From: Emticicia agri
GTDB taxonomy: Bacteria > Bacteroidota > Bacteroidia > Cytophagales > Spirosomataceae
Assembly: GCA_945860265.1 (NCBI GenBank)
Contig: CAMAQF010000003.1
Span: forward strand, 1 to 64,000
Length of the DNA: 64,000 nt
Reading direction: 5' to 3'
Position numbers and translations under genes: made by a program. The notes below the pieces were generated by a model, which saw only the letters and a program-made list of their open reading frames with translations, was not told the origin of the DNA and made no database searches. Positions 1-64,000 of the stretch are shown here, piece after piece; the first letter of the stretch is position 1; each line of letters begins with the position of its first letter.

Positions 1-1160
1 CCAACGCAATCTTATTTACAGGTGGCGATAACGATACTTTCCCACTTTGGTATGTTCAGGAAGTTGAAGGTTTCCGTACGGATGTGCGTGTGTGTAACCT
101 TAGCTTGTTGGGTACAGACTGGTATTGCGAGCAAATGAAACGCAAAACATATCAATCAGAAGCATTGCCAATTACGTTTACGACCAATCAATTATTGAGT
201 GGTGTAAATGACCAAATTCCTTTTGTTGAGCGTTTAAGTGACCCAATCAACTTGAAAGATTATTTGGAATTGGTGAAGAAAAATGACCCAGCAATTCAGA
301 TTCCTTTGACAACTGGCGAAAGTATCAACTCTTTACCATCGGATAGCCTTTTCTTGAATTATGATGTTGAAGCAGTGAAGAAAATGGGCTTTGTACCAAA
401 ACAATTTGAGTCATATTTGACTGGACAAATAACTTGGAATATTGGCAAACGTGACTTGTTGAAAAACGATTTGATGCAGCTCGAAATGATTGCTCAAAAT
501 AACTGGAAACGTCCAATCTATTTTGCAGGAACATTGGCCAATGATAACTACTTAAATTTGAAAGATTATATGCAGTTGGAAGGATATGCTTATCGTTTAT
601 TGCCAATTAAAGTGAGTCAAGGCGATGATGGTTTTGCGAATTCCGATGTAATGTATGAAAATATGTTAAAGAAAATGGCTTGGAGAGGCATGAACAACCC
701 GAATGTGTATTATGATTCGGAAACATACTTAAAAGTGCCAATCATTACTGCTCGTTTGGCATTCTTGCGTTTGGCTGACCAATTGGTGAGAGAAGAAAAG
801 AAAACCAAAGCCAAAGAAGTGCTTGATTTTGCAAACAAAGTATTGCCAGATAATGTGATACCATTCGACCAACTTTGTACAAACTACGTTATGTATTACT
901 TTGAAGTAGGTGATAACAAGAAAGCAATGGAAATTGCAGAAACAATCACGAGGCGTGCAGATGGCAATTTGGCATATTTTACTCAGAAAGCAGGTCAGAA
1001 AAGTGCCGAATGGATGCCAGATAATATCCAAAATTATTTACAAATCAACCTTCGTAATTTGCAAGTGATTAGTAATATTTGTAGCAGAAATAACCAAGAA
1101 GTCGCGGCAAAACGCTATGAAGCTATCTACAATAAATATTATTCGAGAGTAGCAGAATAA
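1..1160 (+). CDS. DUF2723 membrane protein, C-terminal part (5' end outside window)
   Basis: The reading frame is open from the first bases (frame starting at base 3), so the gene begins upstream of the window and about 385 C-terminal residues are visible. The first residues contain GGDNDTFPLWY followed by DVRVCNLSLLGTDWY. This is the signature of the soluble C-terminal part of Bacteroidota DUF2723 proteins, whose missing N-terminal half is a multi-pass membrane domain related to protein O-mannosyltransferases (glycosyltransferase family 117). The rest is helical and TPR-like. An internal ATG at 84 is not the start, because homology continues before it. The molecular substrate is not known from the sequence. 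A palindrome and a strong terminator follow the stop codon. Confidence 0.85.
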   Translation, partial: NAILFTGGDNDTFPLWYVQEVEGFRTDVRVCNLSLLGTDWYCEQMKRKTYQSEALPITFTTNQLLSGVNDQIPFVERLSDPINLKDYLELVKKNDPAIQIPLTTGESINSLPSDSLFLNYDVEAVKKMGFVPKQFESYLTGQITWNIGKRDLLKNDLMQLEMIAQNNWKRPIYFAGTLANDNYLNLKDYMQLEGYAYRLLPIKVSQGDDGFANSDVMYENMLKKMAWRGMNNPNVYYDSETYLKVPIITARLAFLRLADQLVREEKKTKAKEVLDFANKVLPDNVIPFDQLCTNYVMYYFEVGDNKKAMEIAETITRRADGNLAYFTQKAGQKSAEWMPDNIQNYLQINLRNLQVISNICSRNNQEVAAKRYEAIYNKYYSRVAE

Positions 1161-1161
1161 T

Positions 1162-1208
1162 ATTGGCACCGTAGAGACAGGGCATTGCCCTGTCTCTACG
1201 GTGCCAAT
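1162..1208. repeat. 47-bp perfect palindrome
   Basis: Two 23-bp arms starting ATTGGCACCGTAGAGACAGG are perfectly complementary around a single central T. It begins two bases after the DUF2723 stop codon. The GTAGAGACAGGGCA core resembles dispersed palindromic repeats found in intergenic DNA of Bacteroidota and cyanobacteria. A separate ordinary terminator follows, so this is unlikely to be needed for termination. Confidence 0.85.
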
Positions 1209-1228
1209 TAAATTAAAAAAAATTGTGC

Positions 1229-1263
1229 AAAAATCCCCGTTGGACTATTCAACGGGGATTTTT
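1229..1263 (+). terminator. Rho-independent terminator after the DUF2723 gene
   Basis: AAAAATCCCCGTTG and CAACGGGGATTTTT form a perfect 14-bp stem with a 7-base loop, ending in a T run. It lies 70 bp after the stop codon. Confidence 0.85.
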
Positions 1264-1266
1264 GAT

Positions 1267-1288
1267 TATATTTGCAATATCGTTGCAT
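1267..1288 (+). promoter_or_regulatory. -7 promoter element overlapped by a Zur/Fur-type operator
   Basis: TATATTTG (1267-1274) fits the Bacteroidota -7 consensus TAnnTTTG. The inverted repeat TGCAA-N5-TTGCA (1273-1287) overlaps its last two bases. The same arrangement recurs before the lipoprotein gene at 3850. Binding there would block the promoter, as expected for a metal-responsive repressor. The assignment to Zur is inferred from the ZnuD-like receptor that follows. Confidence 0.6.
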
Positions 1289-1360
1289 TTATCACTAGTA
1301 AAAGTTGAACGCAACCTATGCGGCTGACCGCTGCGATTTCTAAATTGTGCAAAACCAAAA

Positions 1361-3757
1361 ATGAATAGAACATTATTTCTTTACATAATTTTATTAGCTT
1401 TTGGAGTTGGTGCACTTTTTGCTCAAACACCAAAAGACTGCGATTGCTTTATTCAAGGAATTGTAGAAGATGATGCCACGAAACAACCGATTGTAGGAGC
1501 AGTAGTTTTTATAAAAGAACTGAATAAAGGCGTAAGCACCAATGCAAAAGGTTTTTACCGAATTTCAAGTATTTGTCAAGGGAAATATACTGTCATTGGG
1601 CGAATTGTGGGTTATAAAGAAAAAAGTTACACAATTAGCCTAGAACATGGAGCCGAACAAAATATCAAATTGTATGAAACAGAACTCCATTTAGCCAATA
1701 TCGACATCAAGGCTCAAAAAATTGATAACCTTACCCAAACTAAAAGTATACTCGAAAATGCGGCTCTCGACCAAACGCGTGGGCAATCTTTGGGCGAAGC
1801 TTTGAAACAAATTTCAGGCGTAACTACCTTACAAACAGGTAGTTCTATTGCAAAACCCGTGATTCATGGAATGCACTCGAATCGTGTTTTAATAATGAAC
1901 AATGGCGTAAGGCAAGAAGGCCAACAATGGGGTAGCGAACACGCTCCAGAAATTGATCCTTTTATCGCTAAAAAAATCACGGTTTTGAAAGGAGCGGCGG
2001 GTGTTCGCTACGGCTCAGATGCAATTGCGGGCGTAATCATGCTCGAACCCGATACTCTCCCCGACTCTACTGTAATGAAAGTTGAAATTAATAGCGTTTA
2101 TTTTACGAATGGCCGCCAAACGGTAAATTCAGGAATTATTGAAGGAGGTTCTAATAATTCAAATATTAAAAAATCAACCAAAATTCCGTACTCAATTGGG
2201 TATCGTGTACAAGGAACTTTTAAGCGAGGTGGTGATATTTCAACACCTAATAACAGACTGGCAAATACCGGAATTGAAGAAATAAACTACTCATTATCAG
2301 CAAACTACAAAAGGAAGAATTGGACATCTGATATATTTTTTAGTCATTTTAATACTAAAATTGCAGTTTTTTCGGGTTCACACATTGGTAATATCTCAGA
2401 TTTGATTGAAGCCATTAAACGAGGGAGTCCACTTTCAATTTATACCCCCGAAACTTTTACTTATAATATCGGTCGCCCTTATCAAGATGTGCTTCACAAT
2501 TTATTGAAAATCAAGAATACCGTCAAAAATCGCAACGGAGTTTTATCGCTGACTTTAGGGCGGCAGTATGATTTCAGAAAAGAAATAGATATTTTGAGAG
2601 GTGATAGGAACCTTACGCAGCTTTTCAAGCTAACAACTTATTCTAGCGAATTGATTTTTGAACACAACCCTATCTTAAAATTATTGACAGGTTCTATTGG
2701 TGTAAATAGTCTTTATCAAGAAAATCTTACCACAGGAACGCTAACCGAACCACGTTCTTTAACAGTTTTGATTCCTAACTTCAAGAATTTCACGTCTGGG
2801 GTTTTCTTAATTGAACGCATTGTGCGAAATAATTGGGAAATAGAAAGTGGATTTAGATACGATATTCGACACTTGAATGTTTATAGGATTCCTCGTAGTG
2901 GACAAAACGTAGTGAATAATACGCAAAACAATCAAAACTTTACAGGTACGCTCGGAGCAAATTATCGACCAAATGCCCGATGGAATTTTATGGCCAATGC
3001 CAGTTCGGCGTGGCGAGCAGCAACGGTTAATGAACTTTTCAGCGATGGTGTGCATCATGGAGCTGCAAGTTTCGAGCATGGAGATGAAAACCTTGTGCCA
3101 GAAGTTGCCCTAAATCTCTCATTGACAGCTAATTACGTTTCCAAAAACTTTCAGGCAGAATTACATTTATACAATAATTACATCAATAATTTTATCTTTT
3201 TATCGCCCACCGGTCGCCCAGCTTTGACGATTCGTGGGGCATTTCCTGAGTTTATTTACACACAAACTGATAGCCGTTTTCAAGGTTTTGATTTTAACGG
3301 AATTGTGCAAATTGCAAAAAATCTTTCTCTTAATAGTAAAATTACTTACCTAAAAGCCCAAGATTTAAGCAATAATCAAGCTTTGATTCAGATTCCTGCA
3401 AATCGTTGGGAAAATACGCTTCGCTATGACTGGAAAAAAACTTCGGTTTCGATTACAAACTTATACGTAGCCAAGCAAAATCGAGTTCCTACGAAAATCA
3501 TTTTTACTGAAATTCCGAGTTCAGAAATCATATTTACTGAATACGGTGGAGACTTCGCTCCTCCCCCAGCCGCATACTCGCTTTGGAGTGCATCGGCAAG
3601 CCAACAATTTGCGATAAATACCAAACAATCGCTGAATATTTCATTAACTATCAATAATTTACTCAATACTTCTTATCGAGATTATCTCAATCGTTTCCGT
3701 TATTTTGCAGATGAAATTGGTCGAAACATAGCTTTTCGTGCAAAATATTCTTTTTAA
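1361..3757 (+). CDS. TonB-dependent receptor, ZnuD-like (predicted zinc uptake)
   Basis: A 798-residue outer-membrane TonB-dependent receptor. A signal peptide (residues 1-21, ending LFAQ) is followed by a carboxypeptidase-regulatory-like beta-sandwich (about 30-110), a plug (about 120-230) and a 22-strand barrel. The plug carries KPVIHGMHSNRVLIMNNG and QEGQQWGSEHAPEIDPF, typical of the ZnuD/zinc-receptor group. The short motif FSDGVHHG is a possible extracellular metal-binding loop. The gene is preceded by an operator of the same type as that of the lipoprotein 90 bp downstream. This supports a two-gene metal-limitation regulon, although the ligand is inferred and not shown. Confidence 0.85.
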   Translation: MNRTLFLYIILLAFGVGALFAQTPKDCDCFIQGIVEDDATKQPIVGAVVFIKELNKGVSTNAKGFYRISSICQGKYTVIGRIVGYKEKSYTISLEHGAEQNIKLYETELHLANIDIKAQKIDNLTQTKSILENAALDQTRGQSLGEALKQISGVTTLQTGSSIAKPVIHGMHSNRVLIMNNGVRQEGQQWGSEHAPEIDPFIAKKITVLKGAAGVRYGSDAIAGVIMLEPDTLPDSTVMKVEINSVYFTNGRQTVNSGIIEGGSNNSNIKKSTKIPYSIGYRVQGTFKRGGDISTPNNRLANTGIEEINYSLSANYKRKNWTSDIFFSHFNTKIAVFSGSHIGNISDLIEAIKRGSPLSIYTPETFTYNIGRPYQDVLHNLLKIKNTVKNRNGVLSLTLGRQYDFRKEIDILRGDRNLTQLFKLTTYSSELIFEHNPILKLLTGSIGVNSLYQENLTTGTLTEPRSLTVLIPNFKNFTSGVFLIERIVRNNWEIESGFRYDIRHLNVYRIPRSGQNVVNNTQNNQNFTGTLGANYRPNARWNFMANASSAWRAATVNELFSDGVHHGAASFEHGDENLVPEVALNLSLTANYVSKNFQAELHLYNNYINNFIFLSPTGRPALTIRGAFPEFIYTQTDSRFQGFDFNGIVQIAKNLSLNSKITYLKAQDLSNNQALIQIPANRWENTLRYDWKKTSVSITNLYVAKQNRVPTKIIFTEIPSSEIIFTEYGGDFAPPPAAYSLWSASASQQFAINTKQSLNISLTINNLLNTSYRDYLNRFRYFADEIGRNIAFRAKYSF

Positions 3758-3766
3758 ATTTTTTCT

Positions 3767-3818
3767 TGCAACACTATTGCATTTATAAATTATGAATTAT
3801 ATTTGCAACATCAATGCA
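3767..3818 (+). promoter_or_regulatory. Promoter with two Zur/Fur-type operators
   Basis: Two copies of the TGCAA-N5-(T/A)TGCA palindrome lie at 3767-3781 and 3804-3818. Between and over them is a promoter: TTG at 3777-3779, an 18-bp spacer and TATATTTG at 3798-3805. One operator covers the -33 region. The other overlaps the last two bases of the -7 box exactly as at 1273. Confidence 0.6.
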
Positions 3819-3849
3819 AAAGTAATCATATTTCATAAACCGATATATC

Positions 3850-4416
3850 ATGGCAAATAAAAGAAACCCAATTCACATTGCTCTACTCAGCTTACTGCTA
3901 AGTGCTACACTTTTTACGGTAAGTTGCAAAGATGAAGAAGTAGTTGTAGAAGAAGAAAATGAATTAATTACGACCGTAAAATTGAATTTTACAAGCGATG
4001 GTACCACTCAATCGTTTAAATATTCTGACCCTGATGGCGACGGTGGAAAAACTCCAACCATTGATGCCATTAGTCTAAAACCAAATACAGCTTATACATT
4101 AACGGTTGAGGTTTTGGATGAGTCAAAAATACCAGTTGGTAATATTACTGACGAAGTAAAAAAAGAAAGTGATGAACATTTATTTGTTTATACACCAACG
4201 CCAAGCAGTTTATTGACTTATACCTACGGCGATAAAGATGCCAAAAACTTTGGAATTGGTATTACAGGAAGTGCAAAAACGAATTCGGCAGGAACAGGGA
4301 AATTGAAAGTTCAGTTACGCCATCAGCCACCAATCAATGGAAAAGCAAGCAAAGATGGCACTCCAACGCCAGGAAGTGATGATATAAATATTGATTTTAA
4401 TGTTACGGTTAAATAG
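3850..4416 (+). CDS. Small secreted lipoprotein of the zinc-receptor locus
   Basis: 188 residues. The N-terminal signal ends in the lipobox-like TVSC at about residue 26, so this should be an outer-membrane or periplasmic lipoprotein. An acidic stretch (VVVEEEN) follows, then a beta-rich body with DPDGDGG at about 58-64 that could bind a cation. Small lipoproteins of this kind follow ZnuD-like receptors in Bacteroidota. Two operator-like palindromes cover its promoter. No enzymatic motif is visible. It may be a surface partner of the receptor encoded just upstream. Confidence 0.75.
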   Translation: MANKRNPIHIALLSLLLSATLFTVSCKDEEVVVEEENELITTVKLNFTSDGTTQSFKYSDPDGDGGKTPTIDAISLKPNTAYTLTVEVLDESKIPVGNITDEVKKESDEHLFVYTPTPSSLLTYTYGDKDAKNFGIGITGSAKTNSAGTGKLKVQLRHQPPINGKASKDGTPTPGSDDINIDFNVTVK

Positions 4417-4442
4417 GTTCTATAAACTGTCTTATAACTTTT

Positions 4443-4479
4443 AAAGGGGTGTCAAGTAAAATCTTGATACTCCTTTTTT
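4443..4479 (+). terminator. Terminator after the lipoprotein gene
   Basis: AAAGGGGTGTCAAG pairs with CTTGATACTCCTTT (two G-T pairs) around a 6-base loop, followed by a run of six T. Confidence 0.75.
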
Positions 4480-4509
4480 GTGTAAATCTATTCAAAACGA
4501 TTATCTTAG
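4477..4509 (+). promoter_or_regulatory. Possible promoter of the deoxyribonucleotidase gene
   Basis: TTTG (4477-4480), a 21-bp spacer and TATCTTAG (4502-4509, one base off TAnnTTTG), 25 bp before the start codon. The first element overlaps the T run of the preceding terminator. Confidence 0.35.
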
Positions 4510-4534
4510 CAAAAAAACAAATTTCGAGAAAATT

Positions 4535-5071
4535 ATGACAAAAAAACGTATTGCGATTGACATGGACGACGTGATGGCAGCCGCAGGAAAGAAGATTTTA
4601 GGTATTTACAACCGATTAATTGGAACCGATTTTCAAGAATATCATTTCATAGATAAAGGATACTACGATGTTTTGGCCGAAGAAAATTATCATGTAGTAA
4701 GAGAGGAGATTTTTAAACCAAATTTCTTTAGAACGCTCGAAGTATTGCCCGATGCGGTTGAAGTAGTTAAAAAACTACACGAAAGATTTGATATTTTTAT
4801 TGTTTCAGCGGCGGTTGAATTTCCAAATTCATTAAAAGAAAAAGTTGAATGGTTAGAAGAGCATTTTCCGTTTATTTCTTGGAAAAACATTGTACTTTGT
4901 GGCGATAAAAGTATTATTTCAGCCGATTATCTGATTGACGACCACGAGAAAAATCTCAGTACTTTTAAAGGCAAAGCATTGTTATTTGATGCGATTCATA
5001 ATCAAAAACTCGAAGGCTACCAACGCTTCAAGACTTGGAGAGAAATTGAGGCTTTTTTTGATAATGAGTAA
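4535..5071 (+). CDS. 5'(3')-deoxyribonucleotidase (NT5C family)
   Basis: 178 residues from the ATG at 4535. An in-frame ATG at 4478 lies in the preceding terminator and is rejected. The HAD-superfamily layout is clear. Motif I is IDMDDVMA (nucleophile Asp and acid Asp, residues 8-12), motif II is VSAAVE with the small-residue turn, and motif IV is YLIDDHEKNL (about 133-142). The family dephosphorylates deoxyribonucleoside monophosphates and helps balance dNTP pools in the cytoplasm. Length and motif spacing match bacterial NT5C proteins. It is probably monocistronic. Confidence 0.88.
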   Translation: MTKKRIAIDMDDVMAAAGKKILGIYNRLIGTDFQEYHFIDKGYYDVLAEENYHVVREEIFKPNFFRTLEVLPDAVEVVKKLHERFDIFIVSAAVEFPNSLKEKVEWLEEHFPFISWKNIVLCGDKSIISADYLIDDHEKNLSTFKGKALLFDAIHNQKLEGYQRFKTWREIEAFFDNE

Positions 5072-5145
5072 AAATGAGAAGTTAATTGAGTGCGGTACAT
5101 CTGCTTGGATATGCCACACTTGAAATTCATTTATGACAAAACTCT

Positions 5146-6300
5146 ATGACACCTAAACAAATCGTTGAAAAACTCGCTTCTTTTCCAAATCGTGGAGTTG
5201 CTACTGAAAATGAAGGTCCCGTACTAGATTTTCTGACACAACTATTTAACAATCAACTTGTTAGTCGAGAGTCTTTCAGAACGCCAAAAACCTATGTTTC
5301 GGTGGTTTGGTGGTTGATTTTCGGACTTTCGGCAGGATTGATATGCTTAAATTTTTCTTCGATTATGGGTTTAATAATTACCTTCCTATTCGTAGCGATG
5401 TCCATGTTGTATTTCAATTGGTACGCTTCCCCCGTAACGAATTTTCCACCATTGGTTAAGTCTCATAATCTTGTCATAAAAGCTAAAAATGTATCTCCCA
5501 AAGCTAAAAAGTTGATTTTAATGGCTCATTGGGATACCGCTCCTATTTCGTTATTGTATCGCCCCGAAATGGTTGGTAATTTCCGTAAATCGCTCAAAAT
5601 GAGTTTAATTCTCATGATGGTCGCTCAGTTTTTAGCTATTTCACAGTTTCTGATACCCAATGATTTCTTGCTTTTAGTTTCCAATATTTTGGCTTTTTAT
5701 TTTATTATTCAAGGCATTACGGCAACAATTGATTTTTTTAGATTAGGTTATTCAAATGGTGCTTCTGATAACGCAACTGGTGTAGCGGCAGCCATCGAAA
5801 CTGCTCAAAATCTCTGGAATAATAACCTACAAAATCTTGACGTTGAGCTAGTCATAACGGGAGCAGAAGAAGTTGGTATGATTGGAGCAAGAGCATATAT
5901 GAAAGCTCATTATCAGGAATTTACGAAAGAAACTTATCTAATAAACTTCGATACACTTGGAAGTGGAGATTTGAAAATTATCACACAAACAGGGAGCTGG
6001 TCAACAATTGTTTATGATAATGAATTGGTAAAAACAGCCAAAGAGGCTGCGACAAAAATTGCTTCGTTGAAAGAAGTAAAAACAGGAGCTTGGCATACGG
6101 CAGATTTCGATTCGGTTTGGTTTCAGCGGGCAGGAATTCAATCAGTTACGTTGGCGGCACTTGATAAAAACGGGCGAATGCCCAATATTCATCGCCCATC
6201 CGATATTTTAGCCAATGTTGATTTAAAACCCATGGAAAAAGCCATAATTTTAGCAGAAGCTATCGGAATACAACTAAACGCAAGCAATAATGACTCGTAA
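5146..6300 (+). CDS. Membrane-anchored M28-family metallopeptidase
   Basis: 384 residues. Two hydrophobic helices near residues 48-88 and two more near 150-195 interrupt a zinc aminopeptidase domain. Metal-binding motifs of family M28 are visible: HWDTAP (about 127), GASDNATGVAAAIE (about 206-219), GAEEVGMIGARAY (about 240-252) and a C-terminal NIHRPSD. The inserted membrane segments suggest a membrane-bound enzyme. Its substrate peptide is unknown. The stop codon overlaps the start of the next gene by 11 bp, indicating translational coupling. Confidence 0.85.
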   Translation: MTPKQIVEKLASFPNRGVATENEGPVLDFLTQLFNNQLVSRESFRTPKTYVSVVWWLIFGLSAGLICLNFSSIMGLIITFLFVAMSMLYFNWYASPVTNFPPLVKSHNLVIKAKNVSPKAKKLILMAHWDTAPISLLYRPEMVGNFRKSLKMSLILMMVAQFLAISQFLIPNDFLLLVSNILAFYFIIQGITATIDFFRLGYSNGASDNATGVAAAIETAQNLWNNNLQNLDVELVITGAEEVGMIGARAYMKAHYQEFTKETYLINFDTLGSGDLKIITQTGSWSTIVYDNELVKTAKEAATKIASLKEVKTGAWHTADFDSVWFQRAGIQSVTLAALDKNGRMPNIHRPSDILANVDLKPMEKAIILAEAIGIQLNASNNDS

Positions 6301-6937
6301 CGAAACCACCTTTTATTTTGTATTGGGCATCATCAATATTTCATCGAGCATGCTGAACATTGAGTGGCTCAATTATGTATCAAAACCGCTTTTGATGATT
6401 TCTTTATTTTTTTTCTATTTTAAGATAGTAAAACAAAATATTGGCACATCCGATAAAATAATGTTGGTTTCGTTGATTTTTTCTTGTTTGGGAGATACTT
6501 TCTTGATGTTTCAAGGTAAAAATCCACAGTTTTTTCTTCTTGGCTTGGGTTCTTTTTTAGTGGCACAAGTAGCTTATTCAGGAATATTTAAGCCATCAGG
6601 AACTACAAATTATAACAAACGGTTTCCTTTTATAATCTACGGTTTTCTATTCGTTTTGATTCTAACTAATAAGATACCCAAAGGCTTTATGATACCCATC
6701 TCTGCATACGCACCAGCCATTATGTGGATGGGAATTACTGCCGCCGAACGCCAAACCAATATAAAAAGTTATAGTTTTGTGTTAATTGGAGCAATTTTAT
6801 TCATCATTTCTGATTCATTGATTGCCATTAATAAATTTGCGTTTTCTATTCCGCTTTCGGATCTTTGGGTGATGTCAACTTACATTGCAGCTCAATATTT
6901 GATTGTGCAGGGAGTACTTTTGGAAAGAAATAAATAG
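6290..6937 (+). CDS. YhhN/TMEM86-family membrane protein
   Basis: 215 residues with about eight transmembrane helices. The LGD dyad in FSCLGDTFLMF and the later SDSLIAINKF match the YhhN (TMEM86/lysoplasmalogenase) family. Animal members hydrolyse the vinyl-ether bond of lysoplasmalogen, but the bacterial substrate is not established. The start overlaps the end of the M28 peptidase gene, so the two are co-transcribed. A short hairpin (7004-7021) follows, between this gene and the convergent gene at 7040. Confidence 0.85.
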   Translation: MTRNETTFYFVLGIINISSSMLNIEWLNYVSKPLLMISLFFFYFKIVKQNIGTSDKIMLVSLIFSCLGDTFLMFQGKNPQFFLLGLGSFLVAQVAYSGIFKPSGTTNYNKRFPFIIYGFLFVLILTNKIPKGFMIPISAYAPAIMWMGITAAERQTNIKSYSFVLIGAILFIISDSLIAINKFAFSIPLSDLWVMSTYIAAQYLIVQGVLLERNK

Positions 6938-7039
6938 TTTGCAAAATCAGATTAGGACTTTAGTCGTATAAAAAGCATTAAAAAAAACCTATGATATAAT
7001 AGAATCCCAATTTATTGGGATGAAACGTAAAGCATTGCA

Positions 7040-7357
7040 TCAATCATTATACTTCAGAAAACTCCAAAACTTTCGATTTTTCAGATACTCAAAATCTTCT
7101 TCGTTAGCGTAAGCCTCTCTTTCAAAACTTATTTGTCGATACGCTAGCCAAAAACTACGATAACACAAATAATGAAACAACCATTCGCCAATGTACCAAA
7201 TATAAAAAGGCAAAATCAAAAGTTCAAGTTGCTGGCGGATATGGATTTTCTCATGGTTAATCAGAATCTTGCTTGGCTTTTTTGAGCGTACAATTATAAA
7301 AGGAAACAATGTAATTCCTTGTATTTTCTTTAATGGCACACCCTTTATTAATATCAT
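7040..7357 (-). CDS. Small HExxH protein, uncharacterised
   Basis: 105 residues. The centre carries NHEKIHIRQQLE, an HExxH zinc-protease-type motif, followed by a hydrophobic helix (LLILPFYIWYIGEW) and then FEREAYANE, where the last Glu could be a third ligand. It resembles a minimal M48/M56-like peptidase core: helix, HExxH, membrane segment, glutamate. Similar short proteins occur in Bacteroidota. No function is established, and peptidase activity is inferred from the motif alone. Confidence 0.65.
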   Translation of the reverse strand: MILIKGVPLKKIQGITLFPFIIVRSKKPSKILINHEKIHIRQQLELLILPFYIWYIGEWLFHYLCYRSFWLAYRQISFEREAYANEEDFEYLKNRKFWSFLKYND

Positions 7358-7399
7358 TTTATCAGGACGTGGTCGCCCTTGACTTTAGGTTTCGAGAGT

Positions 7400-7437
7400 T
7401 AGGAGTTAGGTAATATAATATCATTGCCTAACTCCTA
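7400..7437 (-). terminator. Inverted repeat after pafA
   Basis: TAGGAGTTAGGTAAT and ATTGCCTAACTCCTA form a 15-bp stem with one G-T pair. It lies 6 bp after the minus-strand stop codon of the phosphatase gene, so a terminator for that gene is likely. No strong T run follows. Confidence 0.5.
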
Positions 7438-7442
7438 AAACC

Positions 7443-9077
7443 TTATTTCTTAGTAAAAATATCTTTAATCGGACTGCCAACACAGCCATTTGGCTCTAAA
7501 ATATTTAATAAAGCTGCTAAAGTTGCTGCAATATCAGAAATATAAGTTGGTTCTACTGTTTCACCTTGTGGAATTTTCCAACCATACCAAACTAGCGGCA
7601 CATGGCGGTCATATTGCCACATTGATCCGTGCGTTGTTCCTTTTTTAGAGCCACTGTACCAAGCTGGTTCAAACAAAATCAAGATATCACCGCTACGTTT
7701 TGGATTGTACATATTTTCGATAAGTGGCTTATAAAAAGGCGGAATTGTTGCCGAATTGATATCATGTAAGTTCACCACCTGATAAACTGAAGAACCCAAA
7801 GTCAACATTTTTTGCTTTACTAAATCATAAACTTGATTCATTGTCACGTTTTTCTTTGCCATCAAATCATGATCAAGATACAACTGATAATTATCTTGTG
7901 CTTTTATCCATTTCCCCTCGCCAAATTTTTCAATCATTTGACCATTCAAATAATTGATTTCTTTAAACAACTCAATATTTCCCGCTGGAATTTTATGTTT
8001 TTTCAGATAACCAGAAATATCAGCTACACCATGGTCAGCAGTCAAGAAAACTAAATAATTTCCTTTTCCCAAAGATTCATCCAATTTATTCAAAACCTCT
8101 GCAATATCACGGTCTAAACGCAGATACGTATCTTCAACTTCAATTGAGTGCGTACCTGTTGCATGTCCCACATAATCTGGTGTCGAGAAACTTACACACA
8201 AGAAATCAGTTTCTTTTCCTTGTCCCATTTTCTCGTTTTGAAGTGCAGCCAAGGTGATTTCTTTTGTAATTTTATTTCCATAAGGCGAAGTCAATAATGC
8301 TCCATAATTAGCAATTGTATGTGGGAAAACAGGTAATTTTTCACCCGACAAAGCATTTTCATATTCTTGATTATCGGCTTCACTTTCAGTATATTGTTCG
8401 ATTGGCAAAAGCGTTTCCCATTTCTTAGCCATCAATTTATCGGGCATTTTTTGAGCATTAAAATCTTTCATCCATTGCGGTAAATCATTCATATAATACG
8501 TACTTGTAATCCAATTACCAGACTTGGCATCGAACCAATAAGCGGCATCCGCCGAATGCCCTGCTGGCAAAATTCCACCTCTATCCTTGACCGCAATTCC
8601 GATTACTTTTGAACGAAACTCCGATGCAATCTTTAATTGGTCAGTAATTGTGGTCGTGTGCATATTTACGGGTGAGCGTTTGCCTTCTACACCAGCTTCG
8701 CCCGCACCAACGGCACGCACGGTTGTATCTTCAGCTACATATACGCTTTTATTAGTTAATGGGTCATACCAATCATTGCCAATAATACCATTTATAGCAG
8801 GAACAGAACCCGTATAAACCGCCGCATGGCCAGGCCCAGTAACTGTAGCTGCATAATGATATTGATTATTTTTGCAGTTAAAACCTTCATTCATCAATCG
8901 CTTAAAGCCACCTTCAGTATATTTATCGTAGTAGCGATAGAGATAATCGTATCGCATTTGGTCAACCATAATACCCAAAACTAATTTGGGTTTCGAGGGT
9001 GTTGGAGTAGGTTTTGTCTTTTTTTGAGCCGAAATAGATAAGCTTATCAGTAAAAAAAGAAGGGTTAGGTGTTTCAT
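7443..9077 (-). CDS. pafA: PafA-type alkaline phosphatase
   Basis: 544 residues with a signal peptide (1-17, SISAQ). The periplasmic enzyme is a phosphate monoesterase of the PafA branch of the alkaline phosphatase superfamily. Visible active-site residues match those of characterised PafA with a one- or two-residue offset. They are Asp39 in MVDQMRYD, nucleophile Thr80 in ATVTGPGHA, Asn101 in GIIGNDW, and Lys164/Arg166 in VKDRGG. Metal ligands lie in TADHGV and the late GTTHGS. PafA works constitutively and is poorly inhibited by phosphate in other Bacteroidota, which fits the phosphorus-scavenging theme of this window. Confidence 0.92.
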   Translation of the reverse strand: MKHLTLLFLLISLSISAQKKTKPTPTPSKPKLVLGIMVDQMRYDYLYRYYDKYTEGGFKRLMNEGFNCKNNQYHYAATVTGPGHAAVYTGSVPAINGIIGNDWYDPLTNKSVYVAEDTTVRAVGAGEAGVEGKRSPVNMHTTTITDQLKIASEFRSKVIGIAVKDRGGILPAGHSADAAYWFDAKSGNWITSTYYMNDLPQWMKDFNAQKMPDKLMAKKWETLLPIEQYTESEADNQEYENALSGEKLPVFPHTIANYGALLTSPYGNKITKEITLAALQNEKMGQGKETDFLCVSFSTPDYVGHATGTHSIEVEDTYLRLDRDIAEVLNKLDESLGKGNYLVFLTADHGVADISGYLKKHKIPAGNIELFKEINYLNGQMIEKFGEGKWIKAQDNYQLYLDHDLMAKKNVTMNQVYDLVKQKMLTLGSSVYQVVNLHDINSATIPPFYKPLIENMYNPKRSGDILILFEPAWYSGSKKGTTHGSMWQYDRHVPLVWYGWKIPQGETVEPTYISDIAATLAALLNILEPNGCVGSPIKDIFTKK

Positions 9078-9227
9078 TATTAGTCTGTTAAATTTTGATG
9101 TATGACGTTTCTGTCGTAGTTAATTAAAAATCAAAAATAGTTATCTTCTTTCAGAAACTACATTCTATATCTTTAAATATTTGTAAAATTAAATACTTAA
9201 ACTAAAAAAAAGCACTTAGCTAGCATT

Positions 9228-9258
9228 TTTGATTTCCGACCTTTCCTTCGTACATTTG
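9228..9258 (+). promoter_or_regulatory. Consensus promoter giving a near-leaderless transcript
   Basis: TTTG (9228-9231), a 19-bp spacer and TACATTTG (9251-9258) match the Bacteroidota -33/-7 consensus exactly. The ATG of the next gene begins at 9266, only seven bases after the -7 box. Transcription should therefore start at or within a few bases of the initiation codon. Confidence 0.7.
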
Positions 9259-9265
9259 TAAACTT

Positions 9266-10303
9266 ATGGAAGATTTTTTTACTGAGTCAAAAGAAAAGTT
9301 AGCGTTATTTAACGAATTCTTAAGTTCCCCTAAGCAAATCGTTATTACTACTCATCAAAACCCTGATGCCGATGCACTCGGTTCATCATTAGGGTTATCT
9401 GCATATTTAAAGAAAAAAGGCCACTTCACAACTGTTATTACGCCAACTGACTATCCTGATTTTTTGAGATGGATGTCTGGTGAAAGCGAAGTAATAAATT
9501 TTGAAAATGAGCAACATACTTTGGCAAAAGAACTCATTGCAAACGCCGATATGATTTTCTGTCTCGACTTTTCAGCCTTGAATCGTATCAAAGGTATGGA
9601 AGAGTTTGTGAAACAATCCTCGGCAAAGAAAGTATTAATTGATCATCATCAGCAACCAGAAAAGTTTGCTGATTTTGTATTTTGGAATGACCGTGCCGCC
9701 GCAACTTGCGAGTTAATTTATGAATTAATCGAAAAATTGGGCGACAATAATCTGATTGATATTCCTACGGCCGAATGCCTTTACGCAGGTTTAGTTACTG
9801 ATACAGGTTCATTCAGGTTTGATAGCACAAGCGAAGAAGTACACAGAATTGCGGGAGAATTAATCTCAATTGGTATTCATCCAAACAGTATTCACAGAAA
9901 GATTTTTGATAGCAATACTATCGACCGTTTGAAATTTATAGGGTTTGTTTTGGGAGAAAAACTCACATATCTTCCCGAGTATAATGTGGTTTATATGGCC
10001 ATATCGAAGGAAGAATTAAGCAGATTTAGCTCAAAAAATGGCGATACCGAAGGCGTAGTTAATTACGGCCTTTCGATTAAGGGTGTGGTAATGGCTGCTA
10101 TTTTCACCGAAAAAGAAGATATGATTCGAGTTTCGCTTCGTTCGGTAGATGATTTTTCAGTAAGCGAGTTTTCAAGAAATCACTTTAACGGTGGTGGACA
10201 CAAAAATGCCGCCGGAGGACGTTCAAACGATTCATTAGAAAAAACCGTTGAAAAATTTCTCTCTTTATTACCAAAATATAAAGAAGAATTATCTAAAATT
10301 TAA
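9266..10303 (+). CDS. DHH-family phosphoesterase (NrnA-like oligoribonuclease/pAp phosphatase)
   Basis: 345 residues. The N-terminal DHH domain contains HQNPDADALGSSLGL (about 31-45), CLDFSALNRI (about 99), IDHHQQPEKF (about 127) and DTGSFRFDST (about 177), the Mn-binding motifs. The C-terminal DHHA1 domain ends in GGGHKNAAGG (about 311-320), which grips the substrate. NrnA proteins degrade 2-5 nt RNAs and dephosphorylate 3'-phosphoadenosine 5'-phosphate in the cytoplasm. The exact substrate range cannot be read from sequence. It is preceded by a textbook promoter very close to the start codon. Confidence 0.9.
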   Translation: MEDFFTESKEKLALFNEFLSSPKQIVITTHQNPDADALGSSLGLSAYLKKKGHFTTVITPTDYPDFLRWMSGESEVINFENEQHTLAKELIANADMIFCLDFSALNRIKGMEEFVKQSSAKKVLIDHHQQPEKFADFVFWNDRAAATCELIYELIEKLGDNNLIDIPTAECLYAGLVTDTGSFRFDSTSEEVHRIAGELISIGIHPNSIHRKIFDSNTIDRLKFIGFVLGEKLTYLPEYNVVYMAISKEELSRFSSKNGDTEGVVNYGLSIKGVVMAAIFTEKEDMIRVSLRSVDDFSVSEFSRNHFNGGGHKNAAGGRSNDSLEKTVEKFLSLLPKYKEELSKI

Positions 10304-10369
10304 AATACTTATAATCAACATATTATCCATAAATCAAAATAGTAAATTCTAATTAATACATAATTTTCA

Positions 10370-11215
10370 ATGACAAATTTTTTAAAAACAACATTGAGCC
10401 TTGCAGCGGCTACAGGTTTGCTTATTTCTTGTAACCAATTTAAGGTTACTCAAGACCCAGATGGTTCAAAGTACCAAATCCATGAGCAAGGTAAAGGTAA
10501 GAAAATCAAAATTGGCGATATTTTAACATTTGATTTGGTTATCAAAGCGGTAAATGACTCGACTTTTGAGGATACTTACAAACGTAATCAACCAATTACG
10601 ATGGTAGCTCAACAAGGTACTTACAAAGGCTCTTTTGAAAATGCCTTGACGCACTTAACTGAAGGCGACAGTGCAACGGTTTTAATTAATGCCGACTCAC
10701 TTTTTGCACGTATGAGTCAACCATTACCAAAAGGTATCACTAAAGGTTCTGACTTGAGATTTATCGTGAAAATCAAATCAACTCAAACTCGTGAAGATTT
10801 TCAAAAAGCACAAGATGCTAAGAAAAACAACGAAGCTAAATTGATGGAAGATTATGCGAAGAAAAACTTCCCAACAGCTACAAAAACAGCATCTGGAATG
10901 TATTTCGTCGTGATTAAAGCAGGTACTGGAGATTTAATAAAAGCTGGTCAAACAGTTACGGTTGATTATACAGGAAAATTAATGGATGGTAAAGAGTTTG
11001 ATAGCTCAGTTGGTAAGCCTGGCCCTAAATTCCAAGTAACGGTTGGTCAAGGTGCTGTTATTCCAGGTTGGGAACAAGCACTGGCAACGATGAAAAAAGG
11101 CGAAAAAGCTATTTTTTACATTCCATCAAACTTAGCTTATGGAGAGCAAGGTGGAGGTCCAATCCCGCCTTTTAGTTCACTAATTTTTGAAATGGAAGTT
11201 TTAGACGTAAAATAA
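10370..11215 (+). CDS. FKBP-type peptidyl-prolyl isomerase lipoprotein
   Basis: 281 residues. The signal peptide ends in LLISC (lipidated Cys about 21). An N-terminal degenerate FKBP-like domain (about 30-135) has lost most active-site residues. A linker (about 140-165) leads to a good FKBP domain (about 180-281) with VTVDYTGKLMDGKEFDSS, GAVIPGWEQAL and IPSNLAYGEQG. It should catalyse proline isomerisation of exported proteins in the periplasm. The layout resembles gliding-associated FKBP lipoproteins but is not specific enough for a Gld name. A paralogue follows directly. Confidence 0.88.
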   Translation: MTNFLKTTLSLAAATGLLISCNQFKVTQDPDGSKYQIHEQGKGKKIKIGDILTFDLVIKAVNDSTFEDTYKRNQPITMVAQQGTYKGSFENALTHLTEGDSATVLINADSLFARMSQPLPKGITKGSDLRFIVKIKSTQTREDFQKAQDAKKNNEAKLMEDYAKKNFPTATKTASGMYFVVIKAGTGDLIKAGQTVTVDYTGKLMDGKEFDSSVGKPGPKFQVTVGQGAVIPGWEQALATMKKGEKAIFYIPSNLAYGEQGGGPIPPFSSLIFEMEVLDVK

Positions 11216-11221
11216 TACCTC

Positions 11222-11248
11222 TACGAGCTGGTCGATGACTGGCTCGTA
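11222..11248 (+). other. Short intercistronic hairpin
   Basis: TACGAGC pairs with GCTCGTA across a 13-base loop between the two FKBP genes. There is no T run, so it may be a processing or stability element. Confidence 0.4.
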
Positions 11249-11275
11249 ACAAATTCAAATATATCAATAATTGAG

Positions 11276-12136
11276 ATGAAGAAAATTGCGTTTTTGTTAG
11301 TTTTAGTAAGTTTAATTACTATAAGCTCGTGTGGTAAATTTTTAGAAAATGACATCGACGCTATTAATCAAAAGAATACACAGGAGATAGCCGATTACAT
11401 CAGTCAGAAAAAGCTACAAATGCTTAGTACCACTTCTGGAATGAAATACGCTATTGACCGAGTTTCTTTAGGAAGGGTTGCTACAATTGGCGATGAAATT
11501 ACTTTTCATTTTACATTATCTTTACTGAATGGTATTAAAGTAGATAGTACATCAAGAATCACTAATGCTCCTGCCAAAATCACACTTGGTGCATCAAATA
11601 TTATTCCTGGATTTTTAGAAGCTCTATCAATTTTGAAAGAAGGTGAACGAGGAACATTCATTATACCCTCAATTTTAGGATTTGGTTCGCAATCAAGTGC
11701 AACTATTCCTTCCAATTCTAACTTAAGATTAGATTTAGAAATCATTAAACTTCGCTCGGAAGACCAAATCATTGATGAATACGTAAAAGCAACCAAGCTA
11801 ACTCTTACTGAAAAGACCTCAACTGGCTTACGTTTTTTACGTACGCTTGAAGCTCCGAGTGGCACTCAACTTAAAGCTGGACTTTTAGCAACGGTTAAGT
11901 ACACAGGTTTTTTAGCCGCAACAGGTAAACAATTTGATACCGGGCAATTAGGTGTAGCTTTAGGCGATGGAGCAGTAGTAAAAGGCTTTGAAGAAGGACT
12001 TTTAAAAATGAAAGTTGGCGAAAAAGCAACACTTGTATTTCCATCAAGTCTCGGATATGGCATAAAAGGTAGTAGTACATCAATTCCGCCGTATGCTCCA
12101 CTTATCTTCACAGTTGAAATAATAAGTGCGAAGTAA
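11276..12136 (+). CDS. FKBP-type peptidyl-prolyl isomerase lipoprotein, second paralogue
   Basis: 286 residues with a lipoprotein signal ending SSC (Cys about 19). Two FKBP-like domains are present. The first (about 55-160) keeps the IIPGFLEAL and IPSILGFGSQ landmarks but not the usual aromatic set. The second (about 195-286) has ATVKYTGFL, GAVVKGFEEGL and FPSSLGYGIKG. It sits 60 bp downstream of a similarly built gene and is probably a duplicate co-expressed with it. Periplasmic protein folding is the likely role. Confidence 0.87.
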   Translation: MKKIAFLLVLVSLITISSCGKFLENDIDAINQKNTQEIADYISQKKLQMLSTTSGMKYAIDRVSLGRVATIGDEITFHFTLSLLNGIKVDSTSRITNAPAKITLGASNIIPGFLEALSILKEGERGTFIIPSILGFGSQSSATIPSNSNLRLDLEIIKLRSEDQIIDEYVKATKLTLTEKTSTGLRFLRTLEAPSGTQLKAGLLATVKYTGFLAATGKQFDTGQLGVALGDGAVVKGFEEGLLKMKVGEKATLVFPSSLGYGIKGSSTSIPPYAPLIFTVEIISAK

Positions 12137-12161
12137 ATAACCTCATAAATAGAATAACATT

Positions 12162-12196
12162 CAAAACCTCTGAACTTTTCGGAGGTTTTGGCGTTT
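12162..12196 (+). terminator. Terminator after the FKBP pair
   Basis: CAAAACCTCTG pairs with CGGAGGTTTTG (one G-T pair), followed by GCGTTTTT, 25 bp after the stop codon. Confidence 0.65.
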
Positions 12197-12222
12197 TTAA
12201 TGGATAACCTTTCTTTTAACAA

Positions 12223-12777
12223 ATGCCTAAATTACCTAAAGAACTTGAAAAGGCAGTTTTGAGCCTGCCACAAAAAGAAAAAGATAAGTTAATGATAAGA
12301 CTTATCGGCAAAAATGAATTATTGATTAACCAACTAAATTTTCTGTTGCTCGAGGATGAATCAGACTTACCATATAAACGTGCAGAAATAAAAAATCAAA
12401 TTCTAAAAGTCTCAAAGATGCATCATAACACCGTAGGGTGGATGATGATGGATATGCGAGAATTAAATGGGCGTGTTACGAATCATGTAAAAATAACGAA
12501 AGATAAGTATGGCGAAGTTGAACTAACACTCTTTCTGCTCAATACATTCTTTGACAATCAATTGCCAAATTTGGAGCAATACAGCAGCAAAACAGACACG
12601 ATTTCGCTCTATATTGCCAAAAGAACAGAGTTTTTGATGAAAAAATTACCAAAACTCCACGAAGATTATTACGTTGAGTTTGAACAAGACGTAAATAAAT
12701 TACTCGAAAGAGTACATAAATATTGCCCTGCTTACTATGCTCGACAAATGCAGCTTGCCAAAAGCTGGGAATATTAA
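12223..12777 (+). CDS. Conserved hypothetical protein
   Basis: 184 residues with no signal peptide or membrane segment, highly charged and mostly helical by composition. The N-terminus MPKLPKELEKAVLSLPQKEKDKL followed by a Leu-rich helix looks like a short docking segment. The body has conserved-looking aromatic and charged residues (WMMMDMRELNG, YYARQMQLAKSW at the end). No known domain is recognised. It stands alone between terminators, and nothing in the context fixes its role. Confidence 0.7.
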   Translation: MPKLPKELEKAVLSLPQKEKDKLMIRLIGKNELLINQLNFLLLEDESDLPYKRAEIKNQILKVSKMHHNTVGWMMMDMRELNGRVTNHVKITKDKYGEVELTLFLLNTFFDNQLPNLEQYSSKTDTISLYIAKRTEFLMKKLPKLHEDYYVEFEQDVNKLLERVHKYCPAYYARQMQLAKSWEY

Positions 12778-12891
12778 AAAAGTTTCCTTTTTGGAGCAAC
12801 TTTCTCTGAATTTAAAGAAAAACTCAAGTTAAAATCGTTACTACTTCTCAGATGCTGAGGAACTCATAATAATGAACCTATAAAGACGAAC

Positions 12892-13371
12892 TCATAATGA
12901 GGGGATTAATAAACTTTTAGGTATTATAAAATGCTTTCCTTTTTGGTTTTTAGTTTTTTCTAATTCATTTCTCAGATAATAGGCTGGAAAAAAACCACGA
13001 TACCGACAAACATATTTTGTTTTTGGGTCGAGAAATACCAAAGTCGGATAAACATCAACCGCAAATCGGTCGGCAATGGCCATTCCATCAAATGAATCAA
13101 TATCTACTTTATAAATCATATAGTTCGCGTTCATATAAGATACTAAATTTGAATTGGTAAACGTTTCGTTTTCAAGTTTTTTACATGGGTCGCACCAAAT
13201 TGCCCAAAAATCAAGCACGATTGGTTTCTTTAATTTTTTGGCTTCTCTCAAAAAATCGTCATAGCTTCCCGTATAAAAATTGACTTGGCTTTGCGAAACC
13301 TCGGCAATGTTAATGAAAGATGCGAACAAGACAAACGTAATCCCCAACAAGAACATTAGTTTAATCCTCAT
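12892..13371 (-). CDS. Exported thioredoxin-like protein
   Basis: 159 residues. The N-terminal hydrophobic segment (1-24) is a signal peptide or anchor. The thioredoxin fold is marked by PIVLDFWAIWCDPCKKLE, with redox pair CDPC at about 61-64, and the cis-proline loop VYPTLVFLD (about 107). It is a DsbD-gamma/thioredoxin_7-type oxidoreductase of the cell envelope, acting on disulfides of exported proteins. The C-terminal tail is short and basic. The 11-bp direct repeat GAACTCATAAT occurs at 12860 and 12888, near and overlapping the stop. Confidence 0.85.
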   Translation of the reverse strand: MRIKLMFLLGITFVLFASFINIAEVSQSQVNFYTGSYDDFLREAKKLKKPIVLDFWAIWCDPCKKLENETFTNSNLVSYMNANYMIYKVDIDSFDGMAIADRFAVDVYPTLVFLDPKTKYVCRYRGFFPAYYLRNELEKTKNQKGKHFIIPKSLLIPSL

Positions 13372-14182
13372 AGCGTAAAATATTGAAGTTAAAAAATAAA
13401 CATGGGCCTTAGTTTTCTGAAAACTTAGCGAAAGGCTACATGTGTTAAAGAATCAAATATTACGCCATTTTTAATTATATCGTCTAATAATTTTGATGAT
13501 AAACTAAAAAACGGTAGATTTCACAAAGAACTATTCTTTTTTTTTAAAATTTATACTTTTCAATACTTAACACCAAAAGATTTTAAGATCTTGAGCTTCC
13601 TGATGGTTAATTATTATCTTTTTGGTGTTTGATAATAGCAGTATTTGTACGTGGGAGGACATTTTGAGCTAATGAAAGCCCATAGTTCAGCATCACTGCC
13701 GACAGTGTCAAAAAGAAATTCTTCATCATTTTATTTATTTTTTTGTGGTTATAAAAGTAAACTACCCATATATTAGATTCACCTCTTTAGGTTCGATTCT
13801 AAAAGAATATACGTTTCTATCTTGCACCATAGCGACTATTAATACAGCAATTTTAAACATAGTAAATCCATTTCATCGATTCAAACTCTTCACAACTATG
13901 CAATTAACACAAATGGATTAGATTTTTTACAAGCTTTTTACAATCACAGAGTAATAAAAAACAAATCTACTTTTCAGCAATTTTGTATAAATTTCATCTA
14001 TTTTGATCCATTGTGTAAAGAGGCTCTTCATGGACTACATTAATATAGAAAGACAATCTATGTCTAAACAAGTTGAAAATAATAAAACTTATAATCTAAA
14101 AATTAAAAGATATTAGGTGCATTTATCAATTTTTTTAATATTTTGCTCTAAATTGGTAGTTGTTGTTTAAACATATTTTTTA
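13372..14182. other. 811-bp intergenic stretch, largely featureless
   Basis: Very AT-rich DNA between the divergent thioredoxin-like and DUF2520 genes. Apart from one tiny minus-strand reading frame with a signal-peptide-like sequence (13607-13729), no gene, tRNA, repeat array or strong hairpin is seen. It may hold the two divergent promoters or be decayed coding sequence. Confidence 0.6.
13607..13729 (-). CDS. Tiny ORF with a signal-peptide-like start
   Basis: Forty codons from the first of two adjacent ATGs. The N-terminus MMKNFFLTLSAVMLNYG followed by LSLAQN looks like a Bacteroidota signal peptide with an AQ cleavage site. Only about 18 residues remain after cleavage. It could be a small secreted peptide or the surviving 5' end of a lost exported protein. 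No neighbour supports either reading. Confidence 0.3.
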   Translation of the reverse strand: MMKNFFLTLSAVMLNYGLSLAQNVLPRTNTAIIKHQKDNN

Positions 14183-14971
14183 ATGAAAATTTCTATCATT
14201 GGCTCTGGAAATGTTGGCTGGCATCTGGGCATTGCGTTCGAAAATCATCATCATCCTGTTTGTGAGGTTTTTAGCAGAGATATTGCAAAAGCCGAAAAAC
14301 TGAGCGAAATGCTATATAAAGCAGAAGCAAAAATAGATCTCGATTTTTCGGAGAGTGAATCCGAGCTATTTATTCTTTCTGTTACGGATGATGCAATTAA
14401 AGATGTTTGTTCAAAATTACTTCTACCCGAAAATGCGATTTTGGCTCATACTTCAGGCAGTAAATCGTTGGAAGATTTGCAGAAACTAATGCTTATCTAC
14501 CATGATTTGCCGGTAAAATGTGCTGTTTTTTATCCACTGATGACATTTTCGATTAATAAATCTCTTGATTTAAGAAATGTTCCGTTTTGTATAGAAGCGA
14601 TTGACGACGAAACTGAGCAGATTTTGGTTGATATTGCCCAAGAAATGAGCGATACGGTATATTTATTGAATTCGGAAGAGCGTAAAGTTCTTCATGTAGC
14701 AGCGGTTTTTGCTTGTAATTTCACAAATCATTTATTGGCCTTATCGAAAAGTATTATTGATAATGAAAATCTTGAATTCGACTTGTTGAAACCAATCATT
14801 TCGGAAACTTTTAAGAAAGCTTTAAAGGCAGAACACCCTGCCGATGTACAAACTGGCCCTGCTATTCGGAATGATAAAACCATCATTAATCGTCATCTTG
14901 ATTATCTGAAAGATGATGCCCGACTATTGGAAATTTATGAGGTTTTGACGGAGAGTATTCAGCGTATTTAA
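14183..14971 (+). CDS. Rossmann-fold DUF2520 protein (NADP oxidoreductase-like)
   Basis: 262 residues. The N-terminal Rossmann domain starts MKISIIGSGNVGWHLG, the GxGxxG dinucleotide-binding motif at residues 7-12. A C-terminal DUF2520 helical domain contains EERKVLHVAAVFACNFTNHLL (about 170-190), resembling the dimerisation domain of ProC/KARI-type enzymes. The family is widespread and cytoplasmic, with no fixed substrate. It is the last ordinary gene before the repeat-bordered restriction-like island. Confidence 0.85.
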   Translation: MKISIIGSGNVGWHLGIAFENHHHPVCEVFSRDIAKAEKLSEMLYKAEAKIDLDFSESESELFILSVTDDAIKDVCSKLLLPENAILAHTSGSKSLEDLQKLMLIYHDLPVKCAVFYPLMTFSINKSLDLRNVPFCIEAIDDETEQILVDIAQEMSDTVYLLNSEERKVLHVAAVFACNFTNHLLALSKSIIDNENLEFDLLKPIISETFKKALKAEHPADVQTGPAIRNDKTIINRHLDYLKDDARLLEIYEVLTESIQRI

Positions 14972-14978
14972 ACCTATT

Positions 14979-15030
14979 TAAACCTATAAGGTTGCGAACC
15001 GTCGCACCGTTTTAAAACCTTATAGGTTTA
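14979..15030. repeat. REP-like palindrome R1 (left edge of defence island)
   Basis: Perfect 15-bp arms TAAACCTATAAGGTT / AACCTTATAGGTTTA flank a GCGAACCGTCGCACCG centre. It is related to R2 (18487), R3 (21963) and R4 (22640) and shares its centre with R2. Confidence 0.8.
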
Positions 15031-15040
15031 GAAATATGGA

Positions 15041-15074
15041 TTGTTTTGTATAATTTTGAAATTATACAAAACAA
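15041..15074 (+). promoter_or_regulatory. Promoter inside a 16-bp-arm palindromic operator
   Basis: TTGTTTTGTATAATTT and AAATTATACAAAACAA are perfect inverted repeats around TG. The -7 box TAATTTTG (15051-15058) lies across the centre, and the coding start at 15085 follows. A dimeric regulator bound here would occlude the promoter. Alternatively the transcript would start inside the repeat. The in-frame ATG at 15046 lies within this palindrome and is therefore rejected as the start. Confidence 0.55.
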
Positions 15075-15084
15075 CTCCCGCAAG

Positions 15085-15789
15085 ATGCCAAGTAACAAAT
15101 TCTTCACTAATCGAGACGACAACACGCTTCTAAATAAGTTTGAAGGCACTTTTAAATCAAATCCAGAGATACAGTTTTTTGATGCACTTGTTGGCTATTT
15201 CCGTGCTTCGGGTTATTTTAGTGTGCGTCCACATCTCATAAATATTCCTACGGGCGGCGTTCCGCATATCAGAATTTTGGTAGGAATAAATGTAGATAAT
15301 CTCTTGAAAAATGCTCAAGAGGCTGGTTTGGAATTCTTTAAAAATCATGATAAAACCAAAGAAGAATTTTTGAATGATATTATTGCCGATATTCAAGACG
15401 CAAAATATAATAAACGAACGGAAGATGGAATCTTAGAATTTATTCAAGATATTGTTTCTAAAAAAATCATCATCAAAGCACATCCTGACAAAAAAATCCA
15501 TGTTAAAGTTTATATTTTTTACCGAAACATTGAAGATAAATACGATAAACAAATTTCGGTGATTACGGGGTCTTCCAATTTGACTGATGCAGGTCTGGGA
15601 ACGGGCAGTCAGTTCAATTATGAGTTTAATGTTGAATTAGACAATTATGACGAGGTGAAATTTGCTCACGATGAGTTTGAATTACTTTGGTCGGAATCAG
15701 TTAATATTTTACCAGTTGATGTGCAAGACCTGACAAAAAAACCTACCTCCAAGCTATTACGCCTTTTGAGCTATATATCAAGATGTTGA
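15085..15789 (+). CDS. PLD-like nuclease domain, N-terminal half of a split PLD-SNF2 protein
   Basis: 234 residues from MPSNKFF at 15085. It has a phospholipase D-like fold with KIHVKVYIF (HxK) and, 20-odd residues later, TGSSNLTDAGLG (GSxN), an HKD-type nuclease site. The opening FFTNRDDNTLLNKFEG and DALVGYFRASGYF match the N-termini of long helicases that normally carry this domain fused to the SNF2 motor. The last residues after codon 232 are out-of-frame readthrough. A -1 shift at the A7 run (15735-15741) restores a continuous protein into the helicase frame. It is read here as one gene of about 1123 residues, broken by mutation, sequencing error or programmed slippage. Confidence 0.8.
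   Translation: MPSNKFFTNRDDNTLLNKFEGTFKSNPEIQFFDALVGYFRASGYFSVRPHLINIPTGGVPHIRILVGINVDNLLKNAQEAGLEFFKNHDKTKEEFLNDIIADIQDAKYNKRTEDGILEFIQDIVSKKIIIKAHPDKKIHVKVYIFYRNIEDKYDKQISVITGSSNLTDAGLGTGSQFNYEFNVELDNYDEVKFAHDEFELLWSESVNILPVDVQDLTKKPTSKLLRLLSYISRC
15735..15741 (+). other. Frameshift site, slippery heptamer A AAA AAA
   Basis: In the PLD frame the codons are ACA AAA AAA CCT, so the seven A form an X XXY YYZ heptamer in the correct phase. Slipping back one base gives ACA AAA AAA ACC TAC, and the new frame reads KTYLQAITPFELYIKM straight into the helicase ATG at 15783. Confidence 0.8.
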
Positions 15790-18455
15790 TTGAATACTTT
15801 GGTAATCGTGTTGAGTATGACCCTTATAATATCGAACTCCTTTCACCACCCAAATTTATTCGGCTCAAATACCAAACCGATGCTGCCAATCAAGGTTATG
15901 CGATGATGATGAAACACAATGGTTTCATATTAGCAGATGTGGTGGGTTTGGGCAAAACCATTGTGGCGGCTACGATTATCAAGAAATTTATCTACGAAAA
16001 TGGCACACAAACCAAGATTTTAATTGTTTGTCCGCCTGCTATTGAGGAGGCATGGAAAAGGGCTGCCTCCGATTTTCAGATTGATAATCATCTACGATTT
16101 ATCACTACTGGTAGTTTGGGCAAGGTTTTAGACGGTAATAATTATGATTTTCCCGATGCTGAATATTTTGACTTGGTGGTAGTTGATGAGTCGCATAAAT
16201 TCCGAAACTATGATACAGGAATGTACGTTGAACTACACGAAATTTGTAATCGTCCCCGAAAAAATGTGGGTTTAGATGGTGATTCCAGAAAAAAAGTAAT
16301 CTTGGTGTCGGCCACGCCCATGAATAACCGCCCTGAAGACATTGAAAATCAATTATATCTCTTTCAAGACAAGCGAAATTCCACACTCGAAACGGTCAGA
16401 AATATTCAGGATTATTTTAAACAAATAAATAAAGAATACAAAGAGCTGGCAAGCGAAGAAACACTAAATATTGAAAAACTAAAAACGCTTTTCAATAAAC
16501 TTCGCAATGATATTATTGAGCCGTTGGTTATTCGCAGAAACCGAACCGACCTCGAAACGGATGAATACAAAGCCGACTTAAAAGCACAAGGCATTACGTT
16601 CCCGATTTTGAAAGACCCCACGGAATTGTACTATTTTTTAGATGAAAAATTAGCTATACTTTTTGCCGATACCATTGATATTATTGCAGGTGTAGAGCCA
16701 AGCGATAAGAAAAAGAAATTGCCCCAAGCACTTGGCTATTATCGCTACGGAGCTATCAAATATTTGCTCAATGCCGAAGACAAAAAAACCTACGGCAACG
16801 TTGAATCTATCTCCGACCGATTGGCTCATATCATGCGATTATTGATGGTCAAACGCCTTAAAAGTAGCTTCATTGCCTTCAAAGAATCGCTTATTCGCTT
16901 GCAAAAGGCTTGTCAAAACATGATTGATATGTTTGCCAATGACCGTGTTTTTATTGCACCCGACCTTGATATAAATAAATTATTGGCTGATGGTTTTTCG
17001 GAAGATGAAATTCAAACAAAAATTGAAGCAAAGGGCGGCAATAACCGTGAATTCAAGGCGGAAGCCTTCGATAAGCAATTTATTGAATTATTGAAAGAAG
17101 ATAAAGTCAAAATTGATGCCTTGCTGGCTCGCTGGAAAGTAGTAACCAACGACCCAAAATTGGAAGCGTTTACACAAAGACTATCAGATACTTTTTTTCA
17201 GGAAAACAAAAACCATGAAGGCAAATTAGTCATTTTTAGTGAAGCCAAAGATACCGCCGACCAACTCACCAAAGTAATGCAAGCAAAAGGCTATAAAGTG
17301 CTGGCAGTCAGTGCCAAAAACCGAAAAGAAGTGGGTGCTGATATTCGTTTGAACTTTGATGCCAATGTAGATGAAAAAGAATGGAAACATGATTTTGATG
17401 TAATAATCACGACCGAAGTTTTGGCGGAGGGCGTAAACTTGCACCGAAGCAATGTAATTATCAACTATGACGTACCTTGGAATAGTACAAGATTGATGCA
17501 ACGCATCGGGCGAGTAAATCGCATTGGTTCGAGGGCAAAACAAATCTATGTCTATAATTATTATCCTTCTGCCGAAGGCGATGTGCAAATACGATTGGTC
17601 AATAATGCCCTCCGAAAACTCCAAGCTTTTCATACTGCTTTTGGCGAAGACAACCGAATTTTTTCGGCATTGGAGGAGGTGGGCGATGGCAAACTGCATG
17701 GGGCTAAACTCAAACAAGAACAAAGCGAAGTACTGAAATATTTGATTGAATTGCGTGAGTTTAAAAAGAAAAACGAAAAATGGTTTAGTGCCATCAAGCA
17801 AGTGCCAAATAAGGCGAGGGTTAGGCGAGAGCATGAAAACATCAATCCATTAATGATACCTGTGCCAAATCAAATTCCGTTGAATTTACCCGATAGCTCG
17901 CTCTGCTACCTTAAAGCCGACAACCACCCAGGCGTGTTTTGTTTTGTGAGCGATGCCAACAATGTGCAAGAGCTTAGTTTTTTAGATGCTGCCAAGTTAT
18001 TTAAAGCAGAAATTGAAGAAAAAGCCCTCAAAACCCTTTCTGACAAGCATTTTGGGCAAGTAGAAACCGCTTATCAGTTTTTTAAATCTGATGTAATACA
18101 GCAAAACATCAGCAATAATATCAATCGAAAAGACCTTAGTCCTGCCGAAAATAAGGCGATTACCAACCTTTCGCATTTGATAAAACACGCTCCTACGCCT
18201 CAGAAAAAAGAATTGCTCAAAATAGTGCTGAATAAAATTAAGGCAGGTGGATTTCCGAATAAGGGTTTGGCCAAAGAAATTAATGATTTTTGGACAAGGG
18301 AATCTAAACTTTTTACCCAAAATTTAGAGCAATTTTACGACAAACTATTTATCGAACTACTCGACCGTTATAATTTCTCGAATACCGAAAGCCCCGTAGA
18401 AAAACCAAAACAAAGCATCAAAAACCCTAAAATAGTGCTTACTTTAAACTTATAA
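15783..18455 (+). CDS. SNF2-family helicase, C-terminal part of the split PLD-SNF2 protein
   Basis: 890 residues from the ATG at 15783. The frame is open back to the A7 run, so the natural protein probably continues from the PLD domain. Motor motifs are complete: Walker A VVGLGKT (53-59), DESH box (135-138), SATPMNN, a RecA2 domain with TTEVLAEGVNLHRSNVIINYDVPWN, and motif VI QRIGRVNRIGS. Superfamily 2 ATPases of this kind translocate on duplex DNA and are found in restriction and DISARM-like systems. The C-terminal 250 residues have no recognised domain. R2 and then the methyltransferase gene follow, so the three parts form one restriction-modification-like module. Confidence 0.88.
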   Translation: MLIEYFGNRVEYDPYNIELLSPPKFIRLKYQTDAANQGYAMMMKHNGFILADVVGLGKTIVAATIIKKFIYENGTQTKILIVCPPAIEEAWKRAASDFQIDNHLRFITTGSLGKVLDGNNYDFPDAEYFDLVVVDESHKFRNYDTGMYVELHEICNRPRKNVGLDGDSRKKVILVSATPMNNRPEDIENQLYLFQDKRNSTLETVRNIQDYFKQINKEYKELASEETLNIEKLKTLFNKLRNDIIEPLVIRRNRTDLETDEYKADLKAQGITFPILKDPTELYYFLDEKLAILFADTIDIIAGVEPSDKKKKLPQALGYYRYGAIKYLLNAEDKKTYGNVESISDRLAHIMRLLMVKRLKSSFIAFKESLIRLQKACQNMIDMFANDRVFIAPDLDINKLLADGFSEDEIQTKIEAKGGNNREFKAEAFDKQFIELLKEDKVKIDALLARWKVVTNDPKLEAFTQRLSDTFFQENKNHEGKLVIFSEAKDTADQLTKVMQAKGYKVLAVSAKNRKEVGADIRLNFDANVDEKEWKHDFDVIITTEVLAEGVNLHRSNVIINYDVPWNSTRLMQRIGRVNRIGSRAKQIYVYNYYPSAEGDVQIRLVNNALRKLQAFHTAFGEDNRIFSALEEVGDGKLHGAKLKQEQSEVLKYLIELREFKKKNEKWFSAIKQVPNKARVRREHENINPLMIPVPNQIPLNLPDSSLCYLKADNHPGVFCFVSDANNVQELSFLDAAKLFKAEIEEKALKTLSDKHFGQVETAYQFFKSDVIQQNISNNINRKDLSPAENKAITNLSHLIKHAPTPQKKELLKIVLNKIKAGGFPNKGLAKEINDFWTRESKLFTQNLEQFYDKLFIELLDRYNFSNTESPVEKPKQSIKNPKIVLTLNL

Positions 18456-18486
18456 TATCACTAATCCAAACCTTATACACCACTCC

Positions 18487-18535
18487 AAACCTTATAGGTT
18501 GCGAAGCGTCGCACCGTTTCAAACCTATAAGGTTT
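18487..18535. repeat. REP-like palindrome R2
   Basis: 14-bp arms AAACCTTATAGGTT / AACCTATAAGGTTT are perfect. The centre GCGAAGCGTCGCACCG is nearly identical to that of R1 and in the same orientation. A half copy, AAACCTTATA, lies just upstream. Confidence 0.8.
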
Positions 18536-18551
18536 AAATCATCGAAAAACA

Positions 18552-21500
18552 ATGGCTGGCAAAATCTTACTTCAACAAGCATTACAAAAACCTTACGAAC
18601 GCCGTGTATTTATTACGAAAATTTTACAGCCTGTTTTTCAAAACAAACTGCAAATATCCACATCGCCCATCAATGAAACGCCCAACCTTTCGCAAACCGA
18701 AACCAGCCTTATTAAGCAAGTGCTACGCTACGGAAGCATTGCCCTTGATGATGATACTGACATTATTTGCTACGAAATAACGCTGCACGATGCCGTGCGA
18801 TTGGAGCAAAACCGAATTTCGATTCAGCAATATGTGCGTAAATTGATGGTGGCTGGCGATGTAATGTTGATTAATTTTGTGCAACAAAAAATCCCTACTT
18901 CTTGGCGTTTGAGCCTTGTGGCGAGCGATACAAAAGTAAGCCATACGGGCGAAATCAAGGCCACAAAAACCAATGCCAAACGTTATACATATCTACTCGG
19001 ACAAGCCGAAACTTGTCTGACGGCTGCCTCGCAATTGGCAATTTTAGAAAGTAAGTCGAATATCGAACGCAAAGATTTGATTGAGGCTTTCGCTGTGGAG
19101 AAGGTCAGCAAGCCCTTTTTTGATGAATATATCAAGATTCACTACAAACGATTCAATGACTATTTGATGGCATCCAATTTTAAGGCTGCAGTTTTTAATG
19201 GTGATGAAAAAGCGATGCGTGATTTTGTCAAAAAACTATTGGGGCGTATCATTTTCTTGTACTTTATTCAGAAAAAAGGCTGGTTGGGTGCGAAGGAAGG
19301 CTTCGCTTCAAGCGAAGCCTTCCTTAAAGGTGATAGTAATTTTATAATGAACCTTTTTACTTTATCGGGCGGCAACGAAACATTTTACCCGCTTTGGTTG
19401 TCCGAATTGTTTTTTAATGCCCTCAATGCTCCTCGCCCCAATGACGCTTTCGTAATGCCCGACAAAACGGTGGTAAGTATTCCGTTTTTGAATGGCGGAC
19501 TTTTTGAAAAAGACATGCACGACGAGCATTTTCTGACTTTTCCACCCCAGTTTTTTCATAATACCGATAATTCTGAGAGTGACAAAGAACGTGGCTTTCT
19601 CGATTTTTTGAACGCCTATAATTTTACGGTTTATGAAAATAGCCCCGACGACCACACCGTGGCGGTTGACCCCGAAATGTTGGGACATATTTTTGAAAAT
19701 CTCCTCGAAGACAATAAAGACAAAGGGGCGTTTTATACGCCCAAAGGAATTGTGCATTATATGTGCCAAGAGAGATTGATTGAATATTGTCTGAACTATG
19801 ATTTTTCTGATTCTGGGATTACTATGATTGAAGAAGAAAAAAGAGCGTTTATTTCCCACTTTATTAAGAAAAATGAAATAGATGTTGACCTACTCAAAAA
19901 ATCAAGCAAATCATACGAATCCTATAAATCATGGTTCAGACAATTGAATGCCGCCTTAGAAACTGTGCGTATCTGTGACCCCGCCATTGGTTCGGGGGCG
20001 TTTCCGATGGGGCTGCTGCACGAGATTTTTAATGCCAAAATCTTGTTGCACCAAACCATTGAGGGCGTGCCGCCTACGCCAAAGCAACGAGTAGAGATGA
20101 AACTCCACATTATCCAAAACTCAATTTATGGCGTGGATATTGAGCGTGGAGCGGTGGATATTGCCCGATTACGCTTTTGGCTCAGCCTTATCGTGGACGA
20201 ACAAACGCCCAAGGCACTGCCAAACCTCGATTATAAAATTGTGGTGGGCAATAGCCTCGTGAGCAAGTTTGAAGATGAAGTAATTAGCATTGATTGGGAC
20301 AAGAAAGTGAGTGCGGGCAAGGCAAATGATTTTGTGCAGCATATACAACGCTTGCTAAAAGAAGTAGCCGACAAGCAAAAGCAATATTTTGATGCCGAAG
20401 TGAGCAAAAAACAAGCATTAACCAGCAAAATACGGGCATTGAAGCTCGAATTGCTCATTAATCAGTTTAGCTTCAATAAAGATAAATACATGAATACTAC
20501 GCCCCAATTGGGTGCGATGTTTCCGACTGCCAGAGAAATAAAAGCCAATACCGAACGCCTACTGACGATTGCCAACTTTGATAACCAAATAAAAAAACTA
20601 CAAACCCTAAAACAACACCCCGAAAAACCTTTCTTGCATTTCGACTGGAAACTCGACTTCCCCGAAGTGCTAAACCCCCACCTCGTTGCCGAAAATGGTG
20701 GATTTGATATTGTTATTGGAAATCCGCCGTATGTGAGGCAGGAGGCATTGGGACAAGAAAATAAAAATATATTTGCAAAAGATTATCCAGATGTATTTAA
20801 TAGCACAGCAGACCTTTATGTTTATTTCTATTCTCTTGCATTAAAAATCAATAAAAATAATGGAACTATTGGATATATCACTCCAAATAAATGGATGGAA
20901 AGAAGTTATGGACAAGAGCTCAGAAATAGGCTAAAACCTTTGAATATCAATCAAATAGTAAATTATGGTGAATTGAAAGTCTTTCAAGAGGCGGCAACAG
21001 AACCAATGATTATTATATTGAATAATAGAATTTCTGATGAATTTATAAAATATGCAATGTTAAAATCTCAAATTGAAATTGCCGATACTGCTAATTATCC
21101 TTTCATCAATTATGAAAAAAATATTTTGAAAACTGAAATTTGGAGATTTACAAATCCTTTAACAACTTCAATTTTAACAAAATTTTATAAAAACGCCATT
21201 ACCCTCAATGAATACACAAATGGTGGCGTTTATAGAGGACTTTTGACTGGTTTAAATAAGGTTTTTATTATTTCAAAACAAATAAGAGATAATATTGTAG
21301 AAAAAGACCCCAATTCTAATGAAATCATTAAACCAATGGTAGAAGGACAAGATTTCAATAAATATGAAATTATTTTTAAAGAAAGGTTTATGGTAGCTAC
21401 TGGATATGATATTGACGTTCCTCAAAAATATCCTGCTGTTTATGAATATCTTTTACAATTTGAACTAGAACTCAAAAAGAGAGATGATAAAGGCAAAAAC

Positions 21501-21950
21501 TGGTGGAATTTACGAGCTTGTGTTTATTATAATGAGTTTGAAAAAAATAAAATCATTTATTACCATACTGCCAAAAATCATAATTTCTATTTTGATACAG
21601 AAGGGTACTACATAAGTGCAAATTGCTATATAATTGCTAGTGCTGATAGATATTTACAAACATTATTAAATTCAAAAGTTTTTGGGTTTGTAAAAAAATA
21701 TTTATTTCCTGCTTTTGGTGATGCAGAAAATGGTGGACGTGTTCGTTTAGATGCAAACAAAATGATTAACCTCCCCATTCCCCAAATCCCCACCGAACAG
21801 CAAAAGCCCTTTGAAAAGCTTGTCGATGAGATACTTACAGCAAAAAAGGCGGGCAAAAACACAGAGGGTTTGGAAGGTGAAATTGATAAGTTGGTTTATA
21901 AATTATATGAGCTTACGGCGGCGGAGATTGAAGTGGTGGAGTGGCGGTGA
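18552..21950 (+). CDS. Eco57I-type DNA adenine methyltransferase of a restriction-like system
   Basis: 1132 residues. The middle carries FYTPKGIVHYM (about 395) and SAM-binding motif I DPAIGSGAFP (476-485). Catalytic motif IV NPPY (724-727) is the signature of N6-adenine methylation. The C-terminal 350 residues (PQIPTEQQ near the end) look like a target-recognition domain. No PD-(D/E)xK nuclease motif is obvious in the N-terminus, so cleavage may come from the neighbouring PLD-SNF2 protein. The size fits the type IIG/PglX-like class. A 33-bp perfect palindrome is embedded in frame at residues 248-258 without disrupting the ORF. Confidence 0.88.
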   Translation: MAGKILLQQALQKPYERRVFITKILQPVFQNKLQISTSPINETPNLSQTETSLIKQVLRYGSIALDDDTDIICYEITLHDAVRLEQNRISIQQYVRKLMVAGDVMLINFVQQKIPTSWRLSLVASDTKVSHTGEIKATKTNAKRYTYLLGQAETCLTAASQLAILESKSNIERKDLIEAFAVEKVSKPFFDEYIKIHYKRFNDYLMASNFKAAVFNGDEKAMRDFVKKLLGRIIFLYFIQKKGWLGAKEGFASSEAFLKGDSNFIMNLFTLSGGNETFYPLWLSELFFNALNAPRPNDAFVMPDKTVVSIPFLNGGLFEKDMHDEHFLTFPPQFFHNTDNSESDKERGFLDFLNAYNFTVYENSPDDHTVAVDPEMLGHIFENLLEDNKDKGAFYTPKGIVHYMCQERLIEYCLNYDFSDSGITMIEEEKRAFISHFIKKNEIDVDLLKKSSKSYESYKSWFRQLNAALETVRICDPAIGSGAFPMGLLHEIFNAKILLHQTIEGVPPTPKQRVEMKLHIIQNSIYGVDIERGAVDIARLRFWLSLIVDEQTPKALPNLDYKIVVGNSLVSKFEDEVISIDWDKKVSAGKANDFVQHIQRLLKEVADKQKQYFDAEVSKKQALTSKIRALKLELLINQFSFNKDKYMNTTPQLGAMFPTAREIKANTERLLTIANFDNQIKKLQTLKQHPEKPFLHFDWKLDFPEVLNPHLVAENGGFDIVIGNPPYVRQEALGQENKNIFAKDYPDVFNSTADLYVYFYSLALKINKNNGTIGYITPNKWMERSYGQELRNRLKPLNINQIVNYGELKVFQEAATEPMIIILNNRISDEFIKYAMLKSQIEIADTANYPFINYEKNILKTEIWRFTNPLTTSILTKFYKNAITLNEYTNGGVYRGLLTGLNKVFIISKQIRDNIVEKDPNSNEIIKPMVEGQDFNKYEIIFKERFMVATGYDIDVPQKYPAVYEYLLQFELELKKRDDKGKNWWNLRACVYYNEFEKNKIIYYHTAKNHNFYFDTEGYYISANCYIIASADRYLQTLLNSKVFGFVKKYLFPAFGDAENGGRVRLDANKMINLPIPQIPTEQQKPFEKLVDEILTAKKAGKNTEGLEGEIDKLVYKLYELTAAEIEVVEWR
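19293..19325. repeat. 33-bp perfect palindrome inside the methyltransferase gene
   Basis: AAGGAAGGCTTCGCTT, one C, then AAGCGAAGCCTTCCTT. It encodes KEGFASSEAFL in frame. Its inner 31 bp align without gaps to the palindrome at 23920-23950, and the differences are paired on both arms. Confidence 0.85.
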
Positions 21951-21962
21951 ATACTCCAAACC

Positions 21963-21996
21963 AAACCTATAAGGTTTTCGAAAACCTTATAGGTTT
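21963..21996. repeat. REP-like palindrome R3, 5' of the transposase
   Basis: A perfect 34-bp palindrome with 17-bp arms beginning AAACCTATAAGGTTTTC. It starts 12 bp after the methyltransferase stop and lies 40 bp before the transposase start. Confidence 0.85.
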
Positions 21997-22036
21997 AAAA
22001 ATCGTATTAAAAAACAAATTAATCAGTTCAAAAAAA

Positions 22037-22630
22037 ATGAAAGGCTTAGATAATTTCGAGGCAAATAACTTCTATCATATTGTAAATCATGCGGTTGGCA
22101 ACGAAAATCTCTTTCGTACTGCCGATAATTACCGCTATTTTTTGGAGCGATATAGCCATCATATTCCCTCAGCCCTCGAAACCTTCGCCTATTGCTTAAT
22201 GCCCAATCATTTTCATTTGCTTGTCAGGGTTCGGTCTATCGAAGAGTTGAGCCAAGACCCTAAGTTTAAGGGCGATGTACATAAATATGTTATGCAAAAA
22301 ATCAGTAATCTGCTCAATGGCTACGCCAAAGCCTATAATATTCGTTTCGACCGAAAAGGGGCTTTATTTATAGACTATACTAAGCGTTTTTGGGTAGATT
22401 CGGATGCTTATTTTACGGCAGCTATCAATTATATCCATCAAAACCCTGTTAATCATGGCTTTGTGAATAATTTAGGCGAGTGGAGTTATTCGTCATACCA
22501 CTCGTTAATTTCTGAAAAAAGTACGAAGTTGAAACGAGAAGAAGTAATAAGTTGGTTTGGCGATAAAGAAAAATTTGTAGATTTTCATAAACAAAACCAA
22601 GCCACGTTGAGTGATGAGTTGGAGTTTTAA
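22037..22630 (+). CDS. REP-associated tyrosine transposase (Y1, HUH family)
   Basis: 197 residues from the ATG at 22037. An upstream in-frame GTG at 21941 would run through R3 and is rejected. The IS200-like Y1 domain is clear: FYHIVNHAV near the start, HUH motif MPNHFHLLV (His58, His60), and the presumed catalytic Tyr96 in NLLNGYAKAYN. Later come the RKGALFIDYTKRF and YIHQNPVNHG motifs usual in RAYT proteins. Such enzymes nick single-stranded REP hairpins and are thought to spread them. Palindromes R3 and R4 flank the gene, the classic arrangement. Confidence 0.9.
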   Translation: MKGLDNFEANNFYHIVNHAVGNENLFRTADNYRYFLERYSHHIPSALETFAYCLMPNHFHLLVRVRSIEELSQDPKFKGDVHKYVMQKISNLLNGYAKAYNIRFDRKGALFIDYTKRFWVDSDAYFTAAINYIHQNPVNHGFVNNLGEWSYSSYHSLISEKSTKLKREEVISWFGDKEKFVDFHKQNQATLSDELEF

Positions 22631-22639
22631 AGCGAATTT

Positions 22640-22673
22640 AAACCTATAAGGTTTGAAAAAACCTTATAGGTTT
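22640..22673. repeat. REP-like palindrome R4, 3' of the transposase
   Basis: Perfect 15-bp arms AAACCTATAAGGTTT / AAACCTTATAGGTTT with a GAAA loop. It starts 10 bp after the transposase stop and ends 15 bp before the 3' end of fbaA. It could also act as a terminator for both genes. Confidence 0.85.
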
Positions 22674-22687
22674 GAAAAGTTGGTCGA

Positions 22688-23785
22688 TTATATAAGCCCT
22701 TCGTTACGGTTTATACAATCTAAATCTTCAAAAGCTACTTTCAAACGAGCAATCATATTTTCTTCACCTTTGCGTAACCATACACGCGGGTCATAATATT
22801 TTTTGTTCGGAGAATCTTCGCCTTCTGGATTGCCCAATTGAGTTTGAAGATACCCTTCTTTTTCTTTATAATATTTCAAAATACCTTCCCAAGTTGACCA
22901 TTGTACGTCAGTGTCGATGTTCATTTTCACTGCACCGTATTTGATGGCCTCTCTGATTTCTTCACGAGAACTACCCGAACCACCGTGGAATACGAAGTTT
23001 ACCGGCAAGTTACCCGTTCCGAATTTTTCTTGGATAAAATCTTGTGAATTTTTCAAGATAATTGGCGATAATTTCACGTTACCTGGCTTATAAACACCGT
23101 GTACATTTCCGAAAGCAGCAGCGATTGTAAAGTTTGGAGAAATTTTGCCCAATTCTTCGTAAGCATAAGCTACTTCCGAAGGTTGTGTATAAAGTTTCGA
23201 GCTATCAACGTCTGAGTTGTCAACGCCGTCTTCTTCACCACCTGTTACACCCAGTTCGATTTCGAGCGTCATGCCCATTTTGGCCATTCTCTCCAAATAT
23301 TTTGCACAGATTTCGATATTTTCTTCCAATGGCTCTTCTGATAAATCAATCATGTGGGAGCTAAACAATGGTTTGCCGTGTTGAGCAAAGAATTTTTCAC
23401 CTGCATCCAACAAACCGTCTATCCAAGGTAATAATTTTTTTGCACAGTGGTCCGTATGTAATACAACTGGAATACCATACATTTCAGCGATTTGATGCAC
23501 GTGCATCGCACCCGAAACTGCTCCAGCAATGGCTGCTTCTTGATTTTTGTTTGGTAAACTTTTACCAGCGTAGAAAGAAGCTCCACCATTTGAAAATTGA
23601 ATAATAACTGGCGAATTTACAGCTTTTGCTGCTTCCATCACACCATTTACAGAGTTAGTTCCAACAACATTTACCGCAGGAAGGGCATAATCATTTTCGT
23701 TGGCGTGACGCAACAAAGCATTCAATGCTTCACCTGTAACGACACCTGGTTTAATCAGAGCAGAATAATCTGGAGATTGACTCAT
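22688..23785 (-). CDS. fbaA: Class II fructose-bisphosphate aldolase
   Basis: 365 residues, the length of class IIA aldolases. The zinc-binding and catalytic landmarks are present: HTDHCAKKLLPWIDG (about 113), SSHMIDLSEE (about 144), ELGVTGGEEDGVD (about 178), the second zinc histidine in FGNVHGVYKPG, and FHGGSGSS (about 269). It cleaves fructose 1,6-bisphosphate into two triose phosphates in glycolysis and makes it in gluconeogenesis. It is a single gene directly right of the accessory island, so it marks the return to core genome. Confidence 0.95.
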   Translation of the reverse strand: MSQSPDYSALIKPGVVTGEALNALLRHANENDYALPAVNVVGTNSVNGVMEAAKAVNSPVIIQFSNGGASFYAGKSLPNKNQEAAIAGAVSGAMHVHQIAEMYGIPVVLHTDHCAKKLLPWIDGLLDAGEKFFAQHGKPLFSSHMIDLSEEPLEENIEICAKYLERMAKMGMTLEIELGVTGGEEDGVDNSDVDSSKLYTQPSEVAYAYEELGKISPNFTIAAAFGNVHGVYKPGNVKLSPIILKNSQDFIQEKFGTGNLPVNFVFHGGSGSSREEIREAIKYGAVKMNIDTDVQWSTWEGILKYYKEKEGYLQTQLGNPEGEDSPNKKYYDPRVWLRKGEENMIARLKVAFEDLDCINRNEGLI

Positions 23786-23919
23786 GGTAACTTTTTTGAA
23801 TTTAAAAGAGAATTAATGTAATTATAATGATAGATGAAGCCTAATTGATAAAATATAATGCAAATTAAAGATTTTTCGATAAAATATTGCTGTTTTGACA
23901 TTAAAATTTAGGAGTTTAA

Positions 23920-23950
23920 GGACGGCTTCGTTCGGAACGAAGCCGTCCTA
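23920..23950. repeat. 31-bp perfect palindrome, sister of the one at 19293
   Basis: AGGACGGCTTCGTTC, G, GAACGAAGCCGTCCT. It lies between fbaA and the convergently oriented 3' region of the deacetylase gene. It has the same length and core as the element inside the methyltransferase gene, with compensated arm changes. It could terminate the deacetylase transcript poorly, as no T run follows. Confidence 0.8.
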
Positions 23951-23965
23951 ATTAAGCCTTTATAT

Positions 23966-24880
23966 TTATTTTCCATCATATAAAGCTTGAATATTTGCTG
24001 GAATTTCGGGGTCTTTTAGTGTATTTTTCTTCTTATCAGTCATTCGCCAACGATGTAACCACGAAATACCATTAGTAGTGATAACTCGCTCGGGGCGACT
24101 ATAAATTTCATCTTGCAGTGCTTCTTTCAAAGTTATAAATGTATAACTTCGCTTTTCCATAATCGCAATGAGTTCGTTGAAATACTCGGTGTTGAGGGCG
24201 TTGGCGTGACACAAAAAAATATGTTTTATTGGTCGGCCGGCAACTTCTTGGGTGAGTTTTTCGTAATAAACAAAATAAGCTTCGGTGTGTTTTAGGTATT
24301 TTTCGGCAACTTCTTTCATCAAAACTTCATTATTGGCTTTTAGGGCATCCATATAGACTTTGTTGAAAAGCCAATCGTCTGCATCAATCGTGACTGGTGC
24401 ATTTTGATAGCCTTTTTCGTCCAAAAATGCTTGAAAACCGTATTTTTTTAAACTATCCGAACCAGTATGCAGAAACGGAAATCGAAAATATTTCTCGGTT
24501 TGACCATATTTTAGTTTCAGTTTTTCGGTCAAAATCTCACCTTTGAGGGTTTCGGTCTTAAAATCTTCGAGCGATAAATTACTGAATGACGGATGGGAAA
24601 AAGTATGATTTCCCAACTGCTGACCATTAGCCAACCAAGCATCAAGCAAAGCAACACGTTCGTCGATTTGCCCTAGCTTGTAAACCTGATTTTCGTTGAC
24701 AAAACCTACAGTTGTGAGTTTTTGTTGATTAATCTTACTTTGGAGTTTCGTGGTTAACTCTTGGGCGTGTTTTAGCGAAAGTTCCCCCACAAAAGGCAAA
24801 TCATCAATCGTGATAGCGATTTGTTTTTGGGCTTTGGATAAAAAATTGATAAAAAATAAAACTATAAAAAAACTTCTCAT
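23966..24880 (-). CDS. Polysaccharide deacetylase-family protein
   Basis: 304 residues with a signal peptide (about 1-17). The NodB-homology fold shows AITIDDLPFVG (metal Asp pair, about 22-32), NHTFSHPSFSNL (H-x3-H metal site, about 96-107) and FRFPFLHTG (about 137). It should remove acetyl groups from an exported or envelope polysaccharide. The substrate is not predictable. It is monocistronic, and no second domain is seen. Confidence 0.87.
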   Translation of the reverse strand: MRSFFIVLFFINFLSKAQKQIAITIDDLPFVGELSLKHAQELTTKLQSKINQQKLTTVGFVNENQVYKLGQIDERVALLDAWLANGQQLGNHTFSHPSFSNLSLEDFKTETLKGEILTEKLKLKYGQTEKYFRFPFLHTGSDSLKKYGFQAFLDEKGYQNAPVTIDADDWLFNKVYMDALKANNEVLMKEVAEKYLKHTEAYFVYYEKLTQEVAGRPIKHIFLCHANALNTEYFNELIAIMEKRSYTFITLKEALQDEIYSRPERVITTNGISWLHRWRMTDKKKNTLKDPEIPANIQALYDGK

Positions 24881-25005
24881 TTTGATTTAAGAAATAGTTG
24901 ATAAAATTTCACCCCATTTGAGGATTGTTTATTAGGATAAATAAATGATAATATAAATCGACAAATTTGCGAATAGATAAATACCTGTTTATAATCTTAT
25001 TATAT

Positions 25006-25038
25006 AACTGTTAACTGTCGACTATTGACCGTGGACTA
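25006..25038. repeat. Short degenerate direct repeat between genes
   Basis: Imperfect units around ACTGT, GTCGACTATTGACC and GTGGACTA run in tandem within the 275-bp gap between the deacetylase and acetyltransferase genes. Repeats of this look occur in intergenic Bacteroidota DNA. Nothing else is seen in this gap. Confidence 0.35.
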
Positions 25039-25155
25039 CTTAATTAATTGTCTATCTATAATTCTGTCAAGCTATTTCAGATAGGTACAAGTAATAAGCC
25101 TCTAATTTAACTAAATGTATCTTATAAATATTTGATATTCTCAAAATGGGCTTTT

Positions 25156-25659
25156 TCATTTTTTTGTACCCTTTTTGAACCTCAAAAATATCCCAATTGT
25201 GCCATCGTGCCAAATACTTTTCCAAGGAATGCCATAATGTTTAAATCCGAGTTTTTCAAGCGTTTTCATCATTGGGTTACTTGCAAATAACTCGCTTGTA
25301 GCTAAAATATTTTCCTCTAATTTATTCACAAGTAATAAGCGTGCAATGGAGGTTGAGATTCCGAGGCCTCTAAAAGTTTCACTCACAAAAAAATAACCTA
25401 ATTCTAAGACAAAAATATCTTTTATAGATGATAATCCAGCTTTCTCAAAAGCAAGACTTTCATTAGGTTTCAAGGCTCCTATTCCAATAAGTTCATCATT
25501 CGCAAAACACAATACAATTCTACAACAAGACTGAACTTTGTCAATACTTGGTACGGTAACTTTCCCTTGTCTAGTTAAATGCTGAATAAAAACATGAGCT
25601 ATCTCGTCTGTGATATTGCTCTTTTCTACTACTTGATATTCAATACTATTTATTTCCAT
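25156..25659 (-). CDS. GNAT-family N-acetyltransferase
   Basis: 167 residues. The acetyl-CoA-binding motif A is ELGYFFVSETFRGLGISTSIARLL (about 86-110), with FRGLGIS the pyrophosphate loop. The preceding GIGALKPNES strand and the C-terminal LEKLGFKHYGIPW complete the fold. It is a cytoplasmic acetyltransferase of unknown substrate and stands alone. Confidence 0.85.
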   Translation of the reverse strand: MEINSIEYQVVEKSNITDEIAHVFIQHLTRQGKVTVPSIDKVQSCCRIVLCFANDELIGIGALKPNESLAFEKAGLSSIKDIFVLELGYFFVSETFRGLGISTSIARLLLVNKLEENILATSELFASNPMMKTLEKLGFKHYGIPWKSIWHDGTIGIFLRFKKGTKK

Positions 25660-25964
25660 TTATTTTTAATCGTTAAAATAACAAATAATACATAAATGTT
25701 TCATTAAATAAACGATTGAATATTAAAGTTTTGTGAATTTTTATAATCAGTATTTCCTACTCAAAAAATAAGTCTTTCCAGAACTTTTAATACGTTTTTT
25801 TAACCTTGACTTTTTATAATCATAACAATACTATCACATTGGCTTAACTCTGAATTTACAAGGCAAGCCTACTTTTGCGAACTCAAAAATCATGTATCAT
25901 TAACCAAAAATTTGATTTACGGTATTCAAGTTTTGTTGAGGCTAACCCAAAATAATCAAACATT
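25660..25964 (+). promoter_or_regulatory. 305-bp gap with the susC promoter
   Basis: TACTTTTG at 25870-25877 fits TAnnTTTG and lies 87 bp before the SusC start. No TTTG is present at the -33 position, suggesting an activated promoter. TTAAC at 25844 and TTTAC at 25855 are 11 bp apart, a weak version of the repeat seen before the phn operon. Nothing else is seen in this gap. Confidence 0.45.
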
Positions 25965-28900
25965 ATGCAAAGAACTCTATTTAAAGTATTATTGGCTTTT
26001 ATCATTTCTTTCTCTACTTTTTATAATTCTAATGCTCAAAATAGCACTATTTCTGGTACTGTTACATCTGCAGTGGGTGGATTTATTCCTGGAGTAAATA
26101 TTCAGTTAAAGGGGACAAATACCGGTACCGTTACAGATAGCAATGGTGCTTTTAAAATTAATGTAAATACTGAGAAGGCGATTCTGGTGGTATCAGTTAT
26201 TGGCTTTGCAACACAAGAATTAACGGTGGGTAATCGAAGTAAAATTGATTTGATTTTGCAAGAAGAAACTAAAACCTTGAATGAAGTTATTGTAACAGCA
26301 TTAGGTATCAAGCGTGAAGAAAAATCATTAGGTTTTGCTGCAACTACCATTAATGCTAATGCAGTAATTGATGCAAAATCGAATAACTGGGTGAATACCC
26401 TTTCCGGAAAAGTGGCTGGTTTAAATATTCAAGGTGTTGGAGGTGGCCCAATGGGGTCATCAAGAATCACTTTAAGAGGTGAATCTTCACTTAATCTTGA
26501 AAATAATCAAGCCTTAATTGTGGTTGACGGAGTACCAATTAGTAGTAAAATTACTGGAACTGGTTATAATTCTCATCTTTCGGCCGATAGCCCAATTGAT
26601 TATGGTTCAACGGTTTCAGACTTAAATCCTGATGATATTGAAAACGTAACTGTATTGAAAGGACCAGGTGCAACGGCACTTTATGGAAGTCGAGCAGCAG
26701 GTGGAGCTTTAGTTATTACTACAAAAACAGGTGCGAGAAAAGACCGAGGAATTGGAATAACCTTTAACACAAACTTTAATATTGAACAAGTAAATCGTTG
26801 GCCTGATTATCAATTTGAATATGGCGAAGGACGTACAGATGTATATTATTCGTACTTAAATAGTGCTGATGGAATCAATACAAGTACAACTGCGGCCGCT
26901 GGACGTGCATGGGGGCCAAAATTTAATGGTCAATCTTACTTTCAATATAATCCAGACGCCCCAGATGGTAAACCAACCGAAAGAACGCCGTGGGTTGCTC
27001 AAAAAGACTATATTTCAGGTTATTTTCAAACGGGAAAAACTTTTTCAAATAGCCTTTCGCTTGAAGGTGGTACAGATAAAGGTTCAGCAAGATTTTCGTT
27101 TACTCACCTTAAAAACGAATGGATTGTGCCAAATACAGGCTTTGAACGAATCAATGCTGCTTTATCGGTTAACCAACAATTATCTTCAAAATTAAAGATT
27201 ACAGGAAAAGCAAATTATACCAACAAGAAAAGCGATAACCTTCCTGCCGCTGGCTATAATAATCAATCGCTCATGTATTTTGTAATCATTGGGCCCGCAC
27301 CAAATGTGAAACCAGAATGGTATAAACCCTATTGGCAACCAGGTTTAGAGGGTGTACAACAACGCAACCCTTTTAATCCTGGCCCCGATAATCCTTACTT
27401 GGATATGTATGAAATGCTCAATAAAATGAACAAGCATGGACTTATCGGAAATATTGCCGCCAACTACCAACTTTCTGACAAGTTTGATTTAATGCTTAGA
27501 ACAGGTGTAGATATGTCGTACGAATTCCGTTCGCAGCAACGACCTTTCAGCATGACAAAATACCCAAGAGGGATGTTTAGAGAGCAAAATGTTTTTAGTT
27601 ATGAATCTAATACCGATTTTTTATTAAATTATAAAGATAATTACGGAGAAAAAATTAGCGTTCGAGCATCACTTGGTGGAAATGCAATGAAGCAAACATA
27701 CGATTTTGCAGGTTTGTATGCCGACCAATTAGCTCAACCAGGTATTTATCAAATCTCAAACAGTTTAGACCAAGCAGTAGCCGACCCACTCAAGACTCGT
27801 AAGGCAATCAATAGTGTTTATGCGACAACACAATTTGCTTACGACGAAAAGATTTTTGTGGACTTAACAGGCAGAAACGATTGGTCAAGTACTTTGCCAT
27901 TTGCCAATAATTCGTTTTTCTATCCTTCTATTAGTTCGAGTTTTTTATTGCATGAATTGTTTAAAATGCCGCAATCAGTTTCGTTTGCAAAGATTCGTGC
28001 TTCGTGGGCACAGGTTGGAAACGATACACGTCCATACCAAACTGCTCGTTATTACGACCGAATTTATGGTAATAACTTTACGAACCCTTCAACATTATTT
28101 AATGCCAATCTTAAACCCGAAATCACTTCAAGTTATGAGTTTGGTTTAGATGTTCGTTTACTCAAAAACCGTCTTGGGTTAGACCTTGCTGTATATAATA
28201 ACGATAGTCGTAATCAGATTTTGGCGGTTCCGCTCGACCCAACTTCTGGTTTTTCAAATGCCCTTATCAATGCGGGTTTGATTAATAGTAAAGGTGTTGA
28301 AGTGAAATTGAATGGTAAAATTATCAACAATGCCAAATTTAAGTGGAATTCTACGGCAATTTGGTCAAGAAATCGCAGTTATGTGCGTGAATTGGCCGAA
28401 GGAATCACCAACCAAACGATTTACGCTCACAACACAAACGTTACCATCGAAGCCCGTGTAGGCGGATTGATGGGCGATATGTATGGTCGTGGTTTCCAAC
28501 GCTCACCCGATGGTCAGATAGTTTACGGCACAAATGGTTTGCCTGCTCAACTCGACCCAACCACAAAAAAATGGGGCAACGCTTTTGCTGACTGGAAAGC
28601 AAGCTGGTCGAATGAATTTACTTATAAGGGTTTAAAATTAAGTGTTTTGTTGGATGGACAAATGGGTGGAAGTATGTACTCTCAAACCAGTCATAAAAAT
28701 AACACGCTTGGCAAAACCACTGTTACACTCCCAGGCAGAGACGGTGGTTTGATTGGCGATGGTGTCGTAAAACAAGCAGATGGAACATTCTTGCCAAATA
28801 CAGTGAAAGTAGCGGCAAGTGCATATTATGATAACTATTACCAAATTAGCAATGCCGAAGTTAATATTTTTGATGCATCATTCTTGAAAATCCGTGAAGT

Positions 28901-29120
28901 ACGTTTTGAGTTTAATTTACCTCAAAATCTGCTTAGCAAGGTTGGCATTCGCCAAACGAGCGTGGCAATATTTGGTCGTGATTTATTCAATTTTACAAAA
29001 TTCCCAGGGTTTGACCCAGAAGGTGGAAATTTGAATAATGGAACACTAACCCCAGGTGTTGAACTCACGCAGTTTCCTTCGGCACGCAGTATGGGAGCAA
29101 ATTTGACATTTAAGTTTTAA
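25965..29120 (+). CDS. SusC/RagA-family TonB-linked outer-membrane receptor
   Basis: 1051 residues. The signal peptide ends at SNAQ (about 25). A carboxypeptidase-regulatory-like domain (about 28-105) has the usual GTNTGTVTDSNGAF. The plug domain contains LNEVIVTALGIKREEKSLGFA and ALIVVDGVPIS, the SusC-specific motifs, and a large barrel follows. SusC proteins import oligomeric nutrients together with the SusD lid encoded 19 bp downstream. The next gene in the same direction encodes a secreted phosphoesterase. A phosphorylated oligomer or phosphoester is therefore a plausible cargo, but this is inference. Confidence 0.93.
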   Translation: MQRTLFKVLLAFIISFSTFYNSNAQNSTISGTVTSAVGGFIPGVNIQLKGTNTGTVTDSNGAFKINVNTEKAILVVSVIGFATQELTVGNRSKIDLILQEETKTLNEVIVTALGIKREEKSLGFAATTINANAVIDAKSNNWVNTLSGKVAGLNIQGVGGGPMGSSRITLRGESSLNLENNQALIVVDGVPISSKITGTGYNSHLSADSPIDYGSTVSDLNPDDIENVTVLKGPGATALYGSRAAGGALVITTKTGARKDRGIGITFNTNFNIEQVNRWPDYQFEYGEGRTDVYYSYLNSADGINTSTTAAAGRAWGPKFNGQSYFQYNPDAPDGKPTERTPWVAQKDYISGYFQTGKTFSNSLSLEGGTDKGSARFSFTHLKNEWIVPNTGFERINAALSVNQQLSSKLKITGKANYTNKKSDNLPAAGYNNQSLMYFVIIGPAPNVKPEWYKPYWQPGLEGVQQRNPFNPGPDNPYLDMYEMLNKMNKHGLIGNIAANYQLSDKFDLMLRTGVDMSYEFRSQQRPFSMTKYPRGMFREQNVFSYESNTDFLLNYKDNYGEKISVRASLGGNAMKQTYDFAGLYADQLAQPGIYQISNSLDQAVADPLKTRKAINSVYATTQFAYDEKIFVDLTGRNDWSSTLPFANNSFFYPSISSSFLLHELFKMPQSVSFAKIRASWAQVGNDTRPYQTARYYDRIYGNNFTNPSTLFNANLKPEITSSYEFGLDVRLLKNRLGLDLAVYNNDSRNQILAVPLDPTSGFSNALINAGLINSKGVEVKLNGKIINNAKFKWNSTAIWSRNRSYVRELAEGITNQTIYAHNTNVTIEARVGGLMGDMYGRGFQRSPDGQIVYGTNGLPAQLDPTTKKWGNAFADWKASWSNEFTYKGLKLSVLLDGQMGGSMYSQTSHKNNTLGKTTVTLPGRDGGLIGDGVVKQADGTFLPNTVKVAASAYYDNYYQISNAEVNIFDASFLKIREVRFEFNLPQNLLSKVGIRQTSVAIFGRDLFNFTKFPGFDPEGGNLNNGTLTPGVELTQFPSARSMGANLTFKF

Positions 29121-29138
29121 TCAAAAAGTATCTCGAAA

Positions 29139-30623
29139 ATGAAAAACAAATTAAAATATATCCTTACGCTTTTTGTCGTGTTGTCTTTTATGACTTCATG
29201 CACAAAAAACTTTGAAGAAATCAATATCGACCCTAATCGCCCTGAAAAAGTCAATCCTGGTGTTATTTTAAGTCAATTACAATACCGAATTGTCAATAAC
29301 TCGGTATCAGCCGCCCGCAATTTTACGCACGAATTGATGCAAGTGGATGCACCACGAGCAAGCACGAGTGGATTAGGATTGCACCGCTATACAGTAAATC
29401 CTGGGGCAGGTGTTTGGAGTAATTTTTATCAGAATTTGACTGATATAGAAGATATTTATACAATAGCCGGCCGTTTGAAAGAAAATAATTATAAAGCCAT
29501 TGCATTGGTTTATAAATGTTGGGCGTATTCTATCTTGACCGATTTGTACGGTGATGTGCCATATTCACAGGCAATCAAAGCAACAGAAGGCAATTTCAAG
29601 CCTTCGTTCGATAAACAAAAAGATATTTATACACAGATTTTGAAAGATTTAGAGACAGCAAATGGTCTTTTTGATGATACCAAAATTTTGACTTACGGCG
29701 GTGATTTAGTGTATAATACAAGCGTTTTGACGGGTGGTAAAAATATCGGTATTCAACGTTGGAAAAAATTTACGAACTCGCTCAGATTGAGATTATTACT
29801 AAGATTATCGAAAAAAGAAGGTGAAATCAACGTAAAAGAGCAAATAACTGCAATTTTAGCAGATGCCGTAAAATACCCAACTTTTACAGTCAATGCCGAC
29901 GATGCGATTTTCAGATACCCTGGCACTTTCCCTTATTTTAACCCGTATTATAATGCTCGTACTTTGGATTGGAGAGAAGGTACTTATTTCACAGAGTTTT
30001 TCTTGAATCAGATGAATGCAAGCACTGACCCACGTCGTGCGATTTGGGCAATTCCAGTTACGGTGGCGGGCGTTCCAACTTTTAGAGGTATTCAAAGTGG
30101 TTATCCGACTACCCTTGAATACGTTGTTGGTCAAAATTCAAGTTATACCGATGCACTTAAAACTCTGCCCCAGTTGGGTGTTATGATGCCTTATGCCGAA
30201 GTTGAATTTATCAAAGCTGAACTTGCTCTGAAAGGATATACAACAGGAAAAACACCAAAAGCCCATTATGATGCAGGAATTACTGCCTCAATGGTTCAGT
30301 GGGGAGCAACAATGCCAGCGACATTTTTAACTCAAAAAAGCATCGCTTATGATGCCACACTTTCTCTTGAAAAACAATTAGAACAAATATTGTTACAAAA
30401 GTACTACGCTTATTTCTTTGTAGATTATCAAGCATGGTTTGAAAAGCGTAGAACTGGCTATCCAATTTTGCCTAGAGGAACTGGAATTCCAACCTCAAAC
30501 AAGTTTCCTAGTCGTGTACCATACCCTACCTATTTACAATCACTTAACCCTGAAGGTTTGGCTGGTGCAGTAAGTTCGATTGGTGCTGATAATAGCGATA
30601 CAAAAGTTTGGTGGGAAAAATAG
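29139..30623 (+). CDS. SusD/RagB-family surface lipoprotein (SusD-like_2)
   Basis: 494 residues, lipobox MTSC (Cys about 21). The sequence FEEINIDPNRPEKVNPGVILSQLQY and the later YKCWAYSILTDLYGDVPYSQA are hallmarks of the SusD-like_2 group, a TPR-rich lid that captures substrate for SusC. The C-terminus YFVDYQAWFEKRRTGYP is also typical. It forms an operon with the SusC gene. A hairpin and the first YncE-phosphoesterase gene follow within 80 bp. Confidence 0.92.
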   Translation: MKNKLKYILTLFVVLSFMTSCTKNFEEINIDPNRPEKVNPGVILSQLQYRIVNNSVSAARNFTHELMQVDAPRASTSGLGLHRYTVNPGAGVWSNFYQNLTDIEDIYTIAGRLKENNYKAIALVYKCWAYSILTDLYGDVPYSQAIKATEGNFKPSFDKQKDIYTQILKDLETANGLFDDTKILTYGGDLVYNTSVLTGGKNIGIQRWKKFTNSLRLRLLLRLSKKEGEINVKEQITAILADAVKYPTFTVNADDAIFRYPGTFPYFNPYYNARTLDWREGTYFTEFFLNQMNASTDPRRAIWAIPVTVAGVPTFRGIQSGYPTTLEYVVGQNSSYTDALKTLPQLGVMMPYAEVEFIKAELALKGYTTGKTPKAHYDAGITASMVQWGATMPATFLTQKSIAYDATLSLEKQLEQILLQKYYAYFFVDYQAWFEKRRTGYPILPRGTGIPTSNKFPSRVPYPTYLQSLNPEGLAGAVSSIGADNSDTKVWWEK

Positions 30624-30645
30624 AAAATTATAATCCGTTTATTCA

Positions 30646-30679
30646 AACGCTGGCAAGCTCTTAGTAACTTGTCAGCGTT
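30646..30679 (+). other. Intercistronic hairpin between susD and a phosphoesterase gene
   Basis: AACGCTGGCAAG pairs with CTTGTCAGCGTT (one G-T pair) around a 10-base loop. There is no U run, so it may adjust expression of the downstream gene rather than end transcription. Confidence 0.5.
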
Positions 30680-30701
30680 ATCCATTTAAAAATACTTTCA
30701 A

Positions 30702-33125
30702 ATGAAACATCTATTCAAATTTGTACTTTTGTTTTCTTCATTGGTGACATTTGGTCAGAATGTTAATACGCAACCGAATACACAAGAAGTTTTATTGCCA
30801 AATGGTTGGTCACTGACACCGGCTGGTCGCTCTTTAGAAGTTGGAGATTTGCCATTAAATATAGCCGTTTCTGTATCGGAGAAACTAATGGCTGTTACAA
30901 ATAACGGTCAAGGAAAACAAACAATCCAACTGATTGATACAAAATCGGAGAAGGTTTTGGATAATATCGAAATCCCAAAGTCTTTTTATGGTTTAAAATT
31001 TAGCAAAGACGAAAAAAGCCTTTACGCATCAGGGGGGAACGACAATTGGATTTTAAAATACGCTATCGTCGGAAACAAACTCGTTTTGAATGATAGCTTA
31101 ATTTTAGGAAAAAAATGGCCAAATAAAATCTCTCCCGTTGGCATTGAAATCGACGACGACCGCCAATTATTATACGTTGTTACGAAAGAAAATAATTCAT
31201 TTTATATTTTAGATTTAAAGACTAAAGCCATCGTTTTTGAGCAAAATTTAGGTCATGAAGGTTATACTTGTGTGCTTTCGCCCGATAAAAAAATACTTTA
31301 TATTTCGCTTTGGGGTGGACGAAAAATTGCTCTTTTTGATACTCAAAATCGAACAATAGTAAACACAATTCCCGTTTCGTATAACCCAAATGAGTTGATT
31401 TTAAGTAAAAATGGTCAATATTTATACGTAGCCAATGCGGGAGATAATAGTGTTTCGGTGATTGATACGAAAACACAAAAAGTAATCGAAATCTTGGATG
31501 CAGGTTTATATCCAAACTCACTAGTTGGTTCGGTTACTAACGGCGTTGCTCTTTCAAAAGATGAAAAAACGCTGTACATTGCCAATGCTGATAATAATTG
31601 TTTGGCGGTTTTTGATGTAAGTAACAAAGGAAAAAGTTTTTCTAAAGGCTTTATTCCCGTGGGTTGGTATCCTACCAATGTTCGGGTTGTTGGTAAAAAA
31701 ATATTTGTGGCAAATGGCAAAGGATTTACTTCTTTTGCGAATCCACAAGGCCCGCAACCAGTCAAAAGAGAAGTTCGCTCAGAATCTCATCTCGGAGAAG
31801 ATACTCGTGGTCAATACATTGGTAATTTGATGAAAGGAACGTTAAGTATCATTGATACACCCAATGAGAAAGATTTAGAGCTATATTCTAAAAAAGTTTA
31901 TCAAAATACACCCTACAAAAAAGACAAAGAACTCGTTACGGATGGAGAGCCGAATAATCCGATTCCGATGAAGGTTGGAGATGCTTCGCCAATCAAACAC
32001 GTATTTTATATATTAAAAGAAAACCGTACTTACGACCAAGTTTTTGGTGATATGAAAGAAGGCAATGGCGATTCTACACTTTGCCTATTTGGTGAAAAAT
32101 ATACACCTAATCAGCATAAATTGGCTAGAGAATACGTATTATTAGATAATTTTTATGTAGATTCCGAAGTAAGTGCCGATGGTCATAACTGGTCGATGGG
32201 AGCTCACGCCAATGATTATTTAGAGAAAACTTGGCCAACTGGCTATGGTCGTCGTGGTGGCGTAACCGAAGGAATGGGTCGCCGTCAGATTGCCAATGAT
32301 AAAGATGGATTTATATGGGATTTTTGTAAACGTCAAGGTGTAAGCTATCGTACTTATGGTGTTTTTGCTGATGATAAAAAAGGAAATATTTCTGCATTAG
32401 ATAAAGAACACGTTTGCTCTTATTTTACAGGATATTATAACCAAAAAGTAAAAGATACGACCCGAGTTAATCAATGGAAGCGTGATTTTGATTCTTTGTT
32501 AGTTGCAAAAGCAGTTCCTGCATTCAACTCTATTAGACTAGGTGCTGACCACACACAAGGAATGGCAGTAGGAAGACCAACACCTTTTGCTTGCGTGGCA
32601 GATAATGATTTAGCAGTCGGAATGTTTATTGAACATTTGAGTAAAAGCTCAATTTGGAATCAATCTGCGGTATTTATCCTAGAAGATGATGCTCAAAATG
32701 GCCCTGACCACGTTGATGCTCACCGCTCAAATGCTCTTGTTGTGAGTCCATATACCAAACGAAATTTTGTTGACCATACCATGTATTCAACCTCTGGAAT
32801 GCTCAGAACGATGGAATTAATACTGGGTTTACCTCCAATGACACAATATGATGCCGCGGCAATGCCGATGTTTCGTAGTTTTACAGCAAAACCAGATTTT
32901 AAACCTTACCAATCAGTTCCATCATCTATTAATTTGGAAGAGATAAATACAGCATACACACCGTCGGCAAAACGTTCAGAAGGTTTGGAATTTGCTGAAG
33001 TTGATAGCAATGACGATAATCTTTTCAACGAAATTTTATGGAAAGGCATCAAAGGTGAATTAGCTCAACTTCCAGCACCCCGACGAAGTGCTTTTGTTAA
33101 AGTCGTTAAAGTCGACAATGATTGA
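30702..33125 (+). CDS. YncE-like propeller / phosphoesterase fusion, copy 1
   Basis: 807 residues with a signal peptide (1-18, VTFGQ). Residues about 25-400 form a YncE/YVTN beta-propeller with repeated YVANAGDNSVSVIDTKTQKV-type blades. Residues about 425-760 form a phosphoesterase domain related to phospholipase C/AcpA-type acid phosphatases. Metal-site motifs are KENRTYD (439-445), SADGHNWS, GADHTQG, EDDAQNGPDHVDAHR (661 onward) and a late TMYSTSGMLRTME. It should release phosphate from an exported substrate. It directly follows the susCD genes and is probably read with them. It is one of five such genes in this window. Confidence 0.88.
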   Translation: MKHLFKFVLLFSSLVTFGQNVNTQPNTQEVLLPNGWSLTPAGRSLEVGDLPLNIAVSVSEKLMAVTNNGQGKQTIQLIDTKSEKVLDNIEIPKSFYGLKFSKDEKSLYASGGNDNWILKYAIVGNKLVLNDSLILGKKWPNKISPVGIEIDDDRQLLYVVTKENNSFYILDLKTKAIVFEQNLGHEGYTCVLSPDKKILYISLWGGRKIALFDTQNRTIVNTIPVSYNPNELILSKNGQYLYVANAGDNSVSVIDTKTQKVIEILDAGLYPNSLVGSVTNGVALSKDEKTLYIANADNNCLAVFDVSNKGKSFSKGFIPVGWYPTNVRVVGKKIFVANGKGFTSFANPQGPQPVKREVRSESHLGEDTRGQYIGNLMKGTLSIIDTPNEKDLELYSKKVYQNTPYKKDKELVTDGEPNNPIPMKVGDASPIKHVFYILKENRTYDQVFGDMKEGNGDSTLCLFGEKYTPNQHKLAREYVLLDNFYVDSEVSADGHNWSMGAHANDYLEKTWPTGYGRRGGVTEGMGRRQIANDKDGFIWDFCKRQGVSYRTYGVFADDKKGNISALDKEHVCSYFTGYYNQKVKDTTRVNQWKRDFDSLLVAKAVPAFNSIRLGADHTQGMAVGRPTPFACVADNDLAVGMFIEHLSKSSIWNQSAVFILEDDAQNGPDHVDAHRSNALVVSPYTKRNFVDHTMYSTSGMLRTMELILGLPPMTQYDAAAMPMFRSFTAKPDFKPYQSVPSSINLEEINTAYTPSAKRSEGLEFAEVDSNDDNLFNEILWKGIKGELAQLPAPRRSAFVKVVKVDND

Positions 33126-33241
33126 TTTTGCAATAGATTGCCGAAAACATCCAAACGTTTACAAAATACCAATGTTTTCTATAAAAATTATAGATTATTC
33201 TGTCGATAAACATCGAAATCATTAGTATAATTAAAATTCAC

Positions 33242-33278
33242 AAAAAGCCTCTTTTTCAAATCGAAAGAGAGGCTTTTT
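33242..33278 (+). terminator. Terminator after phosphoesterase copy 1
   Basis: AAAAAGCCTCTTT pairs with AGAGAGGCTTTTT around a short loop and ends in T5, about 115 bp after the stop. It ends the susCD-phosphoesterase unit. Confidence 0.75.
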
Positions 33279-33330
33279 ACTCAATAAGTAGATTAATGCC
33301 TAACTATAGAGGTTAAGAAATTTCACGAAT

Positions 33331-33408
33331 TTAATTCATTTTTAGATTTTTTTTAATGCTTTTACAATCATTACCTAATACTAGCTTTACATGGGGTGAG
33401 TAGTTTTG
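33331..33408 (+). promoter_or_regulatory. Promoter with upstream 11-bp-spaced TTA repeats (candidate Pho box)
   Basis: TTAAT (33331), TTAGA (33342) and TTAAT (33353) begin exactly 11 bp apart, each followed by a T-rich tail. The -7 box TAGTTTTG (33401-33408) comes 28 bp before the ATG and has no -33 TTTG. That pattern suggests an activator such as PhoB binding one face of the helix. The phn region has similar spacing and the same TAGTTTTG box. Confidence 0.45.
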
Positions 33409-33435
33409 TAATTTAAATAACTATATTAATTACCC

Positions 33436-36400
33436 ATGAAAAAAACTGTGCTGTCCATTTTAATTGGATTTCTATTTTGCTTTAATGCTTTTTCGCAAGG
33501 AACTGATGCCACAATTGCTGGTGTAGTCAAAGACGAAAAAGGTGAAGGAATTCCAGGAGCTTCGGTGCGTGTCCGCAACGAATCAACTGGTTTTCAGACT
33601 GGTACACTTACCAACGTAAATGGTGAGTTTCAATTGCAACAACTTCCGCTCGGCAAACCTTATACAATAACGGTTTCGTTTGTGGGTTATCAGACCCAAA
33701 AATTCTCAGATTATGCTCTAAATCAAGGAGATAAACTGAAAATTGATTCAAAACTAATGATTTCAAATACAACTTTATCTGAAGTTGTGGTTTCTGCTAA
33801 TTCTTTTGTCAATAAAGAAACTGAAAGAGCCGGTGCAGCTATCGCCGTAACAGCTTTACAGATGAAACAACTTCCAATGGAAGGCAGAAACTTTACGGCT
33901 TTAACCGCCCTTTCTCCACTGCAAGGCCGAAATGGAAGTTTTAGTGGACAGCGTACTTCATCGACCAACGTAACGATGGATGGAGCAAACGCCCGAAATA
34001 TGTACACTAACGGAGCAGTTGGCAATGGTCCATACACGATTTCTCAAGAGGCAATTCGTGAATACCAAGTTTCGACCAATAACTATGACGTAACACAAGG
34101 TCGCCAAGGTGGTGGTTCAGTAAATGCTGTTACAAAAAGTGGTACGAATACAATGGAAGGTTCAGCGTTTTTCTACCAAAGAGCAAGTAAAGCGAAACTT
34201 TTTGGAAATGAATTGTTTCCAATGAATAGTAAATTTAATGCAAACGGAACACCACGAACCACCAATATCAACCAAAAACAATATGGTTTTTCGTTAGGTG
34301 GGGCATTAATCAAAGATAAACTACACTATTTTGTGGCTTTAGACCGTCAAAACGAAACAATACCTTTTCAAATCGCTCCAGTTTTTGATGCAACTCAAGA
34401 ACAAAACTTTGGTATTACTAAAGCCAATTTAGAGAAAGTGATTGAAGTGGCAAGACAAAAATATGGCATGAAAAATACGCCACAATATGGCGACTTTTCG
34501 AGACAAACTGAAGCAAATGCCTTGTTTATGCGTTTGGATTGGCAGTTAAACGATAAAAATAAATTAACTTTCCGTAATAACCTTACAACTTGGAATGCTC
34601 CAAATTCGGTAAGTGATAATTCAAATGTCAACTTATTAGAATCTTGGATAGGTTTTAAGTCAAGAGAAAACAGTGCTTTGGTTTCTTTGCGTTCGGCTCT
34701 AGCACCTGATTTAACCAACGAATTGAAATTTCAATATCAAACCGTTAATCGTAATTATATCGTAAGTTCAGATTTACCTTTAGAAAGCATTCCTCGTGCA
34801 ATCATTACGGTTCGCTCGGTCATTCCTACTGCAACAAATCCTACTGCATCACAAACTCGAACTGTACAGTTTGGTGGTCAAAGATTTGGTACAGAATACG
34901 CCAATGATAAAACACTCCATTTGGCAAATACAACTTATTGGAGAAAAGGCGGTTTAAATTTTAAATTCGGAACGGACAATATGCTTACTTTCTTAGATTC
35001 TAAGATTGTAAACGAAATGAATGGTCGCTTCTTCTATGCAAGTTTACAAGATTTCATTGACAATAAAGCAAGCCGCTTTGCTCGTGAAGTACCGTTATCG
35101 AATCCTGCTGTTCAGCAATCTTTATTAGATTTTTCAGTATTCGGACAGGTTGATTTTCAGCCATTTAAAAACGTTTCGGCAATGGCAGGTTTGCGTTATG
35201 ATGCAACGGTTTTCTTTAAACAAGGCGATGCAAACGCAACAACCGAAAACAAATTGGGCATAAAAACAACCAATTCTTTGGCCGATTTTAATAATATCCA
35301 ACCAAGACTTCAATTAACTTGGGATGTGCAAGGTCGCCAAAAAGATTTAATAAAATTTGGTGGTGGAATTTTCTCGGCACAGCCAGTTTCTTATTTACAG
35401 TTGAATAATATTCAAAACAGTGGTACAATTGTAGGTTCGATTGATGTTTCGGGAGCAGCAGTTCCAAAAGCAGATTTTGTTTCGTATCGCAACAACCCAG
35501 CGACAACGCCAGGCATAAAGCCAGGTGAAAGCTATATTTCAACTATTAATGCTGTTTCTGATGATTTTCAAGTACCGAGTATTTTCAAATTAAACTTGTC
35601 TTATAACCGTTTTTTCAATTCAAGATTTAGAGCGGGTGTGAATTTATTATGGTCGAAAACCATCAACAATTATGTTTATTATGACAGAAATATTGTTGAC
35701 CAACCATACTTTACGCTTAGCAACGAAGGAAATCGTGGCGTATTTGTACCAGCAAATACTATTCCAGCCAACGGCTCAACTGATTGGACGAAAGGCAGAA
35801 AAGCAACTGATGTAGGTAGAGTTTTGGAATTAGAATCTTCGGGTCAATTAGACCAAATGGCGGTAGTTTTTGATGCAAGCATGAGACTCGGAACAGATGG
35901 ATATTTTACTGTAAGTTATACTAGAAATGATACAAAAGACAATACTTCTTTTGACTGTTGTGTGGCCAATACTTCAACATTTCGTGCTATTGCTGACGAC
36001 CCAAGAGATAGAACTGTTGCTGCTTCTGATTTCCAGTTTAGCGATAAATTAGTTGTTAGTGCTGCTTCGCCAACTGTGAAAGGTTTCCAGCTCGGTGCTG
36101 TTTTTAATGGTGTTGGTGGAACTCGCTACTCGTTTTTGGTTGGTGGAAATAAAAGTATCAATGGTGATTTTGTGTTGACAAATGACTTAGCTTTTGTTTT
36201 TGACCCAAATAATTCTACGGTACCCGAAACTGTAAGAAATGGCATCAAAGGTCTTTTGGAAAACCCGGATGTAACACAAAGTGTAAAAGATTATATCACT
36301 AAAAGTGCCGGCAAAGTAGCTGAAAGAAATGGTGGTGTAAATCCTTTTTATTATACCTTAGATTTGCGTCTTACAAAAGATATTACACTTTATAAAAATC

Positions 36401-36624
36401 ATAAGTTGGGATTTTCGGCAGATTGTTTTAATTTTATGAATTTGTTGGATAAGGCCAAAGGTGTTTCATATAATCATGGAAATATCAACTTGCTTACTAT
36501 GAATACTTTCGACCAAGCTACCAAAAACTATACTTATGGTGTAGAGTCAGGGGCTGGCAGAAAACTTTCAACGGCGGGCGGTAATCCTTGGAGAATTCAA
36601 TTAGGATTAAGATACTCATTTTAA
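33436..36624 (+). CDS. TonB-dependent receptor with carboxypeptidase-like domain
   Basis: 1062 residues, signal peptide ending FSQG (about 20). A carboxypeptidase-regulatory domain (about 25-110, KDEKGEGIPGASVRVRN) is followed by an Oar-like plug with TALSPLQGRNGSFSGQRTSS and VTMDGANARN, then a long barrel. The C-terminal LRYSF is the usual barrel-ending signal. No SusD partner is adjacent. Instead the next gene encodes a phosphoesterase, which mirrors the susCD unit before it. The substrate is unknown. Confidence 0.9.
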   Translation: MKKTVLSILIGFLFCFNAFSQGTDATIAGVVKDEKGEGIPGASVRVRNESTGFQTGTLTNVNGEFQLQQLPLGKPYTITVSFVGYQTQKFSDYALNQGDKLKIDSKLMISNTTLSEVVVSANSFVNKETERAGAAIAVTALQMKQLPMEGRNFTALTALSPLQGRNGSFSGQRTSSTNVTMDGANARNMYTNGAVGNGPYTISQEAIREYQVSTNNYDVTQGRQGGGSVNAVTKSGTNTMEGSAFFYQRASKAKLFGNELFPMNSKFNANGTPRTTNINQKQYGFSLGGALIKDKLHYFVALDRQNETIPFQIAPVFDATQEQNFGITKANLEKVIEVARQKYGMKNTPQYGDFSRQTEANALFMRLDWQLNDKNKLTFRNNLTTWNAPNSVSDNSNVNLLESWIGFKSRENSALVSLRSALAPDLTNELKFQYQTVNRNYIVSSDLPLESIPRAIITVRSVIPTATNPTASQTRTVQFGGQRFGTEYANDKTLHLANTTYWRKGGLNFKFGTDNMLTFLDSKIVNEMNGRFFYASLQDFIDNKASRFAREVPLSNPAVQQSLLDFSVFGQVDFQPFKNVSAMAGLRYDATVFFKQGDANATTENKLGIKTTNSLADFNNIQPRLQLTWDVQGRQKDLIKFGGGIFSAQPVSYLQLNNIQNSGTIVGSIDVSGAAVPKADFVSYRNNPATTPGIKPGESYISTINAVSDDFQVPSIFKLNLSYNRFFNSRFRAGVNLLWSKTINNYVYYDRNIVDQPYFTLSNEGNRGVFVPANTIPANGSTDWTKGRKATDVGRVLELESSGQLDQMAVVFDASMRLGTDGYFTVSYTRNDTKDNTSFDCCVANTSTFRAIADDPRDRTVAASDFQFSDKLVVSAASPTVKGFQLGAVFNGVGGTRYSFLVGGNKSINGDFVLTNDLAFVFDPNNSTVPETVRNGIKGLLENPDVTQSVKDYITKSAGKVAERNGGVNPFYYTLDLRLTKDITLYKNHKLGFSADCFNFMNLLDKAKGVSYNHGNINLLTMNTFDQATKNYTYGVESGAGRKLSTAGGNPWRIQLGLRYSF

Positions 36625-36656
36625 CATTACTCATACCCTGAAATTTAACCCTAAAC

Positions 36657-36686
36657 AGAGTCTGACCATTTATTTGGTCAGGCTCT
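36657..36686 (+). terminator. Hairpin between receptor and phosphoesterase copy 2
   Basis: AGAGTCTGACCA pairs with TGGTCAGGCTCT (one mismatch-type G-T pair) followed shortly by T6. It may be an attenuator or terminator before the phosphoesterase gene. Confidence 0.6.
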
Positions 36687-36712
36687 ATCACTTTTTTAAA
36701 CAAACAAACAAC

Positions 36713-39157
36713 ATGAAAAACTTCGCCATTATTATGGTGGTTCTGAGCCTCATAATAGGTTGCAAGAATCAAAAACCGAACGCCAATAATTCTTCTAACG
36801 TCGAAAAATTGGGTTTGAAAAGAGTAAAACTCTCTAACGGCTGGTCATTGACCCCGATTGGAAAAAACCTAAAATTGCAAGATTTGCCATTAAATTTAGT
36901 GGTTTCTCCCTCAAAAAAGTATTTGGCCGTTACAAACAACGGACAAAGTACACAAAGTATTACCCTCATTGATGCTGCCACCGAGACTGTTTTAGACGAT
37001 AAAATAATTGAAAAGTCGTGGTTAGGTTTAGCTTTTAGCCCTGATGAAAAATACCTTTACGCATCGGCAGGAAACGATAACAAAATCAATATTTATAAAA
37101 TCGAAAACAATCAATTGCAAAAAGATGGCGAAATTGTTTTAGATAAACCTTGGCCTGTAAAAGTCTCACCAGCAGGACTTTGTGCAACTGAAAATTATAT
37201 CTTTGTAGTGGCGAAAGATAATAATACGCTTTATCAACTTGATGTAGCTTCAAAAAGTATCTTGAAAAAAATACCACTTACGGCCGAAGCATATACTTGT
37301 ATTCTTTCACCCGATAAAAACCTTCTGTATATCTCGCTTTGGGGCGGTGCAAAAGTATTGATTTATGATATTGCAGCTTCAAAAGTAGTTGATGAAATTG
37401 CTGTTGATAAAAACCCAAACGACATGGTTTTGACCAAAGACGGTCAGTATTTATACGTTTCGCATGGAAATGACAATACAGTTTCGGTGATTGATACAAA
37501 ACTAAAACAACGCATCGAAACGCTTTCTTGCTCACTTTATCCCGACTCACCCGTTGGCTCGACTCCAAATGGTGTTGCATTGAGCGAAGATGAAGAAAAT
37601 CTATTCATTGCTAATGCTGATAACAATTGCTTGGCGGTTTTTGAGGTGGAAAATAAAGGAAAAAGTCGCTCATTGGGTTATATTCCAACGGGTTGGTATC
37701 CGACTTCTGTCAAAACAATTGGCAATAAAATTTATGTAACCAATGGTAAAGGACTTTCTTCTTCGGCTAATCCAAATGGACCAAATCCAGTGAGCTCAAA
37801 GAGTGCACAGTTTAAAGGAGCAAACCCAGATGCAGTTCGAGGTACGCAGTATATTGGTGGTTTATTTAAAGGAACGCTTTCAATTTTTGATTTTCCTGAT
37901 GAAAAAACTTTAGCCGATTATTCAAAAATAGTTTATGAAAATACTCCATACAGCAAGACCAAAGAAAAAGAAAGTGAAGGCGAAAAAGGCAATCCGATTC
38001 CAACAAAATTAGGACAAAAATCGCCCATCAAATATGTTTTTTATGTTATCAAAGAAAACCGTACTTATGACCAAGTTTTGGGTGATGTAAAAGGTGGAAA
38101 TGGCGATACCACGCTTTGTTTATTTCCTGAACGCATTACACCCAATCAACATGCAATAGTGAAAGATTTTGTTTTGCTTGATAATTTTTATGTCGATGCC
38201 GAAGTAAGTGCCGATGGACACAACTGGTCAATGGCTGCTTATGCCAACGACTTTATAGAAAAAACGTGGGTAACAAGCTACGGTGGTCGTGGTGGCACTT
38301 ATGACTACGAGGGAAGCAGAAATATTGCTCACCCTAAAAATGGTTTTATTTGGGATTATGCTCAACGTGCAGGTGTAAGTTTTAGGTCTTATGGTGAATT
38401 TGCCGAACAGCGAATGAAACTACCAAATCTGAAAAATAATTGTAGTTTGAAATACCCAGGTTATAATCTTTCTATCAAAGATGTTACTCGTTTTGAAGCT
38501 TGGAAAACTGATTTTGATTCTTTATTGACAAAAAATAGCGTGCCAAATTTAAATATTATTCGCCTCGGAAACGACCACACAGCAGGAGCAAGAGTTGGAA
38601 TGCCAACCACCGAAGCAATGGTTGCGGATAATGATTTAGCAGTCGGAAAATTGGTAGAACATCTTTCAAAATCAGGTATTTGGGAACAATCAGTCATATT
38701 TATTTTAGAAGATGACGCTCAAAACGGCTCTGACCATGTAGATGCTCATCGCTCTACGGCCTATGTTGCAGGTGGATTTGTAAAACGTGGCTACGTTGAC
38801 CATACGATGTATTCAACATCGAGTATGCTACGTACGATGGAATTAATTTTAGGAATTCCACCGATGAGTCAATACGATGCCGCCGCTACTCCAATGTGGC
38901 GTTCTTTCAGCAAAACACCTAATAATCAACCTTTTATAGCTCGTAAAAACAATATTAATTTGGATGAGCGTAATGTGGCGGTAAATAGAAACTCTATCAA
39001 ATCAGCTGAGTTTGATTTATCAAAACCCGATTTGATTAATGATTTAGAGTTTAGTCAAATCGTTTGGCAATCTGTAAAAGGTTTAAAAAGCTCAATGCCT
39101 GCTCCAAAAAGAAGTGCTTTTTTAGTATTGAAGGAAGAAGATGGCGATAAAGATTAA
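36713..39157 (+). CDS. YncE-like propeller / phosphoesterase fusion, copy 2 (lipoprotein)
   Basis: 814 residues from the ATG at 36713. An in-frame upstream GTG at 36674 lies in a hairpin, and the lipoprotein signal begins at 36713. The lipobox is LIIGC (Cys about 18). The propeller spans about 35-405. The phosphoesterase domain follows with KENRTYD (447-453), SADGHNWS, GNDHTAG and EDDAQNGSDHVDAHR (666 onward). It is close in sequence to copy 1 across its whole length, so the two arose by duplication, but this one is membrane-anchored. Its neighbours are TonB receptors on both sides. Confidence 0.88.
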   Translation: MKNFAIIMVVLSLIIGCKNQKPNANNSSNVEKLGLKRVKLSNGWSLTPIGKNLKLQDLPLNLVVSPSKKYLAVTNNGQSTQSITLIDAATETVLDDKIIEKSWLGLAFSPDEKYLYASAGNDNKINIYKIENNQLQKDGEIVLDKPWPVKVSPAGLCATENYIFVVAKDNNTLYQLDVASKSILKKIPLTAEAYTCILSPDKNLLYISLWGGAKVLIYDIAASKVVDEIAVDKNPNDMVLTKDGQYLYVSHGNDNTVSVIDTKLKQRIETLSCSLYPDSPVGSTPNGVALSEDEENLFIANADNNCLAVFEVENKGKSRSLGYIPTGWYPTSVKTIGNKIYVTNGKGLSSSANPNGPNPVSSKSAQFKGANPDAVRGTQYIGGLFKGTLSIFDFPDEKTLADYSKIVYENTPYSKTKEKESEGEKGNPIPTKLGQKSPIKYVFYVIKENRTYDQVLGDVKGGNGDTTLCLFPERITPNQHAIVKDFVLLDNFYVDAEVSADGHNWSMAAYANDFIEKTWVTSYGGRGGTYDYEGSRNIAHPKNGFIWDYAQRAGVSFRSYGEFAEQRMKLPNLKNNCSLKYPGYNLSIKDVTRFEAWKTDFDSLLTKNSVPNLNIIRLGNDHTAGARVGMPTTEAMVADNDLAVGKLVEHLSKSGIWEQSVIFILEDDAQNGSDHVDAHRSTAYVAGGFVKRGYVDHTMYSTSSMLRTMELILGIPPMSQYDAAATPMWRSFSKTPNNQPFIARKNNINLDERNVAVNRNSIKSAEFDLSKPDLINDLEFSQIVWQSVKGLKSSMPAPKRSAFLVLKEEDGDKD

Positions 39158-39172
39158 GAATAACTCCATCAC

Positions 39173-39285
39173 AAATAAGTACTGAGACACAAGAAACGAG
39201 ATGATTCGCAGAAGCGTTAAAATATTGATTATCAATATTTTAACAACTATATTTTGTTCACTTATTATCGTCTCAGTACTTATTT
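39173..39285. repeat. 113-bp nested inverted-repeat element
   Basis: Outer arms AAATAAGTACTGAGAC / GTCTCAGTACTTATTT are perfect 16-bp inverted repeats at both ends. Inside lies a perfect 29-bp palindrome (39216-39244, GTTAAAATATTGAT around one T). It fills almost the whole gap between phosphoesterase copy 2 and the next receptor. No target duplication is seen. Confidence 0.75.
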
Positions 39286-39299
39286 AGAATTATAAAACA

Positions 39300-41300
39300 A
39301 TGAAACTACTCTTTTTATACAGTTTTTTATTAAACCCATCAACTGATTCGAGTAAAGTAGAACTATTGAATGAGGTCGTAATTACGGCAAATCGCTCGGC
39401 TAACCAAGAGTTTCAGACAACGAATAGTATTAAGGTTTTGAATAAAAAATACCTTAGCACCTATGCTCCACGCACAACTCCAGAGGCCTTGATGGGCTTA
39501 AATGGCGTATTTGTGCAGAAAACCAATCATGGTGGTGGCTCACCTTTCGTGCGTGGACTTACCGGTAATCAAACTTTACTTTTGGTGGATGGTATTCGCC
39601 TAAGTAACAGTACTTTCCGTTATGGCCCCAATCAATATTTTAATACAATCGACCCATTTTCGATTGAAAAAATTGAAGTACTTAAAGGTGGTGGCTCAGT
39701 GCAATACGGCTCAGATGCTCTGGGCGGAACGATTCAAGTTTTCACGGCTGAACCCGAATTTGCTAGTAAATTAAAAGTCAATCTTTTAGGTCGAATCGCT
39801 ACGCAAGGAATGGAACAAACTACTCGTTGCGAAATGAATTATGGTGGCGAAAAACTGGCAATTTCCGGGAGTTTTGGCTACCGAAATTTTGGTGATTTGA
39901 TTGGTGGAAAAATTACTATCCGTCAATCTCCCTCGGGATATGATGAGCAAATGGGAAATCTAAAAGCCAAGCTAAAACTCGGAAAAGGTATATTGACAAT
40001 GGCTCACCAATATTTTGAAGCCAAAAATGTACCTATTTATCATAAAGTTGTGTTGGAAAATTTCGTAATGAATGAATTTCAGCCTCAAAGACGGAATCTT
40101 TCTTATGTAAAATTTAACCAAAAAAATGCGTCGAAAATATTTAGTGACGTTTCGGTCATTGGTTCATTACAAATGACTTATGAAGGCAGAAAAAGCCAAA
40201 AGAAAGGTTCAACAAGATTGATTCAAGAAACAGATAAAGTTTATACAAAAGGATTGACAACTAATATTTCTTCTGAGTTTTCAGAAAAATGGACCGCTAA
40301 TTCGGGTATTGAAATTTATCATGATTTGGTGCTTAGTTCAAAAATTGATGCCCCAGCCTCTCCTACTTCATCGGAAGCTCCGAAAATTTTGCGTGGCCTT
40401 TACCCAAATAATTCAACTTTTTTAAATTATTCGCTTTATTCGTTGCATCAATTTACCCAAAATCATTGGCAGTTTTCGGCAGGGCTTCGTTATAACGGCT
40501 TTTCGATTATTGTTCCTGACGAAACCATCGGCAAAACAAATCTAAGGCCGCAAGCACTCGTGCCAAATGTTTCGGTTGCCTATCTGATTGGTTCAAAATC
40601 AAATATTTATACTTCTTATAATGCAGGTTTTCGCACGCCAAATGTGGATGATTTAGGCACACTTGGCATCGTAGATTTTAGATACGAATTACCAACCAAT
40701 AATCTAAAACCTGAAAAATCGAATAATTATGAGTTGGGTTATAAATTCCGAACCAACCGTTTTTCGGCAGCAACAGCCCTTTATTACAGTGATTTAAGAG
40801 ATTTGATTGCTCGTGTAAAAGTGCCAAATCAAGTCATTAATGGTTATAATGTTTATCAAAAAGAAAATATAGAAAAAGCCAACATTAAAGGTATCGAAGT
40901 CGAGTTTGAGGGGCTAATTAACAAAGAATTAAAAACTTACGGTGGCGTTTCATACACTTATGGACAAAACATTACTAAAAATGAGCCAATGCGACGAATC
41001 CCGCCACTAAACGGTCGTTTTGGTTTAGAATACCGAAAGAGCAATTTCTTTGTTCGCTCTGAATTGATTTTTGCCTCAAAACAAGACCGCCTCGCACAAG
41101 GTGATAAAGACGATAACCGCATCGGCAAAAATGGAACTGCAGCTTGGCAGATTATTAATATTTATAGCGGATACAAGTATAAATGGCTGAATATCAATCT
41201 TTCTGCCCAAAACCTTACTAATAAAGATTACCGTACTCACGGCTCTGGAATTAATGGCGTAGGAAGAAGTTTATGGTTGACTTTGAATGTTGAAATTTAA
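39300..41300 (+). CDS. TonB-dependent receptor without carboxypeptidase domain
   Basis: 666 residues. A short hydrophobic N-terminus leads straight into a plug with LNEVVITANRSANQEFQ (TonB-box-like), GVFVQKTNHGGGSPFVRGL and LLLVDGIRLSNSTFRYGPNQY. The barrel ends in LTLNVEI. It belongs to the classical cobalamin/heme/siderophore type rather than the SusC type. The short signal region is weak, so the true start may differ. It is followed by phosphoesterase copy 3, repeating the receptor-plus-phosphoesterase pattern. Confidence 0.88.
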   Translation: MKLLFLYSFLLNPSTDSSKVELLNEVVITANRSANQEFQTTNSIKVLNKKYLSTYAPRTTPEALMGLNGVFVQKTNHGGGSPFVRGLTGNQTLLLVDGIRLSNSTFRYGPNQYFNTIDPFSIEKIEVLKGGGSVQYGSDALGGTIQVFTAEPEFASKLKVNLLGRIATQGMEQTTRCEMNYGGEKLAISGSFGYRNFGDLIGGKITIRQSPSGYDEQMGNLKAKLKLGKGILTMAHQYFEAKNVPIYHKVVLENFVMNEFQPQRRNLSYVKFNQKNASKIFSDVSVIGSLQMTYEGRKSQKKGSTRLIQETDKVYTKGLTTNISSEFSEKWTANSGIEIYHDLVLSSKIDAPASPTSSEAPKILRGLYPNNSTFLNYSLYSLHQFTQNHWQFSAGLRYNGFSIIVPDETIGKTNLRPQALVPNVSVAYLIGSKSNIYTSYNAGFRTPNVDDLGTLGIVDFRYELPTNNLKPEKSNNYELGYKFRTNRFSAATALYYSDLRDLIARVKVPNQVINGYNVYQKENIEKANIKGIEVEFEGLINKELKTYGGVSYTYGQNITKNEPMRRIPPLNGRFGLEYRKSNFFVRSELIFASKQDRLAQGDKDDNRIGKNGTAAWQIINIYSGYKYKWLNINLSAQNLTNKDYRTHGSGINGVGRSLWLTLNVEI

Positions 41301-41318
41301 TTATTCCATATTAGTTTT

Positions 41319-41360
41319 TTATTCATGGCGTCAGGTTTGCAATCCCGACGCTATGAATAA
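41319..41360 (+). terminator. Hairpin after the TonB receptor
   Basis: TTATTCATGGCGTC pairs with GACGCTATGAATAA (one G-T pair) with a 14-base loop. There is no clear T run, so it could be a weak terminator or processing site. Confidence 0.45.
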
Positions 41361-41381
41361 GAAATTTATTATTTACAAATA

Positions 41382-44132
41382 ATGAAAAAACTCATCTTAT
41401 TATTAGCAATTCCGTTTGCTATTCAAGCCCAAGTTGTCATTGAAGCTCCCGCGGGAAATACCCCAGCCAAAATAGATAAAACAGGCCAAACTATCATTCC
41501 TAACGGGCGTATTATTACACCAAGGGGTGTGCAAATTTCAACTGCTCCGCACCCTTATGGTTTGGTTTTAAGTCCTGATGGAAACACGGCAATTACAGCA
41601 AATTCGGGTATTCGTCCGTTTTCGATTTCTATCATCAAAAATATACTTTCGGCTAATCCTGAAACCATTCAAGTTCCTGAAGGAGCAAAAAATAATGAAG
41701 GAATTTTAGAAGCTTGTTTCATGGGTTTGGCAATTAGTCCAGATAATCAAACGGTTTACGTTTCGGGTGGACAGTCAAACAAAATTTTTAAATATGATGT
41801 CAGCACTGGCAAGGCAAAAGGCAATATTAATTGTGCAATAAAAACTAGTGAGGCTGATTATCGACATGGGTATTTGGGCGATATGGTTATGACCAAAGAT
41901 GGCAAAACGATTTATGTTGTTGACCAAATTGGCTTCCGAATTGCAGTAATTGATGTAGCCACGGAAAAAATCATTCAGAATATCCCAACGGGTCGTTATC
42001 CTTTCGGAATTACACTTACACCCGACGAAAAAAACATTGTAGTGGCGAATGTTGGCGTTTTTGAATACAAAAGATTTACTGATTTAGACCCAAAAAATAT
42101 TAAAGGAACAGCTCACAAATTTCCTTCAACAAAATATGGTTCGAAAGAAATGCTCGAAGGTGATGCCGCTAATGGCATTCCAGCTCTTGGCGACCCAAAC
42201 GCTCCTGAATCTTTTTCGGTTTGGATTTATCCGACTCAATCATCTCAACCAACCGCAAAGATAAAAACTGGTTTCTTGGTTGGACAAATGATTGAAGATT
42301 TTCCTGCAGTTGGTGGCAGTAGTCCAAACTCGGTTGTGGCTACCAACGACTATGTTTTTGTAAGTAATGGAAATAATGATTGTATTTCGGTGATTGATAT
42401 AAAAGGTGGAAAAGTTTTGAAAAACATTCCACTTTCGATTGATAAACGCATCGGCAATTTGCGTGGAATTATTCCTTTTGGCATCACGCTTTCGCCTGAC
42501 CAAAAACGCCTTTTTGTAGCCGAATCAGGCATAAATGCGGTCGCTGTAATTGATATTGCAAGCCTTGAAGTAGTCGGACATATTCCAACGGGTTGGTTTC
42601 CTTCAAAACTAAAGGTGAGTAATGATGGCAAAAAACTTATTGTTGCGAATGCAAAAGGCTTTGGAAGTGGCCCAAATGGTGGGAAAAACTTCAAAATGGG
42701 GGCTGAAGGTAGTTATATTGGCGGTCTGATGAAAGGTCTGGTTTCGGTGATTGATATTCCTACCGATGAACAGGTCAAATCTGAAACTAAGGTAGTTATA
42801 GAAAACAATTTCAAGTTTATTGACCCACGAAAAGGCAAAAATCCGATTCCTGCAACCAATAAAAAACCTTCGAATGAAATTAAATATATCGTATTTATTG
42901 CCAAAGAAAACCGTACTTACGATGAAGTTTTCGGACAAAACAAAAAAGGTGATGGCGATTCGACTTTGGCACGTTTTGGTAATGGTGTAAAAGTTATTAA
43001 TCGCAAAGGTACCAAAACGATTGCTGATGCAAGAGTAATGCCCAATCATTTATCCCTAGCGAAACGTTTTGCAATAAGTGATAATTTCTTCTGTGATTCT
43101 GACGTTTCGGCTGACGGGCATCGTTGGCTCGTAAATACGTACCCAAATGAATGGGTCGAAACCGAAACTGCTGCTTCGTATGGCGGTAAGCTTTCGCAGC
43201 GAGATTCGTCCAATGCTCCCGGAAATTTGGCAATTTATGGCTCGGCTGGCTCCATTTATCCTGAAGATTATAATGAAGGCGGCAGCATGTGGGAGCATCT
43301 TGAACGCAATAAAATCGACTTTTATAACTTTGGTTTTGGTGTAGAAATGGCAGGAGCTTTCAGCGATAGTACCATGAAATATAATGGAGAGCTTTATACT
43401 ATAAACTACCCATTACCAGCACCATTGATTGATAAAACTTCAAGGACTTTTCCGACTTATAACATGGCGATTCCTGACCAGTTTAGAGCCGATTTGTTTA
43501 TGAAAGAATTTAATGAACGTTGGTCAAAAGGCAATTTGCCATCAGTAATTACACTAATGATACCCAACGATCACGGCACGGGCGAACGTCCGCACGCTGG
43601 CTTTCCATTTCAAGCTAGTTATATGGCAGATAATGATTTGGCTGTTGGTCGCACAATTGAATTTTTATCGAAAACCCCTTACTGGAAAAACATGGCGATT
43701 TTCGTAACCGAAGACGACCCACAAGGAGGAGTTGACCACGTGGATGCTCACCGAAGCTTAATGATGGTAGCTTCGCCTTATACAAAAAAGGATTATATAA
43801 GTAAAGTTCATTATAGTTTTGGCAGTATTTTCAAAACTTTTTGGAATATTTTGGGCATTCCTTACCTAAACCAATATGATGCTGGAGCCACTGATATGTC
43901 GGATATTTTTACTGACAAACCAGATTTTTCTCCATACAATGCCATCCAATCTGACCTCCGAATTTTCGACCCGGAAAAAGCTTTAACGCCTTTTGATGAA
44001 AAATTTGACTGGAAATTCTTTGTGAGTTCAGAAGAGCTAGACCGTACCGAAACCATGCAAAAACGTCGCGATGATGATGATAAAGTAGAAAAATTAAAGA
44101 ACAAATCGAAGAAAAAGGATAAGAAAAAATAA
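41382..44132 (+). CDS. YncE-like propeller / phosphoesterase fusion, copy 3
   Basis: 916 residues with a signal peptide (1-17, AIQAQ). The propeller (about 45-480) is longer than in copies 1 and 2. The phosphoesterase domain has KENRTYD (508-514), SADGHRWL, NDHGTGERPHAGFP and EDDPQGGVDHVDAHR (777 onward). The tail is a lysine/aspartate-rich run ending KKKDKKK. EDDPQGG places it in a different subgroup from copies 1 and 2 and together with the partial copy at the window end. It should act in the periplasm on phosphoesters. Confidence 0.87.
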   Translation: MKKLILLLAIPFAIQAQVVIEAPAGNTPAKIDKTGQTIIPNGRIITPRGVQISTAPHPYGLVLSPDGNTAITANSGIRPFSISIIKNILSANPETIQVPEGAKNNEGILEACFMGLAISPDNQTVYVSGGQSNKIFKYDVSTGKAKGNINCAIKTSEADYRHGYLGDMVMTKDGKTIYVVDQIGFRIAVIDVATEKIIQNIPTGRYPFGITLTPDEKNIVVANVGVFEYKRFTDLDPKNIKGTAHKFPSTKYGSKEMLEGDAANGIPALGDPNAPESFSVWIYPTQSSQPTAKIKTGFLVGQMIEDFPAVGGSSPNSVVATNDYVFVSNGNNDCISVIDIKGGKVLKNIPLSIDKRIGNLRGIIPFGITLSPDQKRLFVAESGINAVAVIDIASLEVVGHIPTGWFPSKLKVSNDGKKLIVANAKGFGSGPNGGKNFKMGAEGSYIGGLMKGLVSVIDIPTDEQVKSETKVVIENNFKFIDPRKGKNPIPATNKKPSNEIKYIVFIAKENRTYDEVFGQNKKGDGDSTLARFGNGVKVINRKGTKTIADARVMPNHLSLAKRFAISDNFFCDSDVSADGHRWLVNTYPNEWVETETAASYGGKLSQRDSSNAPGNLAIYGSAGSIYPEDYNEGGSMWEHLERNKIDFYNFGFGVEMAGAFSDSTMKYNGELYTINYPLPAPLIDKTSRTFPTYNMAIPDQFRADLFMKEFNERWSKGNLPSVITLMIPNDHGTGERPHAGFPFQASYMADNDLAVGRTIEFLSKTPYWKNMAIFVTEDDPQGGVDHVDAHRSLMMVASPYTKKDYISKVHYSFGSIFKTFWNILGIPYLNQYDAGATDMSDIFTDKPDFSPYNAIQSDLRIFDPEKALTPFDEKFDWKFFVSSEELDRTETMQKRRDDDDKVEKLKNKSKKKDKKK

Positions 44133-44153
44133 TAGATTTAAATCAAAATTAGT

Positions 44154-44183
44154 AAAACGGCTTCCCGAAAGAGAAGCCGTTTT
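44154..44183 (+). terminator. Terminator after phosphoesterase copy 3
   Basis: AAAACGGCTTC and GAAGCCGTTTT form a perfect 11-bp stem with an 8-base loop. Confidence 0.8.
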
Positions 44184-44283
44184 GTATTTATAAAACTTCG
44201 CTTACAGATTTACAATATAATAATAGTAAATTAATATTACGATAACACTCAAACACTATTTTTACGGTTTAAATAAAATAATA

Positions 44284-45798
44284 ATGAAGAAAATAATACT
44301 TTTAGCGTCTGTAATTACCGCTACCTTATTGAGTTGTAATAAAGAGGAACTTCCTGCTTTGGAATTTTCAGTAAACGAAGACATCAGTTCTTATACCGAA
44401 ATTGCGTCTATCAATTTAGGAGGTGCTGGTGCAGCCGAAATCAGCACTTATGATGCTACAACCAAGCGTTTGTTTGCCGTAAATAATGGCACAGCCAACA
44501 AGATTGATGTAATTGATTTCGCCGATCCAGCCAAAATTTCTGTTATTCACTCAATCAGCATGACTCCTTATGGAGGTTATGTAAATAGTGTTGCAGCATA
44601 TAATGGAAAAGTTGCAGCAGCTATCGAATCGCTAGATAAGCAAGCAATTGGTAAAATTGTGGTATTCAATGCCGCTACTTACGCCGAAGAAAAAGTAATT
44701 AATGTTGGTGCTTTACCTGACATGGTTACTTTTAGTCCAGATGGCAAATATATACTTTCGGCCAACGAAGGTGAGCCCAATGCAACCTATACAAACGACC
44801 CTGAAGGCTCGGTTTCTATTATTGATGTAACAAATAATTATGCAGTAAAAACCGTAAATTTCTCAGCTTTTTCAGGCCAATTAGCCGATTTAACGAGTAA
44901 AGGTTTCAGAGTTTTTGGTCCAAACAAAGATTTTCTAAAAGATATTGAGCCAGAATATATAACTGTTTCAGATGACTCTAAAACTGCTTGGGTGACGCTT
45001 CAAGAAAATAATGCCATTGCCGAAATCAATATTTTGACTGGAACAATTACAAAAATTTCTCCACTCGGTTTCAAAGATTATTCGGTAGCAGGAAATGCAA
45101 TCGACATCAGCGATAGAGATAATGCCGTTGGAACTTTCAATTCATGGAAAGCTTTTGGTGTTTACATGCCGGATGCTATTGCTTACACAAATTATAATGG
45201 TACGCCGTATTTATTCACAGCCAATGAAGGCGATGCTCGTGAATATACGGCATTTGCTGAAGTGAAACGTGTAGGAACTTTAAATTTAGACCCAACTGCT
45301 TTTCCAACTGCAACAGCATTGAAAGGTGATACACAAATGGGGCGATTGAACGTAACAAACACACTCGGAGATAAAGATGGTGATGGTGATTATGATGCAC
45401 TCTACAGTTTTGGTGCAAGGTCATTTTCGGTGTGGAATGCAACTTCTGGACAGCTTGTTTTTGATAGCAAAAATGAATTGGATATCAAAGCCAAAGAGCT
45501 TGGAGTTTATGACGATACACGTAGCGATGATAAATCGATAGAGCCTGAGTCAATTACTATTGGCCAAGTTGGTTCAAAACTCGTAGCTTATGTTGGTCTT
45601 GAAAGGGTAGATGCAGTTGCTATTTACGATATTACCAATCCAACTGCACCAGTTTTCGTAAAAATGATTAAAACTGGCGATGCTCCAGAAGGATTATTGT
45701 TTATCTCGGCATCAAAAAGCCCAATTCAGCAAAGTTTGATAGTTGTTAGCAGCGAAGGCGATGGCTTAATAAAAGTTTATAAAGCAACAAAATTGTAA
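44284..45798 (+). CDS. Choice-of-anchor I-type beta-propeller lipoprotein
   Basis: 504 residues with lipobox LLSC (Cys about 18). The propeller carries ANEGEPN, VYMPDAIAYTNYNG, LFTANEGDAREYT, a calcium-type loop DKDGDGDYDALYSFG and RSFSVWNA. These are the marks of the choice-of-anchor I family, often annotated near alkaline phosphatases. No catalytic residues are certain. Upstream, TTAAT (44231) and ATAAC (44242) stand 11 bp apart, as near the phn operon. It closes the row of phosphorus-related exported proteins. Confidence 0.8.
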   Translation: MKKIILLASVITATLLSCNKEELPALEFSVNEDISSYTEIASINLGGAGAAEISTYDATTKRLFAVNNGTANKIDVIDFADPAKISVIHSISMTPYGGYVNSVAAYNGKVAAAIESLDKQAIGKIVVFNAATYAEEKVINVGALPDMVTFSPDGKYILSANEGEPNATYTNDPEGSVSIIDVTNNYAVKTVNFSAFSGQLADLTSKGFRVFGPNKDFLKDIEPEYITVSDDSKTAWVTLQENNAIAEINILTGTITKISPLGFKDYSVAGNAIDISDRDNAVGTFNSWKAFGVYMPDAIAYTNYNGTPYLFTANEGDAREYTAFAEVKRVGTLNLDPTAFPTATALKGDTQMGRLNVTNTLGDKDGDGDYDALYSFGARSFSVWNATSGQLVFDSKNELDIKAKELGVYDDTRSDDKSIEPESITIGQVGSKLVAYVGLERVDAVAIYDITNPTAPVFVKMIKTGDAPEGLLFISASKSPIQQSLIVVSSEGDGLIKVYKATKL

Positions 45799-45850
45799 AA
45801 TAATATAGATTTCAAATCTACTGATTGCTTTATAATATTGTGAAAATCAA

Positions 45851-45888
45851 AAAAACATCCCTTTTAATTTAGAAGGGATGTTTTTTTT
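45851..45888 (+). terminator. Strong terminator
   Basis: AAAAACATCCCTT and AAGGGATGTTTTT form a perfect 13-bp stem followed by a run of eight T. Confidence 0.85.
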
Positions 45889-45995
45889 GTTAAAGTTAGG
45901 GTTAATGGACAATTATGGTGCTAAAACCATTGTAACGCATTGATTAAGATTGTTTAATTTTATCGCACACAAAACTCTCTAAATTTTGTTTTCAA

Positions 45996-46148
45996 ATGGA
46001 AAAGAAAGGTATCAACAAAATGCATCGTAAATACGATGAAAGTCTCAATGCGGAATTTTTAAAAATGGTTAATACATTTCGAAGTGTTGCTGAAGTTTCT
46101 CGATCTATGTGTGTAGGCGATATGAAATTCTGTAGAAAAAAGTCATAG
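45996..46148 (+). pseudogene. IS3-family orfA transposase remnant
   Basis: Fifty codons read MEKKGINKMHRKYDESLNAE and then FLKMV and RSVAEVSRSMCVGDM, ending KFCRKKS. This matches the helix-turn-helix N-terminus of IS3-family OrfA (RKYDxxFKxEALxMV...SVAEVARxLGI...LYRWKK), with Trp replaced by Cys at the end and a premature stop. No orfB and no terminal repeats are seen nearby. It is a decayed insertion at the left edge of the phosphonate locus. Confidence 0.6.
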
Positions 46149-46229
46149 CAATAAAGGAAAACAAGGAAATATACTTGCTCGCCACCAAAGTGCCTTGGTG
46201 AAAATTTAATAGGTTTGGGAGTAAATGGA

Positions 46230-46772
46230 TTAATGGTTTAGACAAATTATCTTTAATAATTCTTGCCCAGCCTCCTCAATATTTCCATTATTCAAAATAA
46301 CATATTTATGATCGAATTTCTGGATTTCTAAATTTCTCAAAATGCGTTTTCCAATTTCGTCTTGTGTTTCTCGATTTCGATTGGATAACCTAGATTTGAT
46401 TATTGAGGGATCAGCATCAATAAGAATGTCAATCAATAATGGTATTTTAGATTTTGCCATAGGAATATATTCTCTTGACCCATTGATGACCACATTAAAA
46501 CCGGCATTTAACCAATTAATTACCTCAATTCCAATGCCGTAGAAATTTCCGTGACTTTCCCAGTCTAATGCGAAAAGACCAGTTTCTTTTCTGATTTTAA
46601 AATCAGTTTTTGAAAGTTCAATGTGATTTTCGCCTCCAGAAAAGGCATCTCGTGTGATGTATCGGTGGGCAAACAGAACCTTTTCCCCAGCGATTATCTT
46701 ATTTTTTACGAAATTTAAAAGTGTATCTTTTCCTACACCAGAGGCCCCAACTACATAAAATAATGTTCCCAT
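46230..46772 (-). CDS. phnN: Ribose 1,5-bisphosphate phosphokinase (PhnN)
   Basis: 180 residues of the guanylate-kinase fold. The P-loop is GASGVGKDT (9-17). RYITRD (about 37-42) and GFNVVINGSREY (about 93) are characteristic of PhnN, and RLSNRNRET forms the lid region. It makes PRPP from ribose 1,5-bisphosphate and ATP, the last step of the C-P lyase pathway. It is the third gene of the leftward operon, two bases after the kinase gene before it. Its presence implies that ribose-phosphate products are made here. Confidence 0.88.
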   Translation of the reverse strand: MGTLFYVVGASGVGKDTLLNFVKNKIIAGEKVLFAHRYITRDAFSGGENHIELSKTDFKIRKETGLFALDWESHGNFYGIGIEVINWLNAGFNVVINGSREYIPMAKSKIPLLIDILIDADPSIIKSRLSNRNRETQDEIGKRILRNLEIQKFDHKYVILNNGNIEEAGQELLKIICLNH

Positions 46773-46774
46773 GA

Positions 46775-47560
46775 TTATAATTCTAAGGAGTTTATTAACA
46801 AATCATGCGAATTATTTTCAAATGATTCTTTTATAACAAAATGAGTTTTATCAACTGCCTTCATTATCGCCAATCTAAAATTATCCTTTTTATAAAAATG
46901 AAAAAGCAAAAAAAGTGAAAGAAACAAATCACCGGTTCCACCATACATTTTAGGTATTTTGGATAATGAATAATTGAAATTATCTATCCCATTTACCAAT
47001 ACTCCAATTCTGTTCGGATCCATTTCCATACTTTTTAAAACCAGTGTTGGCTTCGGGAAAAGTAATTTGAACTTATCTAAGATATTTACAGAAGAAACCA
47101 GATGAGGATCAATATTTTGCGTAAAATATTGAATCTCAGTAAAATTTGGAAATACAAAATCAGCTATTTGGATAATCGAAGGCCATTTTTCTATTATGTT
47201 TTCACTAACATATAATTTGCCATTATCACCAGAAACTGGATCTACAATAATAGTTTTTATGATACTTTTGTATTTCTCTAAGTAATTCAGTATGATTTCG
47301 GCCTGATTCTCGTGGCCTAAATACCCGATGTAAACTATCAATTTTAATTCCCGATATTCTGCCAATTCAAAGGAACTTTTCAATAATTCTTCAAAGGGAT
47401 ATTCTATTTTCTTTACCAAGTTCATATTTGTCAAGCCATTCAGGAGTAAAGTTGGAACAGGTAAAATTCTATCTCCCAAAATGCTGATAAATGTTTTCAA
47501 ACTGGCAGTGCCATGAACCGCAAAACTACTAATTGCCAGCGTACATAAATTGTTTTTCAT
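46775..47560 (-). CDS. PdxK/PdxY-like ribokinase-family kinase
   Basis: 261 residues. The opening LAISSFAVHGTASLKTF, the GYLG segment (about 88), DPVSGDNGKLYV (about 127), PNFTE (about 156) and the anion-hole GTGDLF (about 228) follow pyridoxal kinase of the ribokinase superfamily. The usual role is vitamin B6 salvage. It sits between PhnN and an EEP phosphoesterase and overlaps the latter by 4 bp. A role on a ribose-type intermediate is conceivable but unproven. No second B6 gene is nearby. Confidence 0.75.
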   Translation of the reverse strand: MKNNLCTLAISSFAVHGTASLKTFISILGDRILPVPTLLLNGLTNMNLVKKIEYPFEELLKSSFELAEYRELKLIVYIGYLGHENQAEIILNYLEKYKSIIKTIIVDPVSGDNGKLYVSENIIEKWPSIIQIADFVFPNFTEIQYFTQNIDPHLVSSVNILDKFKLLFPKPTLVLKSMEMDPNRIGVLVNGIDNFNYSLSKIPKMYGGTGDLFLSLFLLFHFYKKDNFRLAIMKAVDKTHFVIKESFENNSHDLLINSLEL

Positions 47561-48351
47561 TTAGTATTTATTTGTAGTTTTGCCATTATTCCGAAATGGT
47601 CGCTTGGATATTGATTATTAATCGGATTTTTTTGATTTAAAACTGTTTTAACTTCCATAATTTCGATGTCTGCATTTTCAAGGTATTTTTTAGCGGTAAA
47701 TAAATAATCCACATTTAATTTTTGGCCTTTTTCAAAAGGTTCAACCAAGCTGCTTCGCTCGACAAAATTATCAAAAGTAGAAAAAAGGTCAATAAAGTAA
47801 GCTTTTGAAATCAACCTACTTATTTCTTCTGAGTCTGGTAAAGCATTTAAATCACCTCCTATGATAAACAAATCCGCTTTATTTTGAATTTGTCCAATAA
47901 TAAAATCTATTTGGTTCAATCGATGATTTTCTTTTGTATCGATATGTGTTAAATGCACATTTATTATTTGAAGTTTCTGGCTATTAGGAAGTTTAATTGT
48001 AAGTTTTTGTAGCATTCTTTCCTCATCACCCGGCATATATGGAAGTAAACAGAAATCACTTTTTTCTATTTCAAATTTGCTTAAAACCCCTAATCCAGAT
48101 TCTGAATTGACATATTCATTCAAAAATAGCCGTTCTTTCTTTCTAGCTGAAACATAACTTTGATACATTTCTAATTGCTCTCCCAAATACCTAAGCGTTG
48201 AAACATCCTTTGAACCACAGTAAAAACATTCTTGACATAAAACAACATCTGGATTCAATTTCAACAATTCCTCGGCTAAGTATTTAATTCTTGGAAAATA
48301 ATCACCTTCACATTTCCAAGTATTTATTGTTATTACGCTTATTTTTTGCAC
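47557..48351 (-). CDS. Endonuclease/exonuclease/phosphatase-fold hydrolase
   Basis: 264 residues, no signal peptide. The EEP fold motifs are in order: ITINTWKC (Asn, about 8), VVLCQECFY (catalytic Glu, about 41), INVHLTHID (about 131), GGDLNALPD (about 166) and the terminal SDHFG (about 252). Relatives cleave nucleic acid, inositol phosphates or other phosphodiesters. As first gene of the operon with PhnN it may open or hydrolyse a phosphodiester in phosphonate breakdown, including the cyclic ribose phosphate that PhnP handles elsewhere. This is inference from position only. Confidence 0.8.
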   Translation of the reverse strand: MQKISVITINTWKCEGDYFPRIKYLAEELLKLNPDVVLCQECFYCGSKDVSTLRYLGEQLEMYQSYVSARKKERLFLNEYVNSESGLGVLSKFEIEKSDFCLLPYMPGDEERMLQKLTIKLPNSQKLQIINVHLTHIDTKENHRLNQIDFIIGQIQNKADLFIIGGDLNALPDSEEISRLISKAYFIDLFSTFDNFVERSSLVEPFEKGQKLNVDYLFTAKKYLENADIEIMEVKTVLNQKNPINNQYPSDHFGIMAKLQINTK

Positions 48352-48380
48352 AAGCTCTCAATTTTGTAATGTACTAAACC

Positions 48381-48490
48381 CAAAACTAAACAACTAAGAT
48401 TTCGTTAATTGAATCTTAATGTTTTCATATCATTAAACTTTTGTTAAATGTCCAGAGGTAATCTTATGTTAATTGTTTCATAACCTTTAC
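48381..48490. promoter_or_regulatory. Divergent phn promoter region with 11-bp-spaced TTAA repeats
   Basis: TTAAT at 48405 and 48416, TTAAA at 48433 and 48444, and TTAAT at 48469 with ATAAC at 48480 are three pairs, each spaced 11 bp. On the minus strand TAGTTTTG (48388-48381) is a consensus -7 box for the leftward operon, with no -33 TTTG but a TTAAC about 20 bp upstream. For the rightward operon only TAATTTTA (48506) is close to a -7 box. The arrangement suits a PhoB-type activator controlling both operons. Confidence 0.5.
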
Positions 48491-48592
48491 ATAATTATAA
48501 TAGTGTAATTTTATTTTTTATAAAAATCTTAAATTTTTGATAATCGCTCATTTTAATTATCAAGTTTTGGTATTAAAAACTAATCTAAAAAA

Positions 48593-49009
48593 TTGAATCA
48601 AGATTATATTTTGTGTGAATGTTCCCTTTCTGCTCTTGAAAATTTTGTAACTGAATTAGAAAAATATTTTAATGTAGTAGTTGCAAAAACTCCTTCAATT
48701 TGCATGACCATGGTCAAAGCAGAAGATTCTGTGGAATCTCAGACTTTTTATTTGGGAGAAGCTCTTACAACTGAATGTCAACTTTTGGTGAATGATAAGA
48801 TTGGCTATGGAATTTGTATTGGTGATGAACCAGTCAGAGCATATTGTATCGCTTTTTTTGATGCAATTACTGACATTGAAAATGAGTTTCTACCACAAAT
48901 TAATCAGTTTTTAAAAGAACAATTGGCCGCTATCGAATTATCTCAAAAAATTGAGCATAACCATATTTTAAGAACAAAAGTTGATTTTAAAATTATGGAA
49001 CAAGACTAA
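48593..49009 (+). CDS. phnG: C-P lyase complex subunit PhnG
   Basis: 138 residues, slightly shorter than the 150 of E. coli. The start is TTG at 48593, because a stop codon precedes it in frame and the first internal ATG would remove 37 residues. Family landmarks are MTMVKAEDSVESQTFYLGEALTTECQL and GYGICIGDEPVRAYCIAFFDAI. PhnG, PhnH, PhnI and PhnJ form the core complex. PhnG helps PhnI transfer the ribose-triphosphate group from ATP to a phosphonate. It is the first gene of a 14-gene rightward operon, which would run to the phosphoesterase at 60179. Confidence 0.88.
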   Translation: MNQDYILCECSLSALENFVTELEKYFNVVVAKTPSICMTMVKAEDSVESQTFYLGEALTTECQLLVNDKIGYGICIGDEPVRAYCIAFFDAITDIENEFLPQINQFLKEQLAAIELSQKIEHNHILRTKVDFKIMEQD

Positions 49010-49016
49010 TCTAGAA

Positions 49017-49613
49017 ATGAAAAAAGAAATATGCTTTGAGGAAGTATTTGATGCACAAGAACAATTCAGAATCGTTTTAGATGCCATGGCTCATCCAGGC
49101 ATAATTTATCATCTTAAAGATTTTGACTTCGAAGCACCACCCTACCTTTCAAATGCTTCTGCCGTGATTGCCTTTGCCTTATTAAATTCCGATGTTTCTT
49201 TTCATGCCATCGGCGACGCTCATATTAGCGATTATTTAGCCTTAAATACTGGGGCAGTAGAAGAGACTTTTGAAAAGGCCGATTTTGTATTTATCAATGG
49301 AAACAATAACGCCGATGTCTTATTTAAATTGAAATATGGAAATTTGTCCTATCCAGAAGATTCTGCAACTGTATTAATTGACGTAGAAGAAATAAGTAAA
49401 TTTCACTTGGATGGAATCACAGAAATTATTTTCAGAGGACCAGGGGTAGAATTTGAAAACAAGGTATTCTTTCGGGGCTTAAATAGCGAAATTTTGGAAA
49501 CGGTCAAAGAAATAAATTTTGAGTTTCCCTTGGGTATCGACTTGATTTTTTGTGATAAAAACAATCAAATTGTGGGCTTACCAAGATCCAATAATTTTGA
49601 TTATAAAGTTTAA
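49017..49613 (+). CDS. phnH: C-P lyase complex subunit PhnH
   Basis: 198 residues from the ATG at 49017, seven bases after the PhnG stop. An in-frame upstream ATG at 48981 lies inside phnG and is rejected. Landmarks are FRIVLDAMAHPGIIYHL, the variable middle, IIFRGPGVEF and the C-terminal NFEFPLGIDLIFCDKNNQIVGLPRSN. These match PhnH, a PLP-transferase-fold protein without a cofactor that scaffolds the PhnGHIJ complex. Confidence 0.88.
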   Translation: MKKEICFEEVFDAQEQFRIVLDAMAHPGIIYHLKDFDFEAPPYLSNASAVIAFALLNSDVSFHAIGDAHISDYLALNTGAVEETFEKADFVFINGNNNADVLFKLKYGNLSYPEDSATVLIDVEEISKFHLDGITEIIFRGPGVEFENKVFFRGLNSEILETVKEINFEFPLGIDLIFCDKNNQIVGLPRSNNFDYKV

Positions 49614-49649
49614 AATTGCTTAACTAATCCTTAAAAATAAAATTAAAAA

Positions 49650-50747
49650 ATGGGATATGTAGCTGTAAAAGGAGGATCTGACGCCATCGAAAACTCACTA
49701 GAATTGGTGGAGTTTTATCGAATAAGGAACTCAATAACTCCAATCGAAATTGAGCAAATTAAATCCCAGTTACGATTGGCGGTGGATAAAGTGATGGGTG
49801 AAGGTGGACTTTTTACGCCTGAATATGCCGCTATTGCCCTTAAACAGGCCGAAGGAGAAGTTTTTGAGGCAGCTTTTATTTTGCGAGCTTTTCGCACGAC
49901 ACTCCAACGCAGATATTATTCAGAGTCAATTAATACGCGTGAAATGTTTGTGAAAAGGAAAATTTCTGCCTCGTTTAGAGAGATTCCTGGCGGGCAAATT
50001 TTGGGACCTACTCGTGACTATTCACAGAGAATTATGGATACCAAAAAGGCATCGGAAAGTACAGCTGATATTCAAAATTTCTTGCAACAGTTTGAGTCGA
50101 AAATTGACAATAATACCTTAAAAAGTATAAAAACGTACGCAAAAGTAATAGACTTACTCAGAGAGCAAGGATTGTTGAAACCTATCGACAAAAAAGAAAA
50201 TAAACAACTATTGGACATTACAAGGGAAGCAATCAAATTTCCTGCCGCACGTTCTGCGAGGTTACAAATGTTGGCTCGAGCTGAGACGGGTGGACTCATG
50301 GCTATGGGATATGCCAGTATGCGAGGTTTTGGTTCGGTACATCCTACGGTTGGGGAATTGCGATACGGCTCGGTACCAGTGACTGTAAAAGACCCTTCTG
50401 GAAAACTCAGATATATTGGTAAAATTGAGGTTACGGAGGCCGAAATGATAAACGGAACATCTTCCAATAAAAAATCTGAGGCTGCCTTATACACCATTGG
50501 TTACGGTTTATGCTTTGGACAAAATGATACCAAAGCGATTTGCATGGGGATATTAGATACCACGATGCGTAACCCCGATTCCAATCAGCCTGCTAATGAT
50601 CAAGAGTTTGTGTTGTATCATACCGAAGGCATTGAGTCAATGGGTTTTACAAACCATTTAAAACTGCCGCATTACGTAACTTTTCAAAGTAGTTTGAAAA
50701 ACGTTAGAGAAGAAGTAGAGCGTAAAAAGGAAGTGGCCACCGTTTAA
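49650..50747 (+). CDS. phnI: C-P lyase complex nucleosidase-type subunit PhnI
   Basis: 365 residues, the usual length. The start MGYVAVKGGSDAIENSLELVEFYR and the block RAETGGLMAMGYASMRGFGSVHPTVGELRYG, then HTEGIESMGFTNHLKLPHYVTFQ, are diagnostic. PhnI displaces adenine from ATP and links the phosphonate to ribose C1, giving ribose 1-phosphonate 5-triphosphate. Nothing in its sequence looks damaged, in contrast to the PhnJ encoded 11 bp downstream. Confidence 0.92.
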   Translation: MGYVAVKGGSDAIENSLELVEFYRIRNSITPIEIEQIKSQLRLAVDKVMGEGGLFTPEYAAIALKQAEGEVFEAAFILRAFRTTLQRRYYSESINTREMFVKRKISASFREIPGGQILGPTRDYSQRIMDTKKASESTADIQNFLQQFESKIDNNTLKSIKTYAKVIDLLREQGLLKPIDKKENKQLLDITREAIKFPAARSARLQMLARAETGGLMAMGYASMRGFGSVHPTVGELRYGSVPVTVKDPSGKLRYIGKIEVTEAEMINGTSSNKKSEAALYTIGYGLCFGQNDTKAICMGILDTTMRNPDSNQPANDQEFVLYHTEGIESMGFTNHLKLPHYVTFQSSLKNVREEVERKKEVATV

Positions 50748-50758
50748 TTTAATGAAAA

Positions 50759-51655
50759 ATGGTAGAAAATAACAAATACATCAATAAGTACAATTTTGCT
50801 TTTATAGACGAATCCACTAAAAAGGAAATCAGGAGAAAATTGCTAAAAGCGGTGGCTATTCCTGGTTATCAAGTGCCATATTCATCGCCCGAAATGCCCA
50901 TTGCACGTGGTTGGGGAACGGGAGGATTACACGTAACTTTGGCAATTATCGGCAAAAAAGATATTTTTAAAATAATAGATCAAGGCAGTGATGCTTCGGT
51001 GAATGCGTGCAATTTGCGAAATTTTGTTCAGTCGATGACGGGCGTAAAAACCACTTTTGATACTTCGGAAGCTACGATTATACAAACAAGACACCGAATA
51101 ACGGAAGAAGAGCTAAATGAAAATCAAATTTTTGTTTATCAAGTTCCTCAGCCTGAGCCTTTGCGGTCCGTTGAAAGATACGAAAACAAAACCCGTCAAA
51201 TGCATGGCGAGGCAAATTATGCCAAAATGTGGGTTGCACTTTATGAACAGTTTGTAAGTCACGGCGATATCATGTTGGGAGCGGGCTATCCAGTCAAAGT
51301 AAATAATCGATACATTATGGCTCCTTCGCCGATTCCCAGATGGGATATTCCTAACCTAAATCTGTCAAAAGCATTGCATTTGTTTGGAGCTGGTCGTGAA
51401 AAAAGGTTGTACGCTATTCCTCCTTTCACAAAGGTAGAACCCCTTGAATTTGATGATATTAAGTTTCATATCGAAGATTTTAAAGGCAGTGCTTGTTCAA
51501 AAACAGGTTATAAAAAGGCATTTTTAGATGAAATGTATTACGATGACGGTAGCACTAATTTTGTCATAAATGATAGTAATTTTTTGGATAAATTATCTGA
51601 AAAAGAACAACCTACTCAGCACGAAAATAAATATATCAATCAGATAGCAGAATGA
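50759..51655 (+). CDS. phnJ: PhnJ homologue lacking the radical-SAM cysteine set
   Basis: 298 residues. The family body is well kept: YNFAFIDE near the start, AIPGYQVPYSSPEMPIARGWGTGG with the radical-bearing glycine (Gly36, Gly32 in E. coli), IIQTRHRI, QVPQPEPLR and FGAGREKRLYAIPPFT. Canonical PhnJ ends in CX2CX21CX5C, which binds the 4Fe-4S cluster and supplies the thiyl radical. Here the aligned residues are Cys246, Thr249, Ile270 and Leu276, so three of four cysteines are gone although flanking LDE..YDD still aligns. The tail is also extended by about 20 residues. Ordinary radical-SAM C-P cleavage looks impossible without an altered cofactor. The gene is intact and in frame. Confidence 0.9.
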   Translation: MVENNKYINKYNFAFIDESTKKEIRRKLLKAVAIPGYQVPYSSPEMPIARGWGTGGLHVTLAIIGKKDIFKIIDQGSDASVNACNLRNFVQSMTGVKTTFDTSEATIIQTRHRITEEELNENQIFVYQVPQPEPLRSVERYENKTRQMHGEANYAKMWVALYEQFVSHGDIMLGAGYPVKVNNRYIMAPSPIPRWDIPNLNLSKALHLFGAGREKRLYAIPPFTKVEPLEFDDIKFHIEDFKGSACSKTGYKKAFLDEMYYDDGSTNFVINDSNFLDKLSEKEQPTQHENKYINQIAE

Positions 51656-52500
51656 GTAATACGGAAGACAATTGGTTATTGAAAGTTAATAATTTGACCA
51701 AAATATACGGCGATTATACTGAAAATTCTATTAAAAATACGGGCCCTAAATTCAACTCAAATATTTGCCCAGAAACAGGAAGTATTGTGGCTTGTGCGGA
51801 TATCAATTTTGAACTATATCCTGGTGAGGTTTTAGGAATTGTGGGGGAATCGGGCTCTGGCAAAAGTACAGTCGTGAAATTGCTCTATTTCGATATGGAG
51901 CAAAGCTTGGGTTCCGCATTTTTAAAGCCGCACCTCGATGGTTTATCTAATATTTTGGAAGAGTCTAATCAGAAAAAACGTTGGATTCGTAACTATTTGA
52001 TGGGAATGGTCTATCAAAACCCTCGCGATGGACTCAATTTTAAGTTTTCTTCGGGTGGAAACATCGCTGAAAAACTGATTATGGGGGGCAATTTTCACGT
52101 CGGTAATATTCGTAATCGTGCCACAGATTTATTGGAAAAAACCGAAGTTCCTGTTTTAAGAATGGATGATAAACCAGCCTCATTTTCAGGTGGTATGCAA
52201 CAAAGGGTACAAATTTCAAAAGCCATTGCCAATAACCCGCCCTTGCTTTTTTTGGACGAAGTTACGACTGGATTAGACGTTTCGGTGCAGGCAAAAGTAT
52301 TGGATTTAATTCGGGAATTACAACAAGATTTGGGCATTGCCATGATCGTGGTTTCGCACGATTTGTCCGTGATCAGAATGCTAACGGATAGAACAATAGT
52401 GATGAAAAACGGCAGAATAGTTGAACGGGGGCTTACCGACCAAATTTTGCAAGATCCTCAACATAAATATTCTCAACTTTTGGTTAGCTCACTTTTATAA
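51652..52500 (+). CDS. phnK: PhnK ABC-type ATPase of the C-P lyase complex
   Basis: 282 residues overlapping phnJ by four bases. Walker A is GESGSGKST, the Q-loop lies in VYQNPRDGLNF, the signature is SGGMQQRVQ and Walker B is LLFLDEVTTGLD. PhnK binds the PhnJ face of the core complex and is not a membrane transporter. Before Walker A is an insertion with ICPETGSIVACADINF (Cys39, Thr42, Cys48). As I recall, many PhnK homologues carry CPxCG there as part of a zinc-ribbon-like site, so the change to CPETG would be another lost metal cysteine. Confidence 0.9.
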   Translation: MSNTEDNWLLKVNNLTKIYGDYTENSIKNTGPKFNSNICPETGSIVACADINFELYPGEVLGIVGESGSGKSTVVKLLYFDMEQSLGSAFLKPHLDGLSNILEESNQKKRWIRNYLMGMVYQNPRDGLNFKFSSGGNIAEKLIMGGNFHVGNIRNRATDLLEKTEVPVLRMDDKPASFSGGMQQRVQISKAIANNPPLLFLDEVTTGLDVSVQAKVLDLIRELQQDLGIAMIVVSHDLSVIRMLTDRTIVMKNGRIVERGLTDQILQDPQHKYSQLLVSSLL

Positions 52501-52509
52501 TAACTGCAA

Positions 52510-53211
52510 ATGAATATTCTCGAAATAAACGACTTGAGCAAGGTTTTTAATCTTCATATTCTCAACAATAAAAAGTTAGAAGCATTAAAGTCAATCAATT
52601 TAACTGTAGCAGAAGGAGAAATTATTGGTTTAACTGGCAAGTCTGGCTCGGGTAAATCGAGTTTGATGAAATGTATTTATCGCACCTATTTAGCCTCTGG
52701 GGGACAGATAAATTACAAATCTATCAATGGAATGGTGGATTTGGTAACTGCTTCTGACCATGAAGTAATAGAATTACGCAAAAACGAAATTACCTATTGC
52801 TCCCAGTTTTTGAGTGTGATTCCAAGAGTTTCGGCCGTTGATGTCGTTTGTGAAAATTTATTCAAAGTAAATGCCGACAAAGAGGCTGCCCGCTACAAAG
52901 CCAAAGGAATGTTACAACAATTGGGTTTTCCGGCAGAACTTTGGGACGCTTTTCCCGTTACATTTTCAGGTGGTGAACAGCAGCGTATCAACGTAGCGAG
53001 GGCGATTATAACTTCTCCGAGATTTTTATTGATTGATGAACCAACTGCCTCTCTCGACCCAAAAACCAAAGATATTGTTGTTGATATGCTTTTGGATTTA
53101 AAGAAACACGGAACATCTATTCTCTGTATTTCACATGACGAATACACGATTGAAAAATTGGTTGACCGGAGAATAAACCTTCATTTGGGTGAAATTTTAA
53201 ACTTAAATTAA
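52510..53211 (+). CDS. phnL: PhnL ABC-type ATPase of the C-P lyase complex
   Basis: 233 residues. Walker A GKSGSGKSS (about 42-50), Q-loop CSQFLSVIPRVSAVDVV typical of PhnL, signature SGGEQQRIN and Walker B FLLIDEPTASLD. PhnL pairs with PhnK on the core complex during the ATP-driven reaction cycle. It is followed 20 bp later by phnM. Confidence 0.9.
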   Translation: MNILEINDLSKVFNLHILNNKKLEALKSINLTVAEGEIIGLTGKSGSGKSSLMKCIYRTYLASGGQINYKSINGMVDLVTASDHEVIELRKNEITYCSQFLSVIPRVSAVDVVCENLFKVNADKEAARYKAKGMLQQLGFPAELWDAFPVTFSGGEQQRINVARAIITSPRFLLIDEPTASLDPKTKDIVVDMLLDLKKHGTSILCISHDEYTIEKLVDRRINLHLGEILNLN

Positions 53212-53231
53212 TTAATTAAATCTTTTTTTTT

Positions 53232-54416
53232 ATGAGTTCATTATTTATTAAAAATGCAAGAATCATTGAGCCTAAAAATGTAATTGAAAGAGGTCATTTA
53301 AGAATAAAAGAGGGAAAGATAGTGGATTTTGGAGATCTTTTAGCGGATGAAAATGAGCAAATTATTGATGCCAAAGGTTCGATATTGATGCCTGGGATTA
53401 TTGATATTCACACGGATGCCTTAGATGGAGAAATCATACCGAGACCCGGTGCAGATTTTCCGATAGAAATTGCCTTCAGAGAATTGGAAAGAAAAATGAG
53501 TGGATGTGGTTTTACAACTGTTTACCATTCGATGCACTTAGGTTATCGTTCGGCAGAATATAATTCACGCAGTAAATATAAACGCAATGAAGTTTTTGAA
53601 ACAATACATAATGCTTCCAAAGGAAATACATTAATTAATAATAAAATACACTTGCGTTTTGAACTGACAGGTGTGGAAGCCTACCAAGAATGCCTCGAAT
53701 ATATCGAAAAAGGATTTATTCAGATGCTTTCAATTATGGATCATACTCCTGGTCGTGGCCAACATACCATAGAATGGTTTATGAAGATGGTTATGGCCAA
53801 CGGAAAAACCGAAGAGCAAGCCCTTCAAGAACTTAATGAAAGGTTAAATCGACCGCTCATTGATGGGGACGAACTGGAAAAAATGATCAATCTGGCAAAG
53901 GAAAAAGGATTAGCGGTCGCCTCACATGACGACCATACCATCGAAAAAGTGGATTATATGATCAAAATGGGGGTTGATATTTGTGAATTCCCGATTACAA
54001 TGGAAGTGGCAAAATATGCAACTTCTCTTGGGCAATATGTTATTGGCGGAGCTTCAAACATTTTAAGGGGCGGCTCTCTTACCGGAAATTTGAATATGAC
54101 CGACGCTGTTTTGGAAGGAGCAATCGACAGCTTGTGTTCAGATTACTACCCTTCAGCTATCATTCATTCAATTTTTAAATTACACCAAAAACATGGATTA
54201 GGCCTTTCCGAAGCTGTGAATTTAGCAACCTTAAATCCTGCCAAAGCCGTTGGAATTGATAGCGATACTGGCTCAATAGAAATAGGAAAAGATGCAGATT
54301 TGATCATAGTAAAACTAATTGATGGGCTACCGATGGTCACCCATACGATTGTAAAAGGAAAAATTGCAGTACAAACTCCTCAAGAAATAACTTATAATGA
54401 ATTGAGTTATGCTTGA
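53232..54416 (+). CDS. phnM: PhnM, ribose 1-methylphosphonate 5-triphosphate diphosphatase
   Basis: 394 residues of the amidohydrolase superfamily. Metal motifs are PGIIDIHTDALDGEIIPRPG (about 55-75), SIMDHTPGRGQ, LAVASHDDHT (about 228) and CSDYYPSAI (about 298). It removes pyrophosphate from the ribose-triphosphate intermediate to give the 5-phosphate substrate of PhnJ. The motif set is complete, so this step of the pathway seems active. The next gene starts 45 bp after its stop. Confidence 0.92.
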   Translation: MSSLFIKNARIIEPKNVIERGHLRIKEGKIVDFGDLLADENEQIIDAKGSILMPGIIDIHTDALDGEIIPRPGADFPIEIAFRELERKMSGCGFTTVYHSMHLGYRSAEYNSRSKYKRNEVFETIHNASKGNTLINNKIHLRFELTGVEAYQECLEYIEKGFIQMLSIMDHTPGRGQHTIEWFMKMVMANGKTEEQALQELNERLNRPLIDGDELEKMINLAKEKGLAVASHDDHTIEKVDYMIKMGVDICEFPITMEVAKYATSLGQYVIGGASNILRGGSLTGNLNMTDAVLEGAIDSLCSDYYPSAIIHSIFKLHQKHGLGLSEAVNLATLNPAKAVGIDSDTGSIEIGKDADLIIVKLIDGLPMVTHTIVKGKIAVQTPQEITYNELSYA

Positions 54417-54460
54417 TAAAGGATTGCTTTTTGTCTATTCTTGAGTTTTTACAGCGTAAT

Positions 54461-55285
54461 ATGAATCCGTCCCTAAACATTTCCAATATAATGAACGACT
54501 ATTCCTATGATAAGTATCTTGAACGACAGTCGTTTGAAATTACACCTGATTGTATCTTAGAGAAGTTAGCCTCGATTAAAAAGGCCAACAATTTTGAATG
54601 GATTGAAAATGACTGGAAACCAAATAGTTACGAAGGTTTTGGCGTGATAACCATGGTGAGAGATCACCCCAAAAATGAACTATTGATCACAAAATTAGAG
54701 GAAATACAGAAAGAGTTTGATTTGAAATTGGCAACAAAGGATAGAAATTTATTCTCAAAGTATTTTCAATTACCTGCCACTAGCTATCACCAAACGCTTG
54801 CAAATTTGCTTTCAAACGAGCGTTTTCAGAAAAATATTATTGACCGTGATTTGCTCAAAAATTTCCCAAATATTATAAAAGAAGCCTTTGAAAGATGTGA
54901 TGAAGAAGAGTATTTTCAGCCAATTGCCATGAAGATGATTGGACTATCGGTATTTGGAACATGCGTTGCCATGCTCGGTACTTTTGTCCATGAGGGCGAT
55001 TACCAAAGAATTACTGATATCAGGAATAGCATTTATAAGCAAGATAATTTAGCAGATTTGGACATAAAAATGACTCGACCATTTATTGGACACATTACAC
55101 TGACCTATTTTGAGGCCGAATTCATTGATTCAGAAAAGGCGAATTTGGGAACGGTAATTAATGAGATTAATCAAAAATTAAGTGAGGAGGAAAATATCTT
55201 CTACATCAACTCGACTTCGCTGAGAAGATTTCATCATTTAGCCGAATTTTTAACAGTTGAAAATTACCCTAAAATTTTAATTTAA
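54461..55285 (+). CDS. 2H-phosphoesterase-like protein in the phn operon
   Basis: 274 residues from the ATG at 54461. A TTG at 54413 overlapping the phnM stop and an ATG at 54491 are the alternatives. Two His-x-Thr motifs are visible, SYHQTL (His110-Thr112) and GHITLTYF (His211-Thr213), about 100 residues apart as in the 2H cyclic-phosphodiesterase superfamily. The middle is acidic and helical. Phn operons elsewhere can carry another 2H family (DUF1045). No PhnP is present here, so this protein is a candidate for opening the 1,2-cyclic ribose phosphate. Homology is inferred from motifs only. Confidence 0.65.
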
Positions 55286-55287
55286 GC

Positions 55288-55938
55288 ATGGAATATTTCG
55301 AGCATTTTCCTCCAAAAATAGAAACAAAAATACCATTTTTATTGACTGAAAAGCCAACCATAGACCCAACTTGCATCATTCGTGATTCTTACCTCGGTGC
55401 TTATACGCAGTTGATGAAAAATACAATGCTGGTCGAATCAAGTTTTGGGGATTATAGTTATACGGCGGGTGATGTGCAAATTATCTATGCTGAAATCGGA
55501 AAATACTGTTCCATCGCCAATAGTGTTCGCATAAATCCAGGCAATCATGCTCATTGGCGGGTTTCGCAACACCACATGACCTACAGACCTATGCAATATG
55601 GACTGGCAGAAGAAGACGATCATGATTTTTTTCAATGGCGACGTAATCATAAATGTATCATCGGACACGATGTTTGGATTGGTCACGGTGCTTCAATAAT
55701 GCCTGGGGTAAAAATTGGAACGGGGGCGATTATTGGTACGGGAGCTGTCGTTACAAAAAATATTGGTCCTTATGAAGTGGCAGTTGGTGTCCCAGCCAAA
55801 GTGATAAAAAAGCGGTTTTCGGACGAAATAATTGATAAATTATTGAAAAGTGAGTGGTGGAATTGGAGCAGAGAATCTCTTGAGGAAAATTTTAATGACC
55901 TTTTTTTAGTAGATACATTTTTAGCAAAACACATATAA
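55288..55938 (+). CDS. Hexapeptide-repeat acetyltransferase of phosphonate operons
   Basis: 216 residues with a left-handed beta-helix made of hexapeptide repeats: [45 protein letters not shown] and [26 protein letters not shown]. The segment after NPGNH with [11 protein letters not shown] is typical of the phosphonate-associated subgroup of this xenobiotic/chloramphenicol acetyltransferase-like family. It may acetylate aminoalkylphosphonates to detoxify or prepare them. Its start is 2 bp after the preceding gene. Confidence 0.85.
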
Positions 55939-56837
55939 TGAAAAACTTTTTACTGAGCCTTTTGAGTATATTTATTTTATCATGTAACGGTTCCAAAACT
56001 GATTCATTTAATAATCCTGATAAATTAATTATTGGGATTTATGCTGGGGACAATCCTAACCAAACAAAAGAAAACATCGTGTTTTTTCAAAAATATTTGG
56101 AGAAAGAATTGGGTAAAGAAGTTGAATATATTTTTACGTCGGATTACACTACGTTGGTAGAAGGAATCCAAAGAAAAAAATTGCATATCGCACAACTTTC
56201 ACCTTTTTCTTACGTTCTCGCCACCCGAAAGCCCTGTTTAGTGCCTTTGGTTACTTTTGGGCTAAACAATAAACCATCAAGTTATCACAGTATCATTTTT
56301 TCAAATAGTCAATCTGCTATTAAAAATATAGCAGATCTTCAAAAAAATGGAAAGAATCTTACCCTTTGTTTTGGTGATCCTGCCTCTACATCGGGTCATT
56401 TACTTCCCAGAGCTTATTTAAAATCCATTGGTTTTGAACCTGATAGTAGTTTTAAACAAGTGGTGTTTACAGGCACCCATGCCGCTACAATTTTAAGTAT
56501 AAAATCCAAAAAAATAGATATCGGATGCTCCTCAAGTGACCTCGCCTTGGACAGATTAATAAGAGAAGAAGTGGTAAAACAGTCAGATTTTAATATACTA
56601 TGGACATCCGACGATATCATTAATGACACCTTTTCCGCCAGCATTGATTTAGATAAAAAGCTTATTGAGAAAATAAAAAAGGCATATTTAGAGGTACATA
56701 AGAAAGATTTTAATGCCTTTAAAAAATCTATTTTTAGGTTTTATCCCGATGCTCGGAATCGTCAGTTTATACCCGTTTCAGACTCCATGTATAACAGTTT
56801 AAGAAAAGTAGCCGCCAATATTAAAGAACTGAAATAA
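55938..56837 (+). CDS. phnD: Phosphonate ABC transporter substrate-binding lipoprotein PhnD, first copy
   Basis: 299 residues with a lipobox ILSC (Cys about 16). The PhnD fold shows TSDYTTLVEGIQ, IAQLSPFSYVLA, CFGDPASTSGHLLPRAYL (about 149-166) and GTHAATILSIKSKKIDIGC. It is tethered to the membrane and delivers phosphonates or organophosphates to PhnE. The first base of its ATG is the last base of the preceding stop codon, showing tight coupling. It has a divergent paralogue next door. Confidence 0.9.
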   Translation: MKNFLLSLLSIFILSCNGSKTDSFNNPDKLIIGIYAGDNPNQTKENIVFFQKYLEKELGKEVEYIFTSDYTTLVEGIQRKKLHIAQLSPFSYVLATRKPCLVPLVTFGLNNKPSSYHSIIFSNSQSAIKNIADLQKNGKNLTLCFGDPASTSGHLLPRAYLKSIGFEPDSSFKQVVFTGTHAATILSIKSKKIDIGCSSSDLALDRLIREEVVKQSDFNILWTSDDIINDTFSASIDLDKKLIEKIKKAYLEVHKKDFNAFKKSIFRFYPDARNRQFIPVSDSMYNSLRKVAANIKELK

Positions 56838-57751
56838 TGAAAAATGTCCTAATTTTTCTCATTAGTCTATTGCTTTTTTCCTGTGGTAAAACATCCGATC
56901 TTGACGAAAACAATATTCCCAAAAAAATTGTAGTCGTTTTCAACAATTCAGGAGATAATACCGGTTCATTAATAAAAGCTCGAGAAAAATTCAAAAATTA
57001 TTTGTCTAAAAAGCTAAATAAAGAAGTTGAACTTTACATCACAACCGATTACACTTCGGTGATAGAAGCGATTAACTCCAAAAAGGCACATATTGCTTAT
57101 TTGAGTCCATTTTCTTACATTTTGGCTGCACAAAAGAAAAATGTAACGCCGCTGGTTGCGGTGGGAATGAACGGCGAACCACGCATGTATAGTAGTATAA
57201 TTTTTACGAGTAGTAAATCAAGTATTAAAAGTATTGAAGACGTTAAAAAACGAGCAAAATCCTTAAACTTGTGCTTTGTGGACCCAGCCTCTGCCTCCGG
57301 GCATTTGGTGCCAAGAGCCTACCTTGAAAGTATTGGATTAAGTCCAGATAATGCCTTTAAAGAAACCCTTTTCGCTGGTACCCACCCCGCTTCTGTGCTG
57401 ACCGTAACGTCAAGTAAAGTTGATATTGGTTGTACCACTGCCGAATTTGGTTTACAAAAAATGATAAAAGAAGGGATTATTAAAAAAGAGGAGGTCAGAA
57501 TTCTGTGGACTTCAGACCCAATTGTTGCCAGCCCAATTTGTATTCGTAGTGATATAAATCAAGAATATATCGAAAAAATCAAAGGCATTTATTTGAATTT
57601 GGCAAAGGATGACCCCGAAGTTTTTACTTCCTACATCAAAGTTTTCTACGCCGACGCTAATAAAATGGCTTATTTTCCGGTGAATGATTCATTGTATAAT
57701 GGCATTCGAAAAATAGCGAGAGGCATTAAAGACATAAATTTATTCAAATAA
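56837..57751 (+). CDS. phnD: Phosphonate ABC transporter substrate-binding lipoprotein PhnD, second copy
   Basis: 304 residues, lipobox LFSC (Cys about 16). It has the same layout as the first copy: TTDYTSVIEAIN, IAYLSPFSYILA, CFVDPASASGHLVPRAYL and GTHPASVLTVTSSKVDIGC. It differs in the ligand-side segment TSDPIVASPICIRSD, which is the more canonical of the two. The start again overlaps the previous stop by one base. Tandem binding proteins sharing one permease could widen the range of imported phosphorus compounds. Confidence 0.9.
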   Translation: MKNVLIFLISLLLFSCGKTSDLDENNIPKKIVVVFNNSGDNTGSLIKAREKFKNYLSKKLNKEVELYITTDYTSVIEAINSKKAHIAYLSPFSYILAAQKKNVTPLVAVGMNGEPRMYSSIIFTSSKSSIKSIEDVKKRAKSLNLCFVDPASASGHLVPRAYLESIGLSPDNAFKETLFAGTHPASVLTVTSSKVDIGCTTAEFGLQKMIKEGIIKKEEVRILWTSDPIVASPICIRSDINQEYIEKIKGIYLNLAKDDPEVFTSYIKVFYADANKMAYFPVNDSLYNGIRKIARGIKDINLFK

Positions 57752-57752
57752 A

Positions 57753-58523
57753 ATGATAGAAGTTATCAATATATCCAAGACGCTACCCAATGGCAAAAAG
57801 CTTTTAGACAACATTTCTTTCAAAGTAAAAAAAGGAGAATTTGTTGGCATTTTGGGAGCTTCAGGTGCTGGGAAAACATTAACTTTGAGGAGTTTAAATG
57901 GCTTGCTAAAGCCGGATTCAGGTTCAGTAATTTTCAAAAATGAAATAGGCGAAAAAGTTAATATTTGTGCACTTTCCAATAAAAAACTCAGAAAAGTAAG
58001 GCAAAAAATTGGGGTAATTTTCCAAGGCTATCACTTAGTTCAAAGGCTGAGTGTGTTAGAAAATGTGATGATTGGCCGTCTCGGGAGCATAACTACTTTT
58101 AGAAGTATTTTTTACGGATTTACAGACGCCGAAGCACACGAAGCCATGGGAGCATTGGAAAAAGTAAACATGGAACACTTGGCTAATAATAAAGTTTCAA
58201 GTCTTAGTGGTGGCGAAAAACAGCGTGTAGGCATCGCCAGAGCTATTTTTCAAAAACCAAACTTACTTTTGGCCGATGAACCCATCTCCAATTTAGACCC
58301 TAAAAACGCCAAATTAATTATGAAAATGATAAAGCCACTTTCTGAGGAGATTCCGGTGATTGGGGTTTTTCATCAACCAGAAATGACGGCTAAATATTGC
58401 ACGAGAGTGATTGCTATTAAAGAAGGAAAAATTATTTACGATGGCCAGCCAAATTTGAGCGAAAGCCAACTTTCAGAAATCTACGGGGAAGAATTATCAA
58501 CGCTGGCATTGCAAGTAAAATGA
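57753..58523 (+). CDS. phnC: Phosphonate ABC transporter ATPase PhnC
   Basis: 256 residues. Walker A GASGAGKT (35-42), Q-loop FQGYHLVQRLSVLENVMIGRLG, the characteristic PhnC spacing, signature SLSGGEKQRVGIARAI and Walker B LLLADEPISNLD. It energises phosphonate import through the two PhnE permeases that follow, overlapping the first by 4 bp. Confidence 0.92.
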   Translation: MIEVINISKTLPNGKKLLDNISFKVKKGEFVGILGASGAGKTLTLRSLNGLLKPDSGSVIFKNEIGEKVNICALSNKKLRKVRQKIGVIFQGYHLVQRLSVLENVMIGRLGSITTFRSIFYGFTDAEAHEAMGALEKVNMEHLANNKVSSLSGGEKQRVGIARAIFQKPNLLLADEPISNLDPKNAKLIMKMIKPLSEEIPVIGVFHQPEMTAKYCTRVIAIKEGKIIYDGQPNLSESQLSEIYGEELSTLALQVK

Positions 58524-59314
58524 AATTAGCCGAATTTAAAATATCAAGATATAAAAACGTCGTCTTGCCAACAGGAGGACTTATTTTCCTGACTTTTTTA
58601 GCTTCAAAATCATGTAAAATTGATTTTTCAGACTTTGGTGAAGGAATAGCAAACGGGACATTTTTTATCGCCAAGATGTTTCCTCCCGACTGGGCTGCTT
58701 TCCCAGAAATGCTTCAACCTACTTTTGATACCATTTTGCTTGCATTTTTAGGTACTATTTTTGGCACCATACTTTCACTATTTGTCGCATTTTTTGCGGC
58801 TGCTAATCTATGCAATCTTTGGGTTCGCAACATCACACGATCCTTGATAAGCATTGAGCGGTCTATTCCAGAACTTTTTATTTTGTTGATTCTCATTACT
58901 GCCTTTGGTTTAGGAGCTGTACCAGCCATTATAGCCATAGCTTTGGGTTGCGTGGGCATGCTGGGCAAGTTATTGGCCGATACAATTGAGGATATTCCAC
59001 CCACGCTGATGGATTCTGTGGCCTCTATTGGAGCAAACAAAATTCAAATCATTGCTTTCGCCGTGATGCCCGAAATCATACCAAATCTAATCTCCTATGC
59101 CTTGTTTCGATTTGAAGTTAATATTCGCCTTTCGGTACTTTTAGGAGCCATTGGAGCAGGGGGAATTGGTTATGAACTCGAAAATTCTTTTAGTTTATTA
59201 GAATATCACCGTGCTTTTTCAGCCTTACTTATTGTGCTAGTTTTGGTTTTTAGTATTGAGCGTTTGTCTTCTTTTTTTAGAAATAAATTAAAAAATGCAA
59301 TAGTTTTGAAATGA
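58520..59314 (+). CDS. phnE: Phosphonate ABC transporter permease PhnE, first copy
   Basis: 264 residues with about six membrane helices. The N-terminus has KMFPPDWAAFPEMLQPTFDTI, a family landmark, and the ABC-coupling EAA loop is SIGANKIQIIAFAVMPEIIPNLI (about 173-195). It forms half of the membrane channel. Its start overlaps phnC and its stop overlaps the second permease, so all are translated together. Confidence 0.9.
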   Translation: MKLAEFKISRYKNVVLPTGGLIFLTFLASKSCKIDFSDFGEGIANGTFFIAKMFPPDWAAFPEMLQPTFDTILLAFLGTIFGTILSLFVAFFAAANLCNLWVRNITRSLISIERSIPELFILLILITAFGLGAVPAIIAIALGCVGMLGKLLADTIEDIPPTLMDSVASIGANKIQIIAFAVMPEIIPNLISYALFRFEVNIRLSVLLGAIGAGGIGYELENSFSLLEYHRAFSALLIVLVLVFSIERLSSFFRNKLKNAIVLK

Positions 59315-60117
59315 GCGATTTTAAAATTGATTTACCTTCCGCAAAATTTAAGCAAAAGGCAACGCTCACGAGCATTGTTATTCTTTTAGTGGCTTTGCTT
59401 TGTTCGTATATACAGTTTAATCCGTTAGTGATTTTTACAGAATTTCATTTCTTGCAAGAATTTTTTGTTGAAATGTTTCCGCCCAATTATGCTTTATTTT
59501 ACGAAAATGAAGGGGTAGGTCAATCCATTTTACAAACACTTTCCATGGCTTTTTTAGGTACCATTTTTGGAGGTTTTATCGGCTTTATTTTATCATTTTT
59601 TGCGGCAAATAATATTTTTCAATTACCTTTTTTGAGAAATTTTTCTAAGTCATTTTTGGCAATGATTAGGGTAATTCCGAGTTTGGTGGTAATTCTAATT
59701 TTTGTGATTGCTGTGGGTCCTGGTTCATTTGCAGGAGTTTTGACTTTAATTGTCACCACCATTGGTGTTTTTGGAAAGCTATTTACTGAGGTCTTAGAAA
59801 ATGCCGAAGACGCACCTTCTGAGTCTATTTATTGTGTTGGAGCATCACATGTACAAGTAATCCGTTATTCCATCATTCCACAAGTTTTGCCCGCATTAAT
59901 TTCTAATTTATTATATGCTTTTGACTTAAATATGCGGGCTGCCATTGGCTTAGGTATTTTTGGAGGAGGCGGTATCGGTTTTAAGCTTTATATGGCCATG
60001 CGGGTTTTGCATTATCAAGACGCTACCGCACTCATCACCATGATTGTGCTCATGCTTCTAATTGTTGAAAATACCTCTAATTTTTTGAGAGGCAAACTGT
60101 TAGGAGAAAAATTGTAA
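59311..60117 (+). CDS. phnE: Phosphonate ABC transporter permease PhnE, second copy
   Basis: 268 residues with about six membrane helices. EMFPPNYALFYENEGVGQSILQTL and the EAA-type loop CVGASHVQVIRYSIIPQVLPALI (about 171-193) match PhnE. The two permeases are clearly different, so they probably form a heterodimeric channel with PhnC. The next gene follows after 61 bp without a terminator. Confidence 0.9.
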   Translation: MSDFKIDLPSAKFKQKATLTSIVILLVALLCSYIQFNPLVIFTEFHFLQEFFVEMFPPNYALFYENEGVGQSILQTLSMAFLGTIFGGFIGFILSFFAANNIFQLPFLRNFSKSFLAMIRVIPSLVVILIFVIAVGPGSFAGVLTLIVTTIGVFGKLFTEVLENAEDAPSESIYCVGASHVQVIRYSIIPQVLPALISNLLYAFDLNMRAAIGLGIFGGGGIGFKLYMAMRVLHYQDATALITMIVLMLLIVENTSNFLRGKLLGEKL

Positions 60118-60178
60118 TTTTGCTTTGAATGTATATAAAATAATAAACTTTCAGTGATATTTTAATCTTAAACAAAAA

Positions 60179-62920
60179 ATGAAACAGATGAAAAATAATT
60201 TTAAACTTGTTTTTGCTTTTTTATTGACTTCCGTAGTTTTTTTGGCTTGCAAAACCAACCAAATTAGCCAAAAATCAGGGAGCGAATACCGAAATGAAAA
60301 TGACGACCGTACGCTTTTTGCAACAGAAGCACCTTTCATTATGCCTTACAACCGAATTTTAGATGCTGCGGGCGAATCGGTTGAATTCGGCGATGGTACT
60401 TTTGAAAACCATAGTTTGGACGCCATAAAACTGTCCGACAATCGAACATTGGTCGTGGAAGACCGTTTTGGTATTGCTTTTTTTGATATAAATTCTAAAA
60501 AATTAATTGATAGATACAGCTATAATTCAGATACAAAATTCAAGGGAACGATGAGTACGTTTTCGGGAATAAGTACCATTGTTCACCACGATTCTACATT
60601 TATTTTTTGGGGAGCAGGCGGGCGAGACATATTCTTAGGCGGTGGCAATGTTGGCAAAGCCAATTCATTTGTTATGCAGGCACATTGGGATGGCAAAAAG
60701 GCGAAATTGATTAATGTCTTTCCTTTTACACCCATTTCCCCTGCTACAATTGCCTTGCCAAATCAAGTTATTCCTAAAATTGAGAATGGGCAATTGTATA
60801 TTTATACGGTGTTGAATGGTAATAATAAAATGGCAAAAGTGCGAGTAGCTGACGGCAAGAAAATATACGAAGTGCCGACTGGTGTAGCACCGTACGGAAT
60901 TGAAATAATTGACGAAAAAGCATTTGTAACTAACTGGGCTGGTCCCTTACCAGATTCTACTAATGGTTTAGAAACAGCAGGTATTCCGTGGGGGAAAGCG
61001 TATATTGACCCTAAAACGGGTGCGATGAACCAAGGATCCGTCTCGATTTTGAATACTAATTCGGGCATTGTTTTGAAAGAAATAAAAGTAGGTTTGCACC
61101 CGAGTGCGATTATTTCAAGTCCAGATAAAAATTTTATTTATGTAGCTAATGGAAATAGCGATTATATTTCTGTGATAAATGCTCCACTTGGTATTGTAGT
61201 TGATTCAATAGATGTGGGGCTTTTTAGGAATAGAAAAGAATATGTTGGCTCATCTCCAAACGGCTTGGCTATCAATAGCGATGGCTCGGTTTTGTACGTG
61301 GCCAATGGATTGGATAATGCTATTTGTGTGGTTGATTTAAAGAATAGATCGGATAAGAACAAGTATAAAATTATGGGCTACATTCCCACTGAAGCATACC
61401 CTTCTTCCATCTTGTTGCATGATAATAGCATGATTGTTTGTAATTTGGAATCAACCGGGGCGAGGGCTTTAAATGATACAGATTTTGATGATGAAGGCAA
61501 AAATCCAAAGAAGAAAATTAAGGCTTTTAATGCCCATAAACAAATGGCTTCAATCTCGTTTATTGATATTCCAAATCAAAGCGAATTGAATGTTTTTACA
61601 GAAAAAGTTCAAAAACTGAATTTGTCTTACCGCATGGAATTAACCGCCCGTGCACCTAGACCAAACGTAGCTCCCGTGCCTGTTCCTGAGCGGATTGGTG
61701 AGCCTTCGGTGTTTAAACATGTGTTGTATATTATCAAAGAAAATCGTACTTATGACCAAGTTATGGGGGATTTACCGCAAGGTCGCGGAATGAAACCGCT
61801 TTGTATTTTTGGCGATTCTATTACCCCAAACCAACATCAAATCGCAAAAGATTATTTGTTATTAGACAATTATCATGTGTCGGGTAAGGGTTCAGCCGAA
61901 GGACATCACTGGGCTTCGGCGGGTATGGTTACGGATTATACCGAAAAGTCTGTGCGAGCTTGGTTTCGCAGCTACCCGCACGTGCTATACGATGCGATGG
62001 TTTATAACAAAAACGGTTTGATTTGGAACAATGCCCTAGATCATGGCAAGACCGTACGAATTTATGGCGAAGCATGCGATTTTCATATTGACGGAGAAAA
62101 AAAATACGATTGGAAATCACTTTTTGACAAACGTAAAAACAACGATTTGGCGGATTTCAAATACCATAGCACTACCACTATTTCAAGAATTCGTCCGTTT
62201 TTATCGCAAACTTTTCCTGGAGGAGATAACGAAACCGTTTCGGACCAAATGCGTGCGGATGATTTTATAAGGGAACTAAATGAAACCGAAGCAAATGGCG
62301 GTGAATTGCCGAATTTGATGGTGATGGCTTTACCAAACGACCATACGGCAGGAACAAATCCCATGTTTCCAACGCCCAGAGCCATGGTGGCTGATAACGA
62401 CTTGGCATTAGGCAGAATCGTGGAAGCAATAAACAACAGTAAATTTGCCGAAAATACGGTAATTTTTGTTTCAGAAGACGACTCACAAGCGGGCTGGGAT
62501 CATATATCTTCCTACCGAACCACCGGTTTTGTCATCAGTCCGTATAATCGACTTCAAAAAACCGTGAGCACGCAATATAACCAAACTTCCATGCTTCGTA
62601 CGATGGAACAGATTTTAGGTTTACCGCCAATGAACGTTATTGATGCCACTGCTTTACCAATGTTTGATTGTTTTAGCAAAACGCCTGATTTTTCTTTTAA
62701 ATATAAGCCCCGTCAAAACCTAATTCCACTTGATGAGATGAATCCTATCAGAGCGAAATTATCAGGAGCGGCACTCAAGTTTCATGACCAATCGATTAAA
62801 TATGCCTTCCAAGAAATTGACAAAGGACATGACGATATTTTGAATAAAATCCTTTGGTTTTCTGTAAAAGGAAAAAAGAAATATCCAGCAAAATTGGCTG
62901 GAGGGGTTGATGAAGATTGA
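60179..62920 (+). CDS. YncE-like propeller / phosphoesterase fusion, copy 4 (lipoprotein)
   Basis: 913 residues, lipobox VVFLAC (Cys about 22). The propeller (about 65-440) has YVANGNSDYISVINAPLG and LYVANGLDNAICVVDLK blades. The phosphoesterase domain has KENRTYD (520-526), GKGSAEGHHWAS, PNDHTAGTNP and EDDSQAGWDHISSYR (766 onward). In this copy DHVDAHR has become DHISSYR and SADGH has become SAEGH, so it forms a distinct subgroup. It lies at the end of the phn operon and could supply phosphate or phosphonate esters to the PhnCDE importer. Confidence 0.87.
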   Translation: MKQMKNNFKLVFAFLLTSVVFLACKTNQISQKSGSEYRNENDDRTLFATEAPFIMPYNRILDAAGESVEFGDGTFENHSLDAIKLSDNRTLVVEDRFGIAFFDINSKKLIDRYSYNSDTKFKGTMSTFSGISTIVHHDSTFIFWGAGGRDIFLGGGNVGKANSFVMQAHWDGKKAKLINVFPFTPISPATIALPNQVIPKIENGQLYIYTVLNGNNKMAKVRVADGKKIYEVPTGVAPYGIEIIDEKAFVTNWAGPLPDSTNGLETAGIPWGKAYIDPKTGAMNQGSVSILNTNSGIVLKEIKVGLHPSAIISSPDKNFIYVANGNSDYISVINAPLGIVVDSIDVGLFRNRKEYVGSSPNGLAINSDGSVLYVANGLDNAICVVDLKNRSDKNKYKIMGYIPTEAYPSSILLHDNSMIVCNLESTGARALNDTDFDDEGKNPKKKIKAFNAHKQMASISFIDIPNQSELNVFTEKVQKLNLSYRMELTARAPRPNVAPVPVPERIGEPSVFKHVLYIIKENRTYDQVMGDLPQGRGMKPLCIFGDSITPNQHQIAKDYLLLDNYHVSGKGSAEGHHWASAGMVTDYTEKSVRAWFRSYPHVLYDAMVYNKNGLIWNNALDHGKTVRIYGEACDFHIDGEKKYDWKSLFDKRKNNDLADFKYHSTTTISRIRPFLSQTFPGGDNETVSDQMRADDFIRELNETEANGGELPNLMVMALPNDHTAGTNPMFPTPRAMVADNDLALGRIVEAINNSKFAENTVIFVSEDDSQAGWDHISSYRTTGFVISPYNRLQKTVSTQYNQTSMLRTMEQILGLPPMNVIDATALPMFDCFSKTPDFSFKYKPRQNLIPLDEMNPIRAKLSGAALKFHDQSIKYAFQEIDKGHDDILNKILWFSVKGKKKYPAKLAGGVDED

Positions 62921-63344
62921 AATTTGAACTAGGAGTATTATCAAAAAGCAAAAACTCATTTTAAGTAGAAATTGACTATTGAAACAGTAAATAGGAATAA
63001 GGTTTTATGATTGACGAAGCTATCATTTAGCGAAAACCTAGTATAAAAAACGTGTAAAAGACCTTTAAAAATCAGTCTCCTTTACTTCTGAAAATAGGAC
63101 TAAATTCCTGTTTAATGGAATAAACAAAGCCCACATTTGTTTGAATGTGGGCTTTGTTTATGAATAAGATAAATATTTACTCAGCTTTCAAAGACGTTTC
63201 GGTTGAGTAATTAGAAATTATAGAAATTGGAATTGAATGTAATTGCATAATCAATTCTAAAAATCAATTTGATGATTGGCTTGCCAAAAGTGATAAAACG
63301 TCAAATTTTTGATATAAAATCACTTTTAAAATCACCCATAAACT
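62921..63344. other. 424-bp gap between convergent phosphoesterase genes
   Basis: AT-rich sequence with one strong hairpin terminator at 63122-63159. No other gene, RNA or repeat is recognised. Confidence 0.6.
63122..63159. terminator. Strong terminator, possibly bidirectional
   Basis: AAACAAAGCCCACATT and AATGTGGGCTTTGTTT form a perfect 16-bp stem with a 6-base loop, with A/T flanks on both sides. It lies between convergent genes, so it can serve both. Confidence 0.85.
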
Positions 63345-64000
63345 TTATCTCTTTTTAAAATTCTCTTTTATTTCCTTCACATCATCCATTTCTGGACCTT
63401 TCATGATTTTTCTCCAGTCGATGTTTCGATTGTATATTTTCATGGATTTTTCCACATTAAATACCCTTGGGTCGTGCATTTCTAACGTGTAGGGCGTAAA
63501 GTCTGGTTTTGAAGTAAAAAAATCTTGAAGCAACGACGCTGTTACATCATATTGGTTTACATAAGGTACTTTCAGAATGTTGTAAATAGTTTTCAAAATA
63601 GAACCAAAGTTGGCGTGTGTATTGCTCACATACCCTTTTTTGACATACGGTCCAGCTAGCATGAGTACAGATCTATGGGCATCTATGTGATCAACACCCC
63701 CTTGCGGGTCATCTTCGGTGATGATTACCAGCATATTTTTCCAATAGGGTGTTCGAGAAAGAAAATGCAAAATACGACCCACCGCCAAGTCATTATCAGC
63801 TACGTACGACGCTCTTGTATCATAACCGTCTTTAGGTCGTGGGTCTGAAGTATGGTCGTTAGGAATTTGTACCGTGACCAACGATGGCATTTTTTCTTTT
63901 CCCTTCAACCACATTTTAGAAAACTCTTCCTCAAATTGGTTCATCCTAAATTGGTCAGGAATATTGGTGTTATATCCTGCATAATTATGGCTAGTACGGC
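63345..64000 (-). CDS. YncE-like propeller / phosphoesterase fusion, copy 5 (C-terminal part, cut by window end)
   Basis: The frame stays open to base 64000, reading TSHNYAGYNTNIPDQFR before the internal ATG at 63944, so this is the C-terminal 217 or so residues of a longer gene. PNDHTSDPRPKDGYDTRASYVADNDLAVGR, EDDPQGGVDHIDAHR and NQYDVTASLLQDFF align closely with copy 3 at 41382 and less with copies 1, 2 and 4. The propeller domain, if present, lies outside the window. Confidence 0.85.
   Translation of the reverse strand, partial: RTSHNYAGYNTNIPDQFRMNQFEEEFSKMWLKGKEKMPSLVTVQIPNDHTSDPRPKDGYDTRASYVADNDLAVGRILHFLSRTPYWKNMLVIITEDDPQGGVDHIDAHRSVLMLAGPYVKKGYVSNTHANFGSILKTIYNILKVPYVNQYDVTASLLQDFFTSKPDFTPYTLEMHDPRVFNVEKSMKIYNRNIDWRKIMKGPEMDDVKEIKENFKKR

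Follow-up and report, generated by a model that had tools for sequence, protein, structure and literature searches.

The closest described system is the C-P lyase of Escherichia coli (PhnGHIJKLMNOP; structures 4xb6 and 7z15-7z19). In the 2013 work of Kamat on the E. coli enzyme, PhnJ is said to combine a [4Fe-4S] cluster, SAM cleavage, a radical on Gly32 and Cys272, which would make the cluster essential there. In those sections of the E. coli cryo-EM study that describe the individual sites (PMC9947105), the PhnI and PhnJ residues of the His site hold, together with a Zn ion, a ligand modelled as 5-phosphoribosyl 1,2-cyclic phosphate (PRcP) at the PhnI-PhnJ interface; the four-cysteine site and Gly32 are ~30 Å apart and keep this arrangement from state to state, and in the open state Gly32 is 31 Å from the His-site Zn. 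Because of these gaps of ~30 and 31 Å, the radical glycine is adjacent to neither of the two sites in the structures described there, and the authors refer to the mechanism of C-P lyase as an unresolved conundrum, with the 30 Å between cluster and Gly32 as one of its difficulties (PMC9947105).

We analysed a window, by which we mean the whole 64,000-nucleotide stretch at the start of contig CAMAQF010000003.1 of Emticicia agri, in which PhnG, H, I, J, K, L and M are encoded together. The operon lies on the + strand, begins with phnG (48593), ends with the second phnE (60117) and comprises 14 genes, as the preliminary description of this DNA had counted: phnG (48593..49009; PF06754, 75 bits), phnH (48981..49613; PF05845, 135.7 bits), phnI (49650..50747; PF05861, 442 bits), phnJ (50759..51655; PF06007, 424.7 bits, cut-off 25), the ABC ATPase genes phnK (51652..52500) and phnL (52510..53211), phnM (53232..54416; NF011990, 387.6 bits, cut-off 233), a predicted 2H phosphoesterase that we propose as a PhnP substitute (54413..55285), a hexapeptide-repeat transferase of phn operons (55288..55938; TIGR03308, 253.8 bits, cut-off 201.65), two phnD genes for phosphonate-binding proteins (55938..57751; PF12974, 166 and 177 bits) and the phnC, phnE and phnE genes of a phosphonate ABC transporter (57753..60117; PF00005 and PF00528, with BLAST partners in Fibrisoma operons). 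The phnN gene for ribose 1,5-bisphosphokinase is located on the - strand (46230..46772; TIGR02322, 190 bits, cut-off 156).

Curated family cut-offs were exceeded by PhnG, H, I, J, M and N. PhnK and PhnL passed the general ABC_tran model only and missed the equivalog cut-offs of their best NCBIfam matches, TIGR02323 CP_lyasePhnK (234.8 bits, cut-off 302.85) and TIGR02324 (253.6 bits, cut-off 256.3), and PhnG fell below its NCBIfam cut-off and above its Pfam one. Because PhnK, PhnL and PhnG all fall under the NCBIfam cut-offs, the complex looks like a divergent subfamily. Family models recovered all of PhnG, H, I, K, L, M and N, which had been described as intact, with PhnK and PhnL as best matches below cut-off. 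The G-H-I-J-K-L-M gene order, the PhnJ fold and its Gly32, the His-site residues, the PhnK ATPase residues, the PhnCDE transporter and PhnN are shared with E. coli. The window differs from E. coli in a PhnJ without C244, C266 and C272, in a PhnK insert that E. coli lacks and whose cysteines are lost here, and in a 2H phosphodiesterase gene after phnM, with no PhnP match in the flanks examined.

The 298-residue PhnJ of the window aligned with E. coli PhnJ (4xb6_D) over its residues 8-282 with an E-value of 1.3e-92. Column mapping to the E. coli protein placed C241, C244, C266 and C272 at Cys246, Thr249, Ile270 and Leu276 in the C-terminal domain (51479..51590, + strand), exactly the residues and coordinates that had been reported for the lost tetra-cysteine site. 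As a candidate SAM-dependent [4Fe-4S] PhnJ, the protein therefore has Cys, Thr, Ile and Leu where Cys241, Cys244, Cys266 and Cys272 are expected, and it retains the radical-bearing glycine (Gly36, corresponding to E. coli Gly32; codon 50864..50866, + strand). Structure prediction with AF2, for which 47 of the 90 PhnJ rows introduced below were used as input, yielded a model that superposed on 7z19_H with a TM-score by target of 0.94 and an rmsd of 1.9 Å over 273 columns. At the former tetra-cysteine site AlphaFold predicted a confident hairpin and helix with no metal in the model, and block means of pLDDT were 89-95 across residues 231-290.

PhnJ was found in 1 of 11 genomes of the genus and 3 of 222 of the family of the window, and in 4 of 390 genomes sampled from the order, 1 of 395 from the class and 1 of 296 from the phylum (own genome counted in each), and the cysteine loss was common to all four distinct Bacteroidota PhnJ from these relatives. 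A scan of GTDB contigs seeded with four Bacteroidota PhnJ returned 232 relatives, the best 80 of which were analysed; the motif was absent in 66 of these and all four cysteines were present in 14. Only one of the 66 motif-less proteins, L038, has C244 besides C241. The best 80 of the 232 were combined with the window, three further loci, eight plasmid loci and E. coli, and three repeats were left out before counting (L029, L030 and L031, the same loci as L007, L006 and L005), resulting in 90 PhnJ rows, 72 Cys-less and 18 canonical. Because the set was seeded with the variant, 72 of 90 is not a frequency.

Samples of single phyla are less biased than the seeded scan, yet each of them contains its Cys-less centre. 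In the Chloroflexota sample, PhnJ occurred in 11 of 151 genomes, four times Cys-less (L133 and the genomes of L049, L059 and L071) and seven times canonical. The Verrucomicrobiota sample contained PhnJ in 2 of 125 genomes, the Cys-less centre and one canonical protein, and the Acidobacteriota sample in 1 of 129, namely the Cys-less centre. For Pseudomonadota, 17 of 130 genomes were over the cut-off, every one with a canonical PhnJ, and three of these 17, one being the centre, encode an extra Cys-less PhnJ; an eighteenth, weak match contains internal stops. A scan of viral_contigs gave no match.

Phylogenetic analysis divided the Cys-less PhnJ into two clades, clade A with Bacteroidota, Verrucomicrobiota and Acidobacteriota, and clade B with Chloroflexota, Deinococcota (including Thermus plasmid pVV8) and Alphaproteobacteria (Rhizobiales and Haematobacter). 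With the C-terminal columns excluded, clades A and B received support of 100/99 and 98/98 in a 43-row tree and SH-aLRT values of 99 and 97 in an 86-row tree, the latter computed without the near-duplicates L008, L021, L028, L034, L069, L079, L082 and L084; the 43 rows, with which the AU test was performed, were our own selection from the 86. L092 belongs to clade B in the 86-row tree despite a Cys at column 80. In the best tree, canonical sequences stand between clades A and B, which corresponds to two changes, and forcing A and B together gave a p-AU of 0.08 (43-row tree), so that a single origin is not rejected and the cysteines were lost either once or twice. Two MAG labels, Beijerinckiaceae (L024) and Gracilibacteria (L052), are found inside clades of other phyla and may reflect misbinning. 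Mapping of the motif over PhnJ homologues, which the preliminary description had suggested, thus extends the loss from one operon to two clades in six phyla, and this cluster-less variant of C-P lyase is real, conserved and far more widespread than one operon.

Across the 72 Cys-less rows, position 241 (E. coli numbering) is Cys in 70 and Asp in two (L070 and L074), and position 244 is Thr in 49, Ser in 22 and Cys in one. Position 266 is always hydrophobic (Ile 38, Leu 19, Val 13, Met 2), and position 272 is occupied by Leu (35), Ala (10), Met (8), Gly (8), Val (7), Ile (2), Gln (1) or Trp (1). Because there is no Cys at 272 in any of these rows, a thiyl radical is not possible at this position. 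The sequence of the former site looks like that of a metal ribbon, the core of which has turned mostly hydrophobic. It had been suggested that a cluster might be ligated in another way, which for PhnJ would mean a cluster in the old place with Cys246, Thr249 and Asn271/Asp272 of the window protein as substitute ligands. As this explanation would require, neither Cys246 nor Asp272 (window numbering) varies in 47 rows, and Cys241 (E. coli numbering) is kept in 70 of 72; the 47 rows, however, include seven canonical ones, and because canonical PhnJ has Asp272 too, this residue is no substitute. Moreover, the suggestion fails at 241, which is Asp in L070 and L074, at 266, which is invariably Ile, Leu, Val or Met, and at the varied position 272, where a single Gln is the one plausible ligand at either of the two latter positions, and the domain is predicted to be well ordered in the absence of metal. 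The two clades have no replacement ligand set in common, and no further PhnJ cysteine is shared by A and B in the 72 rows. We rejected substitute ligands within PhnJ for want of a conserved candidate in the 72 Cys-less rows and regard this explanation as highly doubtful.

Loss of residues that are held essential would also be expected in a decaying, non-functional operon or could be mimicked by an assembly error, and in two Chloroflexota MAGs the frames of PhnK and PhnI are split. A separate Emticicia MAG contig (L008), however, encodes a PhnJ with 98% protein identity and the same four site residues, and because that contig agrees with the window at a dS of ~0.29 and a dN of 0.008, a sequencing error is unlikely. 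Purifying selection acts on Cys-less phnJ, as dN/dS was ~0.03-0.06 in three pairs: window versus L008 (dN 0.008, dS 0.29; C-terminal domain of 43 codons, dN 0, dS 0.34), a Fibrisoma pair (0.032, 0.52; C-terminal 0.028/0.32) and a Mucilaginibacter pair (0.034, 1.10; C-terminal 0.089/1.18). Over the longer distance between the window and L009, the C-terminal domain changed more quickly, with a pN of 0.199 versus 0.075 in the rest of the protein. Together with the occurrence of two clades in six phyla and with operons that are intact, the agreement of separate contigs and the low dN/dS make decay or sequencing error very unlikely, and the earlier view that the 14-gene operon is maintained and not decaying holds. 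The split frames are those of PhnK in L077 and of PhnI in L079.

An additional phnJ of canonical type at another locus would have offered a simple way out, as had been pointed out, but none was found in the organism's own draft genome (90% complete, 174 contigs). Copy number was checked for 49 of the 66 Cys-less loci from the best 80 relatives. In 45 of these 49 genomes the Cys-less protein is the sole PhnJ, which is also the case for genomes G000, G114, G115 and G237. The remaining four, all Rhizobiales, encode a second PhnJ with all four cysteines; one of them is the same genome as one of the three sampled Pseudomonadota that have both canonical and Cys-less PhnJ. Because of this canonical copy, the Cys-less PhnJ of these Rhizobiales and Pseudomonadota could be a specialised paralogue.

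Outside the cysteine site, the known catalytic residues of the complex are conserved. The radical glycine, whose conservation had been noted for Gly36 of the window, is present in all 72 Cys-less and all 18 canonical rows, and the G47-T50 loop, R107, H108 and Q124 of PhnJ are likewise identical in 72 of 72 Cys-less rows. In PhnI, H328 and H333 are present in 72 of 72 and H219 in 70 of 72, with two gaps, and the window retains these Zn-binding His residues (E. coli H219, H328 and H333), so that the complex conforms to C-P lyase in its His site (PhnI H328, H333 and H219; PhnJ R107, H108 and Q124). The same is true for the ATPase residues of PhnK and PhnL, the latter judged by H207 alone: PhnK D170/E171 occur in 69 of 69 Cys-less rows and H204 in 68 of 69 plus one gap, and PhnL H207 in 95% of clade A and 100% of clade B (percentages that count L092 in A).

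PhnK nevertheless departs from the intact state that had been ascribed to it: its ATPase residues are kept, but in clade A a tetra-cysteine site is gone, which had not been seen in the first reading. In 16 of the 18 canonical rows, all but E. coli and Nostoc, PhnK has an insert with a CxxC..CxxC motif, one spacing of which is shorter in L091. Canonical C-P lyases of this ribbon type occur in Thermodesulfobacteriota, Bacillota, haloarchaeal plasmids and part of Chloroflexota, have an N-terminal PhnK insert of the same length as clade A and provide the nearest canonical PhnJ among the matches listed; they differ from the window in the CxxC..CxxC of PhnK and the CCCC of PhnJ. The aligned insert of the window (51712..51795, + strand) reads DYTENSIKNTGPKFNSNICPETGSIVAC, in which the first cysteine pair is gone and CPxC has become CPET. 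Clade A in general has kept the insert length and lost the motif, with the second pair mostly cut to its first cysteine, and clade B is without insert. L050 and L061 have N-terminal PhnK extensions, and their insert cysteines are present in the alignment. Among the loci listed, the PhnK CxxC..CxxC is found only beside a CCCC PhnJ. In clade A both motifs have disappeared, and what is left of each is a single cysteine with a Thr-like remnant; this suggests that the two motifs once worked as a pair, for example as zinc ribbons with a structural role or as a route for electrons. Such pairing is not obligatory, since E. coli PhnJ keeps its four-cysteine site without the PhnK motif.

Other glycyl radical enzymes receive their radical from a separate activase, and a radical made by another protein or subunit would be compatible with the retained Gly32. 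For clade A, PhnG could in principle house a relocated cluster: the window protein has the five clade A cysteines C10, C37, C62, C75 and C85, and all five occur in 23 of 33 clade A PhnG and at least four in 29 of 33. The set is reduced to two in L027, L028 and L040 and to three in L022, and because of these four loci a moved cluster in PhnG is not clade-wide; PhnG is thus a possible relocated cluster site for part of clade A only. Clade B PhnG has at most the column 84 cysteine, and the replacement of PhnG cysteines by G, T, S or F fits small buried residues. In PhnG to PhnM, the only cysteine columns conserved in more than 60% of the Cys-less rows were PhnG 84 (85%), PhnJ 241 (97%) and PhnL 53 (78%), the last of which reaches 88% in canonical rows. 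Neither a radical-SAM activase nor a ferredoxin was noticed among the neighbours in gene clusters shared by at least four loci, which were inspected by eye and with a few Pfam scans, and a radical supplied by another protein, be it a separate activase or a cysteine-rich PhnG, appears improbable to us.

Our preferred explanation, held with moderate confidence, is that these operons encode a functional phosphonate C-P-lyase complex in which PhnJ works without the C-terminal metal site, [4Fe-4S] cluster or Cys272 thiyl; judged by its sequence, the Cys-less complex likely degrades phosphonates. Phosphonate would enter through PhnCDE, and PhnGHIL and PhnM would convert it to 5-phosphoribosyl 1-phosphonate. 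C-P cleavage would then take place in the core complex, with neither a [4Fe-4S] cluster on PhnJ nor a thiyl at Cys272 involved. The substrate pocket retained at the PhnI-PhnJ His/Zn site would be its most likely location, and 5-phosphoribosyl 1,2-cyclic phosphate would be the product, as usual. It would follow that the canonical four-cysteine site may be structural or accessory, and not the place of cleavage, for some substrates at least. A comparable case is clusterless MutY, in which the Fe-S cysteine ligands have been replaced in some lineages and fold and function are thought to persist; the cluster of MutY, however, is not proposed as a radical source, whereas that of PhnJ is. If a glycyl radical is used, its formation without a cluster and, given the 31 Å reported for the E. 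coli open state in the sections cited above, its action at a distant pocket both weigh against our preferred explanation. With respect to the interpretation offered at the outset, the maintained operon, the kept glycine and the kept subunits stand and the alternative ligation in PhnJ does not, while different chemistry of the complex is possible.

One form that such chemistry could take is a polar transesterification, in which, at the Zn/His site, the phosphorus is attacked by the ribose 2'-OH and the carbon group leaves. It would be confined to activated phosphonates, meaning those with a stabilised carbanion such as keto- or carboxy-phosphonates. This route would yield the 1,2-cyclic phosphate directly and so would explain the missing cluster, the kept His site and the product enzymes at once. 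It is consistent with the His-site residues being kept in all 72 Cys-less rows, with the missing PhnJ cluster site and the lack of a recurrent activase among the clusters inspected, and, as far as the cited structural sections go, with a Gly32 that is 31 Å from the Zn, which suits a mechanism without the glycine. The canonical PhnJ that Rhizobiales hold beside the Cys-less one fits a division of substrates, and under the polar route the two rhizobial operons would share out the substrates between them. Against it stands the invariance of Gly32 in 72 of 72 rows, for which a polar mechanism has no obvious need, although the glycine may be structural. We consider polar transesterification a possible but rather unlikely explanation; more specifically, a branch in at least six phyla that cleaves C-P bonds without Fe-S cluster or SAM, by polar chemistry at the Zn/His pocket and insensitive to oxygen, is a tentative proposal that we hold to be unlikely.

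The product side was approached through the protein encoded at 54413-55285, which had no Pfam or NCBIfam match. In its family, H126 and H227 are invariant in 20 rows and lie in two HxT motifs, and the AF2 model (pLDDT 90) combines a two-lobed fold with the two H-x-[ST] motifs, as in 2H phosphoesterases. Foldseek matched the model to 2H-type cyclic phosphodiesterases, among them Arabidopsis 1jh6/1fsi and LigT 5ldm (TM-scores by query, ~0.34-0.49), and a sequence profile alone gave weak matches to 2H proteins of known structure (E ~0.05). The Arabidopsis Appr>p cyclic phosphodiesterase opens ADP-ribose 1,2-cyclic phosphate; it and LigT share with the window protein two HxT motifs and a related fold, at an identity of ~15%, and the top match was 2fsq of Agrobacterium, the function of which is not established. 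From its operon position and these relatives we infer that the 2H protein hydrolyses 5-phosphoribosyl 1,2-cyclic phosphate, and 2H protein and PhnN could supply the roles of E. coli PhnP and PhnN. In Bacteroidota, the last steps of the preferred pathway would thus be the opening of the cyclic phosphate by the 2H phosphodiesterase and the formation of PRPP by PhnN.

The 2H gene was present in 19 of the 21 Bacteroidota-type clade A loci whose sequence continues for more than 3.7 kb after phnJ (L024 included), and absent from L012 and L016. It directly follows phnM or, in L028 and L040, phnL, and it accompanies a canonical PhnJ once, in L046. The phnN cluster comprised 14 loci, 12 of them in clade A. 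Because a 2H phosphodiesterase accompanies the operon, the complex probably still yields the 1,2-cyclic phosphate in Bacteroidota. For Verrucomicrobiota, Acidobacteriota and clade B, the flanks examined contained no member of the 2H family and no PhnP, and the product argument is therefore limited to Bacteroidota; the only product-side genes in these flanks were PhnN in two rhizobial plasmids and, in L095, a gene annotated DUF1045.

In the open-licence PMC literature, we found no report of a PhnJ without these cysteines; a mention in Kamat 2013, Kamat and Raushel 2015, Seweryn 2015 or Hove-Jensen 2014 is possible. The relevant sections of a groundwater study describe two major PhnJ clades, and the proteins of that study itself are confirmed to have all four cysteines (PMC11978286). 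A large survey verified its sequences, or removed them, according to the presence of essential catalytic or cofactor-binding residues (PMC9381506). Surveys filtered in the way described there could silently lose the Cys-less branch. Elsewhere, phnJ counts are taken as the capacity for methane release from methylphosphonate (e.g. in the corresponding passages of PMC10734540); should Cys-less complexes release no methane, such estimates are inflated wherever these complexes are included.

The two clades amount to a natural experiment: the cysteines were removed, whereas the remaining residues with a known catalytic role stayed in place. Hence the textbook account of the mechanism is incomplete, or else these organisms cleave the C-P bond otherwise. 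The genomes of the cultured Mucilaginibacter oryzae DSM 19975, M. polytrichastri and Fibrisoma limi encode the Cys-less PhnJ only, which makes the need for the cluster accessible to a direct growth and methane test.

The PhnG proteins of clade A, which comprises the loci of Bacteroidota, Verrucomicrobiota and Acidobacteriota whose PhnJ has no C244, C266 and C272 (Cys-less PhnJ; E. coli numbering), share five conserved cysteines; phnG lies at 48593-49009 in the window. None of the 16 canonical PhnG proteins compared carries the full set, each holding at most two of the five. Many canonical C-P lyases, seen among the loci L045-L094, have a PhnK with a CxxC..CxxC insert, which E. coli PhnK is without; the corresponding PhnK insert region of the window is 51712-51795. 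This tetra-cysteine insert is possibly a second metal site adjoining the core complex.

A phn operon with Cys-less PhnJ is also present on plasmid pVV8 of Thermus thermophilus HB8 (L089), where C, T, V and M occupy the four cysteine positions of PhnJ. In this laboratory model thermophile, the operon offers a handy test system.

The phn region is flanked by two large, related proteins (41382-44132 and 60179-62920) that fall into one cluster; the latter matches the PF04185 phosphoesterase family, and both are perhaps further organic-phosphorus enzymes. Adjoining phnN on the minus strand, within 46775-48351, are genes for a Phos_pyr_kin kinase and an Exo_endo_phos protein; the kinase has relatives in 6 loci of clade A and the Exo_endo_phos protein in 11 (window counted). 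Both genes are oriented divergently from the phn operon.

An OmpR/PhoB-like response regulator gene, assigned by eye, lies upstream of phnG in three related loci (L005, 7237-7956; L006, reverse, 6917-7642; L007, 1088-1807). Clustering of genes across loci placed members of its cluster in 20 clade A loci, anywhere within the fetched stretch, and none in the window's locus. In the Fibrisoma operons L005 (16885-17565) and L006 (reverse, 16491-17189), a thiamine-phosphate-synthase/TenI-like protein gene, likewise assigned by eye, is placed between phnD and phnC.
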